From IMG/VR virus record IMGVR_UViG_3300027917_000033, positions 23,843 to 87,842 of that record: a DNA stretch of 64,000 nucleotides, one strand, 5' to 3'. The stretch is from a virus. Positions 1-64,000 of this stretch are shown piece by piece. The stretch's first letter is position 1, and each line of letters opens with the position of its first letter. The position numbers and the translations under genes were made by a program. The notes below the pieces were generated by a model, which made no database searches, was not told where the DNA came from, and worked only from the letters and a program-made list of their open reading frames with translations.

Positions 1-650
1 TTGTCCGAATCCAAAAACTTTTGTCTCTTCTTGGGGTCTTCTGCCATCTCTCTTGATCTGACTTCACCTACATTGTAATAACCAATTAGATTGTCGGACT
101 TGTCGCCCATTAGTGCCTTAGTTACAATGACATCGATGGACGGCTTTGGCAACACTTGTTGGTCTTTTGATAACGGATTATATATTGAAACATGGCCGTA
201 TTTGTATGGAATCTGCTGGAAGTCCCCGTCACTTGATACAATTACAGTTTTTCCATTGTTTATCGAGCAGAATGCATATATTAAATCGTCTGCTTCCATA
301 GCAGGCACGTAGTATTGTCTACAATTCATGTCCTGGAAAAACAGAATAGCTAAACTTAATTGGCGTTTCAATTCTTCGCGTATATTGAACCCTAGATCCT
401 TGTACTTATCAACCCTGTGCTCTTTATAATATGGCAGTATGCCTCTGCGCCATACTTCGTTTCTTGGGGCATCCCAAAAGACATGCACGGCTTTGGGTTT
501 TAGTAGATTAATATAATTGCTTAGAAACCTTATCAGTATTACCGCATAATCATGCCCAGTACTCTTAAAATAAGAGTCGTAATAGCCAGCAAAAATTGCT
601 CGATATATCGAGTTTTTGCCATCAATTAGTAGGTGTTCAACATCTTCCAT
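1..650 (-). CDS. 5'-3' exonuclease / RNase H of the FEN-1 family, partial
   Basis: About 216 residues are visible; the C-terminal part lies beyond base 1. The protein opens with LLIDGKNSIYRAIF, the first metal-binding aspartate block of the 5' nuclease family (T4 RNase H, T5 exonuclease, Pol I 5' domain). EADD (119-122) and SSDGDF (139-144) are the next acidic clusters and MGDKSDN (181-187) leads into the helix-hairpin-helix. Family members remove RNA primers and 5' flaps at the fork. It is the last visible gene of the minus-strand replication block and is separated from the SSB gene by a strong hairpin. Start ATG at 650, without a clear Shine-Dalgarno (SD) sequence. Confidence 0.85.
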   Translation of the reverse strand, partial: MEDVEHLLIDGKNSIYRAIFAGYYDSYFKSTGHDYAVILIRFLSNYINLLKPKAVHVFWDAPRNEVWRRGILPYYKEHRVDKYKDLGFNIREELKRQLSLAILFFQDMNCRQYYVPAMEADDLIYAFCSINNGKTVIVSSDGDFQQIPYKYGHVSIYNPLSKDQQVLPKPSIDVIVTKALMGDKSDNLIGYYNVGEVRSREMAEDPKKRQKFLDSD

Positions 651-658
651 ATAAGGAA

Positions 659-682
659 TGGGGGCAGGTTTCCCTGCCCCCA
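659..682 (-). terminator. 10-bp hairpin with GAAA loop between SSB and nuclease genes
   Basis: Bases 659-668 pair perfectly with 673-682; read on the minus strand the loop is GAAA, a GNRA tetraloop. It lies 28 bases past the stop of the SSB gene and 9 bases before the nuclease start. There is no U-run after it, so it may be an mRNA processing or stability element rather than an intrinsic terminator. Confidence 0.6.
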
Positions 683-709
683 CCCGCACTACCATGAGCA
701 CCGGAGAGG

Positions 710-1753
710 TTAGATATTATCGTCCTTAATTTGCCCCATTAGTTTTTGTAACTCAGGATCATCGATTTCACTAACTGAAGATTGTGGCTCTGGCGCTGAT
801 TTTGGTGCTGGCGCTGACGCCTTCTCTGGTTGCGTCGATTTGGTGCTGCTTGGCATACACTCCTCTTCGTCTTCGTCACTCTTTGGCGTGCTTTTCTTTG
901 GTGCATCCTTAGGCGTTTCAAGGGCATCTGTGCTTCCGGTGCCGACTTTACTCAGCATTTCGGTCAGAGCAGCAACATCTCTAGGTGGCACCTTATCCCA
1001 GATATCAAAACGCTGGTCAAGAATCGTTTGAATTTCATCGCTTGAATCTGCCAACTGGTATTTGCTGGTCAAAAACTTGGACTTTTCGTAGTTATTGTAC
1101 CCGCCCTTGTGCGTTATTTCAAGCTGGAAGATCAAGCATTCGTGTGGATCATAGAAGATGCCCCATGGAAGCGGATCCTCAGCATCTCCTGGTCCACTAC
1201 GCATTAATACTTCTTCAGTCTTATCAAAGACTGTTTTTGGCATATTGTACCACATCACCTTACCATGTAGGTCAGTTGGGTTAACTTTCGACGGTGGGAA
1301 GTAAATGTTGACATTGAATGATGGCCTCGGCAGATATAGCTTGCTGATCCTCCTGCGTTCTTCTTCAATGTCAGTCTGGTTTCTGAGCTCGAAGCCCAGC
1401 TCACACCATGGGCATTGCTCGTCGTCAAATAGCCTTGGGCATCCGTATGGCCTAGTATTGATCCAATGCAGCCCGCCATTTACCGAGAAAGATACTTCTA
1501 CAAGTCGTCTCTCTTCGATGGTTTCGGCTGATGGTTCTTGCCCGGCAACTTTATACATGGTTTTTGTTACTGTGCCCCCAGCGCACTTCTCCCCCTTTAT
1601 CAGCCCAGGCAATATGATAAATCTGAATTTAGCTGTTTCATCAGGTTTTACGTTAGGGGGCCTAAATTGATTTGGGTCTCTACTCCCACTTTTCTGTTCT
1701 TTCATTCCCTTTTGAATTTTAGCTAACAATTTTTGCCTCTGTTCTGAATCCAT
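710..1753 (-). CDS. single-stranded DNA-binding protein, T4 gp32-like
   Basis: 347 residues. It has the gp32 layout: a basic N-terminus, an OB-fold core with a cysteine cluster (INTRPYGCP ... CPWC, about 105-125) in the place of the gp32 zinc site, and a C-terminal third rich in Lys, Pro, Ser, Asp and Glu ending in an acidic tail (DDPELQKLMGQIKDD), the part that in T4 recruits partners. Role in the family: coats single strands during replication and recombination. ATG at 1753 is chosen because AGGAGG lies just upstream. It is followed by the nuclease and preceded by the UvsY-like gene, the set of proteins gp32 works with. Confidence 0.8.
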   Translation of the reverse strand: MDSEQRQKLLAKIQKGMKEQKSGSRDPNQFRPPNVKPDETAKFRFIILPGLIKGEKCAGGTVTKTMYKVAGQEPSAETIEERRLVEVSFSVNGGLHWINTRPYGCPRLFDDEQCPWCELGFELRNQTDIEEERRRISKLYLPRPSFNVNIYFPPSKVNPTDLHGKVMWYNMPKTVFDKTEEVLMRSGPGDAEDPLPWGIFYDPHECLIFQLEITHKGGYNNYEKSKFLTSKYQLADSSDEIQTILDQRFDIWDKVPPRDVAALTEMLSKVGTGSTDALETPKDAPKKSTPKSDEDEEECMPSSTKSTQPEKASAPAPKSAPEPQSSVSEIDDPELQKLMGQIKDDNI

Positions 1754-1761
1754 CACTCCTC

Positions 1762-2247
1762 CTAAGTCGATTCTCTCTGCTCTTGGCGCTTAAATCCAGC
1801 TAATGACCGGAGATGGTCAGATTTCATCTTGATTGCGTCAACTATGTTGTATAACTTACCCATAGTTCTATTCGCAAGGATAAGTTGAGTCTCTATCCTT
1901 AATAGCTCATCATCCTTTTCGACCAATTCCCTAAATACCTTTTCCGGGATTTTTGGCCAATCTTCTTTTCTCGATTCCTGTATGATCATTTCATAGGCTA
2001 TAGCTCTTCTCCTTTTTGCTTTTCTATCTAAACTTGCTACTGTCGCTTTCTGTTCGCTATATACAGCAGCCCAAAATGCAAACTCTTGCGGAGTTGTAGT
2101 TAGGTCTTCCTCCAATGTTTCGTAGTCAATCTTTAAATCGGGTCTGAAGTCTCTTTCTACGATATTCTTTTCACCCATATCGACTCTGATTCTGATAACC
2201 CGCTTTATTAAATCTTCACTCAGATTCTCTGAGAACCAGTCCTTCAT
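1762..2247 (-). CDS. UvsY-like recombination mediator
   Basis: 161 residues, nearly all helical and charged. The spacing of segments follows T4 UvsY: a central run of Lys/Arg-rich helix (KRRRAIAYEMI), then a segment resembling the UvsY D-T-S-L-Q stretch (LRIETQLILANRTMGKLYNIVDAIKMK, given here in parts: LRIETQL at about 117) and a closing LRSLAGF. UvsY loads the recombinase onto gp32-coated DNA; here the partners would be the gp32-like protein next door and the RecA at 5.3-6.4 kb. The call rests on pattern similarity and on position between SSB and polymerase, so it is moderate. It overlaps the next gene by 4 bases. Confidence 0.5.
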   Translation of the reverse strand: MKDWFSENLSEDLIKRVIRIRVDMGEKNIVERDFRPDLKIDYETLEEDLTTTPQEFAFWAAVYSEQKATVASLDRKAKRRRAIAYEMIIQESRKEDWPKIPEKVFRELVEKDDELLRIETQLILANRTMGKLYNIVDAIKMKSDHLRSLAGFKRQEQREST

Positions 2248-3353
2248 CTGAAATCCCTATAAAATTTCCATTCTTTCCAAACCTTCCCGATATATACTCT
2301 CAACGGGAATCTTGGGAACTCATCTAGCGGCTTTATCATGATATCAGATGCGGCTTTTATGATATGTGGAACCAATCCGGGCCTGCTAGCAAATACGACC
2401 GAATCATGTGTTTCAGTCACCAGATACTTCTTTAATTCAGGTGCCATGCGTATCAAGCTTGATTGCATAGCATGCGCAACCGTTCCCTGCAGCACAGCAT
2501 TAAATACACTTTTTTCGTCTCTGTCACCAATTTTAAATCGTCTACCTAGCAAAGAACTCAGGTAGCCATCCTTTGCCAACTTTTGTGCCTGTTTGATCAT
2601 CCACTCTCTTAATTCAGGAAATACTTCCAATATTGGTGACTCCAAATCTATCGAGTATATTGTTCTAAGATATAGTCTTTTGCATTCATCACGAGGTATG
2701 TCTAATGCTTCGCTCAGCATCGTGTGTGGGTCTGACTTCTGAAAGCTCTCATTTAGGTATTCGTCATTAGAAAACGCTGCGGCAGCTCTAATGTCAGCTG
2801 CTATCCAATCAAGACAGACTAATACGTCTTCGTCATTGCCGGTGTTTATTGGCGTACCATTCGTTATGCCTTGCATGTTATATCTAGTACATCTAGACCT
2901 ACCTGTAAACGTATCCAATTCATAGCTAGGGTAGACACGTTGCTCATCTAGGTACAATTCTCTGCTTTCCATAACCTTATAGACTTCAGCGCTTCTGCCA
3001 AGCAAGTTCCGCCATTTGGTCGGTTGTGGGTTGGCGCTGATGATTGTTTGGAATAACATCGCAAGTTGCTTGTCGCTTGCTCCGTTCGGTACGTGAATAT
3101 TTAACTGGTTAAGCTTGCTGGTATCGAGTATGTTGAAAGCGTAGAGATGTGCTTTAGGGTTGTTTAGTAGAACCTGTGTTTTGCTTGATGTAATTATTTC
3201 TGATATCTGACTGATAGTTTTGTTAACTTCATACAAAGTTTTCCCGGTCCCCTTAGCATACAATGGGTATGTGCTATTGTGCTCGCCATCGTTTATAAAT
3301 GTAACTAGCGGCTTTGGTGGCGTGTTGCTATCGAATGCCGTAAAGATGATCAT
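2244..3353 (-). CDS. short family A DNA polymerase-like protein
   Basis: 369 residues, far shorter than Pol I or T7 polymerase; only the palm and fingers region is recognisable. Seen in order: TGRSRCTRYNMQGI (150-163, the T-G-R and N-x-Q block), motif A around CLDWIAADIRA (Asp182), SDPHTMLSEAL, an O-helix-like RDECKRLYLRTIY (221-233) and motif C THDSVVF. Two catalytic aspartates are in place, but motif C reads H-D-S where Pol I has H-D-E. There is no 3'-5' exonuclease domain. A second polymerase (split DnaE) lies at 11.6-16.5 kb, so this may act in repair or gap filling, or on an unusual template. ATGA-type overlaps join it to both neighbours. Confidence 0.7.
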   Translation of the reverse strand: MIIFTAFDSNTPPKPLVTFINDGEHNSTYPLYAKGTGKTLYEVNKTISQISEIITSSKTQVLLNNPKAHLYAFNILDTSKLNQLNIHVPNGASDKQLAMLFQTIISANPQPTKWRNLLGRSAEVYKVMESRELYLDEQRVYPSYELDTFTGRSRCTRYNMQGITNGTPINTGNDEDVLVCLDWIAADIRAAAAFSNDEYLNESFQKSDPHTMLSEALDIPRDECKRLYLRTIYSIDLESPILEVFPELREWMIKQAQKLAKDGYLSSLLGRRFKIGDRDEKSVFNAVLQGTVAHAMQSSLIRMAPELKKYLVTETHDSVVFASRPGLVPHIIKAASDIMIKPLDEFPRFPLRVYIGKVWKEWKFYRDFR

Positions 3354-3742
3354 GTATAATATTGGCGCTTCTTCTTCGGCTTTCGTAGATTGTTTTTTAT
3401 CTCGTCAACTTCTCCGGGTTGCCTAAGACTTGCGTATGGGTCTTCTCCTTTGTCTAGCTTGTATAGATCCATGTCTCTTTGACAACCTTTTCTGTCGAGA
3501 TAGCCATATCCACGAATGTAAGATACTGGTGCGCCAATGCCCTCAAGAGTTTTGATGGCTTCTCCGTTGCATAGAGGGCACTTGATAGGTGGGTCCAATA
3601 ACATCCGATGTCTTTCTTCCCATACTAAATCACCGCTCTTTACAGCGACAATTGTATTTTTTATGGTATTCTTTTTGCCTGTTTGTTTCTTAAGATCATC
3701 AAATTTACACCCCTTAGCACATCTATAATGATATGTTGGCAT
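3350..3742 (-). CDS. zinc-ribbon protein, FmdB-like N-terminus
   Basis: 130 residues. It starts MPTYHYRCAKGC and has a second pair CPLC at about 76-79, the layout of FmdB-type zinc ribbons, followed by a charged C-terminus (RKPKKKRQYY). It sits between helicase and polymerase genes, with a 4-base overlap to the polymerase, so a replication accessory role is plausible but not shown. Confidence 0.6.
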   Translation of the reverse strand: MPTYHYRCAKGCKFDDLKKQTGKKNTIKNTIVAVKSGDLVWEERHRMLLDPPIKCPLCNGEAIKTLEGIGAPVSYIRGYGYLDRKGCQRDMDLYKLDKGEDPYASLRQPGEVDEIKNNLRKPKKKRQYYT

Positions 3743-5065
3743 TTAACCTCCTATGGCTTTGTATGGATCTACCTGGACAACCATTGTATCATAATTTACT
3801 TTAGCGCTCAATGTTCTGAATCTCGGCCCATTCCTGTTTTTGGCTATATAAAATCTGATACGATTCTGCTTGTATTCGTCAGGAGTTTGGTTTAGACTAA
3901 CCACATAATCTGAAGGCATCATTTTGCCATATGATTCTGCTGCGCGATTGACGTCGATCAAATTGCCGCCATCACCAGGTCCGTTCTTGCCTTTGTCTTT
4001 CTTGACTTCCCTATTTGTCTGTGTTGCAGTAAACAGCAATACATTTTCCTTCTTGGCCAACCCACGCAACTCAGTAGATACGCTCTTTTGCTTTATATAA
4101 TCTTCCTTATTATATGCGGACCGCCTTGAAACCATCAGCTCCAAATAATCGATGATAACCACATCAGGGTTCCAGCCCTTCGTCCTCTTTAACCACTTTA
4201 TGACCTGGTGTATAGTATCGACACTAATTTCATCTGGCGGAAACTCATAAATTATTATATCACCGCTAGACCCGGCACGTTCTCTATCAATTCGTTCAAC
4301 CATTCTGTCTTTGTTTGAATATCTTTGTGAAATCGGCATTCTAGTAAAGACACCGCTGTACCTCAATTTAGTCTTGTGTGTTGAGATCTCCAATGTTATG
4401 TGCAGGACTTTCTGGTTTGCTCTGAAGCACATAGCACCGGTATTGACTAGTATCATAGTTTTCCCAATACCGGTTGGTGCCATCCAGACAAAAACATCGC
4501 CCTTTGTTGGCCCACCCTCATTGATCCATCTATCAAGATCTTTAAAGCCGGTCGTAAGTTTTACCTCTGTGCTTGTATCAAATATCGTTTGATATGTCTT
4601 AAAGAATTGATCACCAGTCTGTGATACATCTACTATCCTTTGGGCATTTTCTACTATGTCGCCCAATGAGTCAAAATCGCCTCTGTCATATGCATCCATT
4701 GCGTCTTTGCTGTATAGTAAACCGTAAGCTTTTTCTCTTGCCCATCCGATAAGAGTGTCTTTGACAACCGGGATCTCCCTTGGATCAGATTCGCGGTCGA
4801 TTATGTCTATGACGTCCTGGTATTCGTCATCTACTGTAAGCCTTTTTAATGCTATATCTTTAACCATCTCCCGTGTTGGTACGATTTCGTGCTGCTCATA
4901 CAACATATCTATGATTGCGAACACGTATTGTACGGCAGGATTGTTGAAATATTTTACGTCGAGGTGTTGGCCAACTGAACTATAAAATTCTGGTGAGGAG
5001 AATGCTAATGATATTATTGCTTTTTCTTCATTTGGTCCAAATGGTTGGTTAAGACTCTGATCCAT
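3743..5065 (-). CDS. replicative DNA helicase, DnaB / gp41 type
   Basis: About 440 residues from ATG 5065 (an upstream in-frame start at 5083 would overlap the neighbour more). N-terminal helical domain (PNEEKAIISLAF), then a RecA-like motor: Walker A APTGIGKT, an H-x-T-L-E block (VLHITLEIS), Walker B VVIIDYLEL, the sensor TATQTNREV and a C-terminal arginine region (IAKNRNGPR). The family forms a hexameric ring that unwinds the fork 5' to 3'. No primase gene is recognised in the window. It ends one base before the zinc-ribbon gene begins. Confidence 0.9.
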   Translation of the reverse strand: MDQSLNQPFGPNEEKAIISLAFSSPEFYSSVGQHLDVKYFNNPAVQYVFAIIDMLYEQHEIVPTREMVKDIALKRLTVDDEYQDVIDIIDRESDPREIPVVKDTLIGWAREKAYGLLYSKDAMDAYDRGDFDSLGDIVENAQRIVDVSQTGDQFFKTYQTIFDTSTEVKLTTGFKDLDRWINEGGPTKGDVFVWMAPTGIGKTMILVNTGAMCFRANQKVLHITLEISTHKTKLRYSGVFTRMPISQRYSNKDRMVERIDRERAGSSGDIIIYEFPPDEISVDTIHQVIKWLKRTKGWNPDVVIIDYLELMVSRRSAYNKEDYIKQKSVSTELRGLAKKENVLLFTATQTNREVKKDKGKNGPGDGGNLIDVNRAAESYGKMMPSDYVVSLNQTPDEYKQNRIRFYIAKNRNGPRFRTLSAKVNYDTMVVQVDPYKAIGG

Positions 5066-5384
5066 TAGGAAAATGCTTATCAATCAGTTCATTGATTTTG
5101 TTTAGTTTTCTGGTTAGGGCAGCTCTAACCAGAAGAAAGGCTTCCTCCATGCCTATCAGTTCTCTTTCATCAAAATACATCGTCCTTGGGTTCTTGAGAT
5201 CTACCATGTCCATGACAGTAGCTTCAGATGGCAATCTCTGAGCAACGTCTATTGTGTAAAGCCATTTGCCCCTTATCCTGGTGACCCCTGTAATTTGATA
5301 CGCTTCTAAATGACCGATTTTGGCCGATGCTAGAAGATATACTATATCAGTTATGCTCCACGTCGGCGCAGGCGTCGTCGTCAT
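5049..5384 (-). CDS. hypothetical protein between RecA and helicase
   Basis: 111 residues, not recognised. Mixed alpha/beta with an amphipathic C-terminal helix ([17 protein letters not shown]). Its start lies 38 bases inside the RecA gene and its end overlaps the helicase start, so it is translationally coupled to both. By position a helicase loader or recombination accessory is conceivable; nothing in the sequence proves it. Confidence 0.6.
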
Positions 5385-6396
5385 TCTTGATTCTCCTAAG
5401 CGGCATCATTTCATCTAGAACTGCTTCCATCAGCTCGTCATAGATTTCCTGGTTATTTTTGAGGAATTCTACAGCCGCTTGTTTTCCATTGCCGACTCTA
5501 AAATCATTGTAACTATACCATGATCCTGACTTGTCAAGCTTTTTGCTCTTCACGCCAAGATCAATAATTTCCGATTCCCTACATATTCCTTCACTAAAAA
5601 CGATGTCGAATTCTGCTTTCCTGAATGGTGGTGCTACTTTATTCTTAATGACATTGGCTCTTACCCTGTTGCCTATTTTGTCTTTACCGTCTCCACTGTC
5701 TCCACCTCCCTTGGGTGCATCGATAGATGACACACGCCTCAAATCGATTCGCACGGAGGCATAAAATTTCAATGCACGCCCACCGGGAGTGGTTTCTGGG
5801 CTGCCAAACATCACGCCTATTTTCTCCCTCAATTGGTTGATAAAAACTAGCGCGGTCTTGCTTTTATTAACGATACCTTTAAGCCTACGACAGGCTTTCG
5901 ACATCAATTTAGCCTGGGCACCGATATTCGCATCCTTGTACTCACCGTCTAATTCAGCCTGTGGAACCAATGCGGCCACCGAGTCAATTATTACAATGTC
6001 TATTTTGTTTGATTTACACAGGATCTCAGCTATTTCAAGAGCCTCTTCGCCACTATCTGGCTGTGAAATCATCAACTCATCGATATTAACGCCGATATTT
6101 CTGGCGTATTGAAAATCCAATGCGTGTTCTACGTCAACAAACGCTGCCGTACCACCTCGTTTTTGGGCTTGTGCTATGGTTTCTAGCGCGAGGGTCGTCT
6201 TGCCGCTTGCTTCTGGGCCGAATACCTCGCATATGCGCCCCCTCGGGATTCCGCCAACGCCAAGAGCTATATCTAAATTAATAGACCCGCTTGGAATTGA
6301 TTCAATGTTCTTGTTGACGACTGTATCACCACGGATAATTGCGCCTTCGCCAAATTTCTTGCGTATTTCTTCAAAAGGATCAATCTGATCTACCAC
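5347..6396 (-). CDS. recA: RecA recombinase, bacterial type
   Basis: 349 residues, close to the 350 of bacterial RecA. Walker [10 protein letters not shown] (~60-68), the IDSVAALVP Walker B block, [14 protein letters not shown] (loop L1/L2 region with [12 protein letters not shown]) and the acidic C-terminus are all present. It promotes strand exchange on single strands coated by SSB. A Gly/Asp-rich insert ([14 protein letters not shown], ~225-240) lengthens the region before [12 protein letters not shown]4-like phages usually carry UvsX instead, so a bacterial-type RecA beside gp32- and UvsY-like genes is a mixed set. Confidence 0.95.
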
Positions 6397-6634
6397 TTTT
6401 GTGCTCCTTAATCTTCCGGTTTATATAGCTTTGTGGGCTGTAAGACGCGACTAGTCTTATCGCGTTCAATGGCGCTCTCACTATTGTTTCGTCTTTGGCT
6501 ATCATCACATCATATCCGACTATAGCTACTATTGACCAGTCGCCGTCTGGTGTGGCTGCTCTGCCACGTGGGCCAGATACGAATTTAATATTCTTAGCAG
6601 AGATAATTCTAACTATGTCAAATTGCTTTAGCAA
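6380..6634 (-). CDS. hypothetical small protein upstream of recA
   Basis: 84 residues, not recognised. Predominantly beta ([15 protein letters not shown] ... [14 protein letters not shown]) with a basic tail, like a small SH3/KOW-type barrel. It overlaps the recA start by 17 bases and is the first gene of the minus-strand recA-helicase-polymerase operon, divergent from the plus-strand gene at 6687. Confidence 0.6.
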
Positions 6635-6649
6635 TTTCTCAGCATCCTA

Positions 6650-6660
6650 ATCAAATGTAA
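6650..6660 (+). promoter_or_regulatory. candidate phage promoter box ATCAAATGTAA
   Basis: The 11-mer matches a motif, TTCAAATATAA, seen upstream of two minus-strand genes (18960-18970 and 20089-20099). Here 26 bases separate it from the ATG at 6687; in the other two the gap is 25. The fixed distance suggests a promoter or -10 element. Confidence 0.4.
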
Positions 6661-6686
6661 ATATAGATAAGGTATAGGAGGAAAGA

Positions 6687-7379
6687 ATGGCTCTCACCGA
6701 TAAAGAAAAAGCTTTACTAGAAGCAATTTCTACCATGCTTAAGCAGGACGCAAAGCTTGGGTTGCCCATTTCTAGCGAGACCTCACATACTTCTCAGTTT
6801 AGGTGGGAAGGTATTGATGACGCTTTCGCGCTGAAAGTATCTAAGTCTCCATTTGCTGAATCTATCAGCTCGGCTTTCTTTGCTGTGCATAGCCACAAAT
6901 ATATTGACAATCCGACGTTCAAATTATCTTTTGACAGAGAGATGTCCGCCAGGGCTGTACCGACGCCAGAGAAAGAACGTGCATTCAAATACTTAGAAGA
7001 AATGACAAAGGAACTATCCGGCACCAAACTATCTGAACATGATGCTGGATGGAATCCTAATATAGCAGATATTGCCGATATGACAAGGAATGCTGATAAT
7101 AGGGATTCAGAACAGAGCAAGCCATTCACTGGTGGTGGGCCCGCCCCAGATGGTGAAAGGGGCGGGAAGGGTGGAATCTACATGGAAGGATTCGAAGACG
7201 AAATCAAACACGACGGCTGGACGATAACATATAAGGTCACACCGGCTGATGATTCCATGAAACTCACGTTGGTAGAGGCCAAAAACGAGTCTGAATCGGT
7301 GGTTGATCAAGAAGAGATCCTCAAAAAACTCGATATGGCTGAAGAAGAATTCTGGAAATTAATTGCTAATGGTAATTGA
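6687..7379 (+). CDS. hypothetical acidic protein
   Basis: 230 residues, not recognised. Helical N-terminal half, a Gly-rich linker (FTGGGPAPDGERGGKGG, ~142-158), then a small beta domain (GWTITYKVTPADDSMKLTLVEAKN) and an acidic C-terminal helix. A good SD (GGAGGAAAG) stands just before the ATG and a candidate promoter box 26 bases further up. It begins a short plus-strand run of three genes. Confidence 0.7.
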   Translation: MALTDKEKALLEAISTMLKQDAKLGLPISSETSHTSQFRWEGIDDAFALKVSKSPFAESISSAFFAVHSHKYIDNPTFKLSFDREMSARAVPTPEKERAFKYLEEMTKELSGTKLSEHDAGWNPNIADIADMTRNADNRDSEQSKPFTGGGPAPDGERGGKGGIYMEGFEDEIKHDGWTITYKVTPADDSMKLTLVEAKNESESVVDQEEILKKLDMAEEEFWKLIANGN

Positions 7380-7686
7380 TGAGCAATCACTCCAAACAAT
7401 ATCTAGCAGGCTAAGAAACCCGCTCGAAAGAATATGTCTAACCGGTATTGATGAATGGAATCCCATATTCTCAAATGGATATGGGTTTGGCAGTGATAAA
7501 TTAGTCATACGGATGAAACCTGTCCACGATATCGACACAGATATAATTGGAATAGATACCAATCACATATTAGAAGTATTGCGTATAATGATCGGTGACA
7601 TATGCTCCATTGAAGATCTAGAAGTTGTGCAGAGAGATGGATGCACAGGATTCTTTATTGTAGTAGATCTTAATGAACTTATCTAA
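7369..7686 (+). CDS. hypothetical protein
   Basis: 105 residues from the ATG at 7369, which lies inside the end of the previous gene (11-base overlap, so coupled translation). Short alpha/beta protein with the pattern LVIRMKPVHDIDTDIIGID. No family recognised. Confidence 0.6.
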   Translation: MVIDEQSLQTISSRLRNPLERICLTGIDEWNPIFSNGYGFGSDKLVIRMKPVHDIDTDIIGIDTNHILEVLRIMIGDICSIEDLEVVQRDGCTGFFIVVDLNELI

Positions 7687-7696
7687 TTTACACACG

Positions 7697-7990
7697 ATGA
7701 GAATAGCTTTTGACAAATACAAAGCTTTGCTAACTAAAGAACTAGACCCCAATAGCCCAGAATTAACCGGGCAGCCAGCAGAGCCAACACTAGGCCTGCC
7801 ATCACAACCAGCTAGAAGTGGTGTACAGGACACCCCGCTTAAAACGCGCCACAGGAAATATTTCGGCGCATATACAAATCAACCAGCCACTGATAAGATT
7901 GGGTACCCAGATCAGGTGTGGAGCAACATCAAATCATTAAGCCCTAGCAGCAAGAAAATCAGACCATACAACGTCAACAGCCATCATTGA
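7697..7990 (+). CDS. hypothetical Pro-rich protein
   Basis: 97 residues. N-terminal helix then a Pro/Gln/Ser-rich, probably disordered segment and a basic Tyr-containing tail. Its end overlaps the convergent zinc-finger gene by 7 bases. Not recognised; the call as a gene rests on tight packing behind 7369-7686. Confidence 0.5.
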   Translation: MRIAFDKYKALLTKELDPNSPELTGQPAEPTLGLPSQPARSGVQDTPLKTRHRKYFGAYTNQPATDKIGYPDQVWSNIKSLSPSSKKIRPYNVNSHH

Positions 7991-8748
7991 CGTTCAAAAA
8001 TACCGCCACCATTACACTTTGGGCATGTTTGCTTTGGGTCTGTGCGAGCCTTGCCGCTGCCGCCGCATGCAGGGCAATCATTGATATTGTATCCACTTTT
8101 GCCGAAATGGTGAGAGTTGTCATTGGCCTTCGATGCTGCTGCCATAGATTCAAACCTTCTCTGTAGTTCGCGATTTCCAGTCTTAACAATTCTTATGTCG
8201 GTATTTCCGCCTTCGTTGTCAAATATCCTCTTTGGTAGCGGAATTGGTCCTCTGGTTGATGTCTCGACTACTTGATTCTCTTTGGCAGTAGTTTGTATTT
8301 TGCAATATGCGAGATCCTTTTGGCTGTATCCTGAGTGGCTTTCGACGCCGCTTGGCGGTTGTGTTGTTGGCTCTACTGGTGTGGGGCTCTCTGCTATCGG
8401 CTCAGCAATTGGCTGCTTTGTTTGCCTGTTTTTCTGGGGCACCAGCTTATGTGGTTTTGTGCTTATTGGTGCTGGTTTATGAACTGGTGGTTGCTTGCTT
8501 ATAACTGGTATATTGTTGATATCAACCCCAAGCTCAGCAGCAAGTTCCTGGAGCTGTTTCATTTTCTGCTGTCGCTTCTGTTCTTCAAGCCTATTCTTAC
8601 TATCTCTTTCGAGTTGCTGTCTGATAGACTTTGGGGTCTGGTCTTCGCAATTCTCACACAAAGCTACAGTATGTGGTTGTCCATCAACTTTAACGGTCAG
8701 GGTAGTATTTAAATTGACAGAACCACAAAACAAACATTTACCGGCCAT
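7984..8748 (-). CDS. protein with N-terminal zinc knuckle and C-terminal DnaJ-type zinc finger
   Basis: 254 residues. CLFCG and CENC (about 5-8 and 31-34) form one zinc site; a charged coiled coil and a long Pro/Gln/Thr linker follow; the C-terminus has CPACGGSGKA and CPKCNGGG, the repeat of DnaJ cysteine-rich domains. No J domain is present, so it is not a DnaJ. Possible scaffold or nucleic-acid binding role. GGAGG stands before the ATG and overlaps, on the other strand, the SD of the divergent gene at 8760. Confidence 0.65.
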   Translation of the reverse strand: MAGKCLFCGSVNLNTTLTVKVDGQPHTVALCENCEDQTPKSIRQQLERDSKNRLEEQKRQQKMKQLQELAAELGVDINNIPVISKQPPVHKPAPISTKPHKLVPQKNRQTKQPIAEPIAESPTPVEPTTQPPSGVESHSGYSQKDLAYCKIQTTAKENQVVETSTRGPIPLPKRIFDNEGGNTDIRIVKTGNRELQRRFESMAAASKANDNSHHFGKSGYNINDCPACGGSGKARTDPKQTCPKCNGGGIFERQ

Positions 8749-8759
8749 GGAGACCTCCG

Positions 8760-9161
8760 ATGGAAGATAAGATAGAAATCATCGAACTTGGATTGGACGA
8801 AGATCTTAAGAAGGATATTGAGGATTCGGCTAAATTGTCAGACGACATACAAATTAAATTGAAAAACCAAGTACAAGGTATGACCAAACAAATGATAAAT
8901 AAGAAAGCCCAAGAAAAGAAAAAATGGGAAGGAAAGTTAGATATTATATATGAAATTCTGTTAGAATCATACGAACGTGATCCACAGAAGCATGTTCCCA
9001 AAACTACCATAATAGAAGCCATATCGTGTAGTGACAAAGAACTATCAAGTACGATCTTGCGGTTTAAGCGTTATTTAAGAACCACCAAGGAAGACAAGTG
9101 GACATTGATGCGTAAAAAGGTTAGGGGCATAACTAGTTACGCACTTGCTCCCTTTGCCTAA
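8760..9161 (+). CDS. hypothetical helical protein
   Basis: 133 residues, highly charged and helical. The C-terminal part (YERDPQKHVPKTTIIEAI ... LRFKRYLRTT) reads like a winged helix-turn-helix, but no family was recognised. It starts 11 bases from the divergent gene at 8748, and its last 29 bases overlap the end of the uracil-DNA glycosylase gene. Confidence 0.55.
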   Translation: MEDKIEIIELGLDEDLKKDIEDSAKLSDDIQIKLKNQVQGMTKQMINKKAQEKKKWEGKLDIIYEILLESYERDPQKHVPKTTIIEAISCSDKELSSTILRFKRYLRTTKEDKWTLMRKKVRGITSYALAPFA

Positions 9162-9858
9162 GCCCAACAATCAATCTGCACAGCAAGCTAACCTGTCTAC
9201 TAAAAGCCTCTTTTCTAACTTTGTCGGCTAAATTTCTAGGAGATGGATGATATATTGCAAATATTTTCTTGCCAGCCAATTCTGAGTGAGTTAGCTTCCC
9301 AAGGGCTTTTGCGTATATTGCGTCCGGGCAGAAATGGTTGAATGAAATAGCTCCAAGCGTAATCAAAAAATCTGGGTTTAATATGGCAAGTTCCATTTGC
9401 AAGAACGGGTGGCATTTCTGGATACTATCATACTCTGGCTTAGCATTATTTTCTGTATAGCATTTGCAAATGTTGGTTATGTAAAAATCCTTCCGTTCTA
9501 AACCATTCTTTTCTATTTCTCTGTTGAAATTTATGCCAGCTTGCCCCACGAATGGTTCATCCTGATGGCACTCATTGACTCCTGGATTTTGCCCGACTAT
9601 CATATACTTACTAGGTGTCATAGTGCTAAATACATGCTGGTCATACCCGTAGTGTTTTCTGCCGAGATGGCACATGATGCAATCTTTACAAGTGTCTCTT
9701 AGCGATCTCAGCATTGTTATTCTGTCGTCGTTCACTGGTTTCCAATCGAAGTGTCTGATCTCCCTAACAATTCTATCTTCTTCACTGTTGTACACTAAAT
9801 AATTTCCGAATCGAAGTGGCAATATCATAAAAATAATCCCATCTAGCATTACTACCAA
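9133..9858 (-). CDS. uracil-DNA glycosylase, family 4/5-like
   Basis: 241 residues at most. Diagnostic blocks: VGQNPG followed by EPFVGQAG (water-activating and uracil-binding loops), NICKC, LGAIS and the closing HPSPRN. Cysteines in TCKDCIMC, NICKC and KCHPF fit the four ligands of the Fe-S cluster of family 4 enzymes. It removes uracil from DNA and starts base excision repair. The real start is uncertain: the longest frame overlaps the flavoprotein gene by 77 bases, and a start at about 9714 would remove the overlap but trim the N-terminus. Confidence 0.85.
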   Translation of the reverse strand: MVVMLDGIIFMILPLRFGNYLVYNSEEDRIVREIRHFDWKPVNDDRITMLRSLRDTCKDCIMCHLGRKHYGYDQHVFSTMTPSKYMIVGQNPGVNECHQDEPFVGQAGINFNREIEKNGLERKDFYITNICKCYTENNAKPEYDSIQKCHPFLQMELAILNPDFLITLGAISFNHFCPDAIYAKALGKLTHSELAGKKIFAIYHPSPRNLADKVRKEAFSRQVSLLCRLIVGLRQREQVRN

Positions 9859-10684
9859 TACATGTTATGCCATCTTCTTCTAAGCGCGATAGGATTCCAG
9901 CCGGTGGAGCGCCAAGTGGGAAAGCTTCCTTGATGCTTGTTTCGGCTATTATTTTATATCTATTCTTCGTCATACGTGAAAATAACTCTTCGGCGAATGG
10001 GACCGATTCATTTGAAAAGAATTGATATAGCCCATCACCAATCATATTAACTTTCCAAAATGGGATTTGTTTGTCACCTATGAATACTCTTTGAGCGCCT
10101 TCTAAATTGAAGAAATTAGTATTTATCAAGAATAAGTAGTAATCGGAGGATTCCAGATCAGCCTGCATTCCACAGATATTCATCAAAGCGTTTAGTGGTA
10201 TAGTGCTGATGATAGAGTCGTACTGGGTTGGTTTGTCATTTATTACGATGTAATGGTCTTTAATTGACGATACAACGGTATTAATATTTCTTTTAATTTC
10301 GTCGCTATACTTGTCAAGCAGCAAATCGTGCAAGAATTTTGCGGCAATGAACGCAGAACCCTCATTGCAAAGAAGGTGCGATGCTAACGGGTGTGGATTG
10401 TCACCATAAATCTTATCTATAACCGGCCCAATCCAGGCTTTCTTGTTAAATAGTAACTCCCCACCGAGCGACACCGCCACTGGGAAATACAGTGGGATTG
10501 CATTGATGGCCAAGTCGTCTAATAGTTTTGTTGTCTCATCAGTGCGTTTTATTTCAGCGTCTGCTGTCGGTATGTTGAACGAATAGTATCGTGACTTTTT
10601 AAATGGAATAATCTTATAACTCGGCCCAAGAACATGGCGAGCTATAAGGCCGTTTATACCGCTGCCCAATACGAACTTATTCAA
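9782..10684 (-). CDS. FAD/NAD(P)-binding oxidoreductase-like protein
   Basis: 300 residues. The N-terminus FVLGSGINGLIAR is a dinucleotide-binding beta-alpha-beta turn as in amine oxidases and UDP-galactopyranose mutases, and the end (CIGSNARWDYFYDIATSIRKL) matches the closing FAD contact of that superfamily. The middle is too diverged to name a substrate. In phages such proteins are rare and may act in sugar or base modification, but no partner is adjacent. Confidence 0.6.
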   Translation of the reverse strand: MNKFVLGSGINGLIARHVLGPSYKIIPFKKSRYYSFNIPTADAEIKRTDETTKLLDDLAINAIPLYFPVAVSLGGELLFNKKAWIGPVIDKIYGDNPHPLASHLLCNEGSAFIAAKFLHDLLLDKYSDEIKRNINTVVSSIKDHYIVINDKPTQYDSIISTIPLNALMNICGMQADLESSDYYLFLINTNFFNLEGAQRVFIGDKQIPFWKVNMIGDGLYQFFSNESVPFAEELFSRMTKNRYKIIAETSIKEAFPLGAPPAGILSRLEEDGITCIGSNARWDYFYDIATSIRKLFSVQQ

Positions 10685-11198
10685 CCTTCATTTCCCCGGA
10701 TGCGATTGGATCTTCAAACCAATCAATGTCATCGCCTTCAATCTTTGGTTCGATTGTCTTTGGTTCTGGCTCTGGTGGCTCTGGTGGCTCTACAATTTCT
10801 GGCACTTCCTTTGCCTCTTCCAGTTTTTGCTTTTGCGGCACATCGAGATATGCGTTTTCTATTTCCTTCTTCAACCCTTCTGCTCGCTTCAACTGTTCAA
10901 CAGCACTAAGTTTAATCATTTCAATTTCTTTTTCACCAGCCCTGCAATTCGTACATATTACCCTTTCTTTGTCCTCTTCCTTGATTATGTCCTTGACGGT
11001 AAATTGAATCATTTGGGCGCATTTTGGACACACTGTAATGTACACTGTTGGCAATATCAAATTGCCATCTTTATCGCGTCCTTGACCAGTATAATCCTTC
11101 CCATCCCATTGGGTCGGCCTAGCGTCAACAAATTCATCGCCTATACAAATGTTGCGCAGCTCAAAGGCTGGAATCGAATTTTCTCCTTTCACGACCAT
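10677..11198 (-). CDS. zinc-ribbon protein with acidic Pro/Glu tail
   Basis: 173 residues. Two CxxC pairs (CPKC ~58, CTNC ~83) form a ribbon; a Lys/Glu coiled stretch and a tail rich in Pro and Glu follow, ending DIDWFEDPIASGEMKVE. Lies between the DnaE C-half side of the operon and the flavoprotein; overlaps both neighbours by 8-10 bases. Function unknown. Confidence 0.6.
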   Translation of the reverse strand: MVVKGENSIPAFELRNICIGDEFVDARPTQWDGKDYTGQGRDKDGNLILPTVYITVCPKCAQMIQFTVKDIIKEEDKERVICTNCRAGEKEIEMIKLSAVEQLKRAEGLKKEIENAYLDVPQKQKLEEAKEVPEIVEPPEPPEPEPKTIEPKIEGDDIDWFEDPIASGEMKVE

Positions 11199-11632
11199 CC
11201 CCCTTTCTTATCGCGGTTTTGTCTAGATTCAAGAAGGTGCTTCTTCCATTTTTCGCCACATTCGAAACACATATTGAAGTCCATATGCTTGGGAATTACT
11301 TCAGATGGTCCCTCTTCTTTTTTGTTTTTATCTACTACCACCTTGGTTACAATTAATTGGTAGTACGTGAAAGACGCTCCCTTGCTGTACTTCGGGCACG
11401 AATCACATTTTATCTGTAAAGGGGTGATAGGGCCAAGGTTTTCAATACACTTATTCTTGATGTTAGCAAAGCATGATTCACATATATCACATGAATCAAT
11501 CATTTTGGGCGGCGATGAAAACCCACCGTTAACTGAAATTTCTACTCTGTCGAACGAATAATACGTGAAATCATTTCTATATGCCGACGTACAGATATCA
11601 CACTCTATACCATCCTTTGATTTAAGAAGCAT
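11189..11632 (-). CDS. cysteine-rich protein with repeated zinc sites
   Basis: 147 residues with CDIC, CDICESC, CDSC and CFEC. The two halves look like internal repeats: FTYYSFDRVEISVNGG and FTYYQLIVTKVVVDKN follow a Cys pair in each. Probably two zinc-stabilised domains arisen by duplication. Directly follows the polymerase C-half with an 11-base overlap, so it may be a polymerase accessory. Confidence 0.6.
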   Translation of the reverse strand: MLLKSKDGIECDICTSAYRNDFTYYSFDRVEISVNGGFSSPPKMIDSCDICESCFANIKNKCIENLGPITPLQIKCDSCPKYSKGASFTYYQLIVTKVVVDKNKKEEGPSEVIPKHMDFNMCFECGEKWKKHLLESRQNRDKKGGWS

Positions 11633-13985
11633 CTTTCATCTCCAGTGGAAGGATAATCGACCCAGGCCTTATGTTGAAACTAGAGTATTCTTCCTTCCAT
11701 GCAACCCTGATTCGTATTCCGACTCCTTCCTGAAACAAAGATGGGTCATTAATTGACAATTCGCTATTCCAGACCATGATTTTGGCCAGTTCTACACCAT
11801 CAGTCACCATCATTTGCATGAATTCACCACTAGCGCCTCTGCGCATTTCTAAACTTTCTATTACAGCTTCCAGTATTCCATGTGTTTTGGCGTCTGTTAC
11901 AGTGTGGCCTTCGCAATTGTAGGCATCAAGCGGCGAGTTCCAATAATACCCAAGATACTGTTTCTCAAACGCGAGTTTTTCGGTAAACTTGTAATCGTCA
12001 TATAGTTCTTCTATCTTAGTTAATGTTGGGTTTGGTTTTGGTTTCCAATTTTCTATGCTCTTAGGCACCTTTTTTCTGTTTGGGTATTGCACAAGATACT
12101 CAGCTTTTCTACGCTGTCGTTCCTTTATTATATCAGATTCTTGCCATGCAAGTTTTTCGTTGACTTCTTTCTTGATTTCCTTGTGTTCTTGGCCGGAAGT
12201 AGTATATTTGTAAAGGTACCAATGCCACAAAGCTCGCCGGTTTGGGCATATTTCGTTAAATGCGCCTAGCTTTATTAATCTCTCAAAAACTGTTTTATTC
12301 TTACCCGCTTGGACTATGAACTCATCTATTGAATCTGTGCTTCTTTCGCCAGCTATTTTCTGGGCAGCTTTGATACCTATACCTTTTATGCTTTCAAGCC
12401 CAGGCGTAACCATGTCTCCGTCAACAGAGAAAGTCGGCCCAAGCTTGCGAAAATTAATAGCACCAAACTTAACACCTTCGGCTCTGGCTATACCCATATA
12501 TCTAACTAATTTGTCGTGTTTACAATTAGACATCACCGCAGCCCACCATTCTGCTGGGTAATGTGATTTGAGCCACAAACACCTGTACGAAATAATTACG
12601 TAGGCTATCGCATGGCTAAGGTTGAAACAATACCTAGCAAATGATTCGATTTTGCTCCACCATTCAATTGCCTTTGCGCCCCCTATTGTCTTGGTTGCGC
12701 CATCTATTACTTTGTCTTTAACCTTGGCAAGCTTGTCGGCCCACTTTTTGGCAACGGCTTTGCGTGCTGCTTCAGCTTCTGGGATTGAGAATCCACATAT
12801 GTCGGTGAAGAATCTACTTAATTGTTCTTGGAACACTATAATATTGTATGTGTCTTTTAATATCGCTGTAATCCTTGGGTCCTCGTCGTCCTTCCATGAT
12901 TGGCTGCTTGAATCTCTGCGTTTGATATATTCATCAACTAGAGGCAATGGCCCTGGTCTGCCAAGAGACGTATAAATCACCAGATCATTAAAGTTTTTAA
13001 CACCGCCCTTTTGCAGAATGCTCTTGGCGAGGTCTGTCTCAAACTGAAAAATTGTTTCTACTCGTTTCTGGTCAGCCATTTTGATGGCCAGTGGATCACT
13101 AAACCTTATCGGTTCTCGTTTCCCATCGGCAAATACTTCCCATCCAGCTCGATCTTCTTCCGGGTCCATATTATCCCAATCTATGACCACCCCCCTATTG
13201 CCTTCAATTAATTTCTTGCAGTTCCAAATGTGTAACAAATTGGTTAGGCCAAGTATATCGAATTTGACGAATCCAAATTTTGATAGCTGCGTGCTCCTGC
13301 CTTCTGTCCATGAAGAGGTCCATTGGCCGCCGCTTATTGTCAATGGAATATGGTCTTTGACAGGAACACTAGAGATAATCAGCCCACCAGCATGCCTACC
13401 CTGCGTTTTGATAAGTTTCACAAGTTTGTACGCCAGTGAGACTACGTTCTGGTTTCTGTCGGCATAATCTTTAAATGCCGGATAAGCATCCGCTGCCTCA
13501 TCATAATCCATGTCATCAAACTCATCCGGGAGTGTCTTTGTAAGCTTTTGTATTTCGTCTATGTCTATCCCAAGAGTCCTGCATGTGTCGATTAATGCTA
13601 ACTTTGGCTTGTACGTCTGCCATAAGCCGACACTGCACACCTTATCGACTCCGTATGTATCGGCAGCATACTTCTTAATGTGGTCTCTAGCGATTGGGAG
13701 GAAATCAGAATCAATATCTGGATAATCAGGATGATATTGAATGTTTGGTTTTATGCCAGCTTCTACCGGATCGATATCGGTCAGGCCAAGTAGATGCAGC
13801 AAAACAAGACCGTTTGGATTGTCGTCGAGTTTCTCATTCTTTTCATATAATTCAACCCAGTAATCGGCCATTCCTTGCAATTCTATCTGTTCAAACTCGT
13901 ATGATAGGCGTTTAGAATATGGCTTTGTGTCCGGTTTCTTAGTTAATGCAACGAGTGCAATCTTTTTGAGCTCATTCCAAGTCAT
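11622..13985 (-). CDS. DNA polymerase III alpha (DnaE-type), C-terminal half of a split enzyme
   Basis: 787 residues. The catalytic PDIDSDF (89-95) carries two of the three palm aspartates; the third is in FVKFDILGL. Finger residues (GRHAGGLIIS), the tandem helix-hairpin-helix (IKGIGIKAAQKIAG) and an OB-like C-terminal region follow. The PHP domain and the Gly-Ser loop are missing and are encoded separately at 15100-16476. Before PDIDSDF the protein has its own version of the stretch that ends the N-half (LVLLHLLGLTDIDPVEAG), so the two halves overlap by about 30 residues of homologous sequence. No intein motifs are seen at the ends, so the parts probably assemble non-covalently. Confidence 0.9.
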   Translation of the reverse strand: MTWNELKKIALVALTKKPDTKPYSKRLSYEFEQIELQGMADYWVELYEKNEKLDDNPNGLVLLHLLGLTDIDPVEAGIKPNIQYHPDYPDIDSDFLPIARDHIKKYAADTYGVDKVCSVGLWQTYKPKLALIDTCRTLGIDIDEIQKLTKTLPDEFDDMDYDEAADAYPAFKDYADRNQNVVSLAYKLVKLIKTQGRHAGGLIISSVPVKDHIPLTISGGQWTSSWTEGRSTQLSKFGFVKFDILGLTNLLHIWNCKKLIEGNRGVVIDWDNMDPEEDRAGWEVFADGKREPIRFSDPLAIKMADQKRVETIFQFETDLAKSILQKGGVKNFNDLVIYTSLGRPGPLPLVDEYIKRRDSSSQSWKDDEDPRITAILKDTYNIIVFQEQLSRFFTDICGFSIPEAEAARKAVAKKWADKLAKVKDKVIDGATKTIGGAKAIEWWSKIESFARYCFNLSHAIAYVIISYRCLWLKSHYPAEWWAAVMSNCKHDKLVRYMGIARAEGVKFGAINFRKLGPTFSVDGDMVTPGLESIKGIGIKAAQKIAGERSTDSIDEFIVQAGKNKTVFERLIKLGAFNEICPNRRALWHWYLYKYTTSGQEHKEIKKEVNEKLAWQESDIIKERQRRKAEYLVQYPNRKKVPKSIENWKPKPNPTLTKIEELYDDYKFTEKLAFEKQYLGYYWNSPLDAYNCEGHTVTDAKTHGILEAVIESLEMRRGASGEFMQMMVTDGVELAKIMVWNSELSINDPSLFQEGVGIRIRVAWKEEYSSFNIRPGSIILPLEMKDAS

Positions 13986-14356
13986 TCTTCCCTACATAAT
14001 TGTCTAGCCTCGTCGCTTTTATCAAATACCACCTGTATATCTTTATCAATAATCAGATCTCTTATTTCTTCAACTAGCTCTCTGTTGGATTTCGGCGTAA
14101 GGTCCCATGTAATTTCCTTTCCGTCTGTTTTATATTTCGTCATATTTGCTACATATTGGTTCGGCGTAGTTACTGTGACGTTCTCAATCTTGACACCCAT
14201 TGCGGCAAATTTCATAGCTAATAGTTCAACACTATTAACTGTTGCGTTATCTCCGCCATCATACACAAATGTCTTCTTTTTGTCCTTGTCTTTAACGATC
14301 ACACAGAACTTAGTACCGTATTTGCCACTGACGATACCAGCCGTTTCAATCTTCAT
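13982..14356 (-). CDS. RNase HI-like fold protein, active site probably incompl­ete
   Basis: 124 residues. FVYDGGDNATVNSVELLAMKFA recalls the RNase H block with the catalytic Glu in NSVELLAM, and the C-terminus (VVFDKSDEARQLCREE) the last E-x-x-D-x-x-A helix. The usual D-S-x-Y in the middle reads TPNQYVAN, lacking the Asp, so cleavage activity is doubtful. It may be a nucleic-acid-binding remnant. It sits between the two polymerase halves with 4-base overlaps on both sides. Confidence 0.45.
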   Translation of the reverse strand: MKIETAGIVSGKYGTKFCVIVKDKDKKKTFVYDGGDNATVNSVELLAMKFAAMGVKIENVTVTTPNQYVANMTKYKTDGKEITWDLTPKSNRELVEEIRDLIIDKDIQVVFDKSDEARQLCREE

Positions 14357-14769
14357 GAAAGCATCTCCAAGTGTGGTATCCCAACAGACTTTGCTAATCT
14401 TTTGGCCGTTTTTAATGATGATTTGTGCCAGTCCAGAATGGCATCAACGTCGCCTTTGTCTACATCTGGCATAGTTTTCCCAATTGTCGATATTTCTTCG
14501 GGCCTAAGATTCAATATTTCGCAGAATCCAAACACTAGTGCGCGTAACGTGTGTATGATCATGGCACCAACGTCTTCGACAATTCTTGACTCGTCTCCAT
14601 TTTCATATGCTGCTGCAATCAATGATTCAACAACATCCGGCCATTTAAACATTGAATGTACAGCTATGAATTGGGTTCTACCAGCGCCTACAATCGATAT
14701 ATAGGCTGCTTCTAATTGCTTGGTTTTATTGATTAACTCTTTTAACTGATTTAATTTCGTTGGCGTCAT
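14353..14769 (-). CDS. hypothetical protein between the DNA polymerase halves
   Basis: 138 residues, helical, with the segment TLRALVFGFCEILNLRPEEI. Not recognised. Overlaps the RNase H-like gene by 4 bases and the next gene by 44. Its place inside the split dnaE locus suggests that it was inserted there or came with the splitting event. Confidence 0.55.
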   Translation of the reverse strand: MTPTKLNQLKELINKTKQLEAAYISIVGAGRTQFIAVHSMFKWPDVVESLIAAAYENGDESRIVEDVGAMIIHTLRALVFGFCEILNLRPEEISTIGKTMPDVDKGDVDAILDWHKSSLKTAKRLAKSVGIPHLEMLS

Positions 14770-15103
14770 ATATGTCTAACTTTAATTCTCCTTCGGCTAT
14801 TCTTATGCCCGATTCAGTACCTTGTATCAGTAGGTGATTGTAAGGTAAGATATTCAAAGCTATTCTCTTATTCGATGGTATCCGCCACACCCTACCTATT
14901 TTGTTATCATAAATATTTACAATTGTGGATATCATTTCCTTTAGTTTCGATATGTTGTCCAACCTGGCAAAAAACCTCAATTCGTTTGTGAAGTTTTTGT
15001 GCGTTGTATTCAAATAGCAATCATCACTGTTTCCAGTCGGATCTATCATTATACTAATAGCGCAGAACCCTCTCGACCTTAGTAACTCTATTGCATCGAT
15101 CAT
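14726..15103 (-). CDS. hypothetical protein between the DNA polymerase halves
   Basis: 125 residues, alpha/beta. The order helix, strands, helix (IDAIELLRSRGF ... LRFFARLDNISKLKEMISTI) loosely recalls the small paralogous family of the tRNA region, but the D-P-x-x-F signature is absent, so I do not place it there. Overlaps the N-half of the polymerase by 4 bases. Confidence 0.55.
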   Translation of the reverse strand: MIDAIELLRSRGFCAISIMIDPTGNSDDCYLNTTHKNFTNELRFFARLDNISKLKEMISTIVNIYDNKIGRVWRIPSNKRIALNILPYNHLLIQGTESGIRIAEGELKLDIYDANEIKSVKRVNQ

Positions 15104-16476
15104 TCTGCTTTTACATTCAACAGATAACCACCCCTGCTTGGTGACAAAAACCTATTAAACGACAGCTTCCATTTTAGTGGATTGAGGCTATGAATTCCTA
15201 GCAGATAACATAGCAGTGAGCCGCCCGCTGATCCTCGCGCTGGGCCAACGTCCCATCCATTATCTCTTGAATATTGTACTAAATCCATCATTATCAGGAA
15301 GTATGATGCAAAACCTTTTGATATTATTCTCTTAAGCTCCTTTTCTACCTGTTGTTTGTGAGTTACCATTTCGCCGTCCATATGGTATTTAGTCTCGTCG
15401 TTGAATAAATTGTGCTTTTTTAGTCTGTCAAATGCAAGCAATGTCAGTTTTCTGTCGGCATCTGGTATAGACGGCAATTTTGGCGATAGGTCCGGATCGA
15501 ATCCGTCGCACTTATCTGCTGCGATAATTGTATTGTCACATATCTCTTCGAATTTGTCGATTGTTACACCATTGCTGTAGCCTTCATCATAAAATGTGGT
15601 CCTTAAGTCCGCTCTCGTCTTAAAGAACTGTTCATCCGAATTGACTATAAATAATTCCGGGTTATCCATCGTGGTGTTCTGGTCTATTGCCATCATGCAT
15701 TTTTGAACTTCGAAGTCCTCTCTCTTGATGTAGTGACTATCGTTGGTCAACACACCCTTTATCCTGAATTTATCAGACCAGCCAGCACACATCGCGAACG
15801 CCTCTATAGATCCTTCTAGGTCTTTGCCTGGCATTTGCATTTCAATGTACAAGTCATCTCCGAATATTTCATACATTTTGTGCAACCAATCTTTGGCGAT
15901 GTCCAAATACCTCTTGGCCGCCGATCTGTTTTTTTCTTTCATGGCCAAGTATGCTAACCTGATTTCGTGGCATAGCGGGCCGTTTAGGCAGCCAGTTAAT
16001 ACAAGCAAGCCTTCCCTATGCTTGTCCAGTCTATCGAGCCAAACCCTTGGTTTGTAATAGAATCCTATATCCCACGCAGTTGATGTCATATGAATTAGGT
16101 TACGATACCCAACTTTGTTTTTGGCCAGTACTGTCAAATGTCTTTGCCTCCTCAAGCGTTCATATCTCTCAGGGTCAACCAGCTTCAAGGAGGCCCATTT
16201 TTGTCCACTAGCCTGGAATTCTTTTAATTCATTGTGATAATCATTGTAGTACACTTCGCAACCTGCGATGAATTTCACCTTATGCTTTTTGGCGGCAAAA
16301 TATGCGTCTGGAAATGATGCTAGACTACCATGGTCTGTGATTGCTACGGCTGGCATTCCAAGTTCAACGCATCTTTCCATATAATCGTTTGGTGATGCTA
16401 TTCCGTCCAATGGTGAAAATATTGAATGGGTGTGTAGATGGACGAAATTAGTTGGACCTGGATATTTATCTGCCAT
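15100..16476 (-). CDS. DNA polymerase III alpha (DnaE-type), N-terminal half with PHP domain
   Basis: 458 residues from ATG 16476. The PHP domain is intact by eye: HLHTHSIFS, ITDHGS, AGCEVYY, LTGCLNGPL and NDSHY, the metal ligands that give some DnaE proteins proofreading activity. Near the end lies the Gly-Ser loop VGPARGSAGGS, which in DnaE binds the incoming nucleotide region, then LSFNRFLSPSRGG and a short unrelated end. In one-piece DnaE the sequence P-D-F-D-V-D-F follows at this point; here it is in the other gene, 1.1 kb downstream. Both halves are needed for a complete active site. Confidence 0.9.
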   Translation of the reverse strand: MADKYPGPTNFVHLHTHSIFSPLDGIASPNDYMERCVELGMPAVAITDHGSLASFPDAYFAAKKHKVKFIAGCEVYYNDYHNELKEFQASGQKWASLKLVDPERYERLRRQRHLTVLAKNKVGYRNLIHMTSTAWDIGFYYKPRVWLDRLDKHREGLLVLTGCLNGPLCHEIRLAYLAMKEKNRSAAKRYLDIAKDWLHKMYEIFGDDLYIEMQMPGKDLEGSIEAFAMCAGWSDKFRIKGVLTNDSHYIKREDFEVQKCMMAIDQNTTMDNPELFIVNSDEQFFKTRADLRTTFYDEGYSNGVTIDKFEEICDNTIIAADKCDGFDPDLSPKLPSIPDADRKLTLLAFDRLKKHNLFNDETKYHMDGEMVTHKQQVEKELKRIISKGFASYFLIMMDLVQYSRDNGWDVGPARGSAGGSLLCYLLGIHSLNPLKWKLSFNRFLSPSRGGYLLNVKAE

Positions 16477-16768
16477 CTGGCTCGACGTCACTGACTCTTC
16501 TTAGTCTTTTCCTAGCGGCTAGCAATTTATTTTTTATCTCGTGGAGCAAGTCGTAACGCCCATCAGAATCGTCACTTTCACACAATTCAATGACTTCGCC
16601 AATCATTTCAATTGCATTCTGGACGAGGACGACAACTGCCTGTTTCTTTTTGAACACCTCAGCAGTCTTTAATTTTGGATCGCCAATTATTTTTAGGAAT
16701 ATCTGGCGTTTTGCAAATTTTGCTTCAGTAGCAAGCTCTTCCATGTCCATATTCACCACATCCTCCAT
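16466..16768 (-). CDS. hypothetical helical protein
   Basis: 100 residues, strongly helical and charged (FKKKQAVVVLVQNAIEMIGEVIEL), Arg/Lys-rich near the end. Overlaps the start of the polymerase N-half. First gene of the minus-strand polymerase operon after the hairpin at 16796-16830. Not recognised. Confidence 0.55.
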   Translation of the reverse strand: MEDVVNMDMEELATEAKFAKRQIFLKIIGDPKLKTAEVFKKKQAVVVLVQNAIEMIGEVIELCESDDSDGRYDLLHEIKNKLLAARKRLRRVSDVEPDGR

Positions 16769-16795
16769 TCACCACATATTAAATACTATATATAC

Positions 16796-16830
16796 GCAAC
16801 GAGGCGGAGTCGTCATCTCCGCCTCGTTGC
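16796..16830. terminator. 14-bp perfect hairpin
   Basis: Bases 16796-16809 pair without mismatch with 16817-16830 around a 7-base loop (TCGTCAT). It separates the gene ending at 16859 from the one starting at 16768. No U-run follows on either strand, so it is a terminator-like or processing element rather than a textbook intrinsic terminator. Confidence 0.55.
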
Positions 16831-16834
16831 AGAA

Positions 16835-16860
16835 GGAGCTGCCCGAGTGGACTAAAGGCT
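16835..16860 (+). pseudogene. tRNA-Ser-like 5' half (acceptor/D-arm remnant)
   Basis: The plus strand reads GGAG then CTGCCCGAGTGGACTAAAGG, which matches the 5' end and D-arm of a bacterial tRNA-Ser; no anticodon arm or T-arm follows. It abuts the hairpin at 16796-16830. Possible scar of tRNA-mediated recombination. Confidence 0.35.
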
Positions 16861-17116
16861 ATTCATAGGCGAATTCAGTCGCCAAATCATACAAATCCTC
16901 ATCACTTTGGTCGATTAATGTTGGGATTAAATAATTCCACCATCTTACTAATATAGAACATTCGCTTCCATTTAAAATGATTGGGCGTCCCGATCTTAAT
17001 TTCCTCGCAATTGTTTTATCGGCTTCTATCGTATCCCCTACGAACTGATACCACGTGATGGCTGTCATCACGAGGTTTGGTGGCAATACCACCAATCTTT
17101 TCGTAGTCTCTGCCAT
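16859..17116 (-). CDS. hypothetical protein
   Basis: 85 residues (LVVLPPNLVMTAITWYQFV at the start). Alpha/beta, acidic end. It has an SD (CGGAG) before ATG 17116. Not recognised. Stands alone between two hairpin or gap regions. Confidence 0.55.
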   Translation of the reverse strand: MAETTKRLVVLPPNLVMTAITWYQFVGDTIEADKTIARKLRSGRPIILNGSECSILVRWWNYLIPTLIDQSDEDLYDLATEFAYE

Positions 17117-17179
17117 GTTAAATCTCCGTTTACGCCTATTTACTAAAATACATCTGTAACCACAAGTATATAAGCGAAA

Positions 17180-18934
17180 TTAAGCCGCGACATATGACTC
17201 CACGAATCTAACCGAGCAGGTCCAATCCCATGTCTCTGAATTGTTTCCAGTTATCCTAACCCTTATGCTATCGCCACTAGTATCAAGTGCGGCTTGTAAC
17301 GTAGAGCCAGTTCCAGCCGATTGATTATTTCCAAGCGGCCCGCCAGCAGGAACCAAGACAGCACCGTCAAGAGCTGCATCCAAATACGCCAGTTGATCAT
17401 CATGCCCAAAAGACGCAGCGTCATCTGATGTTCTCTTTTTGGCTGCAATTAGGATCAATAGTGAATATGCCTTCCACGGTTCAAGAGGCATATCCAATAT
17501 TGTCTGTGTTGTATTGGTGGTAGTTTGCAAGTACTTTATGATTTCGCAACTTTGCGAATGGCCAAGACCAGAAGTCCTGTTCGAGCCGAAAGCTTTCTGG
17601 TCAGCTCTGTAAGCATCGGCGTAATATCCCTGGGCGAAGCCACGTGCGGCATATGAACGGCAGTTTTCGCCTTGGCAGAACGACCATTCTGCGTTGTTAA
17701 CTACTGTATTGCTGGAGCCCTGCAGAAATGAGTTGTTCTCATCGGCAGTATTACCATATCCCTGCAACAAATTATAGTCGTTGTTACTCGCTTGTACTGT
17801 ATTAGTATCGCCTTGTATGAAATTGAAATTGTTTCCAGCGCCAGAACAAGTATTATCTGTCCCTTGCATGAAGTTGCCAGAATTGCCAGTGCCAGTGATG
17901 TTGTTACTTAAGCCCTGCAGGAAACAATAGTCGGCCCCGGCAATGCCATTACTCTTACCTTGTATGAAATTGTAATTGTAATACCCATACTCACCGAACA
18001 CACCACCAGTGTAATTGCCATACCCTTGTGTCATACACCCATAACTTTTTCTAGATACAGCATTGCCCTCGCCCTGTGCAAAACTATTCTTGCCACGACC
18101 TGCACCATATGGTCCAACAGCGGCGGCTATGTTGTTTGTGTCACCTTGTGCGAAAGAAGACGCAGAATTGCCGTAGATGGTATTGTTATAACCCTGTGCC
18201 ATACTATTCGGCGATGATGCGTATATTATGTTCGTGTCGCCCTGTGCAAAGCAGTTGTCTGAATATACATCGTTGTCGCTGCCGATTGCAGAGCTATTCG
18301 ATACTGCTGTCGGATAAGCTCCAACTGTATTGCCAGTGCCTTGGGCTATGCCTTGAGAAGCATATACAGAAATCGAGGAGCCCTGCACAAGCATGTCATA
18401 GGTATTAGCACCATAATATCCGACTACCAGGGTTGCGCCTTGAGCGAACGCACGCTGCGTGTAGTTGACGACGACGTTGCCTTGTACCATGGCTATCTGA
18501 CCGTAGCTAAGAGCGCCTTTACCTTGCGCAAACACGTAAGCCGCACCAACTGACCCGGCCCCATAGCCCTGTCCCATCACACAATTTGAATTAGCTATAA
18601 TACCACGCCCCTGCGCTAACGAATAGTTGCCGTTTGCAGACGATGACCAACCTTGGGCAAACGAGCCAACGCCGCTCGCGGATGCAGAGTTGCCTTGCGC
18701 GAACGAATGGTTACCACCGGCAGCCGAAGAGTTTCCCTGAGCAAGCGCGTTGTCACCAGCTGCCGTGGGGGCCACTGCACCCTTACCAATGCCAGCATTC
18801 GTGCCAGCGCCATCAGTGAAGAAGCCTGTGCCATCTGGTGCTGGGATTTCGATAGCACCAATCATCTCCGTGATCATTTCCCATTCACGCTGCATCCCAG
18901 CCCATTTGTCAGGGAATGTGTCTAATACGCTCAT
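17180..18934 (-). CDS. tail fibre or adhesin-like protein with about 25 A-Q-G repeats
   Basis: 584 residues. Residues ~50-440 are a run of degenerate repeats of 12-18 residues, each with F-A-Q-G or a variant (LAQG, FLQG, MVQG), alternating with Ser/Asn/Gly-rich turns. This resembles the head repeats of YadA-type trimeric adhesins and Hep_Hag motifs, which fold as a left-handed beta-roll. The C-terminal 130 residues (KYLQTTTNTTQTILDMPLEPW onward, here split) form a separate beta-rich domain, likely for trimerisation or binding. Probable host-recognition or capsid-decoration fibre. A promoter-like box lies 25 bases before the ATG. Confidence 0.7.
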   Translation of the reverse strand: MSVLDTFPDKWAGMQREWEMITEMIGAIEIPAPDGTGFFTDGAGTNAGIGKGAVAPTAAGDNALAQGNSSAAGGNHSFAQGNSASASGVGSFAQGWSSSANGNYSLAQGRGIIANSNCVMGQGYGAGSVGAAYVFAQGKGALSYGQIAMVQGNVVVNYTQRAFAQGATLVVGYYGANTYDMLVQGSSISVYASQGIAQGTGNTVGAYPTAVSNSSAIGSDNDVYSDNCFAQGDTNIIYASSPNSMAQGYNNTIYGNSASSFAQGDTNNIAAAVGPYGAGRGKNSFAQGEGNAVSRKSYGCMTQGYGNYTGGVFGEYGYYNYNFIQGKSNGIAGADYCFLQGLSNNITGTGNSGNFMQGTDNTCSGAGNNFNFIQGDTNTVQASNNDYNLLQGYGNTADENNSFLQGSSNTVVNNAEWSFCQGENCRSYAARGFAQGYYADAYRADQKAFGSNRTSGLGHSQSCEIIKYLQTTTNTTQTILDMPLEPWKAYSLLILIAAKKRTSDDAASFGHDDQLAYLDAALDGAVLVPAGGPLGNNQSAGTGSTLQAALDTSGDSIRVRITGNNSETWDWTCSVRFVESYVAA

Positions 18935-18959
18935 ATCTCACCTTGTTATCTGGCCTATG

Positions 18960-18970
18960 TTATATTTGAA
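18960..18970 (-). promoter_or_regulatory. candidate late promoter box TTCAAATATAA (fibre gene)
   Basis: The minus strand reads TTCAAATATAA, identical over 11 bases to the box at 20089-20099. In both cases exactly 25 bases separate it from the ATG. It may be the recognition site of the gp55-like sigma factor encoded at 35.2 kb, since both genes look late or structural. Confidence 0.45.
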
Positions 18971-18972
18971 TA

Positions 18973-19776
18973 TTATCTGTATCCGAAGAACTGGTTAAAG
19001 AATGAATGCGATCTCATAATGTGCATTACTACTGTTGGGTTGATTATATTCTTCCATTCGTCCATAGGTGGAGCCTTGACTTCTCCGCATCCCTCGTGCG
19101 GGAATTTATGCAAATAATACGCATCTGGGTCGGTTGAGGTATTTTCTACGTTTTTGAAATCATGTTCGTAGTAGTCTTCTTCCAATATGTCATAAATTTC
19201 GCGCATCATTGCGTCCGGTCGATCTACCAATCTTTCATACCTTACAAAATTAACTGGCAATTTACGATTTATGATATCGTAAATGCCGTTCAGGGGTCCG
19301 CCGACGATCCCCTGATTGCTAAACGCAAATTCTGCCCTTCCCATCATCGTCTTGCGTTCGCTGTTTTGTGCATAATCGAATAGTGGATTTTTACGATGCT
19401 GTTTTTCTATAGACGCGAATACCTCACGTAAATCTCTTATCATAACTAATATTTTGCTGTTTGGGTACACCCGTCTCAGCGGCATAACTAAATGAGTCCA
19501 CCCACGGCTTTTGTCAAATATTACAGCCCTGTCGTCGTTTCTCGCGTGCCAATTATCCGAGAATGCGCGCAAAGAACGTTCGAGGCGATCTTCTGTGCCT
19601 TTACGATCAGCGTCTAGATCACCTTTAACTTCGAAAGCGTTGCTCCACGTGTTTATTATGTTGTTCCATATAAGTGGCAACGCACTGGTGCTAGTCGCCC
19701 AGAATTTTGGGTTTTGGTTCAAGATATTACACAGGAGTGTGCTTCCACTCCTAGGCAGGCCGGTTATGACGTGCAT
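18973..19776 (-). CDS. PAPS-dependent sulfotransferase-like protein
   Basis: 267 residues. TGLPRSGSTLLCNIL at the N-terminus is the 5'-phosphosulfate-binding loop and VMIRDLREVFASI (~123-135) the 3'-phosphate-binding block of sulfotransferases. The family moves a sulfuryl group from PAPS to a hydroxyl or amine. Such genes occur in some environmental phages; the target here may be the neighbouring fibre, a surface glycan or a host metabolite. It overlaps the next gene's end by one base. Confidence 0.8.
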   Translation of the reverse strand: MHVITGLPRSGSTLLCNILNQNPKFWATSTSALPLIWNNIINTWSNAFEVKGDLDADRKGTEDRLERSLRAFSDNWHARNDDRAVIFDKSRGWTHLVMPLRRVYPNSKILVMIRDLREVFASIEKQHRKNPLFDYAQNSERKTMMGRAEFAFSNQGIVGGPLNGIYDIINRKLPVNFVRYERLVDRPDAMMREIYDILEEDYYEHDFKNVENTSTDPDAYYLHKFPHEGCGEVKAPPMDEWKNIINPTVVMHIMRSHSFFNQFFGYR

Positions 19777-20063
19777 CAGACGTTAATATCCTCGTCGCCA
19801 GACATTTTGTGGGTATTGACAAAGGCTCTCATGTTATTTATCATTGAGACAGCTTCGTCTTTGTCAGCCCCCAGCAAATCAAGTATTGCAGCTTTGTTGC
19901 CTGGCGCGGCGGCGACGATGCCTTTGATGTTTTTCAATATTTGCCGTTGAATCCTTACCGAACGACCAAGCGCCCTCCTGATGGTGATTGCTGCTTGTTC
20001 GTTTTTCTGTGTGTTTGTTAGAGAGATTTGGCCCCGTGCTTTTGCGTTGTCTGCTAGGCCCAT
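19776..20063 (-). CDS. small basic helical protein
   Basis: 95 residues from ATG 20063, which has a GGAGAC SD; a longer in-frame start at 20123 lies upstream of the promoter-like box and lacks an SD. N-terminal half rich in Arg and Gln (RRALGRSVRIQRQILKNI), acidic end. Not recognised. Probably late: the box TTCAAATATAA stands 25 bases upstream. Confidence 0.6.
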   Translation of the reverse strand: MGLADNAKARGQISLTNTQKNEQAAITIRRALGRSVRIQRQILKNIKGIVAAAPGNKAAILDLLGADKDEAVSMINNMRAFVNTHKMSGDEDINV

Positions 20064-20088
20064 CGTGTTGTCTCCTGCATAATTTTTA

Positions 20089-20099
20089 TTATATTTGAA
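20089..20099 (-). promoter_or_regulatory. candidate late promoter box TTCAAATATAA
   Basis: Same 11-mer and same 25-base distance to the start codon as at 18960-18970. It lies at the edge of the structured, gene-free region and points away from it. Confidence 0.45.
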
Positions 20100-20540
20100 T
20101 AGGCTGTTTCCCACCAACCGCATCCCACTAACTAAAGAGTTGGTGGTTAGAAGGGCGACTCTAAAAGTTTGGAAGACCGAAATGAAGGTCGGAAAACCAA
20201 TTTCTTAAAGATGCTACCTTCGCGGCGGTACCTAAACGGGTCTACGATTGTTTCCTTCGCTTTCCCGACCCATTGGAGGCTCAACCGCCGGGTGCCTTCA
20301 CACCCGAAGCCCAGAGGCCATCTCACGATGCTGACTGGTCCCAGTTATGAACAGCGAAATTCACTGGGGAGCACTCGGTCCCAATAGGATTTTACGACAT
20401 CTTTTGATGAAGGCCCGACGTGAACTGGTTGTTTAAAGCCTAACCCGCACAAGCGTCCGTGGGTCAAGCGGGCACCACGGAAGAACGTTTTGAACGGCTT
20501 CAACTTAGATACATTTGACTGACGAACGCGCAAAAATAGC
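20100..20540 (+). ncRNA. large structured RNA candidate, about 440 bases
   Basis: No gene fits this stretch, which is GC-richer than its surroundings and full of perfect local hairpins: CCACCAAC/GTTGGTGG (from 20112), TTAGA/TCTAA, GACC/GGTC, CGGGTG/CACCCG, CCCAGT/ACTGGG with a nested GAA/TTC, CATC-TTTT-GATG and CCGTGG/CCACGG. Loops and linkers are A-rich on the plus strand (GAAATGAA, CTAAAAG, GGAAAACC), which favours plus-strand transcription. Size and style recall large phage RNAs such as GOLLD or ROOL, but I cannot match it to either, nor to RNase P RNA, tmRNA or a group I intron. It ends just before the leader cassette. Confidence 0.6.
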
Positions 20541-20545
20541 GTAGA

Positions 20546-21034
20546 ATGAAACTAAAATCATTGTATGAATCTGAGTCTGATGAATCTCGCATAAAACGAC
20601 TTCGGGATTCTGTAACAATACCATCATCTAAAAATATTTATAATGACATGATCGGAGTGTCGGAAAGACTGGCGATAGTTGGGCAATATTTAAGTGATTG
20701 GGGCTTTCCAGTTGACCCAGTAAGTAAACCATCAACTGGTCATCCCCCATTCATACGGGTATGGAATAATGAACACAAAACCGGTGTCGTTGCAATATCT
20801 GTTAGAGCATTGGTATCGGGTTATAAAGTATTTGGGATTCCTACAATTGGCCCATCTGAAGTGTTTATAGAAAAACTTGGTAGCAATATGCGAAGAAAGT
20901 CAGCGAATCTGTGGGCCAAAAAAGTCGATTTGGCTAAACCTAATGCACTGCAAACAATAAAACAAATAGTCGAAGAAATGGTTTTTCTGCCAAACCAAAG
21001 ACGTGATCATTTAGTGGACCCAGATGAATCCTGA
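20546..21034 (+). CDS. probable internal head protein, DPxxF family, LYE leader
   Basis: 162 residues. The N-terminus MKLKSLYE-SESDES has an L-x-E site at residues 6-8, the shape of T4-type capsid-targeting sequences. The body matches the small paralogous family: hydrophobic strands, then LAKPNALQTIKQIVEEM, the D-P-x-x-F position reading K-P-N-A-L. First gene of the plus-strand cassette; it overlaps the next gene by 11 bases. Function unknown. Confidence 0.65.
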   Translation: MKLKSLYESESDESRIKRLRDSVTIPSSKNIYNDMIGVSERLAIVGQYLSDWGFPVDPVSKPSTGHPPFIRVWNNEHKTGVVAISVRALVSGYKVFGIPTIGPSEVFIEKLGSNMRRKSANLWAKKVDLAKPNALQTIKQIVEEMVFLPNQRRDHLVDPDES

Positions 21035-21548
21035 AGAAATAGCCAAGTTGATCACGGAAGATCCCGACGTCTTCGAAGACTGGGATGAAGCTGATATAGG
21101 ATTGGTGGAAACGATGAATCCAGAGGATATAGCCAAGTTGATCACGGAAGATCCGGACACTCCGGACATTCTGGATCTCGTAAGTCAAAAATTATTCGAA
21201 TTAGGCTATAGCCACGAGAACAGGTGGGGCGGATTATTGATTCGCCCTGAGCAGCTGAACATCGAAGGCGTAGAAGACTGCGAAGGGCTTTATATCGAAG
21301 ATAAAGGCCAAGCCAACATTAACATGATCATGATAGACAAGAACGCGCCTGAGGCTTTCGGTCCTGGAGACTTCACGCCATGGTGGTCGGGGACCTTCCT
21401 GAAGAACATCTGGCGTCGACCAACAGGTTACTTTGACTATTGGTATCCATTGAATTTGGCTGATCCCGAAGAATATGAAGAATTTGAAGAAATTCTTAAA
21501 TGGTCGATGGAAGATTGGAGAGGCTATTGGAGACTGGGTCAACTGTGA
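21024..21548 (+). CDS. probable internal head protein with tandem duplicated ITEDPD leader
   Basis: 174 residues. The leader occurs twice: MNPEEIAKLITEDPD at 1-15 and MNPEDIAKLITEDPD at 32-46, so either a duplicated targeting signal or an alternative start. The rest is a DPxxF-family domain ending LADPEEYEEFEEILKWS. If the prohead protease cuts after L-I-T-E, both leader copies would be removed. Ends in a GTGA overlap with the next gene. Confidence 0.75.
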   Translation: MNPEEIAKLITEDPDVFEDWDEADIGLVETMNPEDIAKLITEDPDTPDILDLVSQKLFELGYSHENRWGGLLIRPEQLNIEGVEDCEGLYIEDKGQANINMIMIDKNAPEAFGPGDFTPWWSGTFLKNIWRRPTGYFDYWYPLNLADPEEYEEFEEILKWSMEDWRGYWRLGQL

Positions 21549-22387
21549 ACCCTAAAGATATAGCCCGGATGATTACTGAAGACCCGGATATGACGGAAGA
21601 TATAGACGACCTGACAATATTGGGGTGGTTCAAAGAATATCTTGAAAATAGCCCGATTATTGCGAAGGCTTTTGAACACGGTCGCTTTGGCAAGTTCATC
21701 AGGTACGATTTTGAAAACTTTGGGCCTGTCCAGAGCAAACCGTGGGTGCGTCTCAATATAACGACATCTGCACACAGTGGCGCTGTAATTGTACACAATG
21801 GCAAACTTGAATTATTTAATTATTTCATGCCAAAAACGCGCATCGTAGACTTGGCTGATCCGAACGCATTTGAACGTGCTACAGAGATTATAGTAGAGCT
21901 ATTGTTCGCTGGTCCTGCTCGTCGGGCTTTCCAGACAGAGGAAATGAATCGCCCTGACCCAGAAAATACAATCAGGTTGGTCGAAGAAGACCCGAACGCT
22001 AAGTCTATAGAAGAAATAGCGAGTGAGGTGCGTTTAAAGGCAAGCCAACTAGGGATTGATCTTCCACCGACATCGGTCATGTGGACAGATAAAGACACTA
22101 GTCATTATGATTTTAAAGATATCTATATAAGCCAAAGGGATGCTGATGATGCATTTGCGATTGTGGCGCACGAATATGGACACGTTTTGTATGATATGCT
22201 GTCAAAAGAACAGCAAGACATGTGGTTTGAGTTGGTGAATAAAGAAGTCTTCAATGGCAAATTATATCCTGCCCATGGTGACGAAGTTTTTGCTAGAAGT
22301 TTCCAACACGTGATCGCAAATGAGTCAGAACCAGCTTATGAAGCTGCTAGAGATGCATTTTTTAAAATAATGTCATATGAATCCTAA
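21545..22387 (+). CDS. probable internal head protein: DPxxF domain fused to zinc metallopeptidase
   Basis: 280 residues from GTG 21545 (the GTGA overlap with the upstream stop decides the start). Leader NPKDIARMITEDPDM at 2-16; DPxxF domain to about 125 (VDLADPNAFERATEIIVE); then a second leader-like stretch NTIRLVEEDPN (141-151); then a zincin with HEYGH (209-213) and a candidate third ligand in HGDEVFARSF (Glu247). The zincin family cleaves proteins with one zinc ion. An injected protease could act on a host factor or in the head. No signal peptide. Confidence 0.75.
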   Translation: MNPKDIARMITEDPDMTEDIDDLTILGWFKEYLENSPIIAKAFEHGRFGKFIRYDFENFGPVQSKPWVRLNITTSAHSGAVIVHNGKLELFNYFMPKTRIVDLADPNAFERATEIIVELLFAGPARRAFQTEEMNRPDPENTIRLVEEDPNAKSIEEIASEVRLKASQLGIDLPPTSVMWTDKDTSHYDFKDIYISQRDADDAFAIVAHEYGHVLYDMLSKEQQDMWFELVNKEVFNGKLYPAHGDEVFARSFQHVIANESEPAYEAARDAFFKIMSYES

Positions 22388-23111
22388 AGACATAGCTCGG
22401 CTGATCACTGAAGATCCTGATATCTTTAACGAAGACTGGGAAGAATTAGGCATCGAAGATCCATTTGCTATTGATGAAGACGAAATTAAAAAGAAATGGA
22501 CTGCGGCATTAATGGATGCGATGGGCCAAGAATGGGCGTCAATACTAAATGAGAATGATAAGGAGCAGATCCTTGCTGATCAAGATAAGTTCGTAGAGAT
22601 ATTAAAATATGCTAAGGAGGTGGCAGAGAAAAGATACCCGCAGTATACTGTAGACGAGTATTTGCGTAATGCCGCCATATCTGTGGTGGCTTTCCAGGTG
22701 AACATGAGAACGCCCAAGAAGGCTCCTCCAGAAACTCCGCCAGAGACGAAGTATACGGTTTTCCTCTCAGACCCAGAAATGATGCTGGAATTAACCACCA
22801 ACCCGCAAAACTGGAAGAATTACATAGCGATTATCAAAAGAGAGCTAGGAGACGGTCCTTATTATTGGCAGCAATTTGATTCTGATACTGGAATGTTATA
22901 CAATGGACTTTATGCTTACCCAGTGCCAGACGAGCACGTGCTGGAATATTATGACGTATGGTGGATGTATGTAAATATTATCGAAAAAATAACAGACCCT
23001 GAAGAGATTGCCAATACCATACCAGCAATGGGCGACTATAACCTAGGTGGCATCGTGGTATTCAAAAACATGAATGATTTGCTTACTAGGTGGGAGCCAC
23101 TTAGTTTATAA
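22377..23111 (+). CDS. probable internal head protein with ITEDPD leader
   Basis: 244 residues. Leader MNPKDIARLITEDPDIF, helical acidic domain (WTAALMDAMGQEW), a Pro/Glu hinge (KKAPPETPPETKY ~113-125) and a second alpha/beta domain. No known fold recognised. Start codon lies 11 bases inside the upstream gene. A true intrinsic terminator follows, so transcription from the cassette head ends or is reduced here. Confidence 0.7.
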   Translation: MNPKDIARLITEDPDIFNEDWEELGIEDPFAIDEDEIKKKWTAALMDAMGQEWASILNENDKEQILADQDKFVEILKYAKEVAEKRYPQYTVDEYLRNAAISVVAFQVNMRTPKKAPPETPPETKYTVFLSDPEMMLELTTNPQNWKNYIAIIKRELGDGPYYWQQFDSDTGMLYNGLYAYPVPDEHVLEYYDVWWMYVNIIEKITDPEEIANTIPAMGDYNLGGIVVFKNMNDLLTRWEPLSL

Positions 23112-23135
23112 AGGCCGGGTTATCTGGCCTTTTTA
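23111..23135 (+). terminator. intrinsic terminator
   Basis: AAAGGCC (23111-23117) pairs with GGCCTTT (23127-23133) around a 9-base loop and runs into five Ts on the plus strand. It divides the leader cassette into two transcription segments. Confidence 0.8.
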
Positions 23136-23144
23136 TGAGAGAAT

Positions 23145-23870
23145 ATGGAACCGATAGACATAGCTCGGCTGATTACGGAAGACCCGGATATTGCAGCCGA
23201 TTTCTTTCATGGATACAGATCGTATGGCGACAGAACCAATATGTTGAGGATTTTGGAAAATGGCATAGCCGTCCCAGATACTATGGAAACATATTGGAGT
23301 TGGGATCCTATTCTTTATTATTGGTATAACAAAGACGCAACGCCGGGATATAAGAAAGGGAGACTTGTTGGTAATATCGTAGAGGTAAGGTTCACAGAAA
23401 ATGATCCGAACGTGGGTGGTTTTGGGGATGGCCAGCCTCTATATGCGTATATGGTGGCTAGAGACAAAGAGTGGGTTGACAAACATCATATGGCTAAAGC
23501 GGAAAATCTACTAGACGAATTACCACCTGCAATGAAAAAATCATTCCTAGACCTGCAGCAGCAAATTACAGGAGATCCAAAATGGCGTGGTGATTGGATG
23601 TTTGCTGGCATTTTGCCTGACTACCACAAACAGGCAGCTGTTGATTGGTTTAGAGATGCAAGACGATACTTGTCGGCAGTTGGTACGGCATCTAGTCATG
23701 AATTTAATTATGTTGGCCCTATCATTTCGTTTGGTGACCCAAATAATACTTCAATAGTTGGTATTTACGAATTATACAAAGATACCGGAGAAATCTACAA
23801 GGCATATTATACTTGTGGATTGTCGAAAATCGGATCGGACCTTTTCGCGTCACACAGAAAAACAACATGA
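23145..23870 (+). CDS. probable internal head protein with ITEDPD leader; possibly ADP-ribosyltransferase-like
   Basis: 241 residues. Leader MEPIDIARLITEDPDI. It is followed at once by FFHGYRSYGDRTNMLRILENGI, an H-G ... I-L-x-x-G-I pattern seen at the start of ADP-ribosyltransferase and related folds; the T4 Alt enzyme, also injected, is of that class. The remaining motifs are not clear, so the enzyme call is a guess. Ends in an ATGA overlap with a one-helix membrane protein. Confidence 0.65.
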   Translation: MEPIDIARLITEDPDIAADFFHGYRSYGDRTNMLRILENGIAVPDTMETYWSWDPILYYWYNKDATPGYKKGRLVGNIVEVRFTENDPNVGGFGDGQPLYAYMVARDKEWVDKHHMAKAENLLDELPPAMKKSFLDLQQQITGDPKWRGDWMFAGILPDYHKQAAVDWFRDARRYLSAVGTASSHEFNYVGPIISFGDPNNTSIVGIYELYKDTGEIYKAYYTCGLSKIGSDLFASHRKTT

Positions 23871-23977
23871 AGAAGCCAATTGAAGTTAAGCCGCAGCCAA
23901 TTAGTTATGGCTGTGTAGGATTGGCTTTATTTGCACTGGCGGTTATCATCACAATTGTTATTGGGATTTATCTATGA
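23867..23977 (+). CDS. small single-helix membrane protein
   Basis: 36 residues: a basic, Pro-containing N-terminus (MKKPIEVKPQPISYG) and one hydrophobic helix (LALFALAVIITIVIGIYL). It is joined to both neighbours by ATGA overlaps (starts 23867, ends 23977), which supports it as a real gene. It lacks the leader, so it stands out in the cassette. Could be an inner-membrane partner of an injected protein. Confidence 0.6.
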   Translation: MKKPIEVKPQPISYGCVGLALFALAVIITIVIGIYL

Positions 23978-24405
23978 ATACAAAAGACATAGCCATGTTA
24001 ATCACTGAGGATCCAGATGTGGCCGAATCGCTAAGAATACTCATTTTAGATGATGATCCACATCCTGATGACCCAGACAACTTTTCAAAAGCTGGCCAAT
24101 TCAGAATTAAGGCATTCAAGAAGAAGTTTATCGGGCATGTTGTTAAATGGGTTAGAACCGCTGAACAGGCTATAGATGAACTAGCAAACAACGACTGGGA
24201 TGTGTTGTTCCTGGATCACGATCTTGGTGGCGAAATATATGTAGATTCTGGGCCTGGTACAGGTTACGAAGTGGCCGTGTGGCTTGAGAAAAACCCAGAC
24301 AGACAGCCACCGCAGATATTCTTACACAGCCTAAATTCTGTTGGTAGGCAAAATATGCAAGCGGCCTTACCAAATGCAACGCAAACGCCGTTCGCGTGGA
24401 AATAG
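23974..24405 (+). CDS. probable internal head protein: leader plus receiver-like (cREC) domain
   Basis: 143 residues. Leader MNTKDIAMLITEDPDV, then a receiver-like fold: LRILILDDDPHP, WDVLFLDHDLGG, GTGYEVAVWL and PQIFLHSLNSVGRQNM. The D-H-D-L-G-G block and the H-S-x-N strand match the cyclic-phosphate-processing receiver family, proposed to act on RNA ends; ordinary response regulators lack them. An injected RNA-end processing protein is the inference. Confidence 0.7.
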   Translation: MNTKDIAMLITEDPDVAESLRILILDDDPHPDDPDNFSKAGQFRIKAFKKKFIGHVVKWVRTAEQAIDELANNDWDVLFLDHDLGGEIYVDSGPGTGYEVAVWLEKNPDRQPPQIFLHSLNSVGRQNMQAALPNATQTPFAWK

Positions 24406-24442
24406 AGGCAAAGATAATTTATGAATACATTGTGTGCGAAAC

Positions 24443-24850
24443 ATGAATGATATTAAGAAAATAGCAGGCCTGATCACTGAAGATCCTGATGTGATACAGG
24501 AAACCGGTTTATCAGATTTGTATGAACAAGAAGCAGAATTATTAAAAGCATTATGGGGATACCTTGAGGAAGAAGGGATCCAAATGGAGGCCGGGTCTCA
24601 TCTAACTCGTGGTGTGCCAAAAGGTATGACCAGGCATCCTGAAACTGGGCCGCAATTGTGGAGAAGATCTCCAAATGGTAGGATTGATATCTGGAAAACA
24701 CCAGGGCGACTGGCAAAGAGTGACCACGATTACACTGCATCTTACGATGCCGGGTGGTCATCTAAAGGGCGTTTATATTTTAGATTCAATGTATGTGACC
24801 CGGAATCGTTCCCAAAGGTTAGGGATTTCATTTTAAAGCATACAACATGA
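24443..24850 (+). CDS. probable internal head protein, DPxxF family, ITEDPD leader
   Basis: 135 residues from ATG 24443. Leader KKIAGLITEDPDVIQET; body with charged strands and the C-terminal signature CDPESFPKVRDFILKH of the DPxxF family. The leader DNA is identical over 25 bases to that of the next gene (CACTGAAGATCCTGATGTGA and beyond), which points to recent copying. Ends in an ATGA overlap. Confidence 0.7.
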   Translation: MNDIKKIAGLITEDPDVIQETGLSDLYEQEAELLKALWGYLEEEGIQMEAGSHLTRGVPKGMTRHPETGPQLWRRSPNGRIDIWKTPGRLAKSDHDYTASYDAGWSSKGRLYFRFNVCDPESFPKVRDFILKHTT

Positions 24851-25206
24851 AACCAGAAGACATAGCGAAAAGAATCACTGAAGATCCTGATGTGATACAG
24901 GGAATGCCAGATTTGGTTGTGCCATACACCCTGTTTGACGATGATGATTATGAAGTTGCGGTGTCTGTCGGTGGCGATTTAGACGATACAATGCTCCAGG
25001 ACATACTGTTTGCCAAAGAAAAACGTACTGGCAGACTATTGGATGGTGACGAATTTGCCAGTTTGAACGCTGCTGAGGGCATAGATTATATAGGACAACT
25101 TGAAGATCGGATTAACGAATATTATGCAGATGCTGGGATGATAGACGACGTCGATGCTTATAAACGCACTAAGGAAGACGAATTACTTGGAAGACACGGA
25201 TATTGA
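24847..25206 (+). CDS. probable internal head protein with ITEDPD leader
   Basis: 119 residues. Leader MKPEDIAKRITEDPDVIQ, followed by an acidic protein (LFDDDDYEVAVSVGGDLDD). No DPxxF signature and no known domain recognised. Start overlaps the upstream stop (ATGA); end overlaps the next gene (TTGA). Confidence 0.7.
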   Translation: MKPEDIAKRITEDPDVIQGMPDLVVPYTLFDDDDYEVAVSVGGDLDDTMLQDILFAKEKRTGRLLDGDEFASLNAAEGIDYIGQLEDRINEYYADAGMIDDVDAYKRTKEDELLGRHGY

Positions 25207-25583
25207 AATTGCCGGTGTTATATGAAGAAATAGACAAGGCTAGTTATGATGTAGCAGAACTGCTCGTAAAATTTTTGCAAGATGTTAAACTTCCTGGCAA
25301 CCCTGAAATAGACAGCCACTCTCCCCCGTGGCGGGCTGGCCGATCGAGTGCTGCTGCTGTAATTACAGTTAGAGCACGTATTGCATGGCGTTTTCAATTT
25401 CAAGCACTTGCTAGAATAATTGTGTATGATGATGGAACGATTGACCTGGCAACTGGATTGTGTAAAAAGGGCGATATGGTACCAAGGATTGGCGCGAGTC
25501 ATTGGCAATATAATTATTATGACCCAAAATCATTTGGGAACATAGAGAGACGTCTTAAAGAGTTGTTCGGTAAATATTTTTAA
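25203..25583 (+). CDS. probable internal head protein, DPxxF family, LYE leader
   Basis: 126 residues, probable TTG start at 25203 overlapping the previous stop. N-terminus KLPVLYEEID has an L-Y-E site at the same place as the first gene of the cassette. Body with beta strands rich in Arg and the end YYDPKSFGNIERRLKELF, a clear DPxxF signature. Last gene before the double hairpin. Confidence 0.65.
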   Translation: MKLPVLYEEIDKASYDVAELLVKFLQDVKLPGNPEIDSHSPPWRAGRSSAAAVITVRARIAWRFQFQALARIIVYDDGTIDLATGLCKKGDMVPRIGASHWQYNYYDPKSFGNIERRLKELFGKYF

Positions 25584-25590
25584 TATAGCA

Positions 25591-25648
25591 GGGGCGAAGC
25601 TCACGAAGCTTCGCCCCCTGGTGTTGATCTCCGACGATCAACACCTTT
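25591..25648 (+). terminator. two consecutive 10-bp hairpins
   Basis: 25591-25600 pairs with 25608-25617, and 25620-25629 pairs with 25636-25645, both without mismatch; TTT follows. The tandem arrangement right after the last cassette gene suggests a strong, possibly bidirectional terminator. Confidence 0.7.
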
Positions 25649-25673
25649 AGCACCCCGTTTTAATTTTGATGTT

Positions 25674-25886
25674 ATGATATTATGGGTACTGATGGATCCG
25701 AAGAATATGTCTCCGGTACTTCCGGGCTCAACTTGGATATATCGCGGTCTGATGATCTTTGTTGTCGAAAGTTATGCAATAGATGACGAATGGATCATTA
25801 CTGCGGTAACTAGGGATGGAGATTCGATGGTTATTTCTACAAATATAGAGAAATGGCTTGAAGATGCCGATTATCTGGAGACATAA
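25674..25886 (+). CDS. hypothetical small protein
   Basis: 70 residues (64 if the ATG at 25692 is used). Beta-rich SH3-like pattern: PGSTWIYRGLMIFVVESYAI ... DEWIITAVTRDGDSMV. Ends one base before the ferritin-like gene, so it is likely co-transcribed with it. Not recognised. Confidence 0.5.
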   Translation: MILWVLMDPKNMSPVLPGSTWIYRGLMIFVVESYAIDDEWIITAVTRDGDSMVISTNIEKWLEDADYLET

Positions 25887-25887
25887 G

Positions 25888-26241
25888 ATGGTTGACTTTG
25901 TGCATCCGTTCCCAGGCAAGAAACCAGGTGACAAAATCACGAAGCAAGAGCTGATTAGTGCTCTTCGCCTGTCACTATGTGCTGAAGAAGAAGCAACTCA
26001 TCTTTACGACACAATAGCCGAATATACAGATGACGAAAGAGTCAAAAAAGTCATGAAGGATGTGGCCAATGAAGAACAGGTACACGTTGGCGAATTCCAA
26101 AAATTATTAGATCTCATGGAAGATGACGAAGAGGAGAAAGTAGGGGAGGGTAAGAAAGAAGCCGAAGAGAAAATAGAATCTATACAGAAACAGATAGCAG
26201 ATTTTATCACAGAGGACCCGGATTGGTCCGTTAGTAAATAA
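25888..26241 (+). CDS. ferritin/rubrerythrin-like protein with C-terminal ITEDPD tag
   Basis: 117 residues. Two helices carry ferritin-type Glu/His pairs (AEEEATHLYD ~32-41, NEEQVHVGEFQKL ~61-73). Small ferritin-like proteins are common in phages. After an acidic coil comes IADFITEDPDWSVSK: the cassette tag, at 107-112, at the C-terminus instead of the N-terminus. This is the only member so arranged. It suggests that the tag can act as a docking signal at either end, much as C-terminal cargo peptides direct ferritin-like proteins into encapsulins, which share the phage capsid fold. Confidence 0.7.
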   Translation: MVDFVHPFPGKKPGDKITKQELISALRLSLCAEEEATHLYDTIAEYTDDERVKKVMKDVANEEQVHVGEFQKLLDLMEDDEEEKVGEGKKEAEEKIESIQKQIADFITEDPDWSVSK

Positions 26242-26245
26242 TTAT

Positions 26246-26842
26246 GTGGATCGTACGCTACATATAGTATGCGGCGGACATAACGCCGGTAAATCGGTCT
26301 TTTCAAGATACTTGCAGATAGGTAAGAAAAATATCTATAGGCTGTGTTTTGAAGAAGTTGCATATAGTATAGGTGTTGGCCCAAATCAAGACAAGATTTT
26401 CTATCAAATGCTTATGCTGTTTTTGAACAGTGGTGATGCAATTGTAGAGGGCATCAGATTCAACGACAGGGAAATGAGGGAAAGAGTGATAACAATAGCT
26501 GGTGCGATGTCGCCCAGAATTGTTGCATATGTGATGAAACGACCAGTAGAAGATTGTTACGATGAGTATTATTCCAATGATGAAGTAGAAATTAGCCACA
26601 CACTAGATTACCCTAAATTAGACGAGGGTGTCAATAGAGTTATTTCTGTGTCATGGGTAGACTCAACAGAGCCAGTAGTATACGGTGATGAAGTATTGAT
26701 GGTAAAACCAAAACTGACCACTGTTTATGAAATTGACGACAAAAGCCCAATTGTTGTTAAGCCAAAGAAGAATATAATCAAACGTAAATTGGAACGCAAT
26801 AAACGCAGTTATATTATTGAGAAGCCAAAAAAGAATGGTTGA
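26246..26842 (+). CDS. P-loop NTPase / kinase-like protein
   Basis: 198 residues, GTG start at 26246. Walker A CGGHNAGKSVFSR lies at the very start, then a region like small kinases (AIVEGIRFNDREMRERV, VIAYVMKRPVEDCYDEY here in part). The C-terminal 60 residues are Lys-rich (KPKKNIIKRKLERNKR) and probably bind nucleic acid. Substrate unknown. Overlaps the structural gene that follows by 8 bases. Confidence 0.6.
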   Translation: MDRTLHIVCGGHNAGKSVFSRYLQIGKKNIYRLCFEEVAYSIGVGPNQDKIFYQMLMLFLNSGDAIVEGIRFNDREMRERVITIAGAMSPRIVAYVMKRPVEDCYDEYYSNDEVEISHTLDYPKLDEGVNRVISVSWVDSTEPVVYGDEVLMVKPKLTTVYEIDDKSPIVVKPKKNIIKRKLERNKRSYIIEKPKKNG

Positions 26843-28982
26843 AATTCCGTCACCACCAAGATTGCCTACATATGGTATGACAGATGGCGACCAGGTAATG
26901 GATGGTAATGGAAATATTTATGAATACAATGCTGAGAAAAACGAATGGATTTATCGAGGGCAGATAGAAGTCCCCGCACAGGTATCGTACGAAAATGATG
27001 GTGTGATATATCCGGAAGTATATCGAAGATTGGCTTTAATCCAGGAACTATTAGATCGTGGCATAGACTTTGGGCTATTTAAACTTGATACACCTGGCAG
27101 GATTCCATATTACTACTACTTTTATTCGTCTGACGATTTGATCAGGTTTTACCCACAATCGAACAGCAGGCTTGGTATTGAAATTGATCGCCCCAGGTTG
27201 TATCAGAAACTGCTGAGAAACTGCTGTGTCGGTCCTAAGGGTGAGACTGGAGCAAAAGGCACAACTGGTCGTGCTGGGATACCGGCAGCCGATGAAGAAT
27301 TTAAATCACCGACGACCGTTACGTCTGGTAGTTTCGAATTTTCTACGACAGTTAATACACCAATAGACACTGATATTTCTATTAGGTTGTTCAGGGGCAA
27401 CACGGTCCTTGTTGAATACCTGGTCTCAATTGCCAGTAGCTCTGACATCATCACTGCTGGAGGGGCTCAAAATTTAACAGATATTGAGAAGCAAGCGGCA
27501 GAATTAGAATTTGAAGCGAGAGGTAAAGTTGAAGAAGGCAAAATTGAAGACGCTATCGATAAGTATCAACAAATTGTTGGTTTGGGGGTTGGTGTAGAAC
27601 GCGTACAACTGATAATCGATTCTCTACAAGAGACGAACCAAGTGCCAGATGAGCAGATACCATTGACTATCATTATTTATGATGATGACATAAATGTAGA
27701 CATAACGAACACTGAAATTAATTTTGATCCTGACAATAACAGATTGTGGGGGATGCTATCGTTTACAGCTGGCGACGGTGATATCGCTAGCTGGCAGTAT
27801 AAGGCAAGACAGAGAGGACCAAAGGGGTCAGCTGGCAGTGATGGGTCGGCCTTTCTTGAAGTTACCTCTCAGACGATAGGCGATTCATCAGTCACTAGTG
27901 GTTCTGCGGTAGTGTCGGTCAGGAAATCTGATTTAACAAATAACATAGTATATCTATCAAGCGATTTACCAACGGATGTATGTGTTAGTAATCTGGCACT
28001 AAGTGCGAGCACTTTGCCAATCGGAGACATTCTGTCATCAAAATATGTTTCGGCCAAAGTGACTACTAGGCGTTGTAAAGACATTGGATCATATGAATAT
28101 AAGCAGCCTGAATACAGCACACCACCATTAGAACTACCTGCATGGGAGCCAACACCAGATTGTGTTTCGGCAGCTAGGTATAGTTCTTACAAATTTGAAT
28201 GGTGGGACTCGACAGATCCTAAGTATCCATTTAGGATAGTAACTCCGCCGAGGCCAAATGACCAATGTTGTCAAGAACCGTTCTTCTGGTGTCCAAATGT
28301 AGGAGATAACCCCTGTGGCGTCAACCATTGGAGGTGTGGTGGTCTTGAGAAACTTCCAAGTGGTGCTGCAAATGCGCAGGGCCTGTCCTGTGATGGGACT
28401 GCTATGGAGCCAATCATAAAAGCTCCACAACCACACCCACCTGATTGTGATTGCGACTGTGACAGCCCTATTGCTTTTGAATTGCAAGATGGTGGTTTGT
28501 TAATAGGGACTGTTATTCTGGGGCCAACTGGCGAAGACAGCCATTCGCTCGTCGAATATAGTGTAATAGATGGTAGAACTGACACCTACAAAATCAATTT
28601 TAAATCGTCTGGATCAATGCAGGCGACTATTAGTTTAGATTGGAAGCCGGAAATTTGTGGGGGTAAAGATAAAGAAGAAAAGAATTGTCAATTTATTGAA
28701 GAATGTGAAGTTCATACTACGGTGGTGTTTGAAGACAATAATCAGAATGCAGAAATAGATGGTGGAGGTGCTTCTGAAATCACGACTCTTCCTGGCTATG
28801 CTACATTTAATATTACACCATTGTCAGGGACTGAAGTCGATGTGAACATGAGCATCATGGTTAATGATACTAGATCGCAGTGCTGCAGAGGCTATTCGAT
28901 CAGGATTGGCGGTAGTTATACAGGAACGCCAGTTCAGAGTACTGGTGATGTTCAAATTGTTGATATGAACTGGACACCATGA
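26835..28982 (+). CDS. large structural/adhesin-like protein with collagen-like segments
   Basis: 715 residues. An N-terminal small domain (DGDQVMDGNGNIYEYNAEK), a Tyr-rich stretch, short collagen-like G-x-y runs (GPKGETGAKGTTGRAG ~135-150 and RGPKGSAGSDGSA ~330-342), an acidic helical repeat, a cysteine-rich central part (CCQEPFFWCPNVGDNPCG) and a beta-sandwich C-terminus. Likely a virion surface or fibre protein. The many cysteines are unusual for a phage fibre and could bind metal. Overlaps the next start (ATGA). Confidence 0.6.
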   Translation: MVEIPSPPRLPTYGMTDGDQVMDGNGNIYEYNAEKNEWIYRGQIEVPAQVSYENDGVIYPEVYRRLALIQELLDRGIDFGLFKLDTPGRIPYYYYFYSSDDLIRFYPQSNSRLGIEIDRPRLYQKLLRNCCVGPKGETGAKGTTGRAGIPAADEEFKSPTTVTSGSFEFSTTVNTPIDTDISIRLFRGNTVLVEYLVSIASSSDIITAGGAQNLTDIEKQAAELEFEARGKVEEGKIEDAIDKYQQIVGLGVGVERVQLIIDSLQETNQVPDEQIPLTIIIYDDDINVDITNTEINFDPDNNRLWGMLSFTAGDGDIASWQYKARQRGPKGSAGSDGSAFLEVTSQTIGDSSVTSGSAVVSVRKSDLTNNIVYLSSDLPTDVCVSNLALSASTLPIGDILSSKYVSAKVTTRRCKDIGSYEYKQPEYSTPPLELPAWEPTPDCVSAARYSSYKFEWWDSTDPKYPFRIVTPPRPNDQCCQEPFFWCPNVGDNPCGVNHWRCGGLEKLPSGAANAQGLSCDGTAMEPIIKAPQPHPPDCDCDCDSPIAFELQDGGLLIGTVILGPTGEDSHSLVEYSVIDGRTDTYKINFKSSGSMQATISLDWKPEICGGKDKEEKNCQFIEECEVHTTVVFEDNNQNAEIDGGGASEITTLPGYATFNITPLSGTEVDVNMSIMVNDTRSQCCRGYSIRIGGSYTGTPVQSTGDVQIVDMNWTP

Positions 28983-29335
28983 GACTGTGCGACCTACATG
29001 AAGCAGCCGATAAAATGGCTGCTATAAAGAGAAAAGTTAGAAAAAGAATAATGAAGGGCGATAGTAGGCTCAAGAAGTTATTAAAATCCACAAATTATAG
29101 TATTGACAATGTGATTTACGCAATCAAGAAGGGTGAATGTATGAGCAACCCGGCTTCCGATGCGAAAGCATTGGGACCAACTTATTTAGAGCAAACCATC
29201 TCTAATATCTTACGTGACATGCTTCAAGATAGAGAATTCCCAATCATGAAGCTAAACAGCATCAGGAAATACTTTGGGTTAGTTAGATTGAACCACAAGG
29301 AATTAAGACTTATATCCTATAAAACTTCTGTTTAA
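28979..29335 (+). CDS. basic protein with L-H-E leader, possible internal head protein
   Basis: 118 residues. The start MRLCDLHEAADK matches the common phage capsid-targeting pattern with L-x-E followed by Ala, the preferred T4-type cleavage context. The next 30 residues are very basic (KRKVRKRIMKGDSRLKKLL), as in DNA-associated head proteins. No further domain recognised. Confidence 0.55.
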   Translation: MRLCDLHEAADKMAAIKRKVRKRIMKGDSRLKKLLKSTNYSIDNVIYAIKKGECMSNPASDAKALGPTYLEQTISNILRDMLQDREFPIMKLNSIRKYFGLVRLNHKELRLISYKTSV

Positions 29336-29382
29336 TTCTCCCACCCTGTTACGTATCGGTATTTGACCTGTATATAAAGCGT

Positions 29383-30441
29383 ATGGACAAGATTATCATA
29401 GCTGCGGACATACACTGTGGTGTCAGAGGCAAGCTTGATGACTGCCTGTGGGCTTTAAAGACCATAAGACAATATGCTAGCGATAATAGCATCGATGTGG
29501 TAGTGATCTTGGGCGACTTATTCCATGACAGGGTTAATTTAAACATCAAAGTGATATCTGGTGTTGCAGATTTTCTCGATGAAGCGAAGTACAAGTACAA
29601 CCAGGAATGGTTGTTATTTCCTGGCAACCATGACATGTTCATGAGGCATTCGTGGAACGTTAATTCGCTCCGTCCGATAAAAAGGCTAGTTACCCTTATT
29701 GATGATGTAGCATTAGTCCGTATAGAAGACAGAAAATTCAGAATTGTGCCATTTATACAAAAAGAAGAAGTGTTCAGCCGTGTTCTAGACAGGATGGAAG
29801 AGAAAATAAGCGGAGATGAGGTATTGTTGACCCATGCCGGTATTTCCGGTGCGAAATATAATTCATGTTTTTTGATGCAGCATTGGGGCATTATAGATTT
29901 CACAAACACCAATTTCTCAAAGGTGTTTGCTGGTCATTTCCACTGCATGCAAGAATATGGGAATGTACACATACCTGGTAGTCCTATTCCATTTAGATTC
30001 GATGAAGGCATGGTTGACCACGGGTTCTTTGAATTTGATCTTAATACTAACCAGACGAAATTCGTTAATATAAATGTCGGCAGAGAGCTGGTAGGCGGTT
30101 CGTTGCCACCAGATTATGTGACTATTCCGATAAATGATTTAAGTGATGTTGATGTATCGAACAACAACATAAGAGTATTTCTTGATCAGGAGAACAAATC
30201 GAGGGATGAATTAGACAGAATCAGGAAAGATTTGATGGATCGTGGCGCTATTAAAGTAGCATGGATGAAGACGAAAGAAGAAGACAGAGAGGTTCCTAGC
30301 GGTACAGCATCTCTGGAGCCATCGTCGTTATTAGAAAAATTCATCGAGTTTGATAAGCCTAAAGGTCTCAATAAGCAATTGCTTCTTTCATTAAACAAGC
30401 AGATTATGGAAGAAGCGTTCGACGCGAACCCAAATGAATAA
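29383..30441 (+). CDS. SbcD / T4 gp47-like nuclease subunit
   Basis: 352 residues. Metallophosphoesterase motifs in order: AADIHCG, ILGDLFHDR, LFPGNHDMF, LLTHAGISG and FAGHFHCM. It forms, with the SbcC-like ATPase encoded next, the Mre11-Rad50-type complex that processes DNA ends for recombination-dependent replication. The two genes overlap by 8 bases, as usual for this pair. C-terminal capping region (ELDRIRKDLMDRG) contacts the ATPase in the family. Confidence 0.92.
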   Translation: MDKIIIAADIHCGVRGKLDDCLWALKTIRQYASDNSIDVVVILGDLFHDRVNLNIKVISGVADFLDEAKYKYNQEWLLFPGNHDMFMRHSWNVNSLRPIKRLVTLIDDVALVRIEDRKFRIVPFIQKEEVFSRVLDRMEEKISGDEVLLTHAGISGAKYNSCFLMQHWGIIDFTNTNFSKVFAGHFHCMQEYGNVHIPGSPIPFRFDEGMVDHGFFEFDLNTNQTKFVNINVGRELVGGSLPPDYVTIPINDLSDVDVSNNNIRVFLDQENKSRDELDRIRKDLMDRGAIKVAWMKTKEEDREVPSGTASLEPSSLLEKFIEFDKPKGLNKQLLLSLNKQIMEEAFDANPNE

Positions 30442-32590
30442 GTTGATCATATCAAGTGTTGAATTCAAAAATTTTCTCAGTTATGGAGACTATGAAACCC
30501 AAGTACGCTTGGAGGATAGCGGCCCAGTCCTGATAGTTGGTGACAAATCAGAAAATGGTTCGAGAGATTTTGGCAATAGTAATGGCGCTGGGAAATCGAC
30601 AATAACGACAGCCATCCTATGGTGTTTGTTTGGCAGGACATTTAACAAGGCGAAGCCAGGCGACAAGGTAGTAAATTGGTATACTGGGAAAAATTGTTAT
30701 GTCACGATTAGAACAGCCGATGGTTGGAAGATCACGAGGACCAGGAAATCTGATAACGATAATGAACTGGCTATAAATTATAACGGCGAAGACAAGACAT
30801 TATCGACACCGACCAATACACAAAAATTTTTAGATAGACAATTTGGGCTTGATTTCGATATATTCACGTCTAGTATGTTCTTCGGGCAGTTTTCAGCACC
30901 ATTCTTAGGGTTGGGCGATCAAAAGAGGAAAGCTGCCCTGGAGAGGTTGTTAAACTTAGATAAACTCAATTTATGGTCATTAATTTCGAAAGATAAGGCT
31001 AAGAAATCAGAATCAGCGATTGGGAAATGTACGATAAAGATAAACGGGTATGAATCTGAGTTAGCTAAGCACCAAGAGCATAAAGACGCCATGGAGAAAC
31101 TTGCCGATGATTATGAAAAAGTCAAAGCTGGTAAACTTGCGCAACTGCGCAAAAATGTAAATCTTAAAGAAAAAGAACGTGATTCAATAATAGTTCCAGA
31201 CGTTGACAGACTTAGGATCAGGTGGGATGCTATCAACAAAATCCACGAGAAATTAAAGGATTATGAAACCAGGAGGAATACTACTTCAAATCAAATTGCA
31301 CAATTGAAATCAAGTATACAGAGAAACATTCAAACGATAGAAAAGCATCAAGATCAACTAAAAGGGTTTGAAAGTTATGATATTGACTCCATACGCTTGC
31401 AGAATGCTGAAAATAATAAGAACGATGACGAGAGAGCTAGGATTAAGTCGGTTATAGATAACCTTAGAAGAAACTTGATAATGAGGCAGGCCACAAAGGA
31501 CGCCAAACTATCATCTATAACCGAATGGGAATCTCAATCTGGCAAAATATGTCCAAACTGTAAACAAAACATAGATCCAGATCATACCAGCCACATCTGT
31601 GACCCCATACAAAAGGAAATCAATGAGATTTCCGAACAAATTGAAAGACTAAACAGAGAAATCGATGAATGGAATGAAAAATTCGGTCAAATAGCAGAAA
31701 ACATCAGGCTTATATCTGTTGAGGAAGCCATTAAAATAAATTCATCATCAACAATGATGAAAGAAGAAGTAAACAGGATGAAGTCTGAGAATGAGGCGTC
31801 TATCGAAACAATAGATAAACTGAGTTCAGAAGTTTCGTCAATCAATGTGTTAATAAGTAAAGTTGGTGAACAAATACAAAAGTCTATCCCGGATATGACA
31901 ATTGACGAAGCTCTTGAAATAAAGCACAGTAGGAAATTGGTTGAGAATGAAATATTAGAACTGAACAACAAAATCAATGAGCTCAACAGGGAAAACAATC
32001 CGCATGAAGCATCATTGAATTTGATAAAGAACCAAATAAAATCAACGACTGATAATATGAACAAAGCGATTGAAGCCAGAGACAGGTTGCAATTGCTATA
32101 TTCGCACCTAACTTATATCCAATCTGCCTATGGCGACAGGAAGAAAATCAAGAAATTTATATTGACTAACCTCATTCCGTCATTGAATCAGAGAGTACAA
32201 TATTACTTGGAATCATTCGAATGTGATTTTGGCATCGAATTTACACCAACATTGTCCATATTGCCGTCTAAATGGGATTATGAATTCTGTTCGGGTGGCG
32301 AACAGAAGAGGATAGATATGGCGATAATGTTCGCGCTGTATGACTTGTACGTTGATATGTATGGTCAGCAGTGTAACGTTATGGTTCTTGACGAAGTAGA
32401 TGGTAGATTAGATAGCACAGGTATCGAATCATTTATATCAATTATAATGAATGACTTCTGCAAGAAGGATGGGATACATCCTGACACAATAATGGTCATT
32501 AGCCACAGACAAGAGATGCTCGATGTGTTTCCATCGAAACTGTTGGTGAGGATGGAAGAGGGATTCTCTTTTATAGAACCTATTATTTAG
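30434..32590 (+). CDS. SbcC / T4 gp46-like ATPase subunit
   Basis: 718 residues. N-terminal Walker A GNSNGAGKSTITT, two long coiled coils around a zinc hook (ICPNCKQNI), signature CSGGEQKRIDMAI and Walker B MVLDEVDGRLDS near the end. With SbcD it tethers and trims DNA ends. The coiled coils are shorter than those of bacterial SbcC, close to T4 gp46. Confidence 0.92.
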   Translation: MNKLIISSVEFKNFLSYGDYETQVRLEDSGPVLIVGDKSENGSRDFGNSNGAGKSTITTAILWCLFGRTFNKAKPGDKVVNWYTGKNCYVTIRTADGWKITRTRKSDNDNELAINYNGEDKTLSTPTNTQKFLDRQFGLDFDIFTSSMFFGQFSAPFLGLGDQKRKAALERLLNLDKLNLWSLISKDKAKKSESAIGKCTIKINGYESELAKHQEHKDAMEKLADDYEKVKAGKLAQLRKNVNLKEKERDSIIVPDVDRLRIRWDAINKIHEKLKDYETRRNTTSNQIAQLKSSIQRNIQTIEKHQDQLKGFESYDIDSIRLQNAENNKNDDERARIKSVIDNLRRNLIMRQATKDAKLSSITEWESQSGKICPNCKQNIDPDHTSHICDPIQKEINEISEQIERLNREIDEWNEKFGQIAENIRLISVEEAIKINSSSTMMKEEVNRMKSENEASIETIDKLSSEVSSINVLISKVGEQIQKSIPDMTIDEALEIKHSRKLVENEILELNNKINELNRENNPHEASLNLIKNQIKSTTDNMNKAIEARDRLQLLYSHLTYIQSAYGDRKKIKKFILTNLIPSLNQRVQYYLESFECDFGIEFTPTLSILPSKWDYEFCSGGEQKRIDMAIMFALYDLYVDMYGQQCNVMVLDEVDGRLDSTGIESFISIIMNDFCKKDGIHPDTIMVISHRQEMLDVFPSKLLVRMEEGFSFIEPII

Positions 32591-32602
32591 CAAATATAAA
32601 CT

Positions 32603-33148
32603 ATGATTAATCCCAAAACACAGAACCGTATTAGAAGATCCATCCAAGAAGAGCTGATAAAGAGATTGCTTGTTAAATATTTTAAAGATAAAGGATTCTC
32701 TGAATCATTCGATAAAATGATATTTCCGCCGATGATATTCGATATGCCATATATGATTCCAGAGTTATTAAATAGTGTCGAAGTTGTTCCGTTTGTCGAA
32801 CAAATGGATCCAATAACTAATGTAGTGACGATAGGATGGAATTTATTTGTACTAGGCACAAACAGGATGTTTCTTGGTACTTCTACGCATCCCAATCTGA
32901 TGGAATTCCGCAGAAGTTTGATGGGTCAGCACGGGCAGAAATTGCCAAGCGAAATGAAAAAGACACCGAAGGCGATTATTGAATTTGTAATGAATATAGT
33001 TGGTCGTAACAAGAATGCAATTACGGAATTCCCACCAAATACTAGGATGCCAACCATAAACAATATGATACCGCCAATTGGTGCTAACAGGCCTAGGATT
33101 GGCCCATCGATGTCTGGTGGGTGGTATGAAAGAAATAGGCCGGTTTAA
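32603..33148 (+). CDS. hypothetical protein
   Basis: 181 residues. Helical basic start (NRIRRSIQEELIKRLLVKYF), hydrophobic middle, and a Pro/Arg/Gly-rich end. Not recognised. Probably in the SbcCD transcription unit (12-base gap). Its end overlaps the convergent gene by 4 bases. Confidence 0.6.
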   Translation: MINPKTQNRIRRSIQEELIKRLLVKYFKDKGFSESFDKMIFPPMIFDMPYMIPELLNSVEVVPFVEQMDPITNVVTIGWNLFVLGTNRMFLGTSTHPNLMEFRRSLMGQHGQKLPSEMKKTPKAIIEFVMNIVGRNKNAITEFPPNTRMPTINNMIPPIGANRPRIGPSMSGGWYERNRPV

Positions 33149-33486
33149 CTAAAATCCATAAGATCTGCTACCTGATCTGCTTCTTTCCCGAATTTTTCTC
33201 TGGGCACTTCTCCGTCGTCTGTATATTCTAAGGTTAGCTGATAAGCACCGCTGTAGCCTTCTGCTGCTGATACTTTATCCATTAGCTCTGAGCGAACGTG
33301 GTCGTCCATTTGCGTCTCTGGCACCCAAACTTTTCTGACTATTTTAACTTTTTTGGCGACCGGACCAGCATGAATATTAATTATGTCGCCAACTCTTATT
33401 TTGTCTTGTAGCTGGAATGTATATGTCTTCTTGCCAGATTTAATATCTTCCGCGTATTTGTCGGGCAATTCGATAGCTAAGCTCAT
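33145..33486 (-). CDS. ASCH/PUA-like small protein
   Basis: 113 residues. YAEDIKSGKKTYTFQLQDKIRVGDIINIH has the order of ASCH domains: helix, G-K-K-T, strands, then V-G-D. ASCH proteins bind RNA or modified nucleotides. Similarity is by pattern only. It lies 16 bases after the regulator gene, read in the same direction. Confidence 0.45.
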   Translation of the reverse strand: MSLAIELPDKYAEDIKSGKKTYTFQLQDKIRVGDIINIHAGPVAKKVKIVRKVWVPETQMDDHVRSELMDKVSAAEGYSGAYQLTLEYTDDGEVPREKFGKEADQVADLMDFS

Positions 33487-33502
33487 TGGTCAATCCTCCG
33501 TT

Positions 33503-35098
33503 TTACATTTGAGGAGAATCTGGCCCCATTCCGAGAGCAAGCATTTGGATTTTAATCATTGATTCGTATCTCTTAACTTGATTGGCGCTGATTCCTAAAT
33601 AGTCAGCAATATCAGCCTTTTTGGGGTTGCTGCCATAGGTCTTCTTGAAGTCGGCTGGCGGGTCCACTTTGATGGCAATATATTTTATGGCCAGATCTGG
33701 CAGTTTTTCAAGTAGTGTACGCATAGCATCCCTACTAAGTAAGGAGTTAAAACTTGCGGACAACATATCCTTGTCTGCTATTTGCGACTCTAGCACATCC
33801 CTAACAGTCTTATCGCTATCATTGCTGTGTGGCTCATCAAACGATCTCGTCTGGTTGAACCTCGTTTCGACAATCTTTCTTGATATTATTGGCTGATCGC
33901 CGTTTGGATATACGTAGATTCCTTCATTTTCTACGGCTTTGACACTAACGTTATAACCAAGAAACTCGCGTTTGATTTCTGCAATTTTGATTGTCATTGC
34001 CCGGGGGAGCAAATTGGTTTCAGTTTTGATCAAATTGTTATCGATTTCAAATTTGATCGAATCTTTGGAGTTTTGTAGCATTGAGGCGATGAGCTGCAAA
34101 GCCACATCCTGGGCTTCACCCTTAACCACTCTCGTTATTTTAGTCATTGGTCTCTTATTCTCCTTTAGTATCTGGCCAAAGAATTCCCACCCGAAAGTCT
34201 TCATCAACTTGAACATCTGTTTATCGTCAAAGATGACCGACAGGTTGGGCGTCTTGGCCCTGATGATCAGATGGATCGGACTAAGGCCTTGGATGACGAT
34301 ATAGTGCGGCTTACCTTGTGACACAGTGAACTTGTCTTTTAATTTGTCATAAGCCAGCTGCATCATTTTGAGATCTGAGCCGATTATTGCTGGTCTAGAA
34401 CCATAACCAAGTTTGATCCCAGATGGGAAGGCTTGTGTTATGGTTACTTTTTTGCCTAAATCTGGTCCGGATACAATTTCGACAACATCGCCTGGCCTAA
34501 TTGGTGTTTTGTCAAACGTCCCGAACGGACCACTAAAAATTTGTCTGTGGCTGTTCCACCATGGCGTCATCGGCCCCAATATTGTGCGACCATCCCTGCT
34601 TATGGTAAACTTGGTCTGATCGTTTGGGTTACATAACAAACCACGATCACTAATAGAGACTGTTTTGGTGCTGTCCGGTGTACAAATATGAATTGTGTGC
34701 TCTGGCGGGATTGGCAAATTTTCGTTAATCAATATCGAGACGTTACCAATCTCGATGATGTTGTTATCATAAATGATCCCCTTTTTCCTGGATTTTTTGC
34801 CATTGACTAAGCATTCACCATATGCACGGTATTCTAGTGGGGTATGGTATGTTACTGAGAGGACTGCTCTCCATGCAGCGATCCAGAATTCAGTTTCTGC
34901 GGCATCTGAAAGATCTCGGTATTCACCCTTTATTGTTCTGGCTAGCTGCTTTTTGAATTCGCTTTTGTGCGGGGCCATTTCCGGGTCATCGATCAGTCTT
35001 TTGGTAATTTGATCGATGTTTATGCTTTGGTCCCGGTTGAGGTTCTTGGAGGTGAAGTTGACGAGACTTCCCCTTACGCAAAGACGGGCTACTTGCAT
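33503..35098 (-). CDS. transcription regulator-like protein with KOW-like and sigma-4-like HTH parts
   Basis: 531 residues from ATG 35098, chosen for its SD (AAGGAGCAGAAG). The middle holds a KOW-type barrel (RPGDVVEIVSGPDLGKKVTI). The last 50 residues (KKADIADYLGISANQVKRYE) form a helix-turn-helix like sigma region 4. The N-terminal part (AAETEFWIAAWRAVLSV) resembles sigma region 2 loosely. It faces away from the gp55-like sigma gene across a 92-base divergent spacer, so the pair may regulate phage transcription together. Confidence 0.45.
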   Translation of the reverse strand: MQVARLCVRGSLVNFTSKNLNRDQSINIDQITKRLIDDPEMAPHKSEFKKQLARTIKGEYRDLSDAAETEFWIAAWRAVLSVTYHTPLEYRAYGECLVNGKKSRKKGIIYDNNIIEIGNVSILINENLPIPPEHTIHICTPDSTKTVSISDRGLLCNPNDQTKFTISRDGRTILGPMTPWWNSHRQIFSGPFGTFDKTPIRPGDVVEIVSGPDLGKKVTITQAFPSGIKLGYGSRPAIIGSDLKMMQLAYDKLKDKFTVSQGKPHYIVIQGLSPIHLIIRAKTPNLSVIFDDKQMFKLMKTFGWEFFGQILKENKRPMTKITRVVKGEAQDVALQLIASMLQNSKDSIKFEIDNNLIKTETNLLPRAMTIKIAEIKREFLGYNVSVKAVENEGIYVYPNGDQPIISRKIVETRFNQTRSFDEPHSNDSDKTVRDVLESQIADKDMLSASFNSLLSRDAMRTLLEKLPDLAIKYIAIKVDPPADFKKTYGSNPKKADIADYLGISANQVKRYESMIKIQMLALGMGPDSPQM

Positions 35099-35190
35099 CT
35101 TCTGCTCCTTCTTTTTTTCTTCCCGAAATGTCAAAATATTTGGCCATTTATCTGGAGTGTATTTTACGCAATAACCTTAAGGAGACAAAA

Positions 35191-35619
35191 ATGTACGTGA
35201 TATCAGAAGAACTGGAATTTGATTGGACACAATGGCAGCAAGATGGTAATCTCTATGCCTGGGAGAGGTTGCAAGAACAAATTTACAAGATGTGCATGGG
35301 TATCGCAATTAAATTTCGCCCCATAAATGAAGAAGAGCACCGAGAACTGGCACACGAATCATTTGTGCTTACTATGGCCAAAATAAGGGATGGACGGCTT
35401 ACTTTCGACGACAGGGCTCCAGTGTTTAATCTGCTGACAACTACAATTTTCAGGCACCTGTACAGCCTAAAGAACAAAGACAGCAGGCGGCGTAACGCGA
35501 TGAATAAATACGCTAAGAAAATCTTGAATAAGTCTCAAACCAAAGAACAATTATCAACCTCGCAATTAAATCACATTTGGGACTCTCTGTCAAGTATTGG
35601 CGTTACATCGCAAAAATAA
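35191..35619 (+). CDS. late sigma factor, T4 gp55-like
   Basis: 142 residues from ATG 35191, which has AAGGAGAC before it. The region EEEHRELAHESFVLTMAKI ... FNLLTTTIFRHLYSLKNKDSRRRN follows sigma region 2, including the helix that binds the polymerase clamp and the one that melts the -10. As in gp55 there is no region 4. It would direct host RNA polymerase to late promoters. The box TTCAAATATAA may be its target. Confidence 0.65.
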   Translation: MYVISEELEFDWTQWQQDGNLYAWERLQEQIYKMCMGIAIKFRPINEEEHRELAHESFVLTMAKIRDGRLTFDDRAPVFNLLTTTIFRHLYSLKNKDSRRRNAMNKYAKKILNKSQTKEQLSTSQLNHIWDSLSSIGVTSQK

Positions 35620-35623
35620 TTAT

Positions 35624-36616
35624 ATGAAACTGAAACCAAATTTACGCCCAAGACCTAATCTACTCAAGACCCCGAAGATACCGGCATCTATATCCGTACA
35701 ACCTAAGAACGCGGTTAAAATACCTACGATTCATTCGAAGCCAATATCTGTTGTTAGAGCTGTTACAAGAAATAGGCCAAAACCGGTGGCTAGGCCAAAA
35801 CCAAGTGGCGTCCAAACAGTTTCGAAGAAAGCTTATGTTGTCAGGAAGCGGTCACTAACTAATGTCCGCCCCAGCCATCTGAGGAAAGCACACGATGCTC
35901 TTCTTGGGAAGCATACCGACAAGATAAGAGAATTGATCGGCTCCGGACATGGTAGAATATTAATTATTATTGCGTGTGGGCCGTCCGTAAATCAAGCAGA
36001 TTTCGAAAAGCTGAAAGAGCATTCAAAAATTGACTTTTTATGTGTGAACAAGCCAGACATGAGGGTTTGGCCATCTAAATATTGGGTATTCTGTGACCAG
36101 TCCCAATACAATAGGAACCAAGAATATTGGCCAGGGTATAAAGGCACCATTATCAATGCATCGTCGGTAAGGGCAAACCACCCAAAGCAGATCCTAATAA
36201 GAACATTGGCTGGTAAAGGATTTTCTAGAGATATGACTAAGGGGTTTCACATAGGTAGATCTACTACATATGCGTCAATGCAAGTGGCACTGTATATGGG
36301 ATACAACAAAATCTACATTTATGGTTGTGACATGAGTGCTGTTGATGGCCAAATGCATAGGTATGGGCAAAACCCTGACGTTTCAAACGAAAATAGGCTG
36401 AAGAGATTCGATAAAGAAGCTGAAAATTATGATTGGGCTCTTCGCGGCATGAAGCAGCATGAAATAGACAAGTTCTTTTTTTGCTCATCACATAATCCTT
36501 ATGGTTTTGCCGATATGTTTGGTAGGCTTGACCAAATAGATGCGCATATAACTATTTTGCGAGAAGCCAATGAATTAATGACCAAGAAAGAAGAATCTGA
36601 GCTAGCAAAAATATAA
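35624..36616 (+). CDS. DUF115/MAF-like protein, glycosyltransferase-related fold
   Basis: 330 residues. A basic, Pro-rich N-terminus (~90 residues) precedes a domain with IIIACGPSVNQADFEKL, a run on page of conserved Asp and Trp (DMRVWPSKYWVFCDQ), GRSTTYASMQVALYMGYNKIYIYGCDMS (in parts). This is the pattern of the DUF115 / motility-accessory-factor family and of related phage proteins, thought to act on sugars. Substrate unknown. Confidence 0.55.
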   Translation: MKLKPNLRPRPNLLKTPKIPASISVQPKNAVKIPTIHSKPISVVRAVTRNRPKPVARPKPSGVQTVSKKAYVVRKRSLTNVRPSHLRKAHDALLGKHTDKIRELIGSGHGRILIIIACGPSVNQADFEKLKEHSKIDFLCVNKPDMRVWPSKYWVFCDQSQYNRNQEYWPGYKGTIINASSVRANHPKQILIRTLAGKGFSRDMTKGFHIGRSTTYASMQVALYMGYNKIYIYGCDMSAVDGQMHRYGQNPDVSNENRLKRFDKEAENYDWALRGMKQHEIDKFFFCSSHNPYGFADMFGRLDQIDAHITILREANELMTKKEESELAKI

Positions 36617-36638
36617 TGGATTTTTAAGGGAACGCATT

Positions 36639-37151
36639 ATGGCCAAAAAGGGTGCGCCAATGGGCAAGGGAAATGTTGGTAAAACTTCTTCAAAGACTTC
36701 GGCCAAGGGTGCCCACGGAGGCGGCATTAAATTTGGCCAGGTTGTGCTTGGCAGTGGATTCAAGACTATTAACAAGGGAATCAATAAAGCAAAATCTGCA
36801 GCAAAGCTACCAAAACCAAAGAATAACATTTCTGAAAGCACAAGCCCGCTAACTAGGCCTCCAGTGTCGCTTGGGAATGGATTTGGAACAAATCCGTATC
36901 TTAGAGCTGAGGCCAAAGCCGTCAGCAAGAAATGGGGGCAGTCTGCGTTAAAGAAAGCTGCCAAGCCGCCCTCGAAAGGTGGTACCAAAGGCTCTCTGCG
37001 CCGCATGATGGGCAAGGGTGAAGGTGAGAAAATAACTAGATCTGAACTTAAGGCGGTGATTGATAACCCAAGAAGTTCTGCCAAAAAGAAGCAAAAAGCA
37101 TTAGCAATATATAATCTTGGTGGTGGGGCGAAGGGCAAAAATGGGAAATAA
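36639..37151 (+). CDS. basic Gly/Lys-rich protein
   Basis: 170 residues with about a quarter Lys. Low-complexity start (KKGAPMGKGNVGKTSSKTSAK), no hydrophobic core in the first half, and a short ordered end (EGEKITRSELKAVIDNPRSSA). Likely a nucleic-acid-binding or DNA-packing protein; not recognised. GGGAAC-type SD before the ATG. Confidence 0.55.
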   Translation: MAKKGAPMGKGNVGKTSSKTSAKGAHGGGIKFGQVVLGSGFKTINKGINKAKSAAKLPKPKNNISESTSPLTRPPVSLGNGFGTNPYLRAEAKAVSKKWGQSALKKAAKPPSKGGTKGSLRRMMGKGEGEKITRSELKAVIDNPRSSAKKKQKALAIYNLGGGAKGKNGK

Positions 37152-37185
37152 ACATTATTTGCCTGTTCATGCGTAGTCGTATTTA

Positions 37186-37809
37186 ATGTGCATGAACCTA
37201 TTAAAAAACACCAGTTGCTATTTGGCAGGCCCGGTTGAGCACGACAAGAAAGCCACATCTTGGAGACAGGATGTGGCTTCTTTCTTATCGGCCAGAAGCG
37301 TCAGATCGTACGACCCGCTAATTAAACCACCATGGTTGGACGACATATGCCATGTTGATCCGTCTTTATATAAAAAAGCACTAGACGGCGAAACGCAGGT
37401 AGACGAAATAAACGGCAAAACGATCGAAATAAAGCCGAGCGACGTTATCGAAGCAAATCATATGATGCGTGTTGCTTGCATGCGTATCGTACACGCGGTT
37501 GATTGGGTGATCTGTTATTTGCCCATCAAATTCACTGTTGGAACGTTCGAAGAAATATTCGAAGCAATCCGAGTCGGCAAACCTGTGTTCTTCTGCTGTC
37601 CTAATGGCATACCGTCAACATGGATCTTGTCTGCTGTTGCACGGAATATGAACGAACGAGAGCGCTATTTCTTTGAAGATTGGGATTCACTAAAAGAGCA
37701 TATTGTTAGCATAGATATGGGTCTTGTAAAGTTGGACCCAGTTAAGTGGATGTTTTTGGCGTGGCTCGACTGGGACAAGTACCCGATAGAAACACCGGCA
37801 TGGAGGTGA
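37186..37809 (+). CDS. nucleoside 2-deoxyribosyltransferase-like protein
   Basis: 207 residues. CYLAGPVEHDKKATSWR and the later VGTFEEIFEAIRVGKPVFF match the strand-turn and catalytic Glu helix of the nucleoside 2-deoxyribosyltransferase superfamily, which exchanges bases on deoxyribose or splits the N-glycosidic bond of deoxynucleotides. It heads a four-gene nucleotide cluster with almost no spacing (3 bases to the next gene). Confidence 0.65.
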   Translation: MCMNLLKNTSCYLAGPVEHDKKATSWRQDVASFLSARSVRSYDPLIKPPWLDDICHVDPSLYKKALDGETQVDEINGKTIEIKPSDVIEANHMMRVACMRIVHAVDWVICYLPIKFTVGTFEEIFEAIRVGKPVFFCCPNGIPSTWILSAVARNMNERERYFFEDWDSLKEHIVSIDMGLVKLDPVKWMFLAWLDWDKYPIETPAWR

Positions 37810-37812
37810 AAA

Positions 37813-38481
37813 ATGTATAATATAACCGGGAAAATGGAAATCAACATGATCACTCCGGAGATTGATCCCGCCGCAACATCGAACTTTGCCATGAAATATA
37901 GATGCCCGGCAATTGTAATGAAGCCAGAATTTGTTCCGGCCATGATTGTTGATAGGTCAGCGAAGAGCGGGCAGTATAAAATTATTTCCGCAATCGATTT
38001 CCCAAACGGTAAGAATTTTGCCCTAGATAAGCTCAAGAACATTGATCCGATGGGGTTGGAAGTTGATGGTATGGATATCCTACTGTCGCAGAGGGCCGAA
38101 ATAGATGTGATGAATGAGCTGAAGACTCTGAAAGAGTTGATCAGGCAGACGATAAACCCGGCCATGAGCATCAGGGTTGTTCTTAGATGTCATAGTTCTG
38201 AATGGAGTAACGTTAAGAACTGTTTTGAAGCAATCAAGAAGCACGCCCCCGATATGATTCGTGTAGACCCACATCTTGAATTGCCTAAAGTCGGTTTGGA
38301 AGAACATATTGAGTGTTATAGGAAACTGCGCGAAGTGATTGCCAAGCCAGTTAAAATCTCTGGTAATGTTGATCTAAAGACCATCGAAGAGATTAGTAAA
38401 ATAGATAAGAATGCCAGATTCGACGTCAATCCGAAGCAGGCATATAATATCGTGAACGAATTAAACAAAAGAGAGGAATAA
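37813..38481 (+). CDS. DeoC-like aldolase (TIM barrel), catalytic Lys not obvious
   Basis: 222 residues. The order of segments follows deoxyribose-phosphate aldolase: PAIVMKPEFVPAM, AIDFPNGKNFALDK, GMDILLSQ, IRVVLRCH, MIRVDPHL, VKISGNVDLKTIEEI. In DeoC the Schiff-base lysine is in V-K-T-S-T; the matching strand here reads IRVDPH, so classical aldolase chemistry is uncertain. The later VKISG keeps a lysine. The role in the cluster is unknown; it could handle deoxyribose from the transferase reaction. Confidence 0.55.
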   Translation: MYNITGKMEINMITPEIDPAATSNFAMKYRCPAIVMKPEFVPAMIVDRSAKSGQYKIISAIDFPNGKNFALDKLKNIDPMGLEVDGMDILLSQRAEIDVMNELKTLKELIRQTINPAMSIRVVLRCHSSEWSNVKNCFEAIKKHAPDMIRVDPHLELPKVGLEEHIECYRKLREVIAKPVKISGNVDLKTIEEISKIDKNARFDVNPKQAYNIVNELNKREE

Positions 38482-39738
38482 ATGTTTAATACTAACGACA
38501 TCTTCCATCCAGGCAAATTGACTATCTGCATGGATGCCAGTGCAGGGAGTTCTGGCAAGGGAAAAGTAGCATCATTCATCTGCGAACACGCAGACAATTG
38601 GCAATTTTGTTGCAACACGTTCTCGGCTCAGGCTGGACATTGGGTGAAATTCGAAGATAAAACATACTTTTATCAGACCTTCAATAGCTGTGCATATTCT
38701 GATAAGTATGAAAAGATGTACATAGGGCCCGGCGCTTCTATGGAATACGAGGCCTTTTTCAACGAGATGGAAGAGAACAATATTGCGCCGGAAAGAATAG
38801 GCATCCACCCGCTATGCGCAATCATTCAAGGCAAAGACGCCGCTTTTGAACGCGGAGAAGTGGATCTGGATGGAAATCCGGCCAAACACACGGGAACTAT
38901 GGAGAAAGGTTCTACTTGCCACGGGGTGGGAGTCTGTCGTGCCAGGCGCGTCCTGCGCAGATCAGATGTCTTGTTGGCCAAAGACGTGCCAGAATTGCAA
39001 AGGTTTGTATGCGATACGACCGAGGAGATCACAGGCCGTTTGGAAGCTGGTCAGGCTGGGCTCCTTGAGATAGCACAAGGATTCCAGTTAAGTCTAATGT
39101 TGGAGAAAATGTACCCGTTTACAACAAGTAGGAATGTTACCGTTGCCGCTGGCTTCGATGATATGATGCTGCCAATAAAGTACGCTGGTGATATCGTCAT
39201 GAATTGCCGCACATATCCGATTAGGATTAACAGCAACAAATACCTTGACCCAGATGACGGCCACCATCTGGTATGGGATGAAATAGAGCAATATAAGAAA
39301 GAGGGCAGGGAGATTACGATATACAAAGGCGATTCAGGACCTGGATACAGTGACCAAAAGGAAATCAGTTGGGATCATCTGACCGAAATCAGCGGGTCGC
39401 CAGAACCCATAATGGAAATGACATCCGTAACCAAGCTTCCTAGGAGGGTGTTCACATTCAGCCAAGAAAATATCAAGCAAGCGATCAAGTACAATGACAC
39501 TGGTTGCACGATTTATTTGTCGGTGAATTTTGCTAACTATGTCGATCATGAAATTACAGGCAAACGTGGCGTGGTGGAACAGCCAGCGCTAATTGGTGAT
39601 AATCTTACTAGCAAATTTAAGGTATGGATACAGCGTAACATATTACCGCTGCTGGGCGATAATGTCAAGTTGCGGTTTGTTGGCACCGGACCCCTTACTG
39701 ATGACATGATTGTGGTTGGCGAAACATGGCCGGAATGA
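38482..39738 (+). CDS. adenylosuccinate synthetase family, PurZ-like (catalytic Asp replaced)
   Basis: 418 residues. PurA signatures are clear: a GTP-binding loop GSSGKGKVAS (22-31), QAGHW, GTMEKGSTCHGVGVCRAR, EIAQGFQLSLML, YPFTTSRNVTVAAG. In PurA the loop reads G-D-E-G-K-G-K, its Asp being the catalytic base; here Ser23 takes that place. Asp-to-Ser is the change reported for phage PurZ, which acts on dGMP on the way to 2-aminoadenine. MazZ and DatZ, the usual partners, are not in this window, so a Z genome is possible but not shown. It begins right at the end of the DeoC-like gene. Confidence 0.75.
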   Translation: MFNTNDIFHPGKLTICMDASAGSSGKGKVASFICEHADNWQFCCNTFSAQAGHWVKFEDKTYFYQTFNSCAYSDKYEKMYIGPGASMEYEAFFNEMEENNIAPERIGIHPLCAIIQGKDAAFERGEVDLDGNPAKHTGTMEKGSTCHGVGVCRARRVLRRSDVLLAKDVPELQRFVCDTTEEITGRLEAGQAGLLEIAQGFQLSLMLEKMYPFTTSRNVTVAAGFDDMMLPIKYAGDIVMNCRTYPIRINSNKYLDPDDGHHLVWDEIEQYKKEGREITIYKGDSGPGYSDQKEISWDHLTEISGSPEPIMEMTSVTKLPRRVFTFSQENIKQAIKYNDTGCTIYLSVNFANYVDHEITGKRGVVEQPALIGDNLTSKFKVWIQRNILPLLGDNVKLRFVGTGPLTDDMIVVGETWPE

Positions 39739-40724
39739 AGAAAATTGTGATCACTGGCGGTGCGGGCTACATCGGGTCGCTTCTCACTGGCAAGTTTATA
39801 GACAGTGGGTATGAAGTCGCGGTCATTGATAAGTTATTGTTCGGTGGCGATCATATGCTGTGCTATAATCGTGACCAATTTTCTTTGCACCCATATGATA
39901 TAATGGATATGCCAGATGGTCTGCTTAGCTCGATATGCAGTGGTGCCGATGCAGTTGTACATTTGGCAGCATTGGTTGGCTTCCCGGCCTGTCAGCAAGT
40001 AGGCCCTTCCGTGTCTAAACGTTACAATGTTGATACCACAAAGAAAATGTTTGATATTGCGAATGCCGAAGGAGTGGAGAGATTCGTTTTTGCATCTACA
40101 TACAGCAATTATGGTAAATCATCAGATGGTAAGCCTGTAACTGAGGAATCGCCTCTAAATCCACAATCAATATATGCCGAAAACAAAATAGAGTCAGAAG
40201 AGCTTCTGTTAAATGCCAATACCGATTGTAAACCTCTTGTTTTGAGGCTATCTACACTGTTCGGCGCTTCACCGAGGACACGATTCGACTTAATAGTAAA
40301 CCAGTTTGTACTCGAAGCCCTGACTCATGGAAAGATAATAATCTACCAGAAAAACTATCGCCGGTCGTTCTGTCATGTGTATGATGTAATCTTATGCATG
40401 CATCAAGCCATTGCTGAATGGGATCTAGACTCGTATGATGATGTATGGAACGTCGGGAGCAATCAGCATAATATGTCTAAAGAAGAGGTCATCAGTTTGA
40501 TCAAATCCAAGATTCCGCTTGAAGTGGAATACAAAGATTTGTCGTTTGGTGGTGATATGAGAGACATCACAGTGTCTTTTGACAAGATTATATCAAAGCA
40601 TGGCTTCGAGCCTAAGATATCAGTTATGGGTGGAATCAGAGAAATCAAACAGATTATACAAACCGGGTTGGTTAAGAATCCGTTTGACGACAAGTATAGA
40701 AATGCTAAGTTTATCGTCAGTTAG
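39726..40724 (+). CDS. NAD-dependent epimerase/dehydratase (extended SDR)
   Basis: 332 residues. KIVITGGAGYIGSLL is the NAD-binding turn; VVHLAALVG, FVFASTYSNYG and the catalytic YAENK (Y-x-x-x-K) complete the extended SDR pattern, and YRRSFCHVYDV the C-terminal substrate region. Family members change nucleotide sugars. In this cluster it may prepare a sugar for DNA or surface modification. Overlaps the PurZ-like gene by 13 bases. Confidence 0.85.
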   Translation: MAGMKKIVITGGAGYIGSLLTGKFIDSGYEVAVIDKLLFGGDHMLCYNRDQFSLHPYDIMDMPDGLLSSICSGADAVVHLAALVGFPACQQVGPSVSKRYNVDTTKKMFDIANAEGVERFVFASTYSNYGKSSDGKPVTEESPLNPQSIYAENKIESEELLLNANTDCKPLVLRLSTLFGASPRTRFDLIVNQFVLEALTHGKIIIYQKNYRRSFCHVYDVILCMHQAIAEWDLDSYDDVWNVGSNQHNMSKEEVISLIKSKIPLEVEYKDLSFGGDMRDITVSFDKIISKHGFEPKISVMGGIREIKQIIQTGLVKNPFDDKYRNAKFIVS

Positions 40725-41272
40725 ATCATAAAGACTGACTTCAATTCAGAAATGAACTTTTCCACTTCTTCGTTGGTGTGTCCCTTCTTCATTCTTTTTA
40801 TGCCGTCGCATATGAGTTGAACATTGGATTTCGTGTAATCCGTCCCACTCTTTAAATCTATCCGCACCGCAAACAAGTCACCCCTTTGGTGCGTCATTTC
40901 TATCCCGCTCATAGCACATCTTCCGTTCTGTTTGCTCCAAAGATCGTCTAGGAAATCTAATGATAAATCATATTTAAGCGAATTTTTCTCACTGATCCTG
41001 CGAATATGAGACATCTGGTCGGTAAGAAACCTTCTTGGGCTCGACTGCTTTGATTTTGAATCCGTATCGGCATTTCTGGTTATGTTTTTCTTGTTTTTCT
41101 TGTACCATTTGCTCCATCTTTCACGTCTTTCTTTTACAAACTTTGGGTCACCCGATCTTTTCTTATTGTAGGCTGATAAGATTGCCAGTGCGCATTCGCG
41201 GCACTTGGCGGAGTTGTAAAAAGGAACATCCTTGTCGTTTGCACCACATATCTTACAAAATCGCATTTTCAA
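40721..41272 (-). CDS. HNH-type endonuclease-like protein
   Basis: 183 residues. N-terminal Cys pairs (CKICGA, CREC), basic linker (RRERWSKWYKKNKKN), then a domain with WSKQNGRCAMSGIEMTH, VRIDLKSGTDYTKSNVQLIC and a closing helix, the layout of stand-alone phage HNH nucleases. The usual first His of HNH is not evident, so activity is uncertain. Free-standing and convergent with the epimerase gene. Confidence 0.6.
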   Translation of the reverse strand: MKMRFCKICGANDKDVPFYNSAKCRECALAILSAYNKKRSGDPKFVKERRERWSKWYKKNKKNITRNADTDSKSKQSSPRRFLTDQMSHIRRISEKNSLKYDLSLDFLDDLWSKQNGRCAMSGIEMTHQRGDLFAVRIDLKSGTDYTKSNVQLICDGIKRMKKGHTNEEVEKFISELKSVFMI

Positions 41273-41301
41273 GCAAACCTAAATTAGACGTTTTGGACAG
41301 C

Positions 41302-41313
41302 TTTCAAATACTT
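41302..41313 (+). promoter_or_regulatory. possible promoter box TTTCAAATACTT
   Basis: A looser match to TTCAAATATAA, 20 bases before ATG 41334 rather than 25-26. Listed because the gene behind it is isolated, has a strong SD and its own terminator. Confidence 0.25.
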
Positions 41314-41333
41314 TTGACTTGAGGAGACAAGAG

Positions 41334-41729
41334 ATGGCCAGTCAGCCAGCAAATGCGAGTATTAGGGTTCACCGCCGGATTCGCTCATACCGGCAGATGA
41401 TCCGGCACAATAATGTGAAGGCCATGGTCAATCGGATGAGGCCGTTGATCATGTCCATGCCGGGTCGTGAGACTCAGATTCTTAGCACTTTCGATGGAGA
41501 TGCCAATATCGTGCAGACCAACCTCACATCTGATCGCCGGGGCCTGCCGATTGTCAGGTACCTCAGGCCTGTGGTGCCGTTCCAGACGGCAGCCGAGAAC
41601 ATCGCCGGGCTTAACTTCCCCGTGGTGATTGGCCAGGACAAGTTCCTGGAGAAGAGCGATGCGAATGTCGCAGACGATCTCCACGAGAATGCCCGGGATA
41701 CGGATGCTGGCCAGGCCAACTTCCGGTAA
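41334..41729 (+). CDS. isolated GC-rich hypothetical protein, probably highly expressed
   Basis: 131 residues from ATG 41334 behind a strong SD (GAGGAGAC). Arg-rich helical start (RVHRRIRSYRQMIR), then a beta-containing part with VRYLRPVVPF. Codon use is GC-rich compared with the genes to its left. It is a single-gene unit closed by a strong terminator. Function unknown. Confidence 0.7.
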   Translation: MASQPANASIRVHRRIRSYRQMIRHNNVKAMVNRMRPLIMSMPGRETQILSTFDGDANIVQTNLTSDRRGLPIVRYLRPVVPFQTAAENIAGLNFPVVIGQDKFLEKSDANVADDLHENARDTDAGQANFR

Positions 41730-41750
41730 TATGGGGAATAGGGAACTCAG

Positions 41751-41790
41751 AAAGGGAGGAGAGATTTTCTCTCCTCCCTTTCATTATTAT
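41751..41790. terminator. strong intrinsic terminator
   Basis: AAAGGGAGGAGAGA (41751-41764) pairs with TCTCTCCTCCCTTT (41769-41782), 14 bp without mismatch, followed by a T-rich stretch. It ends the plus-strand gene and may also stop the long minus-strand region coming from the right. Confidence 0.85.
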
Positions 41791-41891
41791 ACAGATGCAC
41801 ACTGTTGGGACGCATCTAGAAAACGAGTACCCAAATAAGGCGTTTAGTATGACGCTGACTCTTTCCGGCTATTCTGGCCCGCAGAGTTAAG

Positions 41892-42308
41892 TTAAGTCGT
41901 CTCCACCCTGAGCTGCGATGCTGGGCACAAGTATTCACCAGGTCTCTTGTATCCATCAGGCATCTCCCACGACTCTACCCACCAGTAGAATTCTGGTCCC
42001 CAGTGATGCTCACGCGAGATCCTACACTTCTTCCCCTGAAGCTTAGGTGCACATACACTACCTGGCCCGATGCCTGGACAGTCTTCGCAGTTGACATCTA
42101 CGTAGTCACCTACTTTCACAGTTCTCTCCTGAACACTACGTTGCTCGGCGTTAAGGGTATTCCAGAACCCTTGCAGTCGGAGCATTTCTGCCGTTGTCGG
42201 CAGGTGGGCGTCCCTGCATTTCTCGTTGCAGTAATGCCACTCATACCAAGCAAGGCCACAGCTCCCGCAGGAGTGGAACGTCTTGCCACAGCTCTTGCAC
42301 TTGCCCAT
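41892..42308 (-). CDS. cysteine-rich zinc-finger protein
   Basis: 138 residues. CKSCGKTFHSCGSCG and CNEKCRDAH form a compact zinc cluster at the N-terminus; later CEDCPGIGPGSVC gives a second site. GC-rich codon use. Last gene of the long minus-strand accessory region. Function unknown. Confidence 0.65.
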   Translation of the reverse strand: MGKCKSCGKTFHSCGSCGLAWYEWHYCNEKCRDAHLPTTAEMLRLQGFWNTLNAEQRSVQERTVKVGDYVDVNCEDCPGIGPGSVCAPKLQGKKCRISREHHWGPEFYWWVESWEMPDGYKRPGEYLCPASQLRVETT

Positions 42309-42327
42309 GGTTCACCTCACTTCCCGT

Positions 42328-42453
42328 CTAAAGTGCCAATCCAAGAAGCAAACCAACGGCCCCGCCGACAAGGGCGACCAGGACCGCTATACATCCGACG
42401 GCATACATCGCCCTAGTCTCTATGAGAAGCCCTATTATTTGTAGTAAATACAT
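42328..42453 (-). CDS. small membrane protein
   Basis: 41 residues from ATG 42453. Two hydrophobic stretches (YLLQIIGLLI and VGCIAVLVALVGGAVGLLLG) make one or two membrane helices. Tightly placed between two genes of the same strand; no clear SD. Confidence 0.45.
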   Translation of the reverse strand: MYLLQIIGLLIETRAMYAVGCIAVLVALVGGAVGLLLGLAL

Positions 42454-42463
42454 GGCTATCCCC

Positions 42464-42673
42464 CTACTTAGTCTTGTTCTTCAGCCCTTCGAGAAACCGA
42501 TCACGGGCATGCAATTCAAGGACCGCCTGTGCCGCCTTCCCAGCATCTACGCCGAACCCGAAGACTTGGCGCAATATCTTGATCGCCACCTCCCGGCGTA
42601 GTGGGTCGCGCTTCACGTTCATCTCTGACAGAAGGTGCTCTGCCCATCTGTCGAAGTCAGCATCGGTTTCCAT
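42464..42673 (-). CDS. hypothetical small protein
   Basis: 69 residues, helical, charged (DADFDRWAEHLLSEMNVKRD). GC-rich block. Not recognised. Confidence 0.55.
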   Translation of the reverse strand: METDADFDRWAEHLLSEMNVKRDPLRREVAIKILRQVFGFGVDAGKAAQAVLELHARDRFLEGLKNKTK

Positions 42674-42695
42674 TCTTATTCTCCATTAATTCTGT

Positions 42696-43007
42696 TTACT
42701 TGACGATCTTGGCCTTTGTGTCGTCGGGTGCTTCCACCACCAACATTGGGCTATACCCTCGGTCGTGGGTATCGAAGCGCATGGGCCACTCTGGTAGGCA
42801 CTGCCCCTCATCCACCATGCTGACCCCAATCACCCACGCTGCCCCCTTGGTAGGCTCTGGAGCGTAGACCCCGTAGACAATCAACTCGCCCTCTTTGGAC
42901 TTGAGGTGATAGGCTGCGCCTTCCTCGTAACACACGATTTCCTCGCTCTCTGCCCCCTCCATTTCCAAGAGATAGTCGGAGGCCCCATAGAATTTGTAGG
43001 TCTTCAT
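42696..43007 (-). CDS. hypothetical small protein with structured leader RNA
   Basis: 103 residues, mostly beta with many acidic and aromatic residues (YKFYGASDYLLEMEGAE). GGAGAAG SD before the ATG. A three-way-junction sequence lies 32 bases upstream (43039-43099), so the mRNA may be regulated. Not recognised. Confidence 0.6.
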   Translation of the reverse strand: MKTYKFYGASDYLLEMEGAESEEIVCYEEGAAYHLKSKEGELIVYGVYAPEPTKGAAWVIGVSMVDEGQCLPEWPMRFDTHDRGYSPMLVVEAPDDTKAKIVK

Positions 43008-43038
43008 CTCTTCTCCTTCATCTAAAAGTTAAATTATG

Positions 43039-43099
43039 GGGTGCGGGGGGACCTCATCGTTCCCCCTCAGCACTATCCCGTCGATTCGGGACCGCACCC
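43039..43099 (-). promoter_or_regulatory. three-way-junction RNA element
   Basis: Outer stem 43039-43045/43093-43099 (7 bp), inner stems 43046-43051/43061-43066 (6 bp) and 43076-43080/43087-43091 (5 bp), all perfect. It sits in the leader of the gene starting at 43007. It looks like a compact riboswitch-size fold, but no known class is recognised. Confidence 0.5.
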
Positions 43100-43201
43100 G
43101 CAAATGTCCTACAGTTAACGCCTCTGGATGGAGCTGCCAGAAGTCGTATTCGGTGGTCGTGAATTCAACAAACGATACCCGTCTCGGGTCAGTAAGTATA
43201 A

Positions 43202-43753
43202 TCAGATAAATTTTTGCCAGACCGAGTGGTTCCTGATTCTCTTCCGAATTATTTTGGCCATGTTTAGATCTGGGCGATACGGAACATTCCTAAGTGTCAT
43301 TCCGGACTTTTTGAGGTCCTTGTCAGCTTTTGACTTGTTGCATTCCTCGCATGCGCTGACTACGTTTTCCCATACAGTTTCGCCGCCCTTTGATTTGGGG
43401 AGCACATGGTCGATTGTGAGATCACGGCTCTGCTTCCCGCAGTACTGGCATGTGTATCGGTCCCTCTTCAACACGTTCCTCTTGGAAAATGTGCTGATCG
43501 TCGGGACTCTATCATAAGTGTTGAGTACCATCACGTACGGGGCTGCAATCTTTCTCTTTATGGTTTGCACATACCCATTGCCGTTTGATGGTACTGCTAG
43601 CCAGTCGTCAAAGTCGTATGTCTGGAAGGACTCTGGGCACACAGCTTTTGCAACATCCCTATATAGTAGCACAATGGCTTCTCTAACGGTAGAGATGCCA
43701 ATTGGCATCCACATTTTGTTCAGGATTAGAGTCTTTTGATTCAGAGCAGACAT
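43202..43753 (-). CDS. HNH endonuclease
   Basis: 183 residues. CQYCGKQ ... LTIDHVLPKSKGG ... NVVSACEECNKSKAD is a complete HNH domain with two zinc CxxC knuckles. The N-terminal part (LILNKMWMPIGI ... VLLYRDVAKAV) matches bacterial and phage HNH proteins of the same length. Possible roles: mobile nuclease or packaging-associated. Downstream end faces a gene-free 190 bases holding the three-way junction. Confidence 0.85.
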   Translation of the reverse strand: MSALNQKTLILNKMWMPIGISTVREAIVLLYRDVAKAVCPESFQTYDFDDWLAVPSNGNGYVQTIKRKIAAPYVMVLNTYDRVPTISTFSKRNVLKRDRYTCQYCGKQSRDLTIDHVLPKSKGGETVWENVVSACEECNKSKADKDLKKSGMTLRNVPYRPDLNMAKIIRKRIRNHSVWQKFI

Positions 43754-43995
43754 TACTTCCCCCCGACGATTAGGTGATAAAAATCACTATCGTCAAACTC
43801 CTCACAAGTCATTCTTTTGTCTTCTACCATTTTGTTCGGTTCCCAGTCCCATAATCTTACATTATCTGACCCCTTGTCTATTATTTCTAACGGTCTGTTG
43901 CTTGATTTCGAAGCTATCCAATCACCAACGATGGTGTTATTAAACGTTGCCTTTTCTCCAAGAGAATAATTTGTTGGTCTAAGTCTACTATCCAA
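43753..43995 (-). CDS. hypothetical small protein
   Basis: 80 residues, beta-rich, acidic. Overlaps the HNH start by one base. Not recognised. Confidence 0.5.
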   Translation of the reverse strand: MDSRLRPTNYSLGEKATFNNTIVGDWIASKSSNRPLEIIDKGSDNVRLWDWEPNKMVEDKRMTCEEFDDSDFYHLIVGGK

Positions 43996-44019
43996 TGTCG
44001 TATTCCTTAACAGGTTTAG

Positions 44020-44091
44020 TACCCCCGGCAGGATTCGAACCTGCGTACGACCGATTAGGAATCGGTGGCCAATCCATTTGGCGACGGGGGC
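44020..44091 (-). tRNA. tRNA-Arg (anticodon CCU)
   Basis: Cloverleaf closes with stem ACCGA/TCGGT and loop TTCCTAA; reads AGG. Acceptor GCCCCCG/CGGGGGT. No encoded CCA. The 3' end of the coding sequence upstream (44055-44555) runs into it. Confidence 0.9.
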
Positions 44092-44555
44092 TCGTCACCG
44101 GCTTTGTCTTTACTCATACCGTTTGGGTGTAATCCTTGAACTTTCTTTACTCTTGGGCCTATTCTAAAACATTTGTTACATCTTATCACATCATCCAATC
44201 CGGCTGGTACGGTTTCCATATCTCCACCACACGAGCATTTGAAACTAAATATTCTTGTGGGCCTTCCAACACCTTTCTCCCATTCGTCAAATCTGACCTC
44301 TCTACTCCTAACCCATCCCTCATATCGGTCAATTGCTACTGTTGCGCGAGCTTTTCTCTCTTTAAGACAATCATCACATATGAATATGTGTAATGATAAA
44401 CTTTCATTTAGTGGGTCCCAAACCGATGAGGCCCAATTACCAGTTGCTCTAAAATGAACTGCACTTCCTATTTCTATGGATTTACGTCCGTCACAGTGTT
44501 CGTGTGACTCGGCTATGCAGTTTTTACCGCAGATGAGACATTCGTCGCTGTTCAT
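44055..44555 (-). CDS. zinc-binding protein ending inside tRNA-Arg
   Basis: 166 residues. Cys clusters CLICGKNC, CDDC, CSCGG and CNKC make one or two ribbons; the middle is basic and aromatic. The last ~12 residues are encoded by the 5' half of the tRNA-Arg gene, so the stop codon was probably supplied by the tRNA. Function unknown. Confidence 0.6.
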   Translation of the reverse strand: MNSDECLICGKNCIAESHEHCDGRKSIEIGSAVHFRATGNWASSVWDPLNESLSLHIFICDDCLKERKARATVAIDRYEGWVRSREVRFDEWEKGVGRPTRIFSFKCSCGGDMETVPAGLDDVIRCNKCFRIGPRVKKVQGLHPNGMSKDKAGDEPPSPNGLATDS

Positions 44556-45007
44556 TGATCCTCTGTAATCTCACTAATACCCCCGGAAGGAGTCAAACCT
44601 TCGTTTTCAGCTTCGGAAGCTGGTGCTTTATTCGTTAAGCTACGGGGGCTTTTGACAATATGAGTGTGGCCGATGCTACATTCCATCGAATGGCTTGCCA
44701 CCAATAAGCCATGCCAATGATTGTCGAACATGATCGGATTCACTAATATGGGTGAATCTAGCAGATTCATTAATTCTTGGATTGATGCTGGTGCGCACAA
44801 TTCTAAAGTTATCGACTCATGCATATTTCCTGATATTGTAACTTTAGTGCCGTCAAATCTTAACCGGCGCGGAGCAACAATAGAATATTTTCCATTATCA
44901 TCACTGACCCCCATATATGGCTTGTTGTATACGATGGTATTGTCTCGCATCACGACGCCTAAACCAGCATTTTTAAGATGCTTGAAAAGTATGTCTATTG
45001 CTTCCAT
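44552..45007 (-). CDS. DPxxF-family protein with a tRNA inside its 3' end
   Basis: 151 residues. Body: strands and helices with the signature LCAPASIQELMNLL. The final 30 residues read through the whole tRNA-Arg (CCG) gene. Either the tRNA inserted near the end of the gene and the frame stayed open, or the true ending was lost. Start six bases after tRNA-Ile. Overlaps the next gene by 4 bases. Confidence 0.6.
   Translation of the reverse strand: MEAIDILFKHLKNAGLGVVMRDNTIVYNKPYMGVSDDNGKYSIVAPRRLRFDGTKVTISGNMHESITLELCAPASIQELMNLLDSPILVNPIMFDNHWHGLLVASHSMECSIGHTHIVKSPRSLTNKAPASEAENEGLTPSGGISEITEDQ
44578..44649 (-). tRNA. tRNA-Arg (anticodon CCG)
   Basis: Loop TTCCGAA in the stem CAGC/GCTG; reads CGG. 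Acceptor GCCCCCG/CGGGGGT as in the other tRNA-Arg. One anticodon-stem mismatch. It lies entirely inside the reading frame 44552-45007. Confidence 0.85.
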
Positions 45008-45013
45008 TACTCA

Positions 45014-45085
45014 TGAGGGCGGTGGGAATCGAACCCACGACAGGCAACTTATAAGGCTGCTCCTCTGCCACTGAGGTACGCCCCC
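45014..45085 (-). tRNA. tRNA-Ile (anticodon UAU)
   Basis: Stem GCAGC/GTTGC, loop CTTATAA; reads AUA. Seven-pair acceptor with one G-U. Followed six bases later by the start of 44552-45007. Confidence 0.9.
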
Positions 45086-45131
45086 GGTTGAGTAAGGACG
45101 AATCCCCCCCGACCCGCCCTTACTCGTGCCA

Positions 45132-45320
45132 CTACAAGTGGCGAATTCTGTACTGTGTTTTCCTGTACTTCTTCCAGTTTTTGTTGTTGATGAGATCTGA
45201 TCGGCAGATGTCATCCCATGCATCTGGTAAACGCCTTGGGCTTCTCCTAGCTCTACCGCACCATTTGATGTATTTTCTTTTCTCTTGGGTGGTTTTTGGG
45301 TGTCTCAACCATTTACCCAT
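45132..45320 (-). CDS. small basic protein
   Basis: 62 residues from ATG 45320 (SD AAGGAGG). Arg/Lys- and Trp-rich: GKWLRHPKTTQEKRKYIKW and later KNWKKYRKTQYRIRHL. Probably nucleic-acid binding. Not recognised. Confidence 0.6.
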   Translation of the reverse strand: MGKWLRHPKTTQEKRKYIKWCGRARRSPRRLPDAWDDICRSDLINNKNWKKYRKTQYRIRHL

Positions 45321-45395
45321 TTTGGCCTCCTTAATGAAACACATTAAGTGAAGCCTTCTTTCCAATTTGACATGATCTGGTCCTCAAAGGGTTAA

Positions 45396-45466
45396 TAGGC
45401 GCGAGGGGAATCGAACCCCTACAAACAGCGTGTAAAACTGCCACCCTACCATTAGGTTACGCGCCT
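45396..45466 (-). tRNA. tRNA-Val (anticodon UAC)
   Basis: Acceptor AGGCGCG/CGCGCCT; stem GCAGT/GCTGT with two wobble pairs and loop TTTACAC; reads GUA and other GUN. Confidence 0.85.
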
Positions 45467-45471
45467 GTTAA

Positions 45472-45557
45472 TAGCGGGGACGCGAATCGAACGCGCACTC
45501 CCTTTCAGGAACCGGCTTATGAGACCGGTGTGCCTAACCAATATGCACCTCCCCGCT
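45472..45557 (-). tRNA. tRNA-Met-like (anticodon CAU) with a 15-base variable region
   Basis: 86 bases. Acceptor AGCGGGG/CCCCGCT, anticodon stem CCGGT/GCCGG with loop CTCATAA. The variable region is TTCCTGAAAGGGAGT, able to form a short arm, which is class II style and unusual for a CAU tRNA. It may be Met or, if modified, Ile. Confidence 0.75.
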
Positions 45558-45559
45558 GA

Positions 45560-45645
45560 TGCCCAGAGCGGGATTCGAACCCGCACGCGGTTCAGCCGCA
45601 CTAGCTCCTCGGGCTAGCCTGTCTACCAAATTCCAGCACCTGGGC
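45560..45645 (-). tRNA. tRNA-Leu (anticodon GAG)
   Basis: Class II tRNA. Stem CTAGC/GCTAG, loop CCGAGGA; reads CUC/CUU. Base 33 is C instead of the almost universal U. Confidence 0.8.
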
Positions 45646-45654
45646 GCATCCGGG

Positions 45655-45975
45655 CTATTGATTTATTTGTACTTTCTTCTTGGTTACGTCAATGATTAGT
45701 TCGATTACGGACGGTACCAAATTTTTGAGGACGTAATCTTCAACCCATGTTTCAATTGGTTCTGGGACCCAAGGTATATTAGGATTTACTTCTTTGTAGG
45801 CTTGTCTTATGACATCAACCACGAACTGCTTTTTCTGTGGGCCATCTAGTTCAGTTATCGTTTCGGCGATTTCTGCGGCGGTCTTAACAGCATTGATAAT
45901 ATCATCAAATTCGAATCCGTTGCCAAAACATTCAACAACCTTCTTGACAGCAACAACAGTCTGTTCACCGTCCAT
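45655..45975 (-). CDS. hypothetical helical protein
   Basis: 106 residues, helical (IINAVKTAAEIAETITEL ... VPSVIELIIDVTKKK). The end is amphipathic. Overlaps the next gene by 11 bases. Not recognised. Confidence 0.55.
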   Translation of the reverse strand: MDGEQTVVAVKKVVECFGNGFEFDDIINAVKTAAEIAETITELDGPQKKQFVVDVIRQAYKEVNPNIPWVPEPIETWVEDYVLKNLVPSVIELIIDVTKKKVQINQ

Positions 45976-46186
45976 GTTCTTCTCCTTTAATTTGTGAACG
46001 TCGCATCTGAATTTGGGCCGCTACGTTTATACCGTCTGCGTGGATCATTTCCCACCATGAAGCCATCACTTTTATCGCTTCATCGTAAGAGAAATGGCTG
46101 ATATGAACAATATTATCTGAATCCAATTTCTCTACTAGCACAAATCCCTCACCACAATCTGTCTTGATACTGTTGTTTATTTTCAT
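45965..46186 (-). CDS. hypothetical small protein
   Basis: 73 residues, alpha/beta (GFVLVEKLDSDNIVHISHFS). Not recognised. Starts 7 bases after the membrane-protein gene. Confidence 0.55.
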   Translation of the reverse strand: MKINNSIKTDCGEGFVLVEKLDSDNIVHISHFSYDEAIKVMASWWEMIHADGINVAAQIQMRRSQIKGEEHGR

Positions 46187-46193
46187 TGTTGTC

Positions 46194-46571
46194 TCACAGA
46201 ATGCTGAATAGGATCCACATCAACAAGAGGTGCATCCCGTTGTCTACACCGATATAAATGCATGGCACGAATGGTCCTTCAAGTGAATGCCCGTATACCT
46301 GCATCCATTTGTGCCCAAGTGACCATCGATCTATTGGGAAATGTGTTACAAACGCTATCAAAAATGCGACTATAGATGATGCCGCTGGTTCTAGTTTTGA
46401 TTGCCAGTTGCTGGCAATCATCACCACAGTAACCATGCATGCATATATTGTACAGTGAATCAAGCATGCTTTGAGACCAAGATACCCAGGCTTGTGTTTG
46501 CGGTTGGCCATCCAGTCATTCTGAAAGATATAATCGCCAAGCAGATGGCCAATTAGCAATTCAATGTTCAT
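46194..46571 (-). CDS. DUF3307-like membrane protein
   Basis: 125 residues. GHLLGDYIFQNDWMANRKHK is the start pattern of the DUF3307 family (H-x-x-G-D ... Q ... K), followed by three or four membrane helices (CTIYACMVTVVMIAS, IVAFLIAFVTHF, MHLLLMWILFSIL). Biological role of the family is not established. Overlaps the next gene by 11 bases. Confidence 0.65.
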   Translation of the reverse strand: MNIELLIGHLLGDYIFQNDWMANRKHKPGYLGLKACLIHCTIYACMVTVVMIASNWQSKLEPAASSIVAFLIAFVTHFPIDRWSLGHKWMQVYGHSLEGPFVPCIYIGVDNGMHLLLMWILFSIL

Positions 46572-46809
46572 CGTTCAGATATTTGTTCCAGCATTCAAGT
46601 ATCACTATGCCAAGGGCCTTTTTGGTAGTTATCCATAAGATTGAATCTTTTTCTGACCCATCTGGGTACATTTCTTGCAATGCCGACAATGTCGTTTGGA
46701 ACACCAACAAGTATTCTTTAGCTTGAGCCCAAGCTTGATCAAGATTATGAATGCCTTGGCCTTGCATATACTCTTCTAGTTTTCTTTTGTCTTCGTCTGA
46801 TAATTCCAT
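46561..46809 (-). CDS. hypothetical helical protein
   Basis: 82 residues, acidic, helical. Its ATG is preceded by a short in-frame-independent 11-codon frame (46813-46848) that begins directly after the CCA of tRNA-Leu (UAG). Not recognised. Confidence 0.5.
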
Positions 46810-46851
46810 TGGTTAAATACCTCGTGGTGCTCTTTGCAATACGTCCATTGG

Positions 46852-46934
46852 TGCCCGAAGCGGGATTCGAACCCGCACGCCCAAAGGGGCACAAGATCCT
46901 AAATCTTGCGTGTCTGCCATTCCACCATTCGGGC
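46852..46934 (-). tRNA. tRNA-Leu (anticodon UAG)
   Basis: Class II. Stem CAAGA/TCTTG, loop TTTAGGA; reads CUA/CUG. CCA is encoded, and ATG follows it directly (11-codon frame). Confidence 0.9.
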
Positions 46935-46941
46935 AAGCTCC

Positions 46942-47001
46942 CCTCGGCCCTCGCAATGAGGGTTTGAATGGAAGGCCTGTCGCACGGAGGCGGGGCCGAG
47001 G
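46942..47001. other. structured spacer between two Leu-type tRNAs
   Basis: CCTCGGCCC (46942-46950) pairs with GGGCCGAGG (46993-47001) and encloses two small hairpins, CCCTC-GCAAT-GAGGG and GCCT/AGGC. An 18-base segment (46975-46992) is repeated at 47183-47200. Could be a processing element or a small RNA. Confidence 0.4.
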
Positions 47002-47008
47002 AGATTGG

Positions 47009-47091
47009 TGCCGGTGGGGAGATTCGAATTCCCACGCCCTCGGGGAGCACCTACGTAGCGTAGCCTGTCTACCAAGTTCCAGCACACCGGC
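47009..47091 (-). pseudogene. degenerate tRNA-Leu-type gene with a 3-base anticodon loop
   Basis: Acceptor GCCGGTG/CACCGGC, D-arm nearly identical to tRNA-Leu (GAG), variable arm and T-arm present, CCA encoded. The anticodon stem CTACG/CGTAG is perfect but closes a loop of only three bases, CTA. A four-base deletion explains this best, and no normal anticodon can be displayed. Confidence 0.65.
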
Positions 47092-47182
47092 ATTATTCTT
47101 TCCAGTATTTTTCGACAAGTTCATCTAATTCGTTCTGCGGCACTCCGCTATGTCTGCTTTCTGTAATTCACGGCTTCTGCTC

Positions 47183-47200
47183 GCCTGTCGCACGGAGGCG
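47183..47200. repeat. second copy of an 18-base repeat
   Basis: Identical to 46975-46992 (GCCTGTCGCACGGAGGCG). Contains CGCCT/AGGCG around GTCGCACGG, so each copy can form a hairpin. Confidence 0.6.
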
Positions 47201-47215
47201 ATCCTAGAAGGCTCT

Positions 47216-47572
47216 TCATCTTTGGTTGCATTTCCTAAGGATCTCTTCGTCGAGTTCATCTGGGTCATCTATTTCTTTGTCTGAACGGGGATAGTAAATC
47301 CCTCGTTTGTACAATCGATCCTGAACTAATTGTTTGAATGCCTCAAATAAGTAATTTGATGGGTCGAAATCTGGGTTAGCCAGAATATCATGTGCTATTT
47401 TATCGAAGTCGAATTCCTCAGCGATTCCTGTTGGGCCGACTGGCCCTGTTATTCCTGTTACTCCTACTGGACCAGTAGGTCCTGTCAAACCAGTTGGCCC
47501 AACAGGTCCCGAATCACCTGTGAGCCCTCTCACACCTTTAATCAAATCGAATCTAATCTTTTTTACTTTCAT
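47216..47572 (-). CDS. collagen-like protein with LLxNPxFD module
   Basis: 118 residues. A collagen-like G-x-y run with many G-P-T (about 14-50), then a helical module with [17 protein letters not shown]. The same module ends the next two genes. Likely a trimeric decoration or fibre-tip protein. Not otherwise recognised. Confidence 0.6.
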
Positions 47573-47579
47573 TGAATAC

Positions 47580-47939
47580 CTATTTTTCGTTTCCTGGGTT
47601 TAGAGCTTTTTGTATCGCTGGATCTTTAAATACCTCTGGTTTGAATTTATTCCTAGCCAGAAAACGAGCAACCATCTCAAGCATGACTTTACCCAGATCA
47701 AATTCTGGATCGTGTAATAGTTTGATTGCCGTTTTATAATCTTCTTCTGTAGGTTCTATTGTGTATGGCCATGAAGCCCACGTGGCATCTCCGTTGACCA
47801 GGGGTACAGTGCCACTACTTCCATTGATGATATTTCCGCTGCTGGAATAATTCTCCGTTGTTATTGTTCCAGACCATGCAGTGTCGTCACTGCTGATAGT
47901 CCACGTGGTAGCCGAGTTGGAATCAAAGTTGGTGGTCAT
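47580..47939 (-). CDS. Ser/Thr-rich protein with LLxNPxFD module
   Basis: 119 residues from ATG 47939 (the longer frame runs back through tRNA-Leu). N-terminal part of short Ser/Thr/Asn-rich beta repeats ([19 protein letters not shown]), then [20 protein letters not shown]. Middle member of the three-gene set. Confidence 0.55.
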
Positions 47940-47961
47940 CAGAAAATCCTCAAGAGTCTGG

Positions 47962-48044
47962 TACCGGAAGCGGGAGTCGAACCCACACGGGCTAGTGCCC
48001 ACTTGATTTTGAATCAAGCATGTCTACCATTCCATCATTCCGGT
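47962..48044 (-). tRNA. tRNA-Leu (anticodon CAA)
   Basis: Class II. Stem CTTGA/TCAAG, loop TTCAAAA; reads UUG. CCA encoded. The stop codon of 48024-48311 lies in its 5' end. Confidence 0.9.
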
Positions 48045-48311
48045 ATTCGGATTATGCATTAGGTAGTAACCAACTGCTTCAACTAATATTTTATTTACGT
48101 CAAACTTGGGGTTGTGTAGTAACTTTTTAGCCTTTTCAGCCCATTTTACAGTATCTTGGCTAATCATCGGGGGGCCAACGAACGTGCATGATGTCAGGAT
48201 TGCACCAGATATTGTACAATTATCAATTTTTGTATTGGCTATTGTGCTGTTGTGTATTGAGCAATTTGCAATAATAGCTCCGTCAATCATAGTGTATTTT
48301 GTGCTACTCAT
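48024..48311 (-). CDS. pentapeptide-repeat-like protein with LLxNPxFD module
   Basis: 95 residues. N-terminal right-handed-helix pattern (ANCSIHNSTIANTKIDNCTI), then LLHNPKFDVNKILVEAVGYY. Its last seven residues are encoded inside tRNA-Leu (CAA). Third member of the set. Confidence 0.55.
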   Translation of the reverse strand: MSSTKYTMIDGAIIANCSIHNSTIANTKIDNCTISGAILTSCTFVGPPMISQDTVKWAEKAKKLLHNPKFDVNKILVEAVGYYLMHNPNTGMMEW

Positions 48312-48693
48312 TTATCTTCTCCATATTTTTGCAATATTCAATATAGCCACGGACTGGGTTATCTGTTCCTTCATGCTGCCACAACTTCCTGACTATTGGA
48401 GAATTTTCATGCAATAGGGTTCTGGCAACGTACCTGAATTTCGCTATGGTTTTGTTGTCGGTTGGTTCGGATAAGACAACCCAGCAACATATAGATTCAC
48501 ACCAAATAGATTTTGGCATTACTGCTGGGATTATCCATCTATTGGTTTTGCCTTGTTTTACTTTTATTGCTAAATTGAAATTATTTCTAACCTGGTCTTC
48601 TATCAGGCTAGTCAATATATCGTCAGGCATATCACTGAGCCCTAGATCGTTAGCAGATTCAACTGCATGATTTGTTACGAATGTCAGTCTCAT
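48304..48693 (-). CDS. hypothetical protein
   Basis: 129 residues, alpha/beta (RWIIPAVMPKSIWCESICCWV). Overlaps the pentapeptide gene by 8 bases. Not recognised. Confidence 0.55.
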   Translation of the reverse strand: MRLTFVTNHAVESANDLGLSDMPDDILTSLIEDQVRNNFNLAIKVKQGKTNRWIIPAVMPKSIWCESICCWVVLSEPTDNKTIAKFRYVARTLLHENSPIVRKLWQHEGTDNPVRGYIEYCKNMEKINE

Positions 48694-48732
48694 TTGCCAC
48701 TCTCAAAGTTTCTGGCCTACTCTTTGAATTAT

Positions 48733-48806
48733 TGGGCGGCCTGCGACTCGAACGCAGATCTCCTTGGGTAAGAACCAAGTGTGTTATCCAATTACACTAA
48801 CCGCCC
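48733..48806 (-). tRNA. tRNA-Lys (anticodon CUU)
   Basis: Stem CTTGG/CCAAG, loop TTCTTAC; reads AAG. Acceptor GGGCGGT/GCCGCCC. Confidence 0.9.
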
Positions 48807-48811
48807 TGTTA

Positions 48812-48883
48812 TGGGCCCGGTGCGAGTCGAACGCACAATTTCTGCTTTAAAAGAGCAGTGTGATGCCATTTCACTACGGACCC
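48812..48883 (-). tRNA. tRNA-Lys (anticodon UUU)
   Basis: Stem CTGCT/AGCAG, loop CTTTTAA; reads AAA/AAG. Five bases from the other tRNA-Lys. Confidence 0.9.
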
Positions 48884-48960
48884 GAGAGGTCATTTAAGAT
48901 AGAATCAGTCAGCACATTTCTGATCGCATGTAATTCTTCTGCTAAATCTGTTTTATCCAT
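48874..48960 (-). CDS. possible 28-residue helical protein
   Basis: Frame MDKTDLAEELHAIRNVLTDS to stop, starting inside the end of 48953-49309 and ending inside tRNA-Lys (UUU). Position and helical sequence support it; no SD beyond the overlap. Confidence 0.35.
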   Translation of the reverse strand: MDKTDLAEELHAIRNVLTDSILNDLSGP

Positions 48961-49309
48961 CGCATTGTGCCATATAGTCCCATCGAGCCATGTCATGGGC
49001 TCGCTCGTCAATGATTTTGTCAATCCTTTTGGCTATATGTTGGAAGCTGTCTGGATCGTGAACATCGATCTTTTCAGCATCACCTAGGAGGTGCATATTC
49101 TTGACAACCAGTATATGGTCCACGCTTTCAATCAAAGCCACTAAACCATAGAAATGCACCTCGACATGCTTAGTCACCTTGCCAGCAGTATGAAACACCA
49201 CCGTACCACCAGCTGCGCGATGCTCCTGAACTTCTTGTTTGTCGATATACTCCACCTCATAGCGCCTATCTTTTAGGTAGCTGAATATCGCAATCAGTGT
49301 TTCACTCAT
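48953..49309 (-). CDS. DPxxF-family protein
   Basis: 118 residues from ATG 49309 (ATGA overlap with the upstream membrane peptide; a longer frame to 49666 overlaps a better gene). Strand-rich body, then IDVHDPDSFQHIAKRIDKII, the clearest family signature. Acidic/aromatic end. Function unknown. Confidence 0.65.
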   Translation of the reverse strand: MSETLIAIFSYLKDRRYEVEYIDKQEVQEHRAAGGTVVFHTAGKVTKHVEVHFYGLVALIESVDHILVVKNMHLLGDAEKIDVHDPDSFQHIAKRIDKIIDERAHDMARWDYMAQCDG

Positions 49310-49386
49310 CGCAGGACGATAGATAGGACGATGTATCCGACACACAGCAGGACCACTCCGCCCAAAATCCCGCACAAGATGTCCAT
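49306..49386 (-). CDS. 26-residue membrane peptide
   Basis: One hydrophobic helix: DILCGILGGVVLLCVGYIV. Overlaps the next start as ATGA. First of several such peptides in the GC-rich block. Confidence 0.45.
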   Translation of the reverse strand: MDILCGILGGVVLLCVGYIVLSIVLR

Positions 49387-49407
49387 CCATCACCTCAACT
49401 CGTTTGT

Positions 49408-49782
49408 TTAATCGATATCGAAATTCTGGTTCCCGCATGAAGGACACATGGCCTTGTGCTTGTTCTTCTCCCAACCCTTCGCTGTCCACCACCGTTGTTG
49501 CCACGCCACCCTCAACTCCTTCACGAATTCGAGCAGCAACCAGTTCCATGAGAAACACGCCATGCCCTTTTTGGTCTTCCACCGAAGCACGGGCACCCAT
49601 GTAAACCGAATCAGATCGGGAAAGATGTAAGCGTCGAACCGAATGAGCCGGGGACGCCATAGCCACTTGATGTCATCCCACATCTTCGTAAGGGGATTGT
49701 ATCGCCGTGACCAAAAATCATCCTGCGCCCAATCACAGGCGTGGCAGTGTAGATAGGCCACCTTCGTTCCCTCCAAAACCAA
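49408..49782 (-). CDS. zinc-binding aromatic-rich protein
   Basis: 124 residues. Starts with HCHACDWAQDDFW and ends MCPSCGNQNFDID, so one zinc site is formed from both ends. Very rich in Trp, Arg and Lys. Probably nucleic-acid binding. Not recognised. Confidence 0.55.
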   Translation of the reverse strand: MVLEGTKVAYLHCHACDWAQDDFWSRRYNPLTKMWDDIKWLWRPRLIRFDAYIFPDLIRFTWVPVLRWKTKKGMACFSWNWLLLEFVKELRVAWQQRWWTAKGWEKNKHKAMCPSCGNQNFDID

Positions 49783-49785
49783 TCC

Positions 49786-49905
49786 TCAACTCAAAAGCAT
49801 TGCCGCGCCCATAATAGCTGTCCCGACAGATATGGTAATGATCGCCCATGCAACATCGCGGAGAGCAATCTTGCACAGCCAATGGGCCTCTCCTGGAATT
49901 GGCAT
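49786..49905 (-). CDS. small membrane protein
   Basis: 39 residues from ATG 49905, SD GGGAGAGTGAAG. One hydrophobic helix (VAWAIITISVGTAIMGAAML). The SD segment is shared almost unchanged with the gene at 52550. Confidence 0.5.
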   Translation of the reverse strand: MPIPGEAHWLCKIALRDVAWAIITISVGTAIMGAAMLLS

Positions 49906-49919
49906 CTTCACTCTCCCAA

Positions 49920-50525
49920 TCATTTGATTGTGCGGCACTTGATCTCGCCACTTCCTTGGCAATAGGTGCAGGGCTGCGTCCCAATGTCTTCGCCATCCGC
50001 CGTTCGGATGATCTCTGCTCCCCCGCCACCGCAGGCCAAGCACGGCATTTTTGCTATCTCAATTTTCGCTCTCGGCTTCATATCTCCTCGCTTCAATACC
50101 GCCACGATTTCTGAGTGGTTCTCGCCCCACCGGATTGTGATCCGTAGCGCCCTCACCCAAGCCCTCCATGTGGCTGGCTCCGTTGGCGCACTCCAGGCGC
50201 AAAACCATGTCTGCGTGAACGGGAGTCGCCAGTAAATCGGCAGCTTAAAATGATTGCGGAGCCAGTAGGTAAAGCGTCTTCTGGGGGCCCACTCGAATGG
50301 GAGAATGCCGCCCATCTGTGCTATTTTGGCCCATCCGTGGATAACCCCCGCCTCGGTCCCCATGGCCGATGCCGAGAGCTTTTCCACCTCCTTGAGAATC
50401 TTGGCCTCCGACAGGTCTGGGCGACAACTCCGCAGCGCATTCAGCGCCTCTCCTATTTCAATCGCCCGCTTGCAGCCGTATGGCATCATTTGATACTCCT
50501 GTGAAAACTCTTGTGCTTTTTGCAC
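49920..50525 (-). CDS. protein with C-terminal DnaJ-type zinc finger
   Basis: 201 residues. Helical N-terminal part, Trp/Arg-rich centre, then CLACGGGGAEI ... CTYCQGSGEIKC, the same type of knuckle as in 7984-8748. The long frame could be two fused genes, but no internal SD decides it. Confidence 0.5.
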   Translation of the reverse strand: MQKAQEFSQEYQMMPYGCKRAIEIGEALNALRSCRPDLSEAKILKEVEKLSASAMGTEAGVIHGWAKIAQMGGILPFEWAPRRRFTYWLRNHFKLPIYWRLPFTQTWFCAWSAPTEPATWRAWVRALRITIRWGENHSEIVAVLKRGDMKPRAKIEIAKMPCLACGGGGAEIIRTADGEDIGTQPCTYCQGSGEIKCRTIK

Positions 50526-50575
50526 TTCTTCCCCCGCTTACACCTGGCGCATTTTCCCATCAAACTCTTGTCCTC

Positions 50576-50785
50576 TTAAGGCATCTTGACTACGGGTTTG
50601 GGATACAACACGAAATCGGCCCCACACACGGGGCAAGCGGCGTGGGCAAAGTCGCCGGGATCGCGCTGGCACCCATGCTCGACCTTCAACTCTGCGGCCT
50701 TCGCCTCCATGGTCGATTTACAGGCGTGGCATGTGCCCCGGAATGTTCTTTCCTTGGGGGCCGTCCCTCGCTCTACAACTTCCAT
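50576..50785 (-). CDS. zinc-ribbon small protein
   Basis: 69 residues. CHAC and CPVC separated by about 30 residues form a ribbon. Charged and short; GC-rich. Not recognised. Confidence 0.55.
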   Translation of the reverse strand: MEVVERGTAPKERTFRGTCHACKSTMEAKAAELKVEHGCQRDPGDFAHAACPVCGADFVLYPKPVVKMP

Positions 50786-50803
50786 CGTCCTACCTCTTCG
50801 CTC

Positions 50804-50974
50804 TTACTGGTATTTGTCCAACTTGGCGAACCGGATGACGGCCCCAGGCTCCCGGTAGAAGGTCATGGTGTTGGCCTTGGGGTTGCGCCACTGAAAGACC
50901 ATGAAGGCCACCCCGTAGAAGGCCATCACCACGAAGAGAATGACTTGGATTACGATTGCCGCCTTGCTATTCAT
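50804..50974 (-). CDS. small membrane protein
   Basis: 56 residues from ATG 50974 (SD GAGGGGAGTGAAG). One membrane helix AIVIQVILFVVMAFYGVAFM, then a soluble charged tail. Confidence 0.55.
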   Translation of the reverse strand: MNSKAAIVIQVILFVVMAFYGVAFMVFQWRNPKANTMTFYREPGAVIRFAKLDKYQ

Positions 50975-50988
50975 CTTCACTCCCCTCG

Positions 50989-51198
50989 TCATTTGTCCAC
51001 AAACGGATATGTAATCCAAATCACCCGCCTGCAACCACGGCAGCGATACCCCCGCCCCCCCTGAGAATCTACATCGAATGAGAGCCACGCGGCCCCACAC
51101 CGACACGCGCCGCCGTTCCAGTCCCTCTTCTCAAGTGAGCGGGCTGTTACCATAGCGCCCACGAAAACCGCAAAAACCGTAATTGCCACGATCACCAT
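50989..51198 (-). CDS. membrane-anchored zinc-ribbon protein
   Basis: 69 residues. N-terminal helix VIVAITVFAVFVGAMV, then CRCG and CRGC. Its start overlaps the end of the next gene by 68 bases. Confidence 0.5.
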   Translation of the reverse strand: MVIVAITVFAVFVGAMVTARSLEKRDWNGGACRCGAAWLSFDVDSQGGRGYRCRGCRRVIWITYPFVDK

Positions 51199-51346
51199 GC
51201 AACACCTCTATCAGGTCAGAAGAACGTCTATCTACCCGCCCGTACTTTACACACCTGGGACACCATCCCCCCGGCTGGATCACATCCCCGCATCGAGGAC
51301 ACGGCCAGGTGGCGGGGTAGCCGGGGTATAGTCCTGGGAAGTCCAT
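51131..51346 (-). CDS. zinc-ribbon small protein
   Basis: 71 residues. CPRCGDVIQPGGWCPRC is a complete four-Cys knuckle. The last third, overlapping the neighbour, may be non-conserved extension. Not recognised. Confidence 0.5.
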   Translation of the reverse strand: MDFPGLYPGYPATWPCPRCGDVIQPGGWCPRCVKYGRVDRRSSDLIEVLHGDRGNYGFCGFRGRYGNSPLT

Positions 51347-51366
51347 ATTGCTTTCCTAAGATTCTG

Positions 51367-51397
51367 ACCGTGCTAACGCCTTGCGTTAGAGTGGTCG
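51367..51397. terminator. hairpin, terminator-like
   Basis: CTAACGC/GCGTTAG with CTT loop, flanked by GACC/GGTC. Lies in the 85-base gap between two small genes. No U-run. Confidence 0.4.
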
Positions 51398-51432
51398 GAT
51401 GTTCCATTATGTCTTACACATGTTGTTTTGCC

Positions 51433-51582
51433 TCACTGGTTTGGGTAATGGCGCTTGATAGAATCCTGTAGCACCATAATGATGTGATCGCGCTCCAGCG
51501 TATGTGGGCTGTTCTTTTTGAGCCAATCAATGTCCTCATAGACTAATTTCATATAGGCGTCTTTATTCAACTTGGTTCCCAT
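51433..51582 (-). CDS. hypothetical small protein
   Basis: 49 residues from ATG 51582, SD AAGGGGAAG. Helical, charged (MKLVYEDIDWLKKNSPHTLE). Not recognised. Confidence 0.55.
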   Translation of the reverse strand: MGTKLNKDAYMKLVYEDIDWLKKNSPHTLERDHIIMVLQDSIKRHYPNQ

Positions 51583-51603
51583 TTTAACTTCCCCTTTCAT
51601 TTG

Positions 51604-51936
51604 TCATCTTGACTCGATTCTCTCTCCGAATCGGTCTTCTGGGTATACGAGCATCTCGCCCCCTATTGCGATACAGCGCGGCACCTCACTACCAGCCGCA
51701 ATGTAGCCCCGGCAAAACTCGTTTGTGCCTTCGGCAAGAGACACCCACTCCCATCCACCACGAAGTTCATTGTATTGATGCTGCACCACATGATAATTCT
51801 CTGGCCCCCCACCACTGACAGCATTCACGGCAAGGAGGGCATCAAGGGCGAAGTCTGCAATCGACCGGACGGTTTCGGAATCTTTGCCATTTAGGTCAAG
51901 CGCCAGCTTCATCTTGGCTATCTCTGGGCCTCCCAT
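51604..51936 (-). CDS. hypothetical protein
   Basis: 110 residues. Helical start, a Trp/Glu middle (RGGWEWVSLAEGTNEF) and a beta end. GC-rich block. Not recognised. Confidence 0.55.
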   Translation of the reverse strand: MGGPEIAKMKLALDLNGKDSETVRSIADFALDALLAVNAVSGGGPENYHVVQHQYNELRGGWEWVSLAEGTNEFCRGYIAAGSEVPRCIAIGGEMLVYPEDRFGERIESR

Positions 51937-51952
51937 GTTTCCTCCTTACTCC

Positions 51953-52279
51953 TCAACTCGAAAATAAGGTTGCCACCTTTTCCGCACATCGACGGCAAAT
52001 CGTAGCCCACGCGTCCCATCTCTTCTCGTTGTCCACGTAATCCCGTGTTGGGAGATTACAGAAGCTGCACCACCCAGAGATCCATGAGATATTCGCCCCG
52101 GCATCGTCTATGTCTTGTGGGGTGGCATTCTCGACATCCAGGGCCGCAAGGCGGTTATATATCACCTCAGGGTCATTGTGCATAAGCCCGCCCCATTTTC
52201 CCCCGCGCCTATGGAAGTATTGGTCCTTCCACCTCTCGGCCACCCGCCGTATCATGTCACGCTCGGTCACTCGAACCAT
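51953..52279 (-). CDS. hypothetical protein with zinc knuckle
   Basis: 108 residues. WCSFCNLPTRDYV and ICRRCAEK form a four-Cys site in the C-terminal half; N-terminal helix is Arg-rich. Not recognised. Confidence 0.55.
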   Translation of the reverse strand: MVRVTERDMIRRVAERWKDQYFHRRGGKWGGLMHNDPEVIYNRLAALDVENATPQDIDDAGANISWISGWCSFCNLPTRDYVDNEKRWDAWATICRRCAEKVATLFSS

Positions 52280-52295
52280 CTCACTCTCCCAATCC

Positions 52296-52550
52296 TCAAC
52301 TCGTATGTTGGGCCTTCGCTAATGCCCTCTCCACGATCTCCCACACCACTGGGAATCGCCTCAGATGTTCGTCATCGGCAAACCGATTCCTAACGACCAA
52401 AAGGGCATCCCGCATGTCTGGCGCGGCTGATGCGAGATGGGCGTTCTTGCGCCCCTCGGGATCGTTGTTGAAAAACCCGATATGGACCTCTTTCCCGCGT
52501 ATCACCTCGATCTGGTCGTCTGTGTATTCTGCTACTTCCCAATCGTCCAT
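52296..52550 (-). CDS. hypothetical small protein
   Basis: 84 residues from ATG 52550, chosen because the SD stretch GGGAGAGTGAAG is the same as before 49905. Pattern DALLVVRNRFADDEHLRRF. Not recognised. Confidence 0.55.
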   Translation of the reverse strand: MDDWEVAEYTDDQIEVIRGKEVHIGFFNNDPEGRKNAHLASAAPDMRDALLVVRNRFADDEHLRRFPVVWEIVERALAKAQHTS

Positions 52551-52564
52551 CTTCACTCTCCCAA

Positions 52565-52747
52565 TCATTTACACAGTTCCCACCGGAGATCGCCCTCGGG
52601 GTGGGTCCAGTATCGTTTGTGTCGATAGAGATTCCCGTTTTTGTGGACCCCCACGCGCCTGCCGCACTTGGGGCACTCGACAGACTTCTTGGCCTTTGGG
52701 GGCTTCCAGTATGTAGGATAAACCGTGTACCCTCGGTAAACCATCAC
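52565..52747 (-). CDS. zinc-ribbon small protein
   Basis: 60 residues. CPKCGRRVGVHKNGNLYRH suggests a Cys/His site; the end ELCK adds one Cys. Tyr- and Trp-rich. Not recognised. Confidence 0.55.
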   Translation of the reverse strand: MMVYRGYTVYPTYWKPPKAKKSVECPKCGRRVGVHKNGNLYRHKRYWTHPEGDLRWELCK

Positions 52748-52761
52748 AAGTCCTCAACCAA

Positions 52762-53046
52762 TCAACAGCCTGGTTCGTCCATGTCCCGCAAGAGATAATA
52801 GAGATGTTTGACATCCCACCACAAACGAGTCGTCCATGGTATGTCTGGGCTCACCACCCCATCATCCTCAACGGCATGAAAATATACGGTCTTCCCGCAA
52901 GCATCACAGAAAAGAGAATGGTGTTTCGCCTTGTCGTCACCCATGGGGCTGTAACATTCGTCCCAAAGGTGCAATCCGCGTCGGCAAAACCACCTTGGCC
53001 AAACCCATCCCAGTATTCCAATGTAGGTAAATCCGTTGTATTTCAT
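52762..53046 (-). CDS. zinc-binding aromatic-rich protein
   Basis: 94 residues from ATG 53046. Trp-rich start (GILGWVWPRWFCRRGLHLW), then LFCDACGKTVYF. Behind the SD TTGAGGAC of the stereotyped junction. Not recognised. Confidence 0.55.
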   Translation of the reverse strand: MKYNGFTYIGILGWVWPRWFCRRGLHLWDECYSPMGDDKAKHHSLFCDACGKTVYFHAVEDDGVVSPDIPWTTRLWWDVKHLYYLLRDMDEPGC

Positions 53047-53067
53047 CTGACTTTCGTCCTCAACCAA

Positions 53068-53202
53068 TCATTTGCCTTGCTTCTGGCACTCCTTGCACAG
53101 CCTCCGGTATATCCCTGGGTGTCCACTCACCCTCATTACAAACTCCCGCCTGCACCGGATGCAGTTGGCCGTGTGCGTTGTCTTCTTCTTCCCTGGTCGC
53201 AT
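53068..53202 (-). CDS. 44-residue zinc-ribbon protein
   Basis: Basic small protein with CIRCRREF and LCKEC, a compact zinc knuckle. Starts at ATG 53202, SD AGGAC-type. Ends directly in the junction sequence of the next gene. Confidence 0.5.
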   Translation of the reverse strand: MRPGKKKTTHTANCIRCRREFVMRVSGHPGIYRRLCKECQKQGK

Positions 53203-53221
53203 CACTCTTGTCCTCGTTTGA

Positions 53222-53413
53222 TTAACGCCTTTTCACGAAAGATCCGCTGCCATCTGGCTTGACGTATCCTTCGTCGAGAAGCCACGAGGCAAACGAATAG
53301 AGAAGTCCATCGATTCCAGCTTCAAGGATGAATTCCTGCAAGGTCGAGCCCGTTTCCTTCAAGTTGTTTTGAAGCCATTCTTTGTAGAGATTGTCAATGG
53401 ATTCTCCCATCAT
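53222..53413 (-). CDS. hypothetical small protein
   Basis: 63 residues, helical, acidic then basic end (GSFVKRR). Double ATG at the start; either may be used. Not recognised. Confidence 0.5.
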   Translation of the reverse strand: MMGESIDNLYKEWLQNNLKETGSTLQEFILEAGIDGLLYSFASWLLDEGYVKPDGSGSFVKRR

Positions 53414-53432
53414 CGTTGCCTTTCAAAATCGC

Positions 53433-53579
53433 TCATTTGCCTATTCTACGAATAGCCTCGATCACGCATCGCACATCCCCCGGGGAAATCGGCGGAAATT
53501 TGGTCACCTCGTTCGCCCGGAGCATGTTTGCGATCTTGGCGATCTCTTCCATTTCGATCAGGTTGTAATCGTCTTTCAT
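53433..53579 (-). CDS. 48-residue hypothetical protein
   Basis: From ATG 53579 behind GAGGAGTGAAG. Helical (LIEMEEIAKIANMLRANEV). Not recognised. Confidence 0.5.
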   Translation of the reverse strand: MKDDYNLIEMEEIAKIANMLRANEVTKFPPISPGDVRCVIEAIRRIGK

Positions 53580-53593
53580 CTTCACTCCTCTCG

Positions 53594-53956
53594 TCAACTA
53601 TGAATCCACTGCCTTGCGATCTCGCATAGGGCAATAAAGACCTCATCCTTGTCTCGCTCCCGGCTTTCGAGTTGATCATAGGGAACGAGGTCGGGGTGAA
53701 CCTTCTTCTCGCGGTCATAGACCTCCCCGTACACCCACCCCATTTCGATGTAGGCTTGCATCCACCCCCCATGCAGCTCCTCGGGAGACGATGATCGGAG
53801 GTCGCCACACTGCCTGTCGATTACCTCGATGAATTGGGTCTTGAATGCATCTTCCCTGTCTGCCCACAGCGCGGGAACAATAGGGGCCTCGGCTGCTTCT
53901 GCCGCCAGCCTTGCCGCGTTGTATACAAATTCCGCCCTTCGCTCCTTTAGGTCCAT
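53594..53956 (-). CDS. RyR-domain protein
   Basis: 120 residues. The segment ELHGGWMQAYIEMGWVYGE ... KKVHPDLVPYDQL ... RDKDEVF follows the RyR (ryanodine receptor repeat) domain, widespread in phages and bacteria; its ligand there is unknown, adenine nucleotides have been proposed. The N-terminal helix is Ala/Glu-rich. Confidence 0.7.
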   Translation of the reverse strand: MDLKERRAEFVYNAARLAAEAAEAPIVPALWADREDAFKTQFIEVIDRQCGDLRSSSPEELHGGWMQAYIEMGWVYGEVYDREKKVHPDLVPYDQLESRERDKDEVFIALCEIARQWIHS

Positions 53957-53973
53957 GGTTCAACCTTTCAAAT

Positions 53974-54141
53974 CTAAGATTCTGTGCATCGAGTCCACTT
54001 GGACCCCAGGAAGATCCGCGCCCGAAGGCGCATGAGCCAAGACACATCCCTGCTCATGGTCACAAGCAACTCCCCTGAGCCGAACACGTCCCACACCCAG
54101 CCGTTACTATTGATCTTGAATTCGTTTACCACTCTGACCAT
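53974..54141 (-). CDS. 55-residue hypothetical protein
   Basis: Frame from ATG 54141, overlapping the end of the next gene by 16 bases. Beta start (FKINSNGWVWDVF) and Arg-rich end. Not recognised. Confidence 0.45.
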   Translation of the reverse strand: MVRVVNEFKINSNGWVWDVFGSGELLVTMSRDVSWLMRLRARIFLGSKWTRCTES

Positions 54142-54383
54142 TGTTTAGCTCGAACCTGCTCGGCTACCTCCCAAATGTAGTCTCTGGTGGCTACTTTAAA
54201 CCCAAGCCTGCTACTGACTTTCTTCAGCCAAGCCTCTTGACCTTTCTTTATTGGATGAAAATCCCAAATTGAGGATTCATCTGTGACGTAGGCTTCTGGA
54301 TGGCCTACAGCTTCGAGAACAACCATTACATATTCACGTAGCGCATCAATTTTGTTTTTATCTGCAGGAACTATTTTCTTCAT
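54126..54383 (-). CDS. hypothetical protein
   Basis: 85 residues from ATG 54383. Basic helical, Trp-rich (QEAWLKKVSSRLGFKVATRD). AT-rich codon use again. Not recognised. Confidence 0.5.
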   Translation of the reverse strand: MKKIVPADKNKIDALREYVMVVLEAVGHPEAYVTDESSIWDFHPIKKGQEAWLKKVSSRLGFKVATRDYIWEVAEQVRAKQWSEW

Positions 54384-54384
54384 G

Positions 54385-54972
54385 TTATTCCTCTTCTTCA
54401 TCTGATATTAGGCCAATGTCACAGAATTCACACTCTGGCTCATCGCATGTGTGCTCTTGCCACCGACATTCTGCTCTCCTTTTGTTATAATCTACAGCAA
54501 TCCGGCAAATAAATTCTCTGCATGTTTCATGAGGCATTTTCATGCTTGTGTCTTTCCAGCAGAGCCAGGCTGGGCCATCGTAGTTTATGCACCAACGACA
54601 ATTATTTTCATGTGTCTCTTCGCAATGCAAAGTGCAGAATTTATCATGATTAAATCTAGCGCAATCACTGCCACCATAATGCCACAAAGCAAGCGCTCTA
54701 TTCATCACTCTTTCAAACAAGCTTGGGTCATGTATATCGTAATAATGACTAAAATTGTAGGCGTATACACACACTTTGGTGATCGGGCCTTTGTCTGGGA
54801 TGATAATTGATATATTAATGATAGCATGGCTACTACCACTCTGCGCCTGTCGCCAGAACGATCGCTCTTGCCTGCGAATTCCATCTGACAACACGATTTT
54901 TCTCCAACCATTACAATACATATAATCTGCAATGGTGTCCAATATAACTTGGCATTCTTCAGCAGCTGTCAT
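54385..54972 (-). CDS. DPxxF-family protein with cysteine-rich extension
   Basis: 195 residues. Family part to ~105 (YDIHDPSLFERVMNRALAL); then about 90 residues with some 14 Cys and several His (CTLHCEETHENNCRWC, CREFIC, CDEPECEFC), a zinc-rich addition not present in other members. ATG 54972 comes directly after the CCA of tRNA-Glu, and GGAG in the tRNA acceptor can serve as SD. Confidence 0.65.
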   Translation of the reverse strand: MTAAEECQVILDTIADYMYCNGWRKIVLSDGIRRQERSFWRQAQSGSSHAIINISIIIPDKGPITKVCVYAYNFSHYYDIHDPSLFERVMNRALALWHYGGSDCARFNHDKFCTLHCEETHENNCRWCINYDGPAWLCWKDTSMKMPHETCREFICRIAVDYNKRRAECRWQEHTCDEPECEFCDIGLISDEEEE

Positions 54973-54975
54973 TGG

Positions 54976-55048
54976 CGCTCCAGGGGGGAGTCGAACCCAC
55001 CTCTTGCGGTGTGAAAGACCGCCGTCCTAACCGGTAGACTACTGGAGC
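54976..55048 (-). tRNA. tRNA-Glu (anticodon UUC)
   Basis: Stem GCGGT/ACCGC, loop CTTTCAC; reads GAA/GAG. CCA encoded and followed directly by the ATG of 54385-54972. Confidence 0.9.
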
Positions 55049-55089
55049 TATCTGTGGAATGGTTCTGCCGCTTTCTTGTTAATCTCCGG

Positions 55090-55257
55090 TTATTCTGCCT
55101 TGAGCATTCTTGGTCGGACCTCGTTGGGTTCGTCGTCGGACTCGTAGAACTCCTCTTTGATGGTCCCGCACACGCAGCACCAATAAATCCCTATGCTTCC
55201 ATTGGTCCCGGCATGGCCCATGAATCTCCACTCGTGTATGTGCTTTTGCATGTCCAT
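55090..55257 (-). CDS. 55-residue zinc-knuckle protein
   Basis: From ATG 55257, SD GAGGAG. IYWCCVCGTIKEEFY with an N-terminal H-I-H makes a likely Cys/His zinc site. GC-rich. Not recognised. Confidence 0.5.
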   Translation of the reverse strand: MDMQKHIHEWRFMGHAGTNGSIGIYWCCVCGTIKEEFYESDDEPNEVRPRMLKAE

Positions 55258-55264
55258 CTCCTCA

Positions 55265-55558
55265 TTAAAACTGTTGGCCGTGTACCGGGCAGACCCACCC
55301 AGCCGTAAGAGCCCCTGGTCGGTGGTTCATACAGTTACACTTGGGCTTGATTTCGTATTGAGTGTTTGCCTGCGTCGGTGGTTGTTCCTCTCGGACCACT
55401 CTGATAAACACCTGTCCCAGTTCTTTCCGCACAAATGATTCAAACTCCTGAAGCTTGCACCCCAGAGCGTAAACGGCATCATGTGCTTCGGGGTCAGTTA
55501 TGGCGTTGATCTTTTCCCACAACTCCCGGCTTGCCTCTCCAGAGAATATTCTGTCCAT
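55265..55558 (-). CDS. hypothetical protein
   Basis: 97 residues. Helical start (WEKINAITDPEAHDAVYAL), CNCMNH and CPVHG at the end as a zinc site. Not recognised. Confidence 0.55.
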   Translation of the reverse strand: MDRIFSGEASRELWEKINAITDPEAHDAVYALGCKLQEFESFVRKELGQVFIRVVREEQPPTQANTQYEIKPKCNCMNHRPGALTAGWVCPVHGQQF

Positions 55559-55585
55559 GTCTCCCCCTATCTCATCTAAAATTGA

Positions 55586-55657
55586 TGGCGTTGGAGGGAT
55601 TCGAACCCTCGGGCTGTCACCGGCTGGCGGCCCACCTTACGCCGCGTCCCCAATGCC
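55586..55657 (-). pseudogene. tRNA-like gene, anticodon not assignable
   Basis: T-arm GAGGG-TTCGAAT-CCCTC and acceptor strand CAACGCC are intact; GGCATTG 72 bases upstream pairs with it at six of seven positions. The D and anticodon arms do not fold normally; instead GCGGC/GCCGC forms a stem with a 9-base loop. Degenerate tRNA or tRNA-like element. Confidence 0.4.
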
Positions 55658-55719
55658 CTGCGCTCCCGTTGGTGGTCGCCTTCTCTACGCTCTAAATCCC
55701 CTTAATATATTCTTCTTTA

Positions 55720-56013
55720 TTAACCTATGTGCCATATCATCAAATCTTGTGCGTGATAAAGCAAAGTGTTGGATGTTAAGACGTATGTTCCTGGTTGGTG
55801 CGTATTGGTGAATATCACCAATTCATTTGAATGTTTACGTTTTATACCCCAGCATTCGACTCCGAATTTAAATCCATGCCCATTTTCTGGTGGTAGATCG
55901 TCGCCTATCTTGAATTCATATAGTTTGTCCACTACTTCATTTGGATCGTATATCCAGTTTGGTATGGTGTTGGTACGGTGAATATGGAGATGATCGCTGT
56001 TTTCATCAGCCAT
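55720..56013 (-). CDS. hypothetical protein
   Basis: 97 residues from ATG 56013. Beta-rich (GHGFKFGVECWGIKRKHSNE). Overlaps the next gene's end by 8 bases. Not recognised. Confidence 0.5.
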   Translation of the reverse strand: MADENSDHLHIHRTNTIPNWIYDPNEVVDKLYEFKIGDDLPPENGHGFKFGVECWGIKRKHSNELVIFTNTHQPGTYVLTSNTLLYHAQDLMIWHIG

Positions 56014-56629
56014 GTAGCCATCCTTCTGCTTCTTCTGCACATTTTGGGTTTGCTATGCTGGTGGTTCTTAGCTTGTAAGTTTCTTTATTACCGAACTCTA
56101 CGTTGTTGTTGCCCCAGAAAGTGACGTTTTTGTGGTTCCTGCTAAGCATTATGGCCATTCCTTTGTGGTCATTGCTGACACAACTGTAGTTATATATACC
56201 GTCTGGTCTGAACCTGTCCATCACGAACTTTGATATTAACGTAAAATCGCTAAAATTATGTGTAACTGGGCTGCATGAAGCAGATGCCGTTCCGACTATC
56301 TGGTCGTAAATTATGTTAAATTGCTTGTGGTAGCTGCCACGGTTGGTCATACAGTTGCCCCAGGCCCCATAAATTATATAATTAGGCCCCACGATCTGCG
56401 ATTTGTAATCTGTCGGTTCGGAAAGCCTGTGAATACTCAAGAATGCTGAGTTTATAACATTAATAATTGCAGCGTCTGATGTTATTAAAGTAGCTATCGG
56501 ACGCGCAGCGGGTCTTGGCGTTACCGGCCAACCAGCGACATGGGAGCCAGCAAAGGCGCTCCAATTAATGTAAAGCTTTGCGTCCGTAAATATTCCATCG
56601 AACGTGTTAACTATGATTACATCGTGCAT
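56006..56629 (-). CDS. hypothetical protein directly after tRNA-Leu
   Basis: 207 residues from ATG 56629, three bases past the tRNA-Leu (UAA) end. Alpha/beta, with FIGTASASCSPVTHNF-like Ser/Thr stretches and the end ANPKCAEEAEGWLHG. No DPxxF signature. Not recognised. Confidence 0.55.
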   Translation of the reverse strand: MHDVIIVNTFDGIFTDAKLYINWSAFAGSHVAGWPVTPRPAARPIATLITSDAAIINVINSAFLSIHRLSEPTDYKSQIVGPNYIIYGAWGNCMTNRGSYHKQFNIIYDQIVGTASASCSPVTHNFSDFTLISKFVMDRFRPDGIYNYSCVSNDHKGMAIMLSRNHKNVTFWGNNNVEFGNKETYKLRTTSIANPKCAEEAEGWLHG

Positions 56630-56632
56630 TGA

Positions 56633-56716
56633 TGCCCGAGGTGGGATTCGAACCCACACTTCCTTGCGGAAACCACATTTTAAGTGTGGTGAGTCTACCT
56701 ATTCCTCCACTCGGGC
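56633..56716 (-). tRNA. tRNA-Leu (anticodon UAA)
   Basis: Class II. Stem CCACA/TGTGG, loop CTTAAAA; reads UUA/UUG. No encoded CCA; TCA then ATG of the next gene. Confidence 0.9.
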
Positions 56717-56737
56717 AATTGGTAACCTGAATAAAAT

Positions 56738-56769
56738 CGGGCAATGTATACCAATTCCATCACTCGGGC
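56738..56769 (-). pseudogene. tRNA-Leu 5' half remnant
   Basis: The minus strand repeats the acceptor and D-arm of tRNA-Leu (GCCCGAGTGATGGAATTGGT) and then breaks off. The stop codon of 56760-57254 is inside it. Points to repeated insertion or deletion of tRNA genes at this spot. Confidence 0.5.
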
Positions 56770-57254
56770 GGTTTCGTACCAATCATGCCGTCCTTTGGAT
56801 TAATCGACTTAGTAGCCTTGTAATTCAAGAAGAAGGTTTGGCTGCACACTGGCTCATACGGGTTGGCTAACGATACTGGTTTGTCAGTAATATAGGCATT
56901 TTCTGGGCTTACTGTGTATTTCTTAAAAATCTTTCGATCTGTACAAATTATTGGTTTGTGGTTGGCATCATAAATGGCATATCCATTGCCGTTGGTTATG
57001 CCAAAGTGCGGGATGTAATCTGGGCTGTAAAGATCTTTTTTGACACAAGTTTCCCACGTATCAAAGGCGGCACATTTAACCCAATATGTGCCGCCTTTAT
57101 ATAATGCCAATTTGCCCATTGGTTGTACGCTAATTAGGCCTGACGCAATGGTGCTTGGATACACTTTTCTAATGGTAGGCATTGTGAATTTAGTGAAATC
57201 GATATCTTTAATTTTTTCTTGCGCCTTTGGGTTGAATTTGTATTCAGTCGTCAT
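56760..57254 (-). CDS. hypothetical protein
   Basis: 164 residues. Aromatic- and Pro-rich beta protein (LALYKGGTYWVKCAAFDTW). Its final P-P-E and stop codon come from a tRNA-Leu remnant. Overlaps the dehydrogenase end by 11 bases. Not recognised. Confidence 0.5.
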   Translation of the reverse strand: MTTEYKFNPKAQEKIKDIDFTKFTMPTIRKVYPSTIASGLISVQPMGKLALYKGGTYWVKCAAFDTWETCVKKDLYSPDYIPHFGITNGNGYAIYDANHKPIICTDRKIFKKYTVSPENAYITDKPVSLANPYEPVCSQTFFLNYKATKSINPKDGMIGTKPPE

Positions 57255-58227
57255 TTATTTTAATTCCTTCTTTTCTCAAGTCACCAAGAATACCATTTAT
57301 CATTTCTTGTGGCAAATCTTCTGGTGCGTACACTCCTGGTTTTAAGTTGCTGCAAACCAATCTTGCTGCTGCGTATGCTGCTGGGCTGGCTGTGGTCCTG
57401 GCCATCGCCGATTTCCCATTTTCGCCGAAGGCCGTCATTGCCCAGCATTTATTATCAACTTCTACTCTCATTGTAACTACGTCGTCTTGATATCCACAGT
57501 TTAGTATGTTAGCGTCGAGCATGTTCATTTCTTGCAGCAATTTGATCCTGTCTATGTGCCCTGGCCATCTAAGAGTTTTCTCGACCGCACTATCTAGGCA
57601 ATTTATGCCCAATAACGTCCTAAGACCATCAGTTAGGAAAGCTTCTTGTAAGCCAACTCCCTCGAAGAATACAAATTCTCTGTCTGTTAGTGGGTTTACT
57701 GTGATACGCACTCCCCGTGGTTGTATGATCCTGGCTGGTCTTGTATATTCTTCGATGACGTCGTTTGGTGCGAATTGTGCGTTATAATATAGTGGCGGTT
57801 CTGGGTGGATCGGGTTGCCGCCAACGAGTATCTTCACGTTCTTTGGCTCTTTTACCAATCCTACCAACATATTTGTTATGCCAGGTGCTAAACCCATATC
57901 AATCACAATGATTGATCCGCTATGCTCGGCTTTTTCGCTTAGCTCTTCCATTGGGTCTTCTGGCATGAATGTGACATCGACGCAATTTTGGCCACATTCG
58001 ATGATTTTATCTAATACTTGCCACCCTATGGCACTTGGTAATGTGTTGACTATGATGTCCCATTGTTTTTGTAATACTGCGGAAATATTTTCACTCTTTG
58101 AGAGATCAAGCGTAATAGCTTGTTTTGATGGGTCGGCATCAAAGGCTTGTACTTTGACACCCATGCTGCCGAGAATCTTTGTGGCTTCTGTACCCACGTT
58201 GCCCATGCCCAACACTGCAGCATTCAT
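57244..58227 (-). CDS. saccharopine dehydrogenase-like oxidoreductase
   Basis: 327 residues from ATG 58227 (ATGA overlap with the upstream stop). AAVLGMGNVGTEATKIL is the NAD(P)-binding turn; VIDMGLAPGITNMLVGL is the family block after it. Related enzymes act on saccharopine or on carboxynorspermidine. A complete metabolic gene among tRNA and orphan genes is unexpected. No pathway partner is near. Confidence 0.75.
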   Translation of the reverse strand: MNAAVLGMGNVGTEATKILGSMGVKVQAFDADPSKQAITLDLSKSENISAVLQKQWDIIVNTLPSAIGWQVLDKIIECGQNCVDVTFMPEDPMEELSEKAEHSGSIIVIDMGLAPGITNMLVGLVKEPKNVKILVGGNPIHPEPPLYYNAQFAPNDVIEEYTRPARIIQPRGVRITVNPLTDREFVFFEGVGLQEAFLTDGLRTLLGINCLDSAVEKTLRWPGHIDRIKLLQEMNMLDANILNCGYQDDVVTMRVEVDNKCWAMTAFGENGKSAMARTTASPAAYAAARLVCSNLKPGVYAPEDLPQEMINGILGDLRKEGIKINDD

Positions 58228-58547
58228 GCTTCGCCTTTCAACGGACATGCCTGGCACACCGATGGAGTTGCCGATAAACAGTGTTTGATTGCATCTGCTA
58301 ATGTGTCAAGACTATCTGGATCGTGCAACATGATCGTTGCATATTCACAGAATTTAATTAATCCGTTTACTATTCTAAATTCATGATAAAATGACTCCAT
58401 CCATACTCGTAATTCAAATCCACCAGGGATGGCCCACTTTACCTCAGTATTGTTGACACCTCTTGACGCCAACTCATCGGCCAGTGAATTGTAGATATGC
58501 TGTTCCTCAGCGAATCCTGGGTGTGAAATTGTCGCCCTATAATGCAT
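58224..58547 (-). CDS. DPxxF-family protein
   Basis: 107 residues from ATG 58547, three bases after tRNA-Thr; AGGTGG of the tRNA acceptor is a possible SD. Helix (YNSLADELASRG), strands, then LHDPDSLDTLADAIKHCL and a Cys-rich end. Function unknown. Confidence 0.65.
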   Translation of the reverse strand: MHYRATISHPGFAEEQHIYNSLADELASRGVNNTEVKWAIPGGFELRVWMESFYHEFRIVNGLIKFCEYATIMLHDPDSLDTLADAIKHCLSATPSVCQACPLKGEA

Positions 58548-58550
58548 TAG

Positions 58551-58621
58551 AGCCACCTATCGGGATCGAACCGATGTTTCGACTATACCACAGTCGCGTT
58601 CTACCATTGAACTAAGGTGGC
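58551..58621 (-). tRNA. tRNA-Thr (anticodon GGU)
   Basis: Acceptor GCCACCT/AGGTGGC, stem CGACT/AGTCG, loop GTGGTAT; reads ACC/ACU. Discriminator U. CTA then ATG follows. Confidence 0.85.
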
Positions 58622-58905
58622 TATTTTCTTTTCTTCTTGGCCATGCACATCCCGAATCTCTTTTTGCTTTTTACCCAATCAGTCCATTTTCTGACTTGTT
58701 CGTTTGCCAGTATAGCTTCTACAGTATTGTACTGCTTTCTTAATTCTTTGTTTGTGAAGAGTAAATGAAGTTGGTCTCCACAATCAACACAAACCTTGAT
58801 AGTCTTCAGCCCTCTGTTTTTGTTTTTGTCACGTGATTTTGGTACGAGATGGTGCTTTTCTACAAATCCATCTGGTACCTCTCGCTGGCAGATTTTACAT
58901 TTCAT
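58621..58905 (-). CDS. small HNH endonuclease-like protein
   Basis: 94 residues from ATG 58905, three bases after tRNA-Thr (CGU). CKICQREVPDGFVEKHHLVPKS and VCVDCGDQLHLLF give the two zinc knuckles and the HH of a minimal HNH fold. Ends at the first base of the next tRNA. Confidence 0.7.
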   Translation of the reverse strand: MKCKICQREVPDGFVEKHHLVPKSRDKNKNRGLKTIKVCVDCGDQLHLLFTNKELRKQYNTVEAILANEQVRKWTDWVKSKKRFGMCMAKKKRK

Positions 58906-58908
58906 TAA

Positions 58909-58979
58909 AGCCACCGATCGGAATTGAACCGATATTTCCGGCTTACGAAACCGATGCCCTACCATTAGACGACGGTGGC
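58909..58979 (-). tRNA. tRNA-Thr (anticodon CGU)
   Basis: Stem TCGGT/GCCGG (two G-U pairs), loop TTCGTAA; reads ACG. TTA then ATG of the HNH gene follows. Confidence 0.8.
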
Positions 58980-58985
58980 AAATGG

Positions 58986-59057
58986 AGCACCCGGAGGGAG
59001 TCGAACCCTCAACGTCACGCTTTGCAGGCGTGCGCCCAGCCCGCTAGGAACGGGTGC
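58986..59057 (-). tRNA. tRNA-Cys (anticodon GCA)
   Basis: Acceptor GCACCCG/CGGGTGC, stem CACGC/GCGTG, loop CTGCAAA; reads UGC/UGU. Discriminator U as expected for Cys; CCA encoded. Confidence 0.9.
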
Positions 59058-59079
59058 TAATATATTTTGAACCTCTGTT

Positions 59080-59427
59080 TTACTTCTGATTTTGCTGCCT
59101 CAACCAATCTTTCAAAACAGTTTTCCTTGCTGCCTCAACCAATCTTTCAAAACAGTTTTCCTCATATAATGAGAAATCAATATATGAAGTTCTGCCATTA
59201 TGTCTTGTGCACAATATTGTTTGCCCAAAATCTTCGTCTACAACTATCCATGTTGCCTCGTGGACATAGTCTGGGTTTCTATTATACGCCGAAATGTACC
59301 AACCTTTGTTTCCAACCCGCCTACGCCCCTCACTCCAGTATGGGCCATTAAATTGTAAGCACTCGCTACGCAGTATGTCCCTTATCTGGATTAACAACTC
59401 TTTTATAATGTCTGGTTCTTCATCCAT
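59080..59427 (-). CDS. DPxxF-family protein with C-terminus altered by a tandem duplication
   Basis: 115 residues from ATG 59427, right after the CCA of tRNA-Ser (GGA). Family signature LYEENCFERLVEAA. A 35-base perfect tandem repeat (59092-59161) then shifts the frame, giving RKTVLKDWLRQQNQK. With one copy the end would read AAKSEVKQRFKIY. Confidence 0.65.
   Translation of the reverse strand: MDEEPDIIKELLIQIRDILRSECLQFNGPYWSEGRRRVGNKGWYISAYNRNPDYVHEATWIVVDEDFGQTILCTRHNGRTSYIDFSLYEENCFERLVEAARKTVLKDWLRQQNQK
59092..59161. repeat. perfect 35-base tandem duplication
   Basis: 59092-59126 and 59127-59161 are identical. Thirty-five is not a multiple of three, so the coding frame changes inside the repeat. 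Confidence 0.95.
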
Positions 59428-59430
59428 TGG

Positions 59431-59515
59431 CGGCGAGCAGAGGACTCGAACCCCATTCCGGTGGGAACCAACCGCTTTCCAAGCGGCGCTGGGAACCCGT
59501 CCCAGTTTACTCGCC
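59431..59515 (-). tRNA. tRNA-Ser (anticodon GGA)
   Basis: Class II. Stem GCCGC/GCGGT, loop TTGGAAA; reads UCC/UCU. Discriminator G; CCA encoded and directly followed by ATG. Confidence 0.9.
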
Positions 59516-59779
59516 ATATTTGCCGACAAACCCAGCGAGACTATTAAAGCAGTTTGGGTCTGCCAATGAAATTTTAAATACTACACGTTCCAGGAAAATT
59601 GTACTTGTTGCGTGACAAAATATAGTGCAGACAAAGATTGTGGAATCCATTATTTTAATTGCTAGATTTTTGTCGTGGTGAACAACGCTGTTGTCGAATA
59701 TGTAACCTTTGATGCAATTTTCCGCCAGGATTCTTAATATTTCTTTCAGCAAAGAATCTGAGAAATTTGTTTCTATCAT
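59507..59779 (-). CDS. DPxxF-family protein
   Basis: 90 residues. Helix (LLKEILRILAENC), strands, then ISLADPNCFNSLAGFVGKY. Its stop falls 9 bases inside tRNA-Ser (GGA). Starts inside the frame of the family fragment that follows. Confidence 0.6.
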   Translation of the reverse strand: MIETNFSDSLLKEILRILAENCIKGYIFDNSVVHHDKNLAIKIMDSTIFVCTIFCHATSTIFLERVVFKISLADPNCFNSLAGFVGKYGE

Positions 59780-59909
59780 AGATTGCTGACCTGGTAGATG
59801 GTTTCAACAAAATGTCTACTGTAATTTTGTCGAAGCAATCCGGATCAGCCAACGCGTATTGTTTAGATTTTAATGGCGATGAATAATTCATGTACGGTTT
59901 CTTTTTCAT
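59655..59909 (-). pseudogene. fragment of a DPxxF-family gene directly after tRNA-Ser
   Basis: Frame of 84 residues from ATG 59909, directly after an encoded CCA. Only the signature end is family-like (YALADPDCFDKITVDILL, residues ~18-35); the N-terminal helix and strands are missing and the rest, overlapping 59507-59779, is unlike protein. Probably a shortened copy. Confidence 0.45.
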
Positions 59910-59912
59910 TGG

Positions 59913-59996
59913 CGGCGGGTGAGGGAGTCGAGCCCTATCCCTTACGGGACCATCTGCTTTCGAAACAGCGCCGGGACCCTCCCGGTTCTACCCGCC
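59913..59996 (-). tRNA. tRNA-Ser (anticodon CGA)
   Basis: Class II. Loop TTCGAAA; reads UCG. Discriminator G, CCA encoded. Identical to tRNA-Ser (GCU) at 60777-60860 outside the anticodon loop region. Confidence 0.9.
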
Positions 59997-60251
59997 AATA
60001 AGCCAGTCAACATGGGATGTTACATCTGTGATGACTTGGATCGTATACTCGGCCATTTCTGTTTCAATATTGGGCCCCCACACCCTGATAATGACTGTTT
60101 CGTAATTATAGCAATAGAATGTTAGTTTTCTCTTCCGATACCACACTTCGATTATACCGGTCAAATCTTCTTCGCCATTTAAATCTGGTGTGGTATGTGA
60201 TTTTATGTTCCTGCTTTTCAATGTCTGCTGGATTTCTTCTATCGATATCAT
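59988..60251 (-). CDS. probable DPxxF-family protein, diverged
   Basis: 87 residues from ATG 60251. Starts ISIEEIQQTLKSRNI like the family helix, strands follow, and the end GPNIETEMAEYTIQVITD stands where the D-P-x-x-F helix should be, without the Asp-Pro. Ends 9 bases inside tRNA-Ser (CGA). Confidence 0.45.
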   Translation of the reverse strand: MISIEEIQQTLKSRNIKSHTTPDLNGEEDLTGIIEVWYRKRKLTFYCYNYETVIIRVWGPNIETEMAEYTIQVITDVTSHVDWLIGG

Positions 60252-60258
60252 AGCCGCC

Positions 60259-60510
60259 TCATTTGCCGATTTGCTCTTCATGGTCCATTTTGGCTTTTAT
60301 TTCTTGTTTGGTAATCTTCCCAAACCATTTGCGAGGATTTCCACAACAAACGCAAGAGCATAATGTTGGTGTGTCTCTCAGTAACTTCAGCCATCTGTTG
60401 TCATCTTTGTAAGCCTTGAACGATTTGTATCCGGTACAACATCTGTATGCTCTTTTTATTCTTTTCCGTTTGATCGCCTCAGTTCTAGACCTTCTTACTC
60501 TTCTTTTCAC
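60259..60510 (-). CDS. basic zinc-binding small protein
   Basis: 83 residues. Very basic start (KRRVRRSRTEAIKRKRIKR), then CCTGYKSFKAYK and LCSCVCCGNPRKWF. The C-x-C-x-x-C block is likely a metal site. Possibly nucleic-acid binding. Overlaps the next gene by 26 bases. Confidence 0.55.
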   Translation of the reverse strand: MKRRVRRSRTEAIKRKRIKRAYRCCTGYKSFKAYKDDNRWLKLLRDTPTLCSCVCCGNPRKWFGKITKQEIKAKMDHEEQIGK

Positions 60511-60772
60511 CTTGGGAATTCCTTATAAGAGTTTCCATCGTTTCTATCACATGCGGGCATGCCAAAGGTACGGACTCTATTTTATATGCAAGGGTTGGTG
60601 TATTTATAGCATAATCATACCCAACACTCCAGAATACCATTTTGTCGCCGTTTATCCCCATGGCAAATCGGTTGTCTGGAGTGAATAACGTGTCATTGCA
60701 TATTTCCAGTTCAAGTCCTTTGGACTTGAATTCGTGGTATATTTCACTTATTAAGTGGCCTTCAAGGTTCAT
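60485..60772 (-). CDS. DPxxF-family protein
   Basis: 95 residues. LISEIYHEFKSKGLELEI, strands, then VPLACPHVIETMETLIRN, with Cys in place of Asp before Pro. ATG four bases after tRNA-Ser (GCU). With that tRNA it forms the second copy of a tRNA-Ser + family-gene unit. Confidence 0.6.
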   Translation of the reverse strand: MNLEGHLISEIYHEFKSKGLELEICNDTLFTPDNRFAMGINGDKMVFWSVGYDYAINTPTLAYKIESVPLACPHVIETMETLIRNSQGEKKSKKV

Positions 60773-60776
60773 TTGG

Positions 60777-60860
60777 CGGCGGGTGAGGGAGTCGAGCCCT
60801 ATCCCTTACGGGACCATCTGTTTAGCAAACAGCGCCGGGACCCTCCCGGTTCTACCCGCC
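60777..60860 (-). tRNA. tRNA-Ser (anticodon GCU)
   Basis: Class II. Loop TTGCTAA; reads AGC/AGU. CCA encoded. Differs from tRNA-Ser (CGA) only within the anticodon loop and adjacent stem. Confidence 0.9.
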
Positions 60861-60865
60861 AATTT

Positions 60866-61016
60866 CTATTTGGGTTTCTTTCCCAAATTCTGGATGGCCC
60901 AACCGGACTTGGCCTGGACTCTGAAGTCTTCGTCCATCGCTACACCAACGAGTCCACTATCCTCTGGTGATCACCCCGGATGGTGTGTGGCTGTCTACGA
61001 CGAATGTATGGCTCAT
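60866..61016 (-). pseudogene. small gene broken by a frameshift
   Basis: ATG 61016 follows the stop of the peptidase-like gene by two bases and encodes SHTFVVDSHTPSGVITRG before a stop. Another frame continues at once with EDSGLVGVAMDEDFRVQ and on to a stop at 60866. Joined by one base change in length they make a ~50-residue protein. Real inactivation, programmed shift or sequencing error are all possible. Confidence 0.4.
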
Positions 61017-61018
61017 GA

Positions 61019-61309
61019 CTATTCCTTCAAAATTTCTGTCACTTTTCCGAAGACTGCTTTCGTCCACCCATTTATCTTGCCGTGATTGTTCCCGATCAGC
61101 AGCCCTCGTCCATTACTTTTACCTTTCACGAGATGTGTATAATACCGCCCCTTCACTTTGCAATAAACTATATCACCTTTATTGCAATCCTCCCACTTAC
61201 ATGGCGTAAGCTTGACGGGCTGGCGGCTCTTAATAATTGGGATCATACTATTGCCAGGTTCCTTGCTGATGATGGTCTCCCCGGCTTGCAATCTCTGTGC
61301 TTTATTCAT
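61019..61309 (-). CDS. S24/S26 peptidase-like small protein
   Basis: 96 residues from ATG 61309. ISKEPGNSMIPIIKSRQPV has the catalytic Ser block of LexA/signal-peptidase folds; GDIVYCKVKGRYYTHLVKG is the following hairpin with His/Lys where the second catalytic residue sits. No DNA-binding domain. Could be a self-cleaving or processing factor. Confidence 0.5.
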   Translation of the reverse strand: MNKAQRLQAGETIISKEPGNSMIPIIKSRQPVKLTPCKWEDCNKGDIVYCKVKGRYYTHLVKGKSNGRGLLIGNNHGKINGWTKAVFGKVTEILKE

Positions 61310-61333
61310 AGTCCTAAAATACGGAATTAGCAA

Positions 61334-61400
61334 ATGGATTCGAAAGACATAGCTGGATAATCACGGAAGATTCGGATGTACTTTTAGAATCCCTATTTCA
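61334..61400 (+). pseudogene. broken copy of the ITEDPD leader
   Basis: On the plus strand MDSKDIA is followed, after the loss of two or so bases, by IITEDSDVLLESL. This is the leader of the 21-25 kb cassette with Pro changed to Ser and a frameshift. The rest of the gene is not recognisable. It shows that leader genes once stood here, 35 kb from the cassette. The bases to 61575 hold no other gene that I can see. Confidence 0.55.
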
Positions 61401-61575
61401 TCTTACGACCAAGGACAGAGTAGAAGATATTAATTCGATCGGCTGTTCGTTATCACAGGCCCTTTCGCCTATGCAATCCAGAACCCGAAAGGTCATCTCA
61501 GTTTCAATCGGTCATTTTGCGGTCTGCTCCCAATCAAGCAGCCAACAGATCAGGCGTCCCGTCCGGGAGGTCTCG

Positions 61576-61923
61576 TCATTGGTTTTCCCAGACTGGTATC
61601 CCGGCTGCTTTGGCCTGTTTGACCATGTTCGCCGTGCCACGTGATTTCTTCTTATCCGTGTAGAATGCAAACACTTTATCTGGCTTCCCTTCATCAAGCA
61701 TTTGTTTGTTTCTGATTGGGCCAGCGGCTTTGCCATATTTGTTCCATTGTGCTGGGAACTCTAAGATTGTTAATCCTCGCCGTTTGGCCAACCAACCAGC
61801 GATGGTATCTGCTCCCCGTGCGCATCCATGGACTATGATATCGTTAGTATCCAGATTATCCACAACAATTTGGATTGCCTGGATATCATGGAAATCTCTA
61901 GATCCGCAAATTAAAACTCTCAT
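61576..61923 (-). CDS. SLOG/DUF2493-like nucleotide-binding protein
   Basis: 115 residues from ATG 61923, three bases after tRNA-Ser (UGA). RVLICGSRDFHD, IVHGCARGADTIAGWLA and FPAQWNKYGKAAGPIRN are the three blocks of the YspA/DUF2493 group of the SLOG superfamily, which bind nucleotides or related ligands and occur in phage-bacteria conflict genes. Confidence 0.75.
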   Translation of the reverse strand: MRVLICGSRDFHDIQAIQIVVDNLDTNDIIVHGCARGADTIAGWLAKRRGLTILEFPAQWNKYGKAAGPIRNKQMLDEGKPDKVFAFYTDKKKSRGTANMVKQAKAAGIPVWENQ

Positions 61924-61926
61924 TAA

Positions 61927-62011
61927 CGGAAGACGGAGGACTTGAACCCCACACCTTGCGGTGCCCACTGTTTTCAAAACAGGTCCGGTGCGCCTGCCCG
62001 GTTCGTCTTCC
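61927..62011 (-). tRNA. tRNA-Ser (anticodon UGA)
   Basis: Class II. Acceptor GGAAGAC/GTCTTCC, loop TTTGAAA; reads UCA and others. TTA then ATG follows. Confidence 0.9.
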
Positions 62012-62012
62012 A

Positions 62013-62083
62013 TACCGGGAGGGGGAGTTGAACCCCCGACTACGCCGTATGAAAGCGTCGTGTTTCCGTTACACCATCCCGGC
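62013..62083 (-). tRNA. tRNA-Met (anticodon CAU)
   Basis: Stem ACGCT/GGCGT, loop TTCATAC. Acceptor GCCGGGA/TCCCGGT with a G-U first pair. Elongator Met or lysidine-type Ile cannot be told apart. One base from tRNA-Ser (UGA). Confidence 0.85.
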
Positions 62084-62087
62084 TATT

Positions 62088-62489
62088 TCAGTCAACCCAG
62101 ACGTAGCCTTGTCTGGGCACTTGACCAACTCTCTCGCCCTTCTTGATGTCTTTCCTTCTAATGAATAAGACATCTTTCTTGGCTTCATACGCCTTCAGTG
62201 AGATTCCTTTGATTCCATCTCTGGCTGGATATATACCAGTTTTACGTGAGATATTGATTCTGTTTTCCTGCACGCGGTGATACTTAGTTGCTTCTGATAA
62301 TGTCTTGTGCGTACTAATCGCATAATCGTCTCCGCAGCACGTACATGAGACTCGTTCTGGATTATGACCAAATCTGTTGTAGAATATCGTTATAGCTTCG
62401 CTTTTGGGTGCTTCTATATAAATTTTGTCATACGGAGGCTCTTTAGTGTTGCCGCCGCTATGCATATCCCAGAATAGTGTCCAAACCAT
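62088..62489 (-). CDS. conserved phage protein with CTCCG motif
   Basis: 133 residues from ATG 62489. WTLFWDMHSGG, IYIEAPKSEA and VSCTCCGDDYAI followed by a Thr-Leu-rich helix; I have a recollection of this pattern from other phages as an unnamed conserved protein. The two Cys pairs may bind zinc. Function unknown. Confidence 0.6.
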   Translation of the reverse strand: MVWTLFWDMHSGGNTKEPPYDKIYIEAPKSEAITIFYNRFGHNPERVSCTCCGDDYAISTHKTLSEATKYHRVQENRINISRKTGIYPARDGIKGISLKAYEAKKDVLFIRRKDIKKGERVGQVPRQGYVWVD

Positions 62490-62490
62490 C

Positions 62491-62790
62491 TTAGAAATCC
62501 TTGAATGGATTGTCTTCAAGTGGTCCATATTTCTTTCTTATTTCTTCTTTTGTCGGCACTTTCCCTTCATCAGCAATTATATGCAGTTCTGCCGCCCTGG
62601 CCGCTTCGTTTCCCCACATTTTTCTAATCTCTTCTACACCATCCGTATGGTGCCTAATTTGGCGATGGCCTGTCCATGGGAAATAATCTTTTGCTGTTTC
62701 GTCAAGCCACACATGGACTCTGTTCCATCTTCTTCCAAGCTTTAACAAGCATTCTTGACAGTGTTCTTCTCGCTTCATTTTACTATCCAA
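62491..62790 (-). CDS. hypothetical protein after tRNA-Thr
   Basis: 99 residues with a TTG start at 62790, four bases after tRNA-Thr (UGU); an ATG at 62778 is the alternative. HHTDGVEEIRKMWGNEAARAAELH is helical and looks conserved. CQEC near the start. Not recognised. Confidence 0.55.
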   Translation of the reverse strand: MDSKMKREEHCQECLLKLGRRWNRVHVWLDETAKDYFPWTGHRQIRHHTDGVEEIRKMWGNEAARAAELHIIADEGKVPTKEEIRKKYGPLEDNPFKDF

Positions 62791-62794
62791 TTAA

Positions 62795-62866
62795 AGCCAC
62801 CAATCGGACTCGAACCGATGTCTTCTGAGTACAAATCAGATGTTCTGGCCGCTGAACTATGGTGGC
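62795..62866 (-). tRNA. tRNA-Thr (anticodon UGU)
   Basis: Stem TCTGA/TCAGA, loop TTTGTAC; reads ACA and others. Acceptor GCCACCA/TGGTGGC. Confidence 0.9.
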
Positions 62867-62906
62867 ATCTTTAAAATTTGTATCCAGGCTAGAGGCTGAG
62901 TTCTAA

Positions 62907-62977
62907 TGAGCGTGGGGAGAATCGAACTCTCGCTTTCTGGCTGTCATCCAGATGTACTACCATTATACGACACGCTC
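62907..62977 (-). tRNA. tRNA-Val (anticodon GAC)
   Basis: Acceptor GAGCGTG/CACGCTC (with the adjacent C), stem TCTGG/CCAGA, loop ATGACAG; reads GUC/GUU. Confidence 0.85.
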
Positions 62978-62980
62978 ACT

Positions 62981-63030
62981 GGTGGGTATACCAGGGAATC
63001 GAACCTGCTCCTGTTTCTTGATTGGCTTTC
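62981..63030 (-). pseudogene. tRNA 3' half remnant
   Basis: The minus strand shows a T-arm-like CAGG-TTCGATTC-CCTG and an acceptor-like end GTATACCC, but no matching 5' strand or anticodon arm upstream. Confidence 0.4.
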
Positions 63031-63036
63031 CTTCTA

Positions 63037-63360
63037 TCAGGTTTTAGTTTCTTTCGTCACAAGTCTACATTTTTTGCATTCCGAGCATCTTTCTATTGCG
63101 GTAAGCAATAGGTCTAGGCTATCTGGTTGTGCCAAATCGATACCTTTTTGTCGATTAATCGGCGCTATAGTACTCACACATTTTATAATATGTTCATCTG
63201 ATTCTATATGAAGTCTAATTATATGCCGAAGTGGATGCCGAAGTGGGCGGTGGATATCAACATATTCGCCAAAATGTTTATTATAATCGTCGCCATATGA
63301 TCTGGCATCATAACCGTTTTCGACCAGATATGCCGCAATTATATCGGCTGCTATTGTCAT
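63037..63360 (-). CDS. DPxxF-family protein
   Basis: 107 residues from ATG 63360, three bases after tRNA-Glu (CUC); AGGGG in the tRNA acceptor is a possible SD. TIAADIIAAYLVENGYDA, strands with many His and Arg, then IDLAQPDSLDLLLTAIERC and a Cys-Lys-rich tail. Function unknown. Confidence 0.65.
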   Translation of the reverse strand: MTIAADIIAAYLVENGYDARSYGDDYNKHFGEYVDIHRPLRHPLRHIIRLHIESDEHIIKCVSTIAPINRQKGIDLAQPDSLDLLLTAIERCSECKKCRLVTKETKT

Positions 63361-63363
63361 TAG

Positions 63364-63434
63364 TACCCCTACGGGGAGTCGAACCCCGGCCTTCGCGTTG
63401 AGAACGCGATATCCTGCCACTAGACGATGGGGGC
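63364..63434 (-). tRNA. tRNA-Glu (anticodon CUC)
   Basis: Stem TCGCG/CGCGA, loop TTCTCAA; reads GAG. One mismatch in the acceptor. The methyltransferase stop codon lies inside its 5' end and the next ATG three bases after its 3' end. Confidence 0.85.
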
Positions 63435-63953
63435 ACACATATAAAGAGTCGTCCATTGTGCTTCCATTGGCACAACCATGAATCCTGCCGATGTTAATAG
63501 ATCAACGCACTCATCAGTCTGTAAGAGTCCATAATGATGAATTCTTGTGTGGTGTCTTGGTGGCGTCGATAAGAACATGTTCATTTTAACGTATTTAGCG
63601 CATTTTTCCAAAAATCGTTTTCTATCTTCTACTTTGATATGTTCTAACACTTCAACGCATAGAATGTAGTCAGCAACAAACAATTCATTATCACTTAATT
63701 CGAGCCAATCTGCGATGATTGCTTTGTGGTTGCTTTTGTCTTGGATTATTTCGTTTAATTCTGCAATGCCGCCTTTGTGAAGATCCAGGCCCAAATACCT
63801 CGATACGGCATTTTCCTCTATTAATCTGTAATAACCATACCCATTTGAACATCCTATGTCGATTACGTTCGATTTGCTACCATTGATCATCCTTGCTGGT
63901 GCTTCATACATAATTCTGTGGCCACGGGAGACGATCGGTTTATCCCAATTCAT
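63420..63953 (-). CDS. class I SAM-dependent methyltransferase-like protein
   Basis: 177 residues. VIDIGCSNGYGYYRL is the SAM-binding motif I, YLGLDLHKGG the motif II acid, and ADYILCVEVLEHI the motif IV region typical of UbiE/Methyltransf_11-type enzymes. The substrate is not evident. Ends inside tRNA-Glu; starts with an ATGA overlap to the gene that runs off the right edge. Confidence 0.75.
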   Translation of the reverse strand: MNWDKPIVSRGHRIMYEAPARMINGSKSNVIDIGCSNGYGYYRLIEENAVSRYLGLDLHKGGIAELNEIIQDKSNHKAIIADWLELSDNELFVADYILCVEVLEHIKVEDRKRFLEKCAKYVKMNMFLSTPPRHHTRIHHYGLLQTDECVDLLTSAGFMVVPMEAQWTTLYMCAPIV

Positions 63954-64000
63954 AACCCCTCCGCATCCATTATATGATCGACCACTCTGTCAAAGCAGTC
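63950..64000 (-). CDS. C-terminal end of a DPxxF-family gene, runs off right edge
   Basis: Only the last 16 residues are visible, DCFDRVVDHIMDAEGL, which match the family helix (compare ADPDCFDKITVDIL). The start lies beyond the window. Confidence 0.45.
   Translation of the reverse strand, partial: DCFDRVVDHIMDAEGL

What the first reader, a model, noticed from the sequence alone, without database searches (positions are those of the whole stretch)
11622..16476. DNA polymerase III alpha split before the catalytic PDxDxDF motif, with three genes inserted and a duplicated junction
The N-half (PHP domain through the Gly-Ser loop) and C-half (palm aspartates onward) lie 1.1 kb apart with three small genes between. 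The junction segment is in both parts: SLLCYLLGIHSLNPLKW at the end of the first and LVLLHLLGLTDIDPVEAG in the second. A simple insertion would not duplicate it; perhaps two dnaE copies each decayed from opposite ends. No intein splice residues are seen.
Basis: partly seen in the sequence, partly recalled or inferred. Interest (0 to 1): 0.78.

Follow-up and report, generated by a model that had tools for sequence, protein, structure and literature searches.

The report
Two-piece DNA polymerase of large phages
This phage and a family of large relatives make their bacterial-type replication enzyme as two separate proteins whose shared active site is divided between them, and one half carries an altered second copy of part of the other, which points to a polymerase that works only when two chains come together.

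Summary
An N-chain (15100-16491, minus; PHP plus the Gly-Ser motif) and a C-chain (11622-13985, minus; all three catalytic Asp, fingers, HhH, OB fold) are separate genes in one overlapping operon. C-chain residues 1-88 are a true second copy of the palm start, minus the Gly-Ser loop (hhalign 97.3%; best of 100 shuffles 14.3%). It is not decay. Twenty-three further viral contigs, up to 408 kb, belong to the same clade. None of the 24 has an intact gene of this lineage. Catalytic residues are invariant, and the copy is under purifying selection (dN/dS about 0.06 in the one pair where it can be measured). A sister clade holds split members with the same copy and also intact members, so a re-fusion is likely. 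No intein is left at the window's junction, but another phage DnaE lineage has a split intein at exactly this break. Best reading: a two-chain DnaE whose active site is completed in trans; the copy may serve folding, docking or regulation (inferred). A split of Pol III alpha between the NTP-binding and Mg-binding parts was reported for other jumbo phages (Iyer 2021), but without PHP and beside a B-family polymerase. Hence: new variant of a known kind.

The parts
15100..16491 (-). N-chain of split DnaE, 463 aa: PHP domain plus start of the palm with the Gly-Ser motif; ends SPSRGGYLLNVKAE
   Evidence: AF2 model residues 14-455 match PolIII alpha 2hpi/3e0d, Z 35, rmsd 7.6, 388-391 aligned
15835..16440 (-). 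PHP domain (residues 18-219)
   Evidence: D29, H54, E79, H118, C168, D251, H253 identical in 19 of 19 aligned N-chains, H18 and H20 in 15 of 19 (2 rows truncated by contig start, 2 differ in this alignment)
15217..15246 (-). Gly-Ser motif GPARGSAGGS (residues 416-425)
   Evidence: R419, G420, S421, G424 invariant in 19 of 19 N-chains; absent from the C-chain copy
15103..15144 (-). N-chain tail (about residues 450-463), conserved RGGxLLxVxM; disordered in the model (451-463 under pLDDT 50)
11622..13985 (-). C-chain of split DnaE, 787 aa
   Evidence: AF2 model residues from about 94-101 to 597 match PolIII alpha chains at Z about 22, rmsd 8-9, 457-466 aligned
13722..13985 (-). Second, Gly-Ser-less copy of the palm start (pseudo-palm, residues 1-88)
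13704..13721 (-). Catalytic PDIDSD (D90, D92) of the C-chain
   Evidence: D90 and D92 identical in 14 of 14 aligned C-chains; pLDDT under 50 at 83-97 when the C-chain is folded alone
13257..13259 (-). Third catalytic Asp, D243 (FVKFDILGL)
   Evidence: 14 of 14; the stretch just before it, 226-241, has pLDDT under 50
12690..13229 (-). Fingers domain (DNA_pol3_finger)
12228..12434 (-). Helix-hairpin-helix (HHH_6)
11628..11912 (-). C-terminal OB fold (residues 692-786)
   Evidence: OB-fold chains, Z about 9-10.6, rmsd 2-4
13982..14356 (-). RNase H-like small protein (124 aa), probably inactive: first and third acidic ligands seem lost
   Evidence: PF00075 E=6e-4, below its cut-off, phrog_531 1.4e-4; found upstream of the C-chain in 14 of 19 distinct clade loci; loss of ligands read by eye, ligand positions recalled
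14353..14769 (-). Small protein X with 'KWPD' motif, 138 aa
   Evidence: iterated HMM finds it upstream of the C-chain in 14 of 19 distinct clade loci (weak, E 1e-5 to 2e-3, in 4 of these)
14726..15103 (-). Small protein Y, 125 aa, narrow distribution
   Evidence: found in 1 of 21 relatives' loci (L184, 41%)

Best explanation
It is a two-chain C-family (DnaE-type) DNA polymerase. The N-chain supplies the PHP nuclease domain and the Gly-Ser loop that contacts the incoming triphosphate (role recalled). The C-chain supplies the three metal-binding Asp, fingers, HhH and OB fold. The two chains are made from one coupled operon and dock so that the polymerase active site forms between them. The C-chain starts with an altered second copy of the palm segment that lacks the Gly-Ser loop. 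I infer that it keeps the C-chain folded and soluble, or guides docking, until the N-chain's genuine segment completes the palm, and so may act as a switch. Shown: two separate conserved genes, complementary catalytic motifs, selection on the copy, no intact gene of this lineage in the clade. Inferred: the complex, its activity, and the role of the copy.
For: Same architecture in 24 contigs of one clade, window included: 0 of 24 have both halves in one ORF; 22 of 24 show the N-chain as a separate gene (21 near the C-chain, one of them, L212, itself in pieces; 1 about 58 kb away: L191); 2 (L182, L193) are cut by contig ends. 18 of 24 have the GS-less copy joined to PDxD in one frame, 5 have it but interrupted, 1 is cut off. 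Catalytic Asp 14 of 14, Gly-Ser core residues 19 of 19. Copy under selection: dN 0.073, dS 1.16 for L189/L196, against 0.024 and 1.06 for the rest; mean identity 44% against 50% over 66 pairs. Whole contigs: only the split pieces in 19 of 20, up to 408 kb. N and C trees each recover the clade (17 of 17, support 100). AF2 folds the C-chain well (pLDDT 83), but the stretches 83-97 (holding D90, D92) and 226-241 (just before D243) fall under 50 without its partner.
Against: No complex was modelled or tested. In the C-chain model the PDB matches start at residue 94-121, so the copy is not seen in the canonical palm position. All 20 contigs also carry a reduced A-family polymerase-like protein, so the split DnaE need not be the main replicase. 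One of 20 (L188's) has an additional 559-aa DnaE without PHP. A bacterial sliding clamp (PF00712) was found in 0 of 20. Low pLDDT may only reflect a 14-sequence alignment.
Confidence: 0.72

Rival explanations
1. Two functions, not one enzyme: the N-chain is a free PHP nuclease (proofreader) and the C-chain polymerises alone, its altered copy replacing the Gly-Ser segment.
For: The copy sits in one frame with the catalytic Asp in 18 of 24 contigs and is under selection. In L191 the halves are about 58 kb apart.
Against: The N-chain keeps the polymerase-specific Gly-Ser motif and the following helix (19 of 19), for which a free PHP nuclease has no obvious use; the copy lacks that motif in 15 of 15.
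Confidence: 0.15
2. The halves are joined after translation or at RNA level (protein trans-splicing or trans-spliced RNA), giving one DnaE chain.
For: Another phage DnaE lineage (L245, L246, L248, L275, L279) has split-intein halves at exactly this point; Hint matches are weak (PF13403 E 0.028). Five clade members carry block-A-like Hint remnants inside the C-chain gene.
Against: No intein residues in the window's two ends. A splice would discard the GS-less copy, which is conserved and selected as part of the C-chain.
Confidence: 0.07
3. Dead remnants of a dnaE that the phage no longer needs, replication being done by the A-family-like protein or the host.
For: A reduced A-family-like protein in 20 of 20 contigs.
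Against: Long open frames and invariant catalytic residues over a clade 37-68% identical to the window; dN/dS about 0.02 in the body. The A-family-like protein itself seems to lack the fingers helix (read by eye, motifs recalled).
Confidence: 0.04
4. Origin from two full paralogs trimmed at opposite ends, whatever the present function.
For: The segment is present twice.
Against: In the C tree the intact sister genes (4) group with the split genes of the same clade at 100/100, window clade outside at 99/96, and the copies have one origin, 100/98; this fits one event followed by re-fusion better. Not excluded if gene conversion occurred.
Confidence: 0.2

Closest known systems
Split 'minimal' Pol III alpha of group 2.2 jumbo phages (Iyer et al. 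2021, PMC7824862; section 13 read whole, other passages seen)
   Same: Pol III alpha split into an N-terminal NTP-binding and a C-terminal Mg/template-binding protein, expected to reconstitute one enzyme.
   Different: That one is described as minimal (no other Pol III domains), encoded by distant genes and beside a family B polymerase. Here PHP, fingers, HhH and OB are kept, the genes are in one operon in the window, family B is absent from 20 of 20 contigs, and the C-chain carries a GS-less copy, which the passages seen do not mention.
Intact phage DnaE with PHP, e.g. uncultured huge phage LR756511 (595 kb) and IMG/VR L285-L287
   Same: Closest relatives of the C-chain; sister clade.
   Different: One ORF of 1179-1195 aa, no second palm segment.
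Split relatives of LR756511: L288-L291 (both halves), L025 and L048 (N-chain only)
   Same: N-chain ends at the same point; the C-chains carry the same kind of GS-less copy.
   Different: Different N-chain tails (ARGGRS.., RGGKQMKLRF..); about 30% identity to the window's chains.
Split-intein ('fractured') dnaE in phages L245, L246, L248, L275, L279; cyanobacterial split DnaE inteins (mention seen in PMC3919608)
   Same: Gene cut at RFLNPHR|PDIDSD, the same place as the window (L245 group).
   Different: They keep split-intein halves and presumably splice in trans; no duplicated segment. The cyanobacterial split is farther downstream (recalled).
Cellulophaga phage phi13:1 / phiST gp038 + gp039
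   Same: Two adjacent DnaE genes split at the same point.
   Different: No duplicated segment on the C-chain; the N-chain ends in a Hint-like tail.
Microbacterium phage Aesir gp55 + gp56
   Same: DnaE in two genes.
   Different: Split between PHP and polymerase, upstream of the Gly-Ser motif.

Membership tests
C-family DNA polymerase, DnaE type | PHP domain with its nine metal ligands | tested here: met
   all nine in the window; seven identical in 19 of 19 N-chains, H18 and H20 in 15 of 19 (2 truncated, 2 differ)
C-family DNA polymerase, DnaE type | Gly-Ser motif | tested here: met
   N-chain residues 416-425
C-family DNA polymerase, DnaE type | Three catalytic Asp | tested here: met
   C-chain D90, D92, D243, 14 of 14
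C-family DNA polymerase, DnaE type | Fingers, HhH and OB fold | tested here: met
C-family DNA polymerase, DnaE type | Palm encoded in one chain | tested here: not met
   two genes in all 24 clade contigs as far as they are seen. I therefore call it a two-chain variant of DnaE, not a standard DnaE
C-family DNA polymerase, DnaE type | Binding to a sliding clamp | not tested
   PF00712 in 0 of 20 contigs; other clamp families not searched
Split minimal Pol III alpha of jumbo phages (Iyer 2021) | Split between NTP-binding and Mg-binding parts | tested here: met
Split minimal Pol III alpha of jumbo phages (Iyer 2021) | Minimal: no PHP or other Pol III domains | tested here: not met
Split minimal Pol III alpha of jumbo phages (Iyer 2021) | Family B polymerase in the same genome | tested here: not met
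   PF00136 in 0 of 20 contigs; the contigs may be incomplete
Split minimal Pol III alpha of jumbo phages (Iyer 2021) | Halves encoded by distant genes | tested here: not met
   adjacent operon in the window; distant only in L191
Split-intein (fractured) dnaE | N-intein with Cys1 and C-intein ending in HN/S,C,T at the break | tested here: not met
   window ends GGYLLNVKAE stop / MTWNELKK; met in L245, L246, L248, L275 and L279 by motif, Hint profiles only at E 0.03-0.06 for L245

The most novel reading that the evidence does not exclude
A replicative-type polymerase whose nucleotidyltransferase signature (Gly-Ser loop, then Asp-x-Asp) is permanently divided between two proteins, with the catalytic chain carrying a purpose-kept decoy of the missing palm segment that must be displaced for activity: an assembly-controlled polymerase. 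The split arose once through an intein at this site, was re-fused in one phage clade, and in five relatives the first and second catalytic Asp even lie in different reading frames or behind a stop, so that recoding or a third chain is needed.
Probability: 0.25. Interest if true: 0.88.

Novelty: new variant of a known kind. Interest (0 to 1): 0.74.

Why it matters
Polymerase palms are usually thought of as one folded chain. A conserved natural two-chain DnaE with complementary half-sites gives a ready system to test how an active site is assembled between chains, how inteins can turn one essential gene into two, and whether a split gene can be mended by fusion. It could also give a split, switchable C-family polymerase for laboratory use.

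Tried and rejected
Single-protein scans of IMG/VR with either window half found no relatives; alignments were needed. The genome-contig scan found none. Krampusvirus Aesir and Alicyclobacillus MMB025 were looked at as parallels and set aside: other split point, and a gene cut by an annotated endonuclease gene. Pbunavirus PB1 and Rhizobium phage RHEph10 turned out intact. Chimeric origin of N and C (different sisters in the quick N tree) was dropped: holding the N-chains together with LR756511, L025 and L048 gave a tree 23.5 log units better, p-AU 0.77. Ten loci with a break inside or after the PHP part (L108 and the like) were not followed. Hint or intein profiles of Pfam gave only weak matches (best E 0.0046, for L212). 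No clamp PF00712 was found. In the C-chain fold search, the second palm copy (residues 1-88) was not among the aligned ranges, so its fold is untested. Selection could be measured only for the L189/L196 pair; other pairs are identical or saturated at silent sites. For the interrupted C-chains, intron, frameshift and non-ATG restart were all considered and none could be decided.

Counting notes. The 24 contigs are the window, the 19 loci L179-L197 and the 4 new ones L209-L212; 9 other loci are the same contigs, and 4 weak hits (L198-L201, 24%) were not counted. L184-L186 are identical in the C-chain, and L189 and L197 differ by 2 silent sites, so about 21 distinct sequences. In one search, 160 of the 168 loci then held had N and C in one ORF. 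Searches covered 20 of the 24 contigs. The '14 of 19 distinct clade loci' for X and for the RNase H-like gene count W, L009, L010, L180-L184, L187-L189, L191, L192, L194, L195 and L209-L212 once each; L196 and L197 (near-copies of L189) and doubles are left out, L182 is cut off.
Full report
WHAT IS IN THE WINDOW. On the minus strand, gene order is N-chain (16491-15100, 463 aa, GTG start), Y (125 aa), X (138 aa), RNase H-like (124 aa), C-chain (13985-11622, 787 aa), then small genes and a UDG. Neighbours overlap by 4, 44, 4, 4 and 11 nt, so this is one coupled operon. Pfam gives PHP and DNA_pol3_alpha 20-98 for the N-chain, and DNA_pol3_alpha 10-260, fingers and HHH_6 for the C-chain. Both chains hit the structures of Pol III alpha. 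The record holding the window is a virus record of 87,842 bases with no other DNA_pol3_alpha match.

THE DUPLICATED SEGMENT. The alignment with intact phage DnaE shows C-chain residues of about 10-88 running parallel to the N-chain's last 80 residues, with the stretch around VGPARGSA missing. Across relatives, 15 of 15 C-chain copies lack RGS, while 32 of 32 true segments have it. Profile alignment of the copies with Gly-Ser segments of 14 other, intact genes: probability 97.3, score 60; 100 shuffles gave at most 14.3 and 21. So the N-chain lacks the Asp, the C-chain lacks the Gly-Ser loop, and each keeps the other half of the active site.

IT IS A CONSERVED ARRANGEMENT. Scans with alignments of the halves found 23 further contigs of the same clade, window included 24, among them records of 408, 395, 371, 356, 275 and 232 kb. 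None has both halves in one ORF (0 of 24). The N-chain is seen as its own gene in 22; in L191 it lies about 58 kb away. In whole-contig searches, 19 of 20 hold only the split pieces; the exception (L188's) has an extra PHP-less 559-aa DnaE. Trees of the N and C parts each give the 17 clade members tested as one group, support 100. D90, D92 and D243 are present in 14 of 14 C-chains; R419, G420, S421 and G424 in 19 of 19 N-chains; seven of the nine PHP ligands in 19 of 19 N-chains and the other two in 15 of 19. The copy is less conserved than the catalytic body, but not free: 44% against 50% mean identity over 66 pairs, and dN/dS about 0.06 against 0.02 for the one pair with usable silent sites.

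ORIGIN. The closest clade is that of the 595-kb phage LR756511. It contains intact genes (L004/L172, L285, L286, L287) and split genes (L288, L289, L290/L291; L025 and L048 with the N-chain only), and the split ones whose C-chain is held carry a GS-less copy too. The 15 copies tested form one group, 100/98 (only 90 columns, so with caution). In careful trees the intact genes are sister to the split genes of that clade, N 100/100 and C 100/100, with the window's clade next to them in C (99/96) and unresolved in N. One duplication-and-split followed by re-fusion in the intact group is the simplest account; two independent splits are not excluded. Two other phage lineages are cut at the same point. 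L245 and its kin have N- and C-intein halves there (CLNPETLV... and ...THN/SGAPDIDSD). Cellulophaga phi13:1 has two genes with a short tail and no copy. I infer that an intein at this conserved codon started the split; in the window's clade no intein is left at the break.

STRUCTURE. AF2 of the N-chain (19 sequences): pLDDT 86, only 144-146 and the last 13 residues under 50; it matches Pol III alpha over 14-455, Z 35, rmsd 7.6. AF2 of the C-chain (14 sequences): pLDDT 83, with 83-97 (which holds D90 and D92) and 226-241 (just before D243) under 50, and the copy folded as helices at pLDDT about 73-93. It matches Pol III alpha from about residue 94-121 on, Z about 22. This fits an active site that forms only with the partner, but shallow alignments could give the same picture. 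The copy is not shown in the canonical palm position.

HOW IT MOST LIKELY WORKS. The two chains are co-translated from one operon and pair; the N-chain's Gly-Ser segment completes the palm of the C-chain (inferred). The GS-less copy may hold the place of that segment in the free C-chain or guide docking (inferred). The RNase H-like and X proteins, upstream of the C-chain in 14 of 19 distinct clade loci each, could be accessory subunits (speculation). The phages also carry a reduced A-family-like protein in 20 of 20 contigs and neither family B (0 of 20) nor PF00712 clamp (0 of 20), so the division of labour in replication is open.

PRIOR ART. Iyer et al. 2021 (section 13 read whole; other passages) describe a minimal Pol III alpha split into NTP-binding and Mg-binding proteins in group 2.2 jumbo phages. 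So the kind is known. PHP, the full C-terminal domains, the operon, the absence of family B and above all the GS-less copy make this a different variant. Library searches listed no paper on this variant; I saw passages of PMC7412058 and PMC3919608 and only listings for the rest. The library lacks most subscription journals.

SIDE FINDING. In five clade members (L180, L182, L183, L209, L211; three branches of the trees for the four that were in them, L182 not being in the trees) the C-chain gene is further cut. The copy's ORF runs into a tail that resembles intein block A (hhalign 58%, 0 of 100 shuffles as high) and stops. A later ORF resumes at GIPHxIEY..PDI, meets a stop, and the rest continues from the second Asp after an extra 1, 2 or 6 nt. 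In L180 the sequence there is GTT TGA C, like the RF2 frameshift site (recalled). I cannot say how, or whether, these are read through.

Noticed in passing
L180 9001-9640, L182 288-1700, L183 4731-5340, L209 11338-11850, L211 11346-12760: C-chain genes cut between the first and second catalytic Asp (PDI / DID) by a stop and an extra 1, 2 or 6 nt, after a Hint-like tail inside the gene; several independent branches. Recoding, a hidden splice or a three-piece enzyme.
   Followed up: partly
L245 1363-6378 (also L246, L248, L275, L279): Apparent natural split intein in phage DnaE exactly at RFLNPHR / SGAPDIDSD, with a gap of about 0.9 kb between the halves.
   Followed up: partly
L212 8884-19289: N- and C-chain genes with several intein-like insertions, one seemingly split at the Gly-Ser motif itself (GPRG/CVTPDS ... 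SN/SAGGS).
   Followed up: partly
L184 9001-12585 and L192 8980-12765: C-chains with an in-frame insert of about 400 aa between fingers and HhH; a weak intein match only in L192.
   Followed up: no
window 2244-3353: A-family polymerase-like protein of 369 aa, conserved in 20 of 20 clade contigs; motif A and a changed motif C seem present, the fingers helix missing (by eye).
   Followed up: partly
window 9133-9858: Uracil-DNA glycosylase-like gene in the same operon; the phage PaBG paper (passages seen) describes such a domain fused to its DNA polymerase I.
   Followed up: no
window 13982-14356: RNase H-like protein that seems to have lost catalytic acids, translated just before the C-chain in many relatives.
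   Followed up: partly
L282 1414-3093 (contig of L188): Unsplit PHP-less DnaE of 559 aa in the same contig as a split DnaE.
   Followed up: partly
window 44019-63434: 19 tRNA genes on the minus strand.
   Followed up: no
window 17180-18934: 584-aa protein with many repeats around 'AQG', possibly a fibre or adhesin head.
   Followed up: no

What the first reader, a model, noticed from the sequence alone, without database searches (positions are those of the whole stretch)
20546..26241. Cassette of genes sharing an ITEDPD leader: candidate capsid-targeting signal for a set of injected proteins
Seven neighbouring genes (starts 21024, 21545, 22377, 23145, 23974, 24443, 24847) encode unrelated bodies behind the same 15-residue start, consensus M-N-P-K-D-I-A-x-L-I-T-E-D-P-D. 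Known: T4-type prohead proteases cut after (L/I)-x-E, T4 internal proteins carry short N-terminal capsid-targeting sequences, and as I recall T4 Alt begins MELITE. The leader contains exactly L-I-T-E. Three more genes (20546, 25203, 28979) start with MKLxxLYE or MRLCDLHEA, also with L-x-E. Inference: the cassette encodes proteins packed into the head, trimmed there, and delivered to the host with the DNA.
Basis: partly seen in the sequence, partly recalled or inferred. Interest (0 to 1): 0.93.

Follow-up and report, generated by a model that had tools for sequence, protein, structure and literature searches.

The report
Phage capsid-loading tags on many proteins
This uncultivated large phage and its relatives put one of two short N-terminal tags on many different proteins, and the tags end in the same sequence that trims the phage's own shell protein, so they most likely load those proteins into the head for delivery into the host, as phage T4 does with a handful of proteins.

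Summary
The 15-residue leader (consensus MNPKDIAxLITEDPD, class B) is at the stated starts. It occurs at or near the N-terminus of about 50 distinct proteins in related large-phage contigs and, as a strict pattern, in none of 84,980 prokaryotic genomes. A second leader, MKLxxL(Y/H)E (class A), is clade-wide: 113 pattern hits against 8 in reversed controls, 20 of 20 records.

Relatives encode a T4-type head module: Gp23 capsid protein, T4 portal, S77 prohead protease. In 46 of 51 capsid-protein N-termini a short propeptide carries (I/L/M/V)xE, mostly ITE or LTE, just before the conserved body. T4 Alt begins MELITE. Leaders are swapped between homologous bodies.

Best reading: both leaders are capsid-targeting propeptides, cut after (L/I)xE by the prohead protease. 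Recognisable cargoes (SAM lyase, ADP-ribosyltransferase-like domains, GNATs, C39 peptidase, receiver domain) fit injected effectors. Corrections: several cassette bodies share one paralogous domain; a second cut motif follows seven residues downstream in 17 of 52 class B leaders; the window's own contig lacks the head genes. New variant of a known kind; packaging and injection are inferred.

The parts
20546..21034 (+). Class A leader MKLKSLYE|S on a 162-aa protein whose body is the recurrent YLxENGI...DPxSF domain
   Evidence: domain E 7e-14 in the iterated HMM
21024..21548 (+). Two tandem class B leaders (21024 and 21114) on a 174-aa protein
21545..22387 (+). Class B leader (GTG start) on a 280-aa protein; N-terminal part weakly like the YLxENGI domain, C-terminal HEYGH with weak Peptidase_M78 similarity (E 0.019)
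22377..23111 (+). Class B leader followed by a second motif (DPDIFNE|D) and WEELGIEDPF, which recurs after a class A leader in G002; 244-aa protein, body unknown
23145..23870 (+). Class B leader on a 241-aa protein, body unknown; ADP-ribosyltransferase-like by eye only (FFHGYRS...NMLRILENGI), not confirmed
23974..24405 (+). Class B leader on a cREC_REC receiver-domain protein (E 3e-19)
24443..24850 (+). Class B leader on a YLxENGI-domain protein, a domain that elsewhere carries class A leaders or none
   Evidence: (E 4.5e-7)
24847..25206 (+). Class B leader (MKPEDIAKRITEDPD) on a 119-aa acidic protein, body unknown
25203..25583 (+). Class A leader MKLPVLYE|E on a YLxENGI-domain protein
   Evidence: E 1.9e-17
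25888..26241 (+). Ferritin-like (rubrerythrin family) protein with the leader core at its C-terminus (IADFITEDPDWSVSK)
   Evidence: (E 2e-7); a 78%-identical homologue lacks the TEDPD tail
28979..29335 (+). Class A leader MRLCDLHE|A on a 118-aa body whose homologues in the 395-kb relative carry class B or class B-like leaders

Best explanation
The leaders are capsid-targeting propeptides of a T4-type head. Both classes, MKLxxL(Y/H/I)E and xIAxLITEDPD, are short N-terminal segments predicted to bind the scaffolding core of the prohead during assembly and so drag their bodies inside. The phage's S77 prohead protease then cuts after the Glu of the (L/I)xE motif, in class B after LITE and/or after a second (L/I/F)xE seven residues on, and the mature bodies stay in the head with the DNA and enter the host at infection. 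Shown by sequence: the leaders, their enrichment and spacing, their sharing across bodies, their exchange between homologous bodies, the T4-type protease and capsid protein in relatives, and the same (I/L)TE motif in the capsid propeptides. Inferred from T4: scaffold binding, cleavage, retention and injection.
For: Leader enrichment and N-terminal placement. No strict match in genome contigs. S77 protease in 7 of 17 records that carry the leader. Gp23 capsid protein E 1.4e-79, T4 portal E 8e-67 in the same module. (L/I/M/V)xE in 46 of 51 capsid N-termini, mostly ITE/LTE. Class B genes in the head module: between the ~1000-aa gene and the protease, and just upstream of terminase (G014), and three in a row just downstream of the capsid gene (G004). 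Leader exchange on the same bodies. T4 precedents read from the T4 record: Alt MELITE, IPII/IPIII MKTYQEFIAE|A, gp23 FLTE|A, gp24 ELLRE. T4 CTS mechanism and (L/I)xE specificity: PMC9026906. The window phage belongs to the clade: 28 and 25 near-full-length reciprocal best hits with G001 and G004. Effector-like cargoes.
Against: The window's own 87.8-kb record has no detectable S77 protease, portal or full capsid gene. No proteomics exist for any member that I could find. Class B has invariant Asp-Pro after the Glu; a P2' Pro is not seen in the capsid sites. Protease N-termini carry an (L/I/V/M)xE site in only 27 of 44, a loose count. Many YLxENGI proteins have no leader. The ferritin-like protein has the motif at the other end and it is not conserved in its homologue.
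Confidence: 0.8

Rival explanations
1. The leaders address proteins to the prohead core, but the cargo mainly serves head assembly or size (like T4 gp67, gp68, IPIII) and is not injected as effectors.
For: In G014 a 93-aa class B gene sits between the ~1000-aa gene and the protease, roughly where T4 has gp67/gp68, and three class B genes follow the capsid gene in G004. Many bodies are small and unrecognised.
Against: Enzymatic bodies such as SAM lyase, GNAT, C39 peptidase, KptA/DarT-like and AAA_33 kinase make no obvious sense in assembly. Cargo differs widely between relatives, as T4 internal proteins do.
Confidence: 0.25
2. The leader is a signal with another role, for example a localisation or docking peptide for a phage compartment or for a shared partner protein, and its likeness to head cleavage sites is coincidental.
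For: Conservation extends past the putative cut (DPD) and upstream (IA), more than a protease site alone needs. A further motif, Y-x-GLEDADEF, often follows the leader.
Against: The same (I/L)TE closes the capsid propeptides. Two leaders of different sequence share little but (L/I)xE and replace each other on homologous bodies. T4 Alt starts with the identical LITE.
Confidence: 0.1
3. The leader is the relic of recent gene duplication or of a selfish process that copies N-termini, without function as a signal.
For: In G004 leader copies are nearly identical over 22-31 residues. Short pieces of the capsid gene are found fused to unrelated small proteins.
Against: Synonymous codon variation in G000, conservation across divergent genomes, precise spacing from the start and a second motif at +7 point to protein-level selection.
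Confidence: 0.05

Closest known systems
T4 capsid-targeting sequence of internal proteins IPI, IPII, IPIII and of Alt, cut by gp21 after (L/I)xE
   Same: Short N-terminal propeptide ending in (L/I)xE; used on several different bodies; homologous protease, capsid and portal families in relatives; Alt has LITE at the same place; injected cargo in T4 includes an ADP-ribosyltransferase and an anti-restriction protein.
   Different: Two leader classes in one genome, more than 20 tagged genes, tandem double cut motif with conserved DPD, tandem and C-terminal copies, leader exchange between homologous bodies, much wider cargo; no biochemistry.
phiKZ/SPN3US ejection-protein propeptides
   Same: Large phages whose heads hold many proteins trimmed after a Glu motif by a gp21-related protease (PMC9026906, PMC5694885).
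   Different: Their propeptides are mostly long (over 100 residues in several) and the phiKZ motif is (S/A)xE; the leaders here are about 8-20 residues, as in T4.
Phage P1 DarB N-terminal packaging signal
   Same: About 30 N-terminal residues suffice to load a reporter into the head; cargo defends incoming DNA (PMC9024508).
   Different: No shared sequence shown here, and only a few Dar proteins are involved.

Membership tests
T4-type capsid-targeting propeptide (CTS) | Short (about 10-20 aa) N-terminal segment shared by otherwise different proteins | tested here: met
T4-type capsid-targeting propeptide (CTS) | Ends in (L/I)xE, the gp21-type cut motif | tested here: met
   class B LITE, class A L(Y/H)E
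T4-type capsid-targeting propeptide (CTS) | Same phage encodes a gp21-type (S77) prohead protease | tested here: inconclusive
   Found in 7 of 17 leader-bearing records, but not in the incomplete record of the window itself
T4-type capsid-targeting propeptide (CTS) | Same cut motif in the major capsid protein propeptide of the clade | tested here: met
   46 of 51 capsid N-termini
T4-type capsid-targeting propeptide (CTS) | Leader is sufficient to package a foreign protein | not testable with these tools
   Natural exchange of leaders on the same body is indirect support
T4-type capsid-targeting propeptide (CTS) | Protein found in virions, cut after the Glu | not testable with these tools
   No proteomics found for any member
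T4-type capsid-targeting propeptide (CTS) | Sequence match to the T4 CTS MKTYQEFIAE | tested here: inconclusive
   Class A shares MK...(L/I)xE with two residues fewer; class B matches T4 Alt LITE

The most novel reading that the evidence does not exclude
These phages run a general cargo-tag economy: two interchangeable head-loading tags are transplanted onto captured genes of any kind, including tandem tags and a C-terminal tag on a ferritin-like protein, so that each phage carries dozens of pre-made proteins into its host. Class B would be a distinct two-site targeting signal not known from T4.
Probability: 0.4. Interest if true: 0.85.

Novelty: new variant of a known kind. Interest (0 to 1): 0.68.

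Why it matters
If right, two short sequence patterns pick out, from genome sequence alone, the proteins that uncultivated large phages inject at the start of infection, which is otherwise learned only by virion proteomics of cultured phages. About 100 candidates are listed here, most of unknown function, with a few that look like anti-restriction or host-modifying enzymes. It also gives a natural data set of addresses for loading proteins into phage heads.

Tried and rejected
Searches for homologues of the 23145, 28979 and YLxENGI bodies in viral contigs found none, and an alignment query was too diverse. AlphaFold of the 23145 protein without homologues failed (pLDDT 38); the YLxENGI domain with 8 sequences gave a low-confidence helix-strands-helix (pLDDT 53), so no fold search was run and the ADP-ribosyltransferase guess for 23145 stays a guess. 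A 20-aa leader query against cultured phages gave nothing, which means little for so short a query. T4 late promoter TATAAATA: at chance level. A mis-spaced class A pattern was my error; it serves as a control (10 hits against 4 reversed). PMC full text holds no paper that names ITEDPD in this sense. Scaffold proteins hold many LxE motifs, but the background in such sequence is too high to use. The idea that leaders are localisation signals unrelated to heads was considered and ranked low.

Full report
What was checked. The window is bases 23843-87842 of an 87.8-kb viral record (G000). The seven class B genes are real open reading frames at the stated starts, with one GTG start (21545) and two tandem leader copies in the first gene. 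Codons for the shared residues differ synonymously between copies. ITEDP occurs nine times in the record, eight within the first 60 residues of an ORF; shuffled proteomes give 0.035. The ninth is the C-terminus of a ferritin-like protein.

A second leader. MKLxxL(Y/H/F)E starts 12 ORFs of G000 against 0.04 expected after shuffling, and only the spacing M-K/R-L/I-x-x-L/I-x-E is enriched (12 against at most 2 for other spacings). As a DNA pattern it is present in 20 of 20 related records, 113 hits against 8 for the reversed pattern. Most G000 class A genes lie upstream of the window. Twelve of those 20 records were chosen only by similarity of the capsid gene, so this is not a selection effect. 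The counts of class B do come from records chosen for that motif; among the 12 records chosen by the capsid gene, class B-like matches were found in three.

Distribution of class B. A strict pattern found 33 stretches in viral contigs, and nearly all are N-terminal. A slightly stricter pattern had no match in 84,980 prokaryotic genomes. After removing redundancy I have 53 class B and 47 class A candidates from all loci, one of the 53 being a capsid protein itself. Aligned on the Glu, class B also conserves residues that were not used for selection: Ile (43 of 52) and Ala (48 of 52) at -6 and -5. A second (L/I/F/M/V)xE lies exactly seven residues after the first Glu in 17 of 52, where shuffles reach at most 8 at their best offset.

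Link to a T4-type head. Seven of 17 leader-bearing records encode Peptidase_S77, the T4 gp21 family. Around it the order is terminase, T4 portal (E 8e-67), a ~1000-aa protein, protease, scaffold-like protein, Gp23 capsid protein (E 1.4e-79). Class B genes sit inside this module in G014 and directly downstream of it in G004. In 51 distinct capsid N-termini, 46 have (L/I/V/M)xE in the 16 residues before the conserved body, typically RRPITE|ETDLH or MTQTITE|EFR. So the same ITE closes the capsid propeptide and the class B leader. The T4 record itself gives MELITE for Alt, MKTYQEFIAE|A for IPII and IPIII, and FLTE|A at residue 65 of gp23. That gp21 cuts after (L/I)xE and that 10 N-terminal residues of IPIII suffice for packaging is established (PMC9026906; PMC3012670).

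Is the window phage a member of this clade? Its record lacks the protease, portal and a full capsid gene, but it shares 28 near-full-length reciprocal best hits with the 395-kb relative that has them (median identity 43%), 25 with G004 and 50 with G002. The head module is therefore taken to be in the missing part; this is inference.

Modularity. The same body can carry different leaders. The 28979 body (class A) is homologous to a class B protein and a class B-like protein of G001 and to a class A protein of G017. Two 87%-identical proteins begin MKLRNIIESDED and MKLRNIMISEDPDEVNPFDD. A domain of about 100 residues (YLxENGI ... DPxSFxKI) is found 35 times in 32 proteins, most of them in G000, with class A, with class B (24443) or without a leader. 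Two-domain versions carry an (L/I)xE motif at the junction (LPIHE|SQR, SLYE|DHP).

Cargo. Recognisable bodies: SAM lyase (E 2e-11), two GNATs, a KptA/DarT-like and a PARP-like ADP-ribosyltransferase candidate (E 7e-5 and 6e-4, below curated cut-offs), a C39 peptidase with an AstE-like domain (E 2e-15), an AAA_33 kinase (E 1.5e-13), and in the window a cREC receiver (E 3e-19) and a weak M78 peptidase. SAM-degrading enzymes are a known phage counter to restriction (PMC7877911), Alt of T4 is an injected ADP-ribosyltransferase, and IPI of T4 an injected anti-restriction protein. This fits delivery to the host, but a chance class A start cannot be excluded for any one of them.

Conclusion. The leaders are best read as capsid-targeting propeptides of a T4-type head. 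It works like the T4 CTS; membership is met for length, motif and the shared capsid motif, is inconclusive for the protease because this record is incomplete, and is untested for packaging and cutting. It differs in having two leader classes, a probable double cut site, natural leader exchange and a far larger cargo.

Noticed in passing
window 56760-57254 (-); G002 8580-9044; G001 123856-124347, 100745-101209, 154349-154804: Small proteins carry a 30-70 residue piece of the phage's own Gp23-type capsid protein (three different regions, 50-74% identical) joined to an unrelated body. No such pieces of terminase, portal, protease or scaffold were found. Unexplained; interference with other phages' capsids or another targeting route are possibilities.
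   Followed up: partly
G000 454-9439 (upstream of the window) and window 20546-25583, 48953-63456: A recurrent domain (YLxENGI...DPxSFxKIxxFI), about 27 proteins in this record, mostly in one tandem array, with no Pfam or PHROG match for the members tested; 4 or fewer copies in the relatives examined.
   Followed up: partly
L012, L020, L033, L048, L056, L058: A second short motif, Y-x-(G/D)LEDADEF, follows class A or class B leaders in several relatives, sometimes repeated; WEELGIEDPF is shared by the window 22377 protein and a class A protein of G002.
   Followed up: partly
window 38482-39738 (+): Adenylosuccinate synthetase-like protein (E 5e-15) whose N-terminal loop reads DASAGSSGKGK rather than the usual GDEGKGK (recalled); a PurZ-like enzyme for 2-aminoadenine DNA is a possibility.
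   Followed up: no
window 44019-63434 (-): Nineteen tRNA genes interleaved with small minus-strand genes.
   Followed up: no
window 11622-16491 (-): DnaE-type DNA polymerase III alpha appears split over two genes (PHP part 15100-16491, polymerase part 11622-13985) with two small genes between.
   Followed up: no
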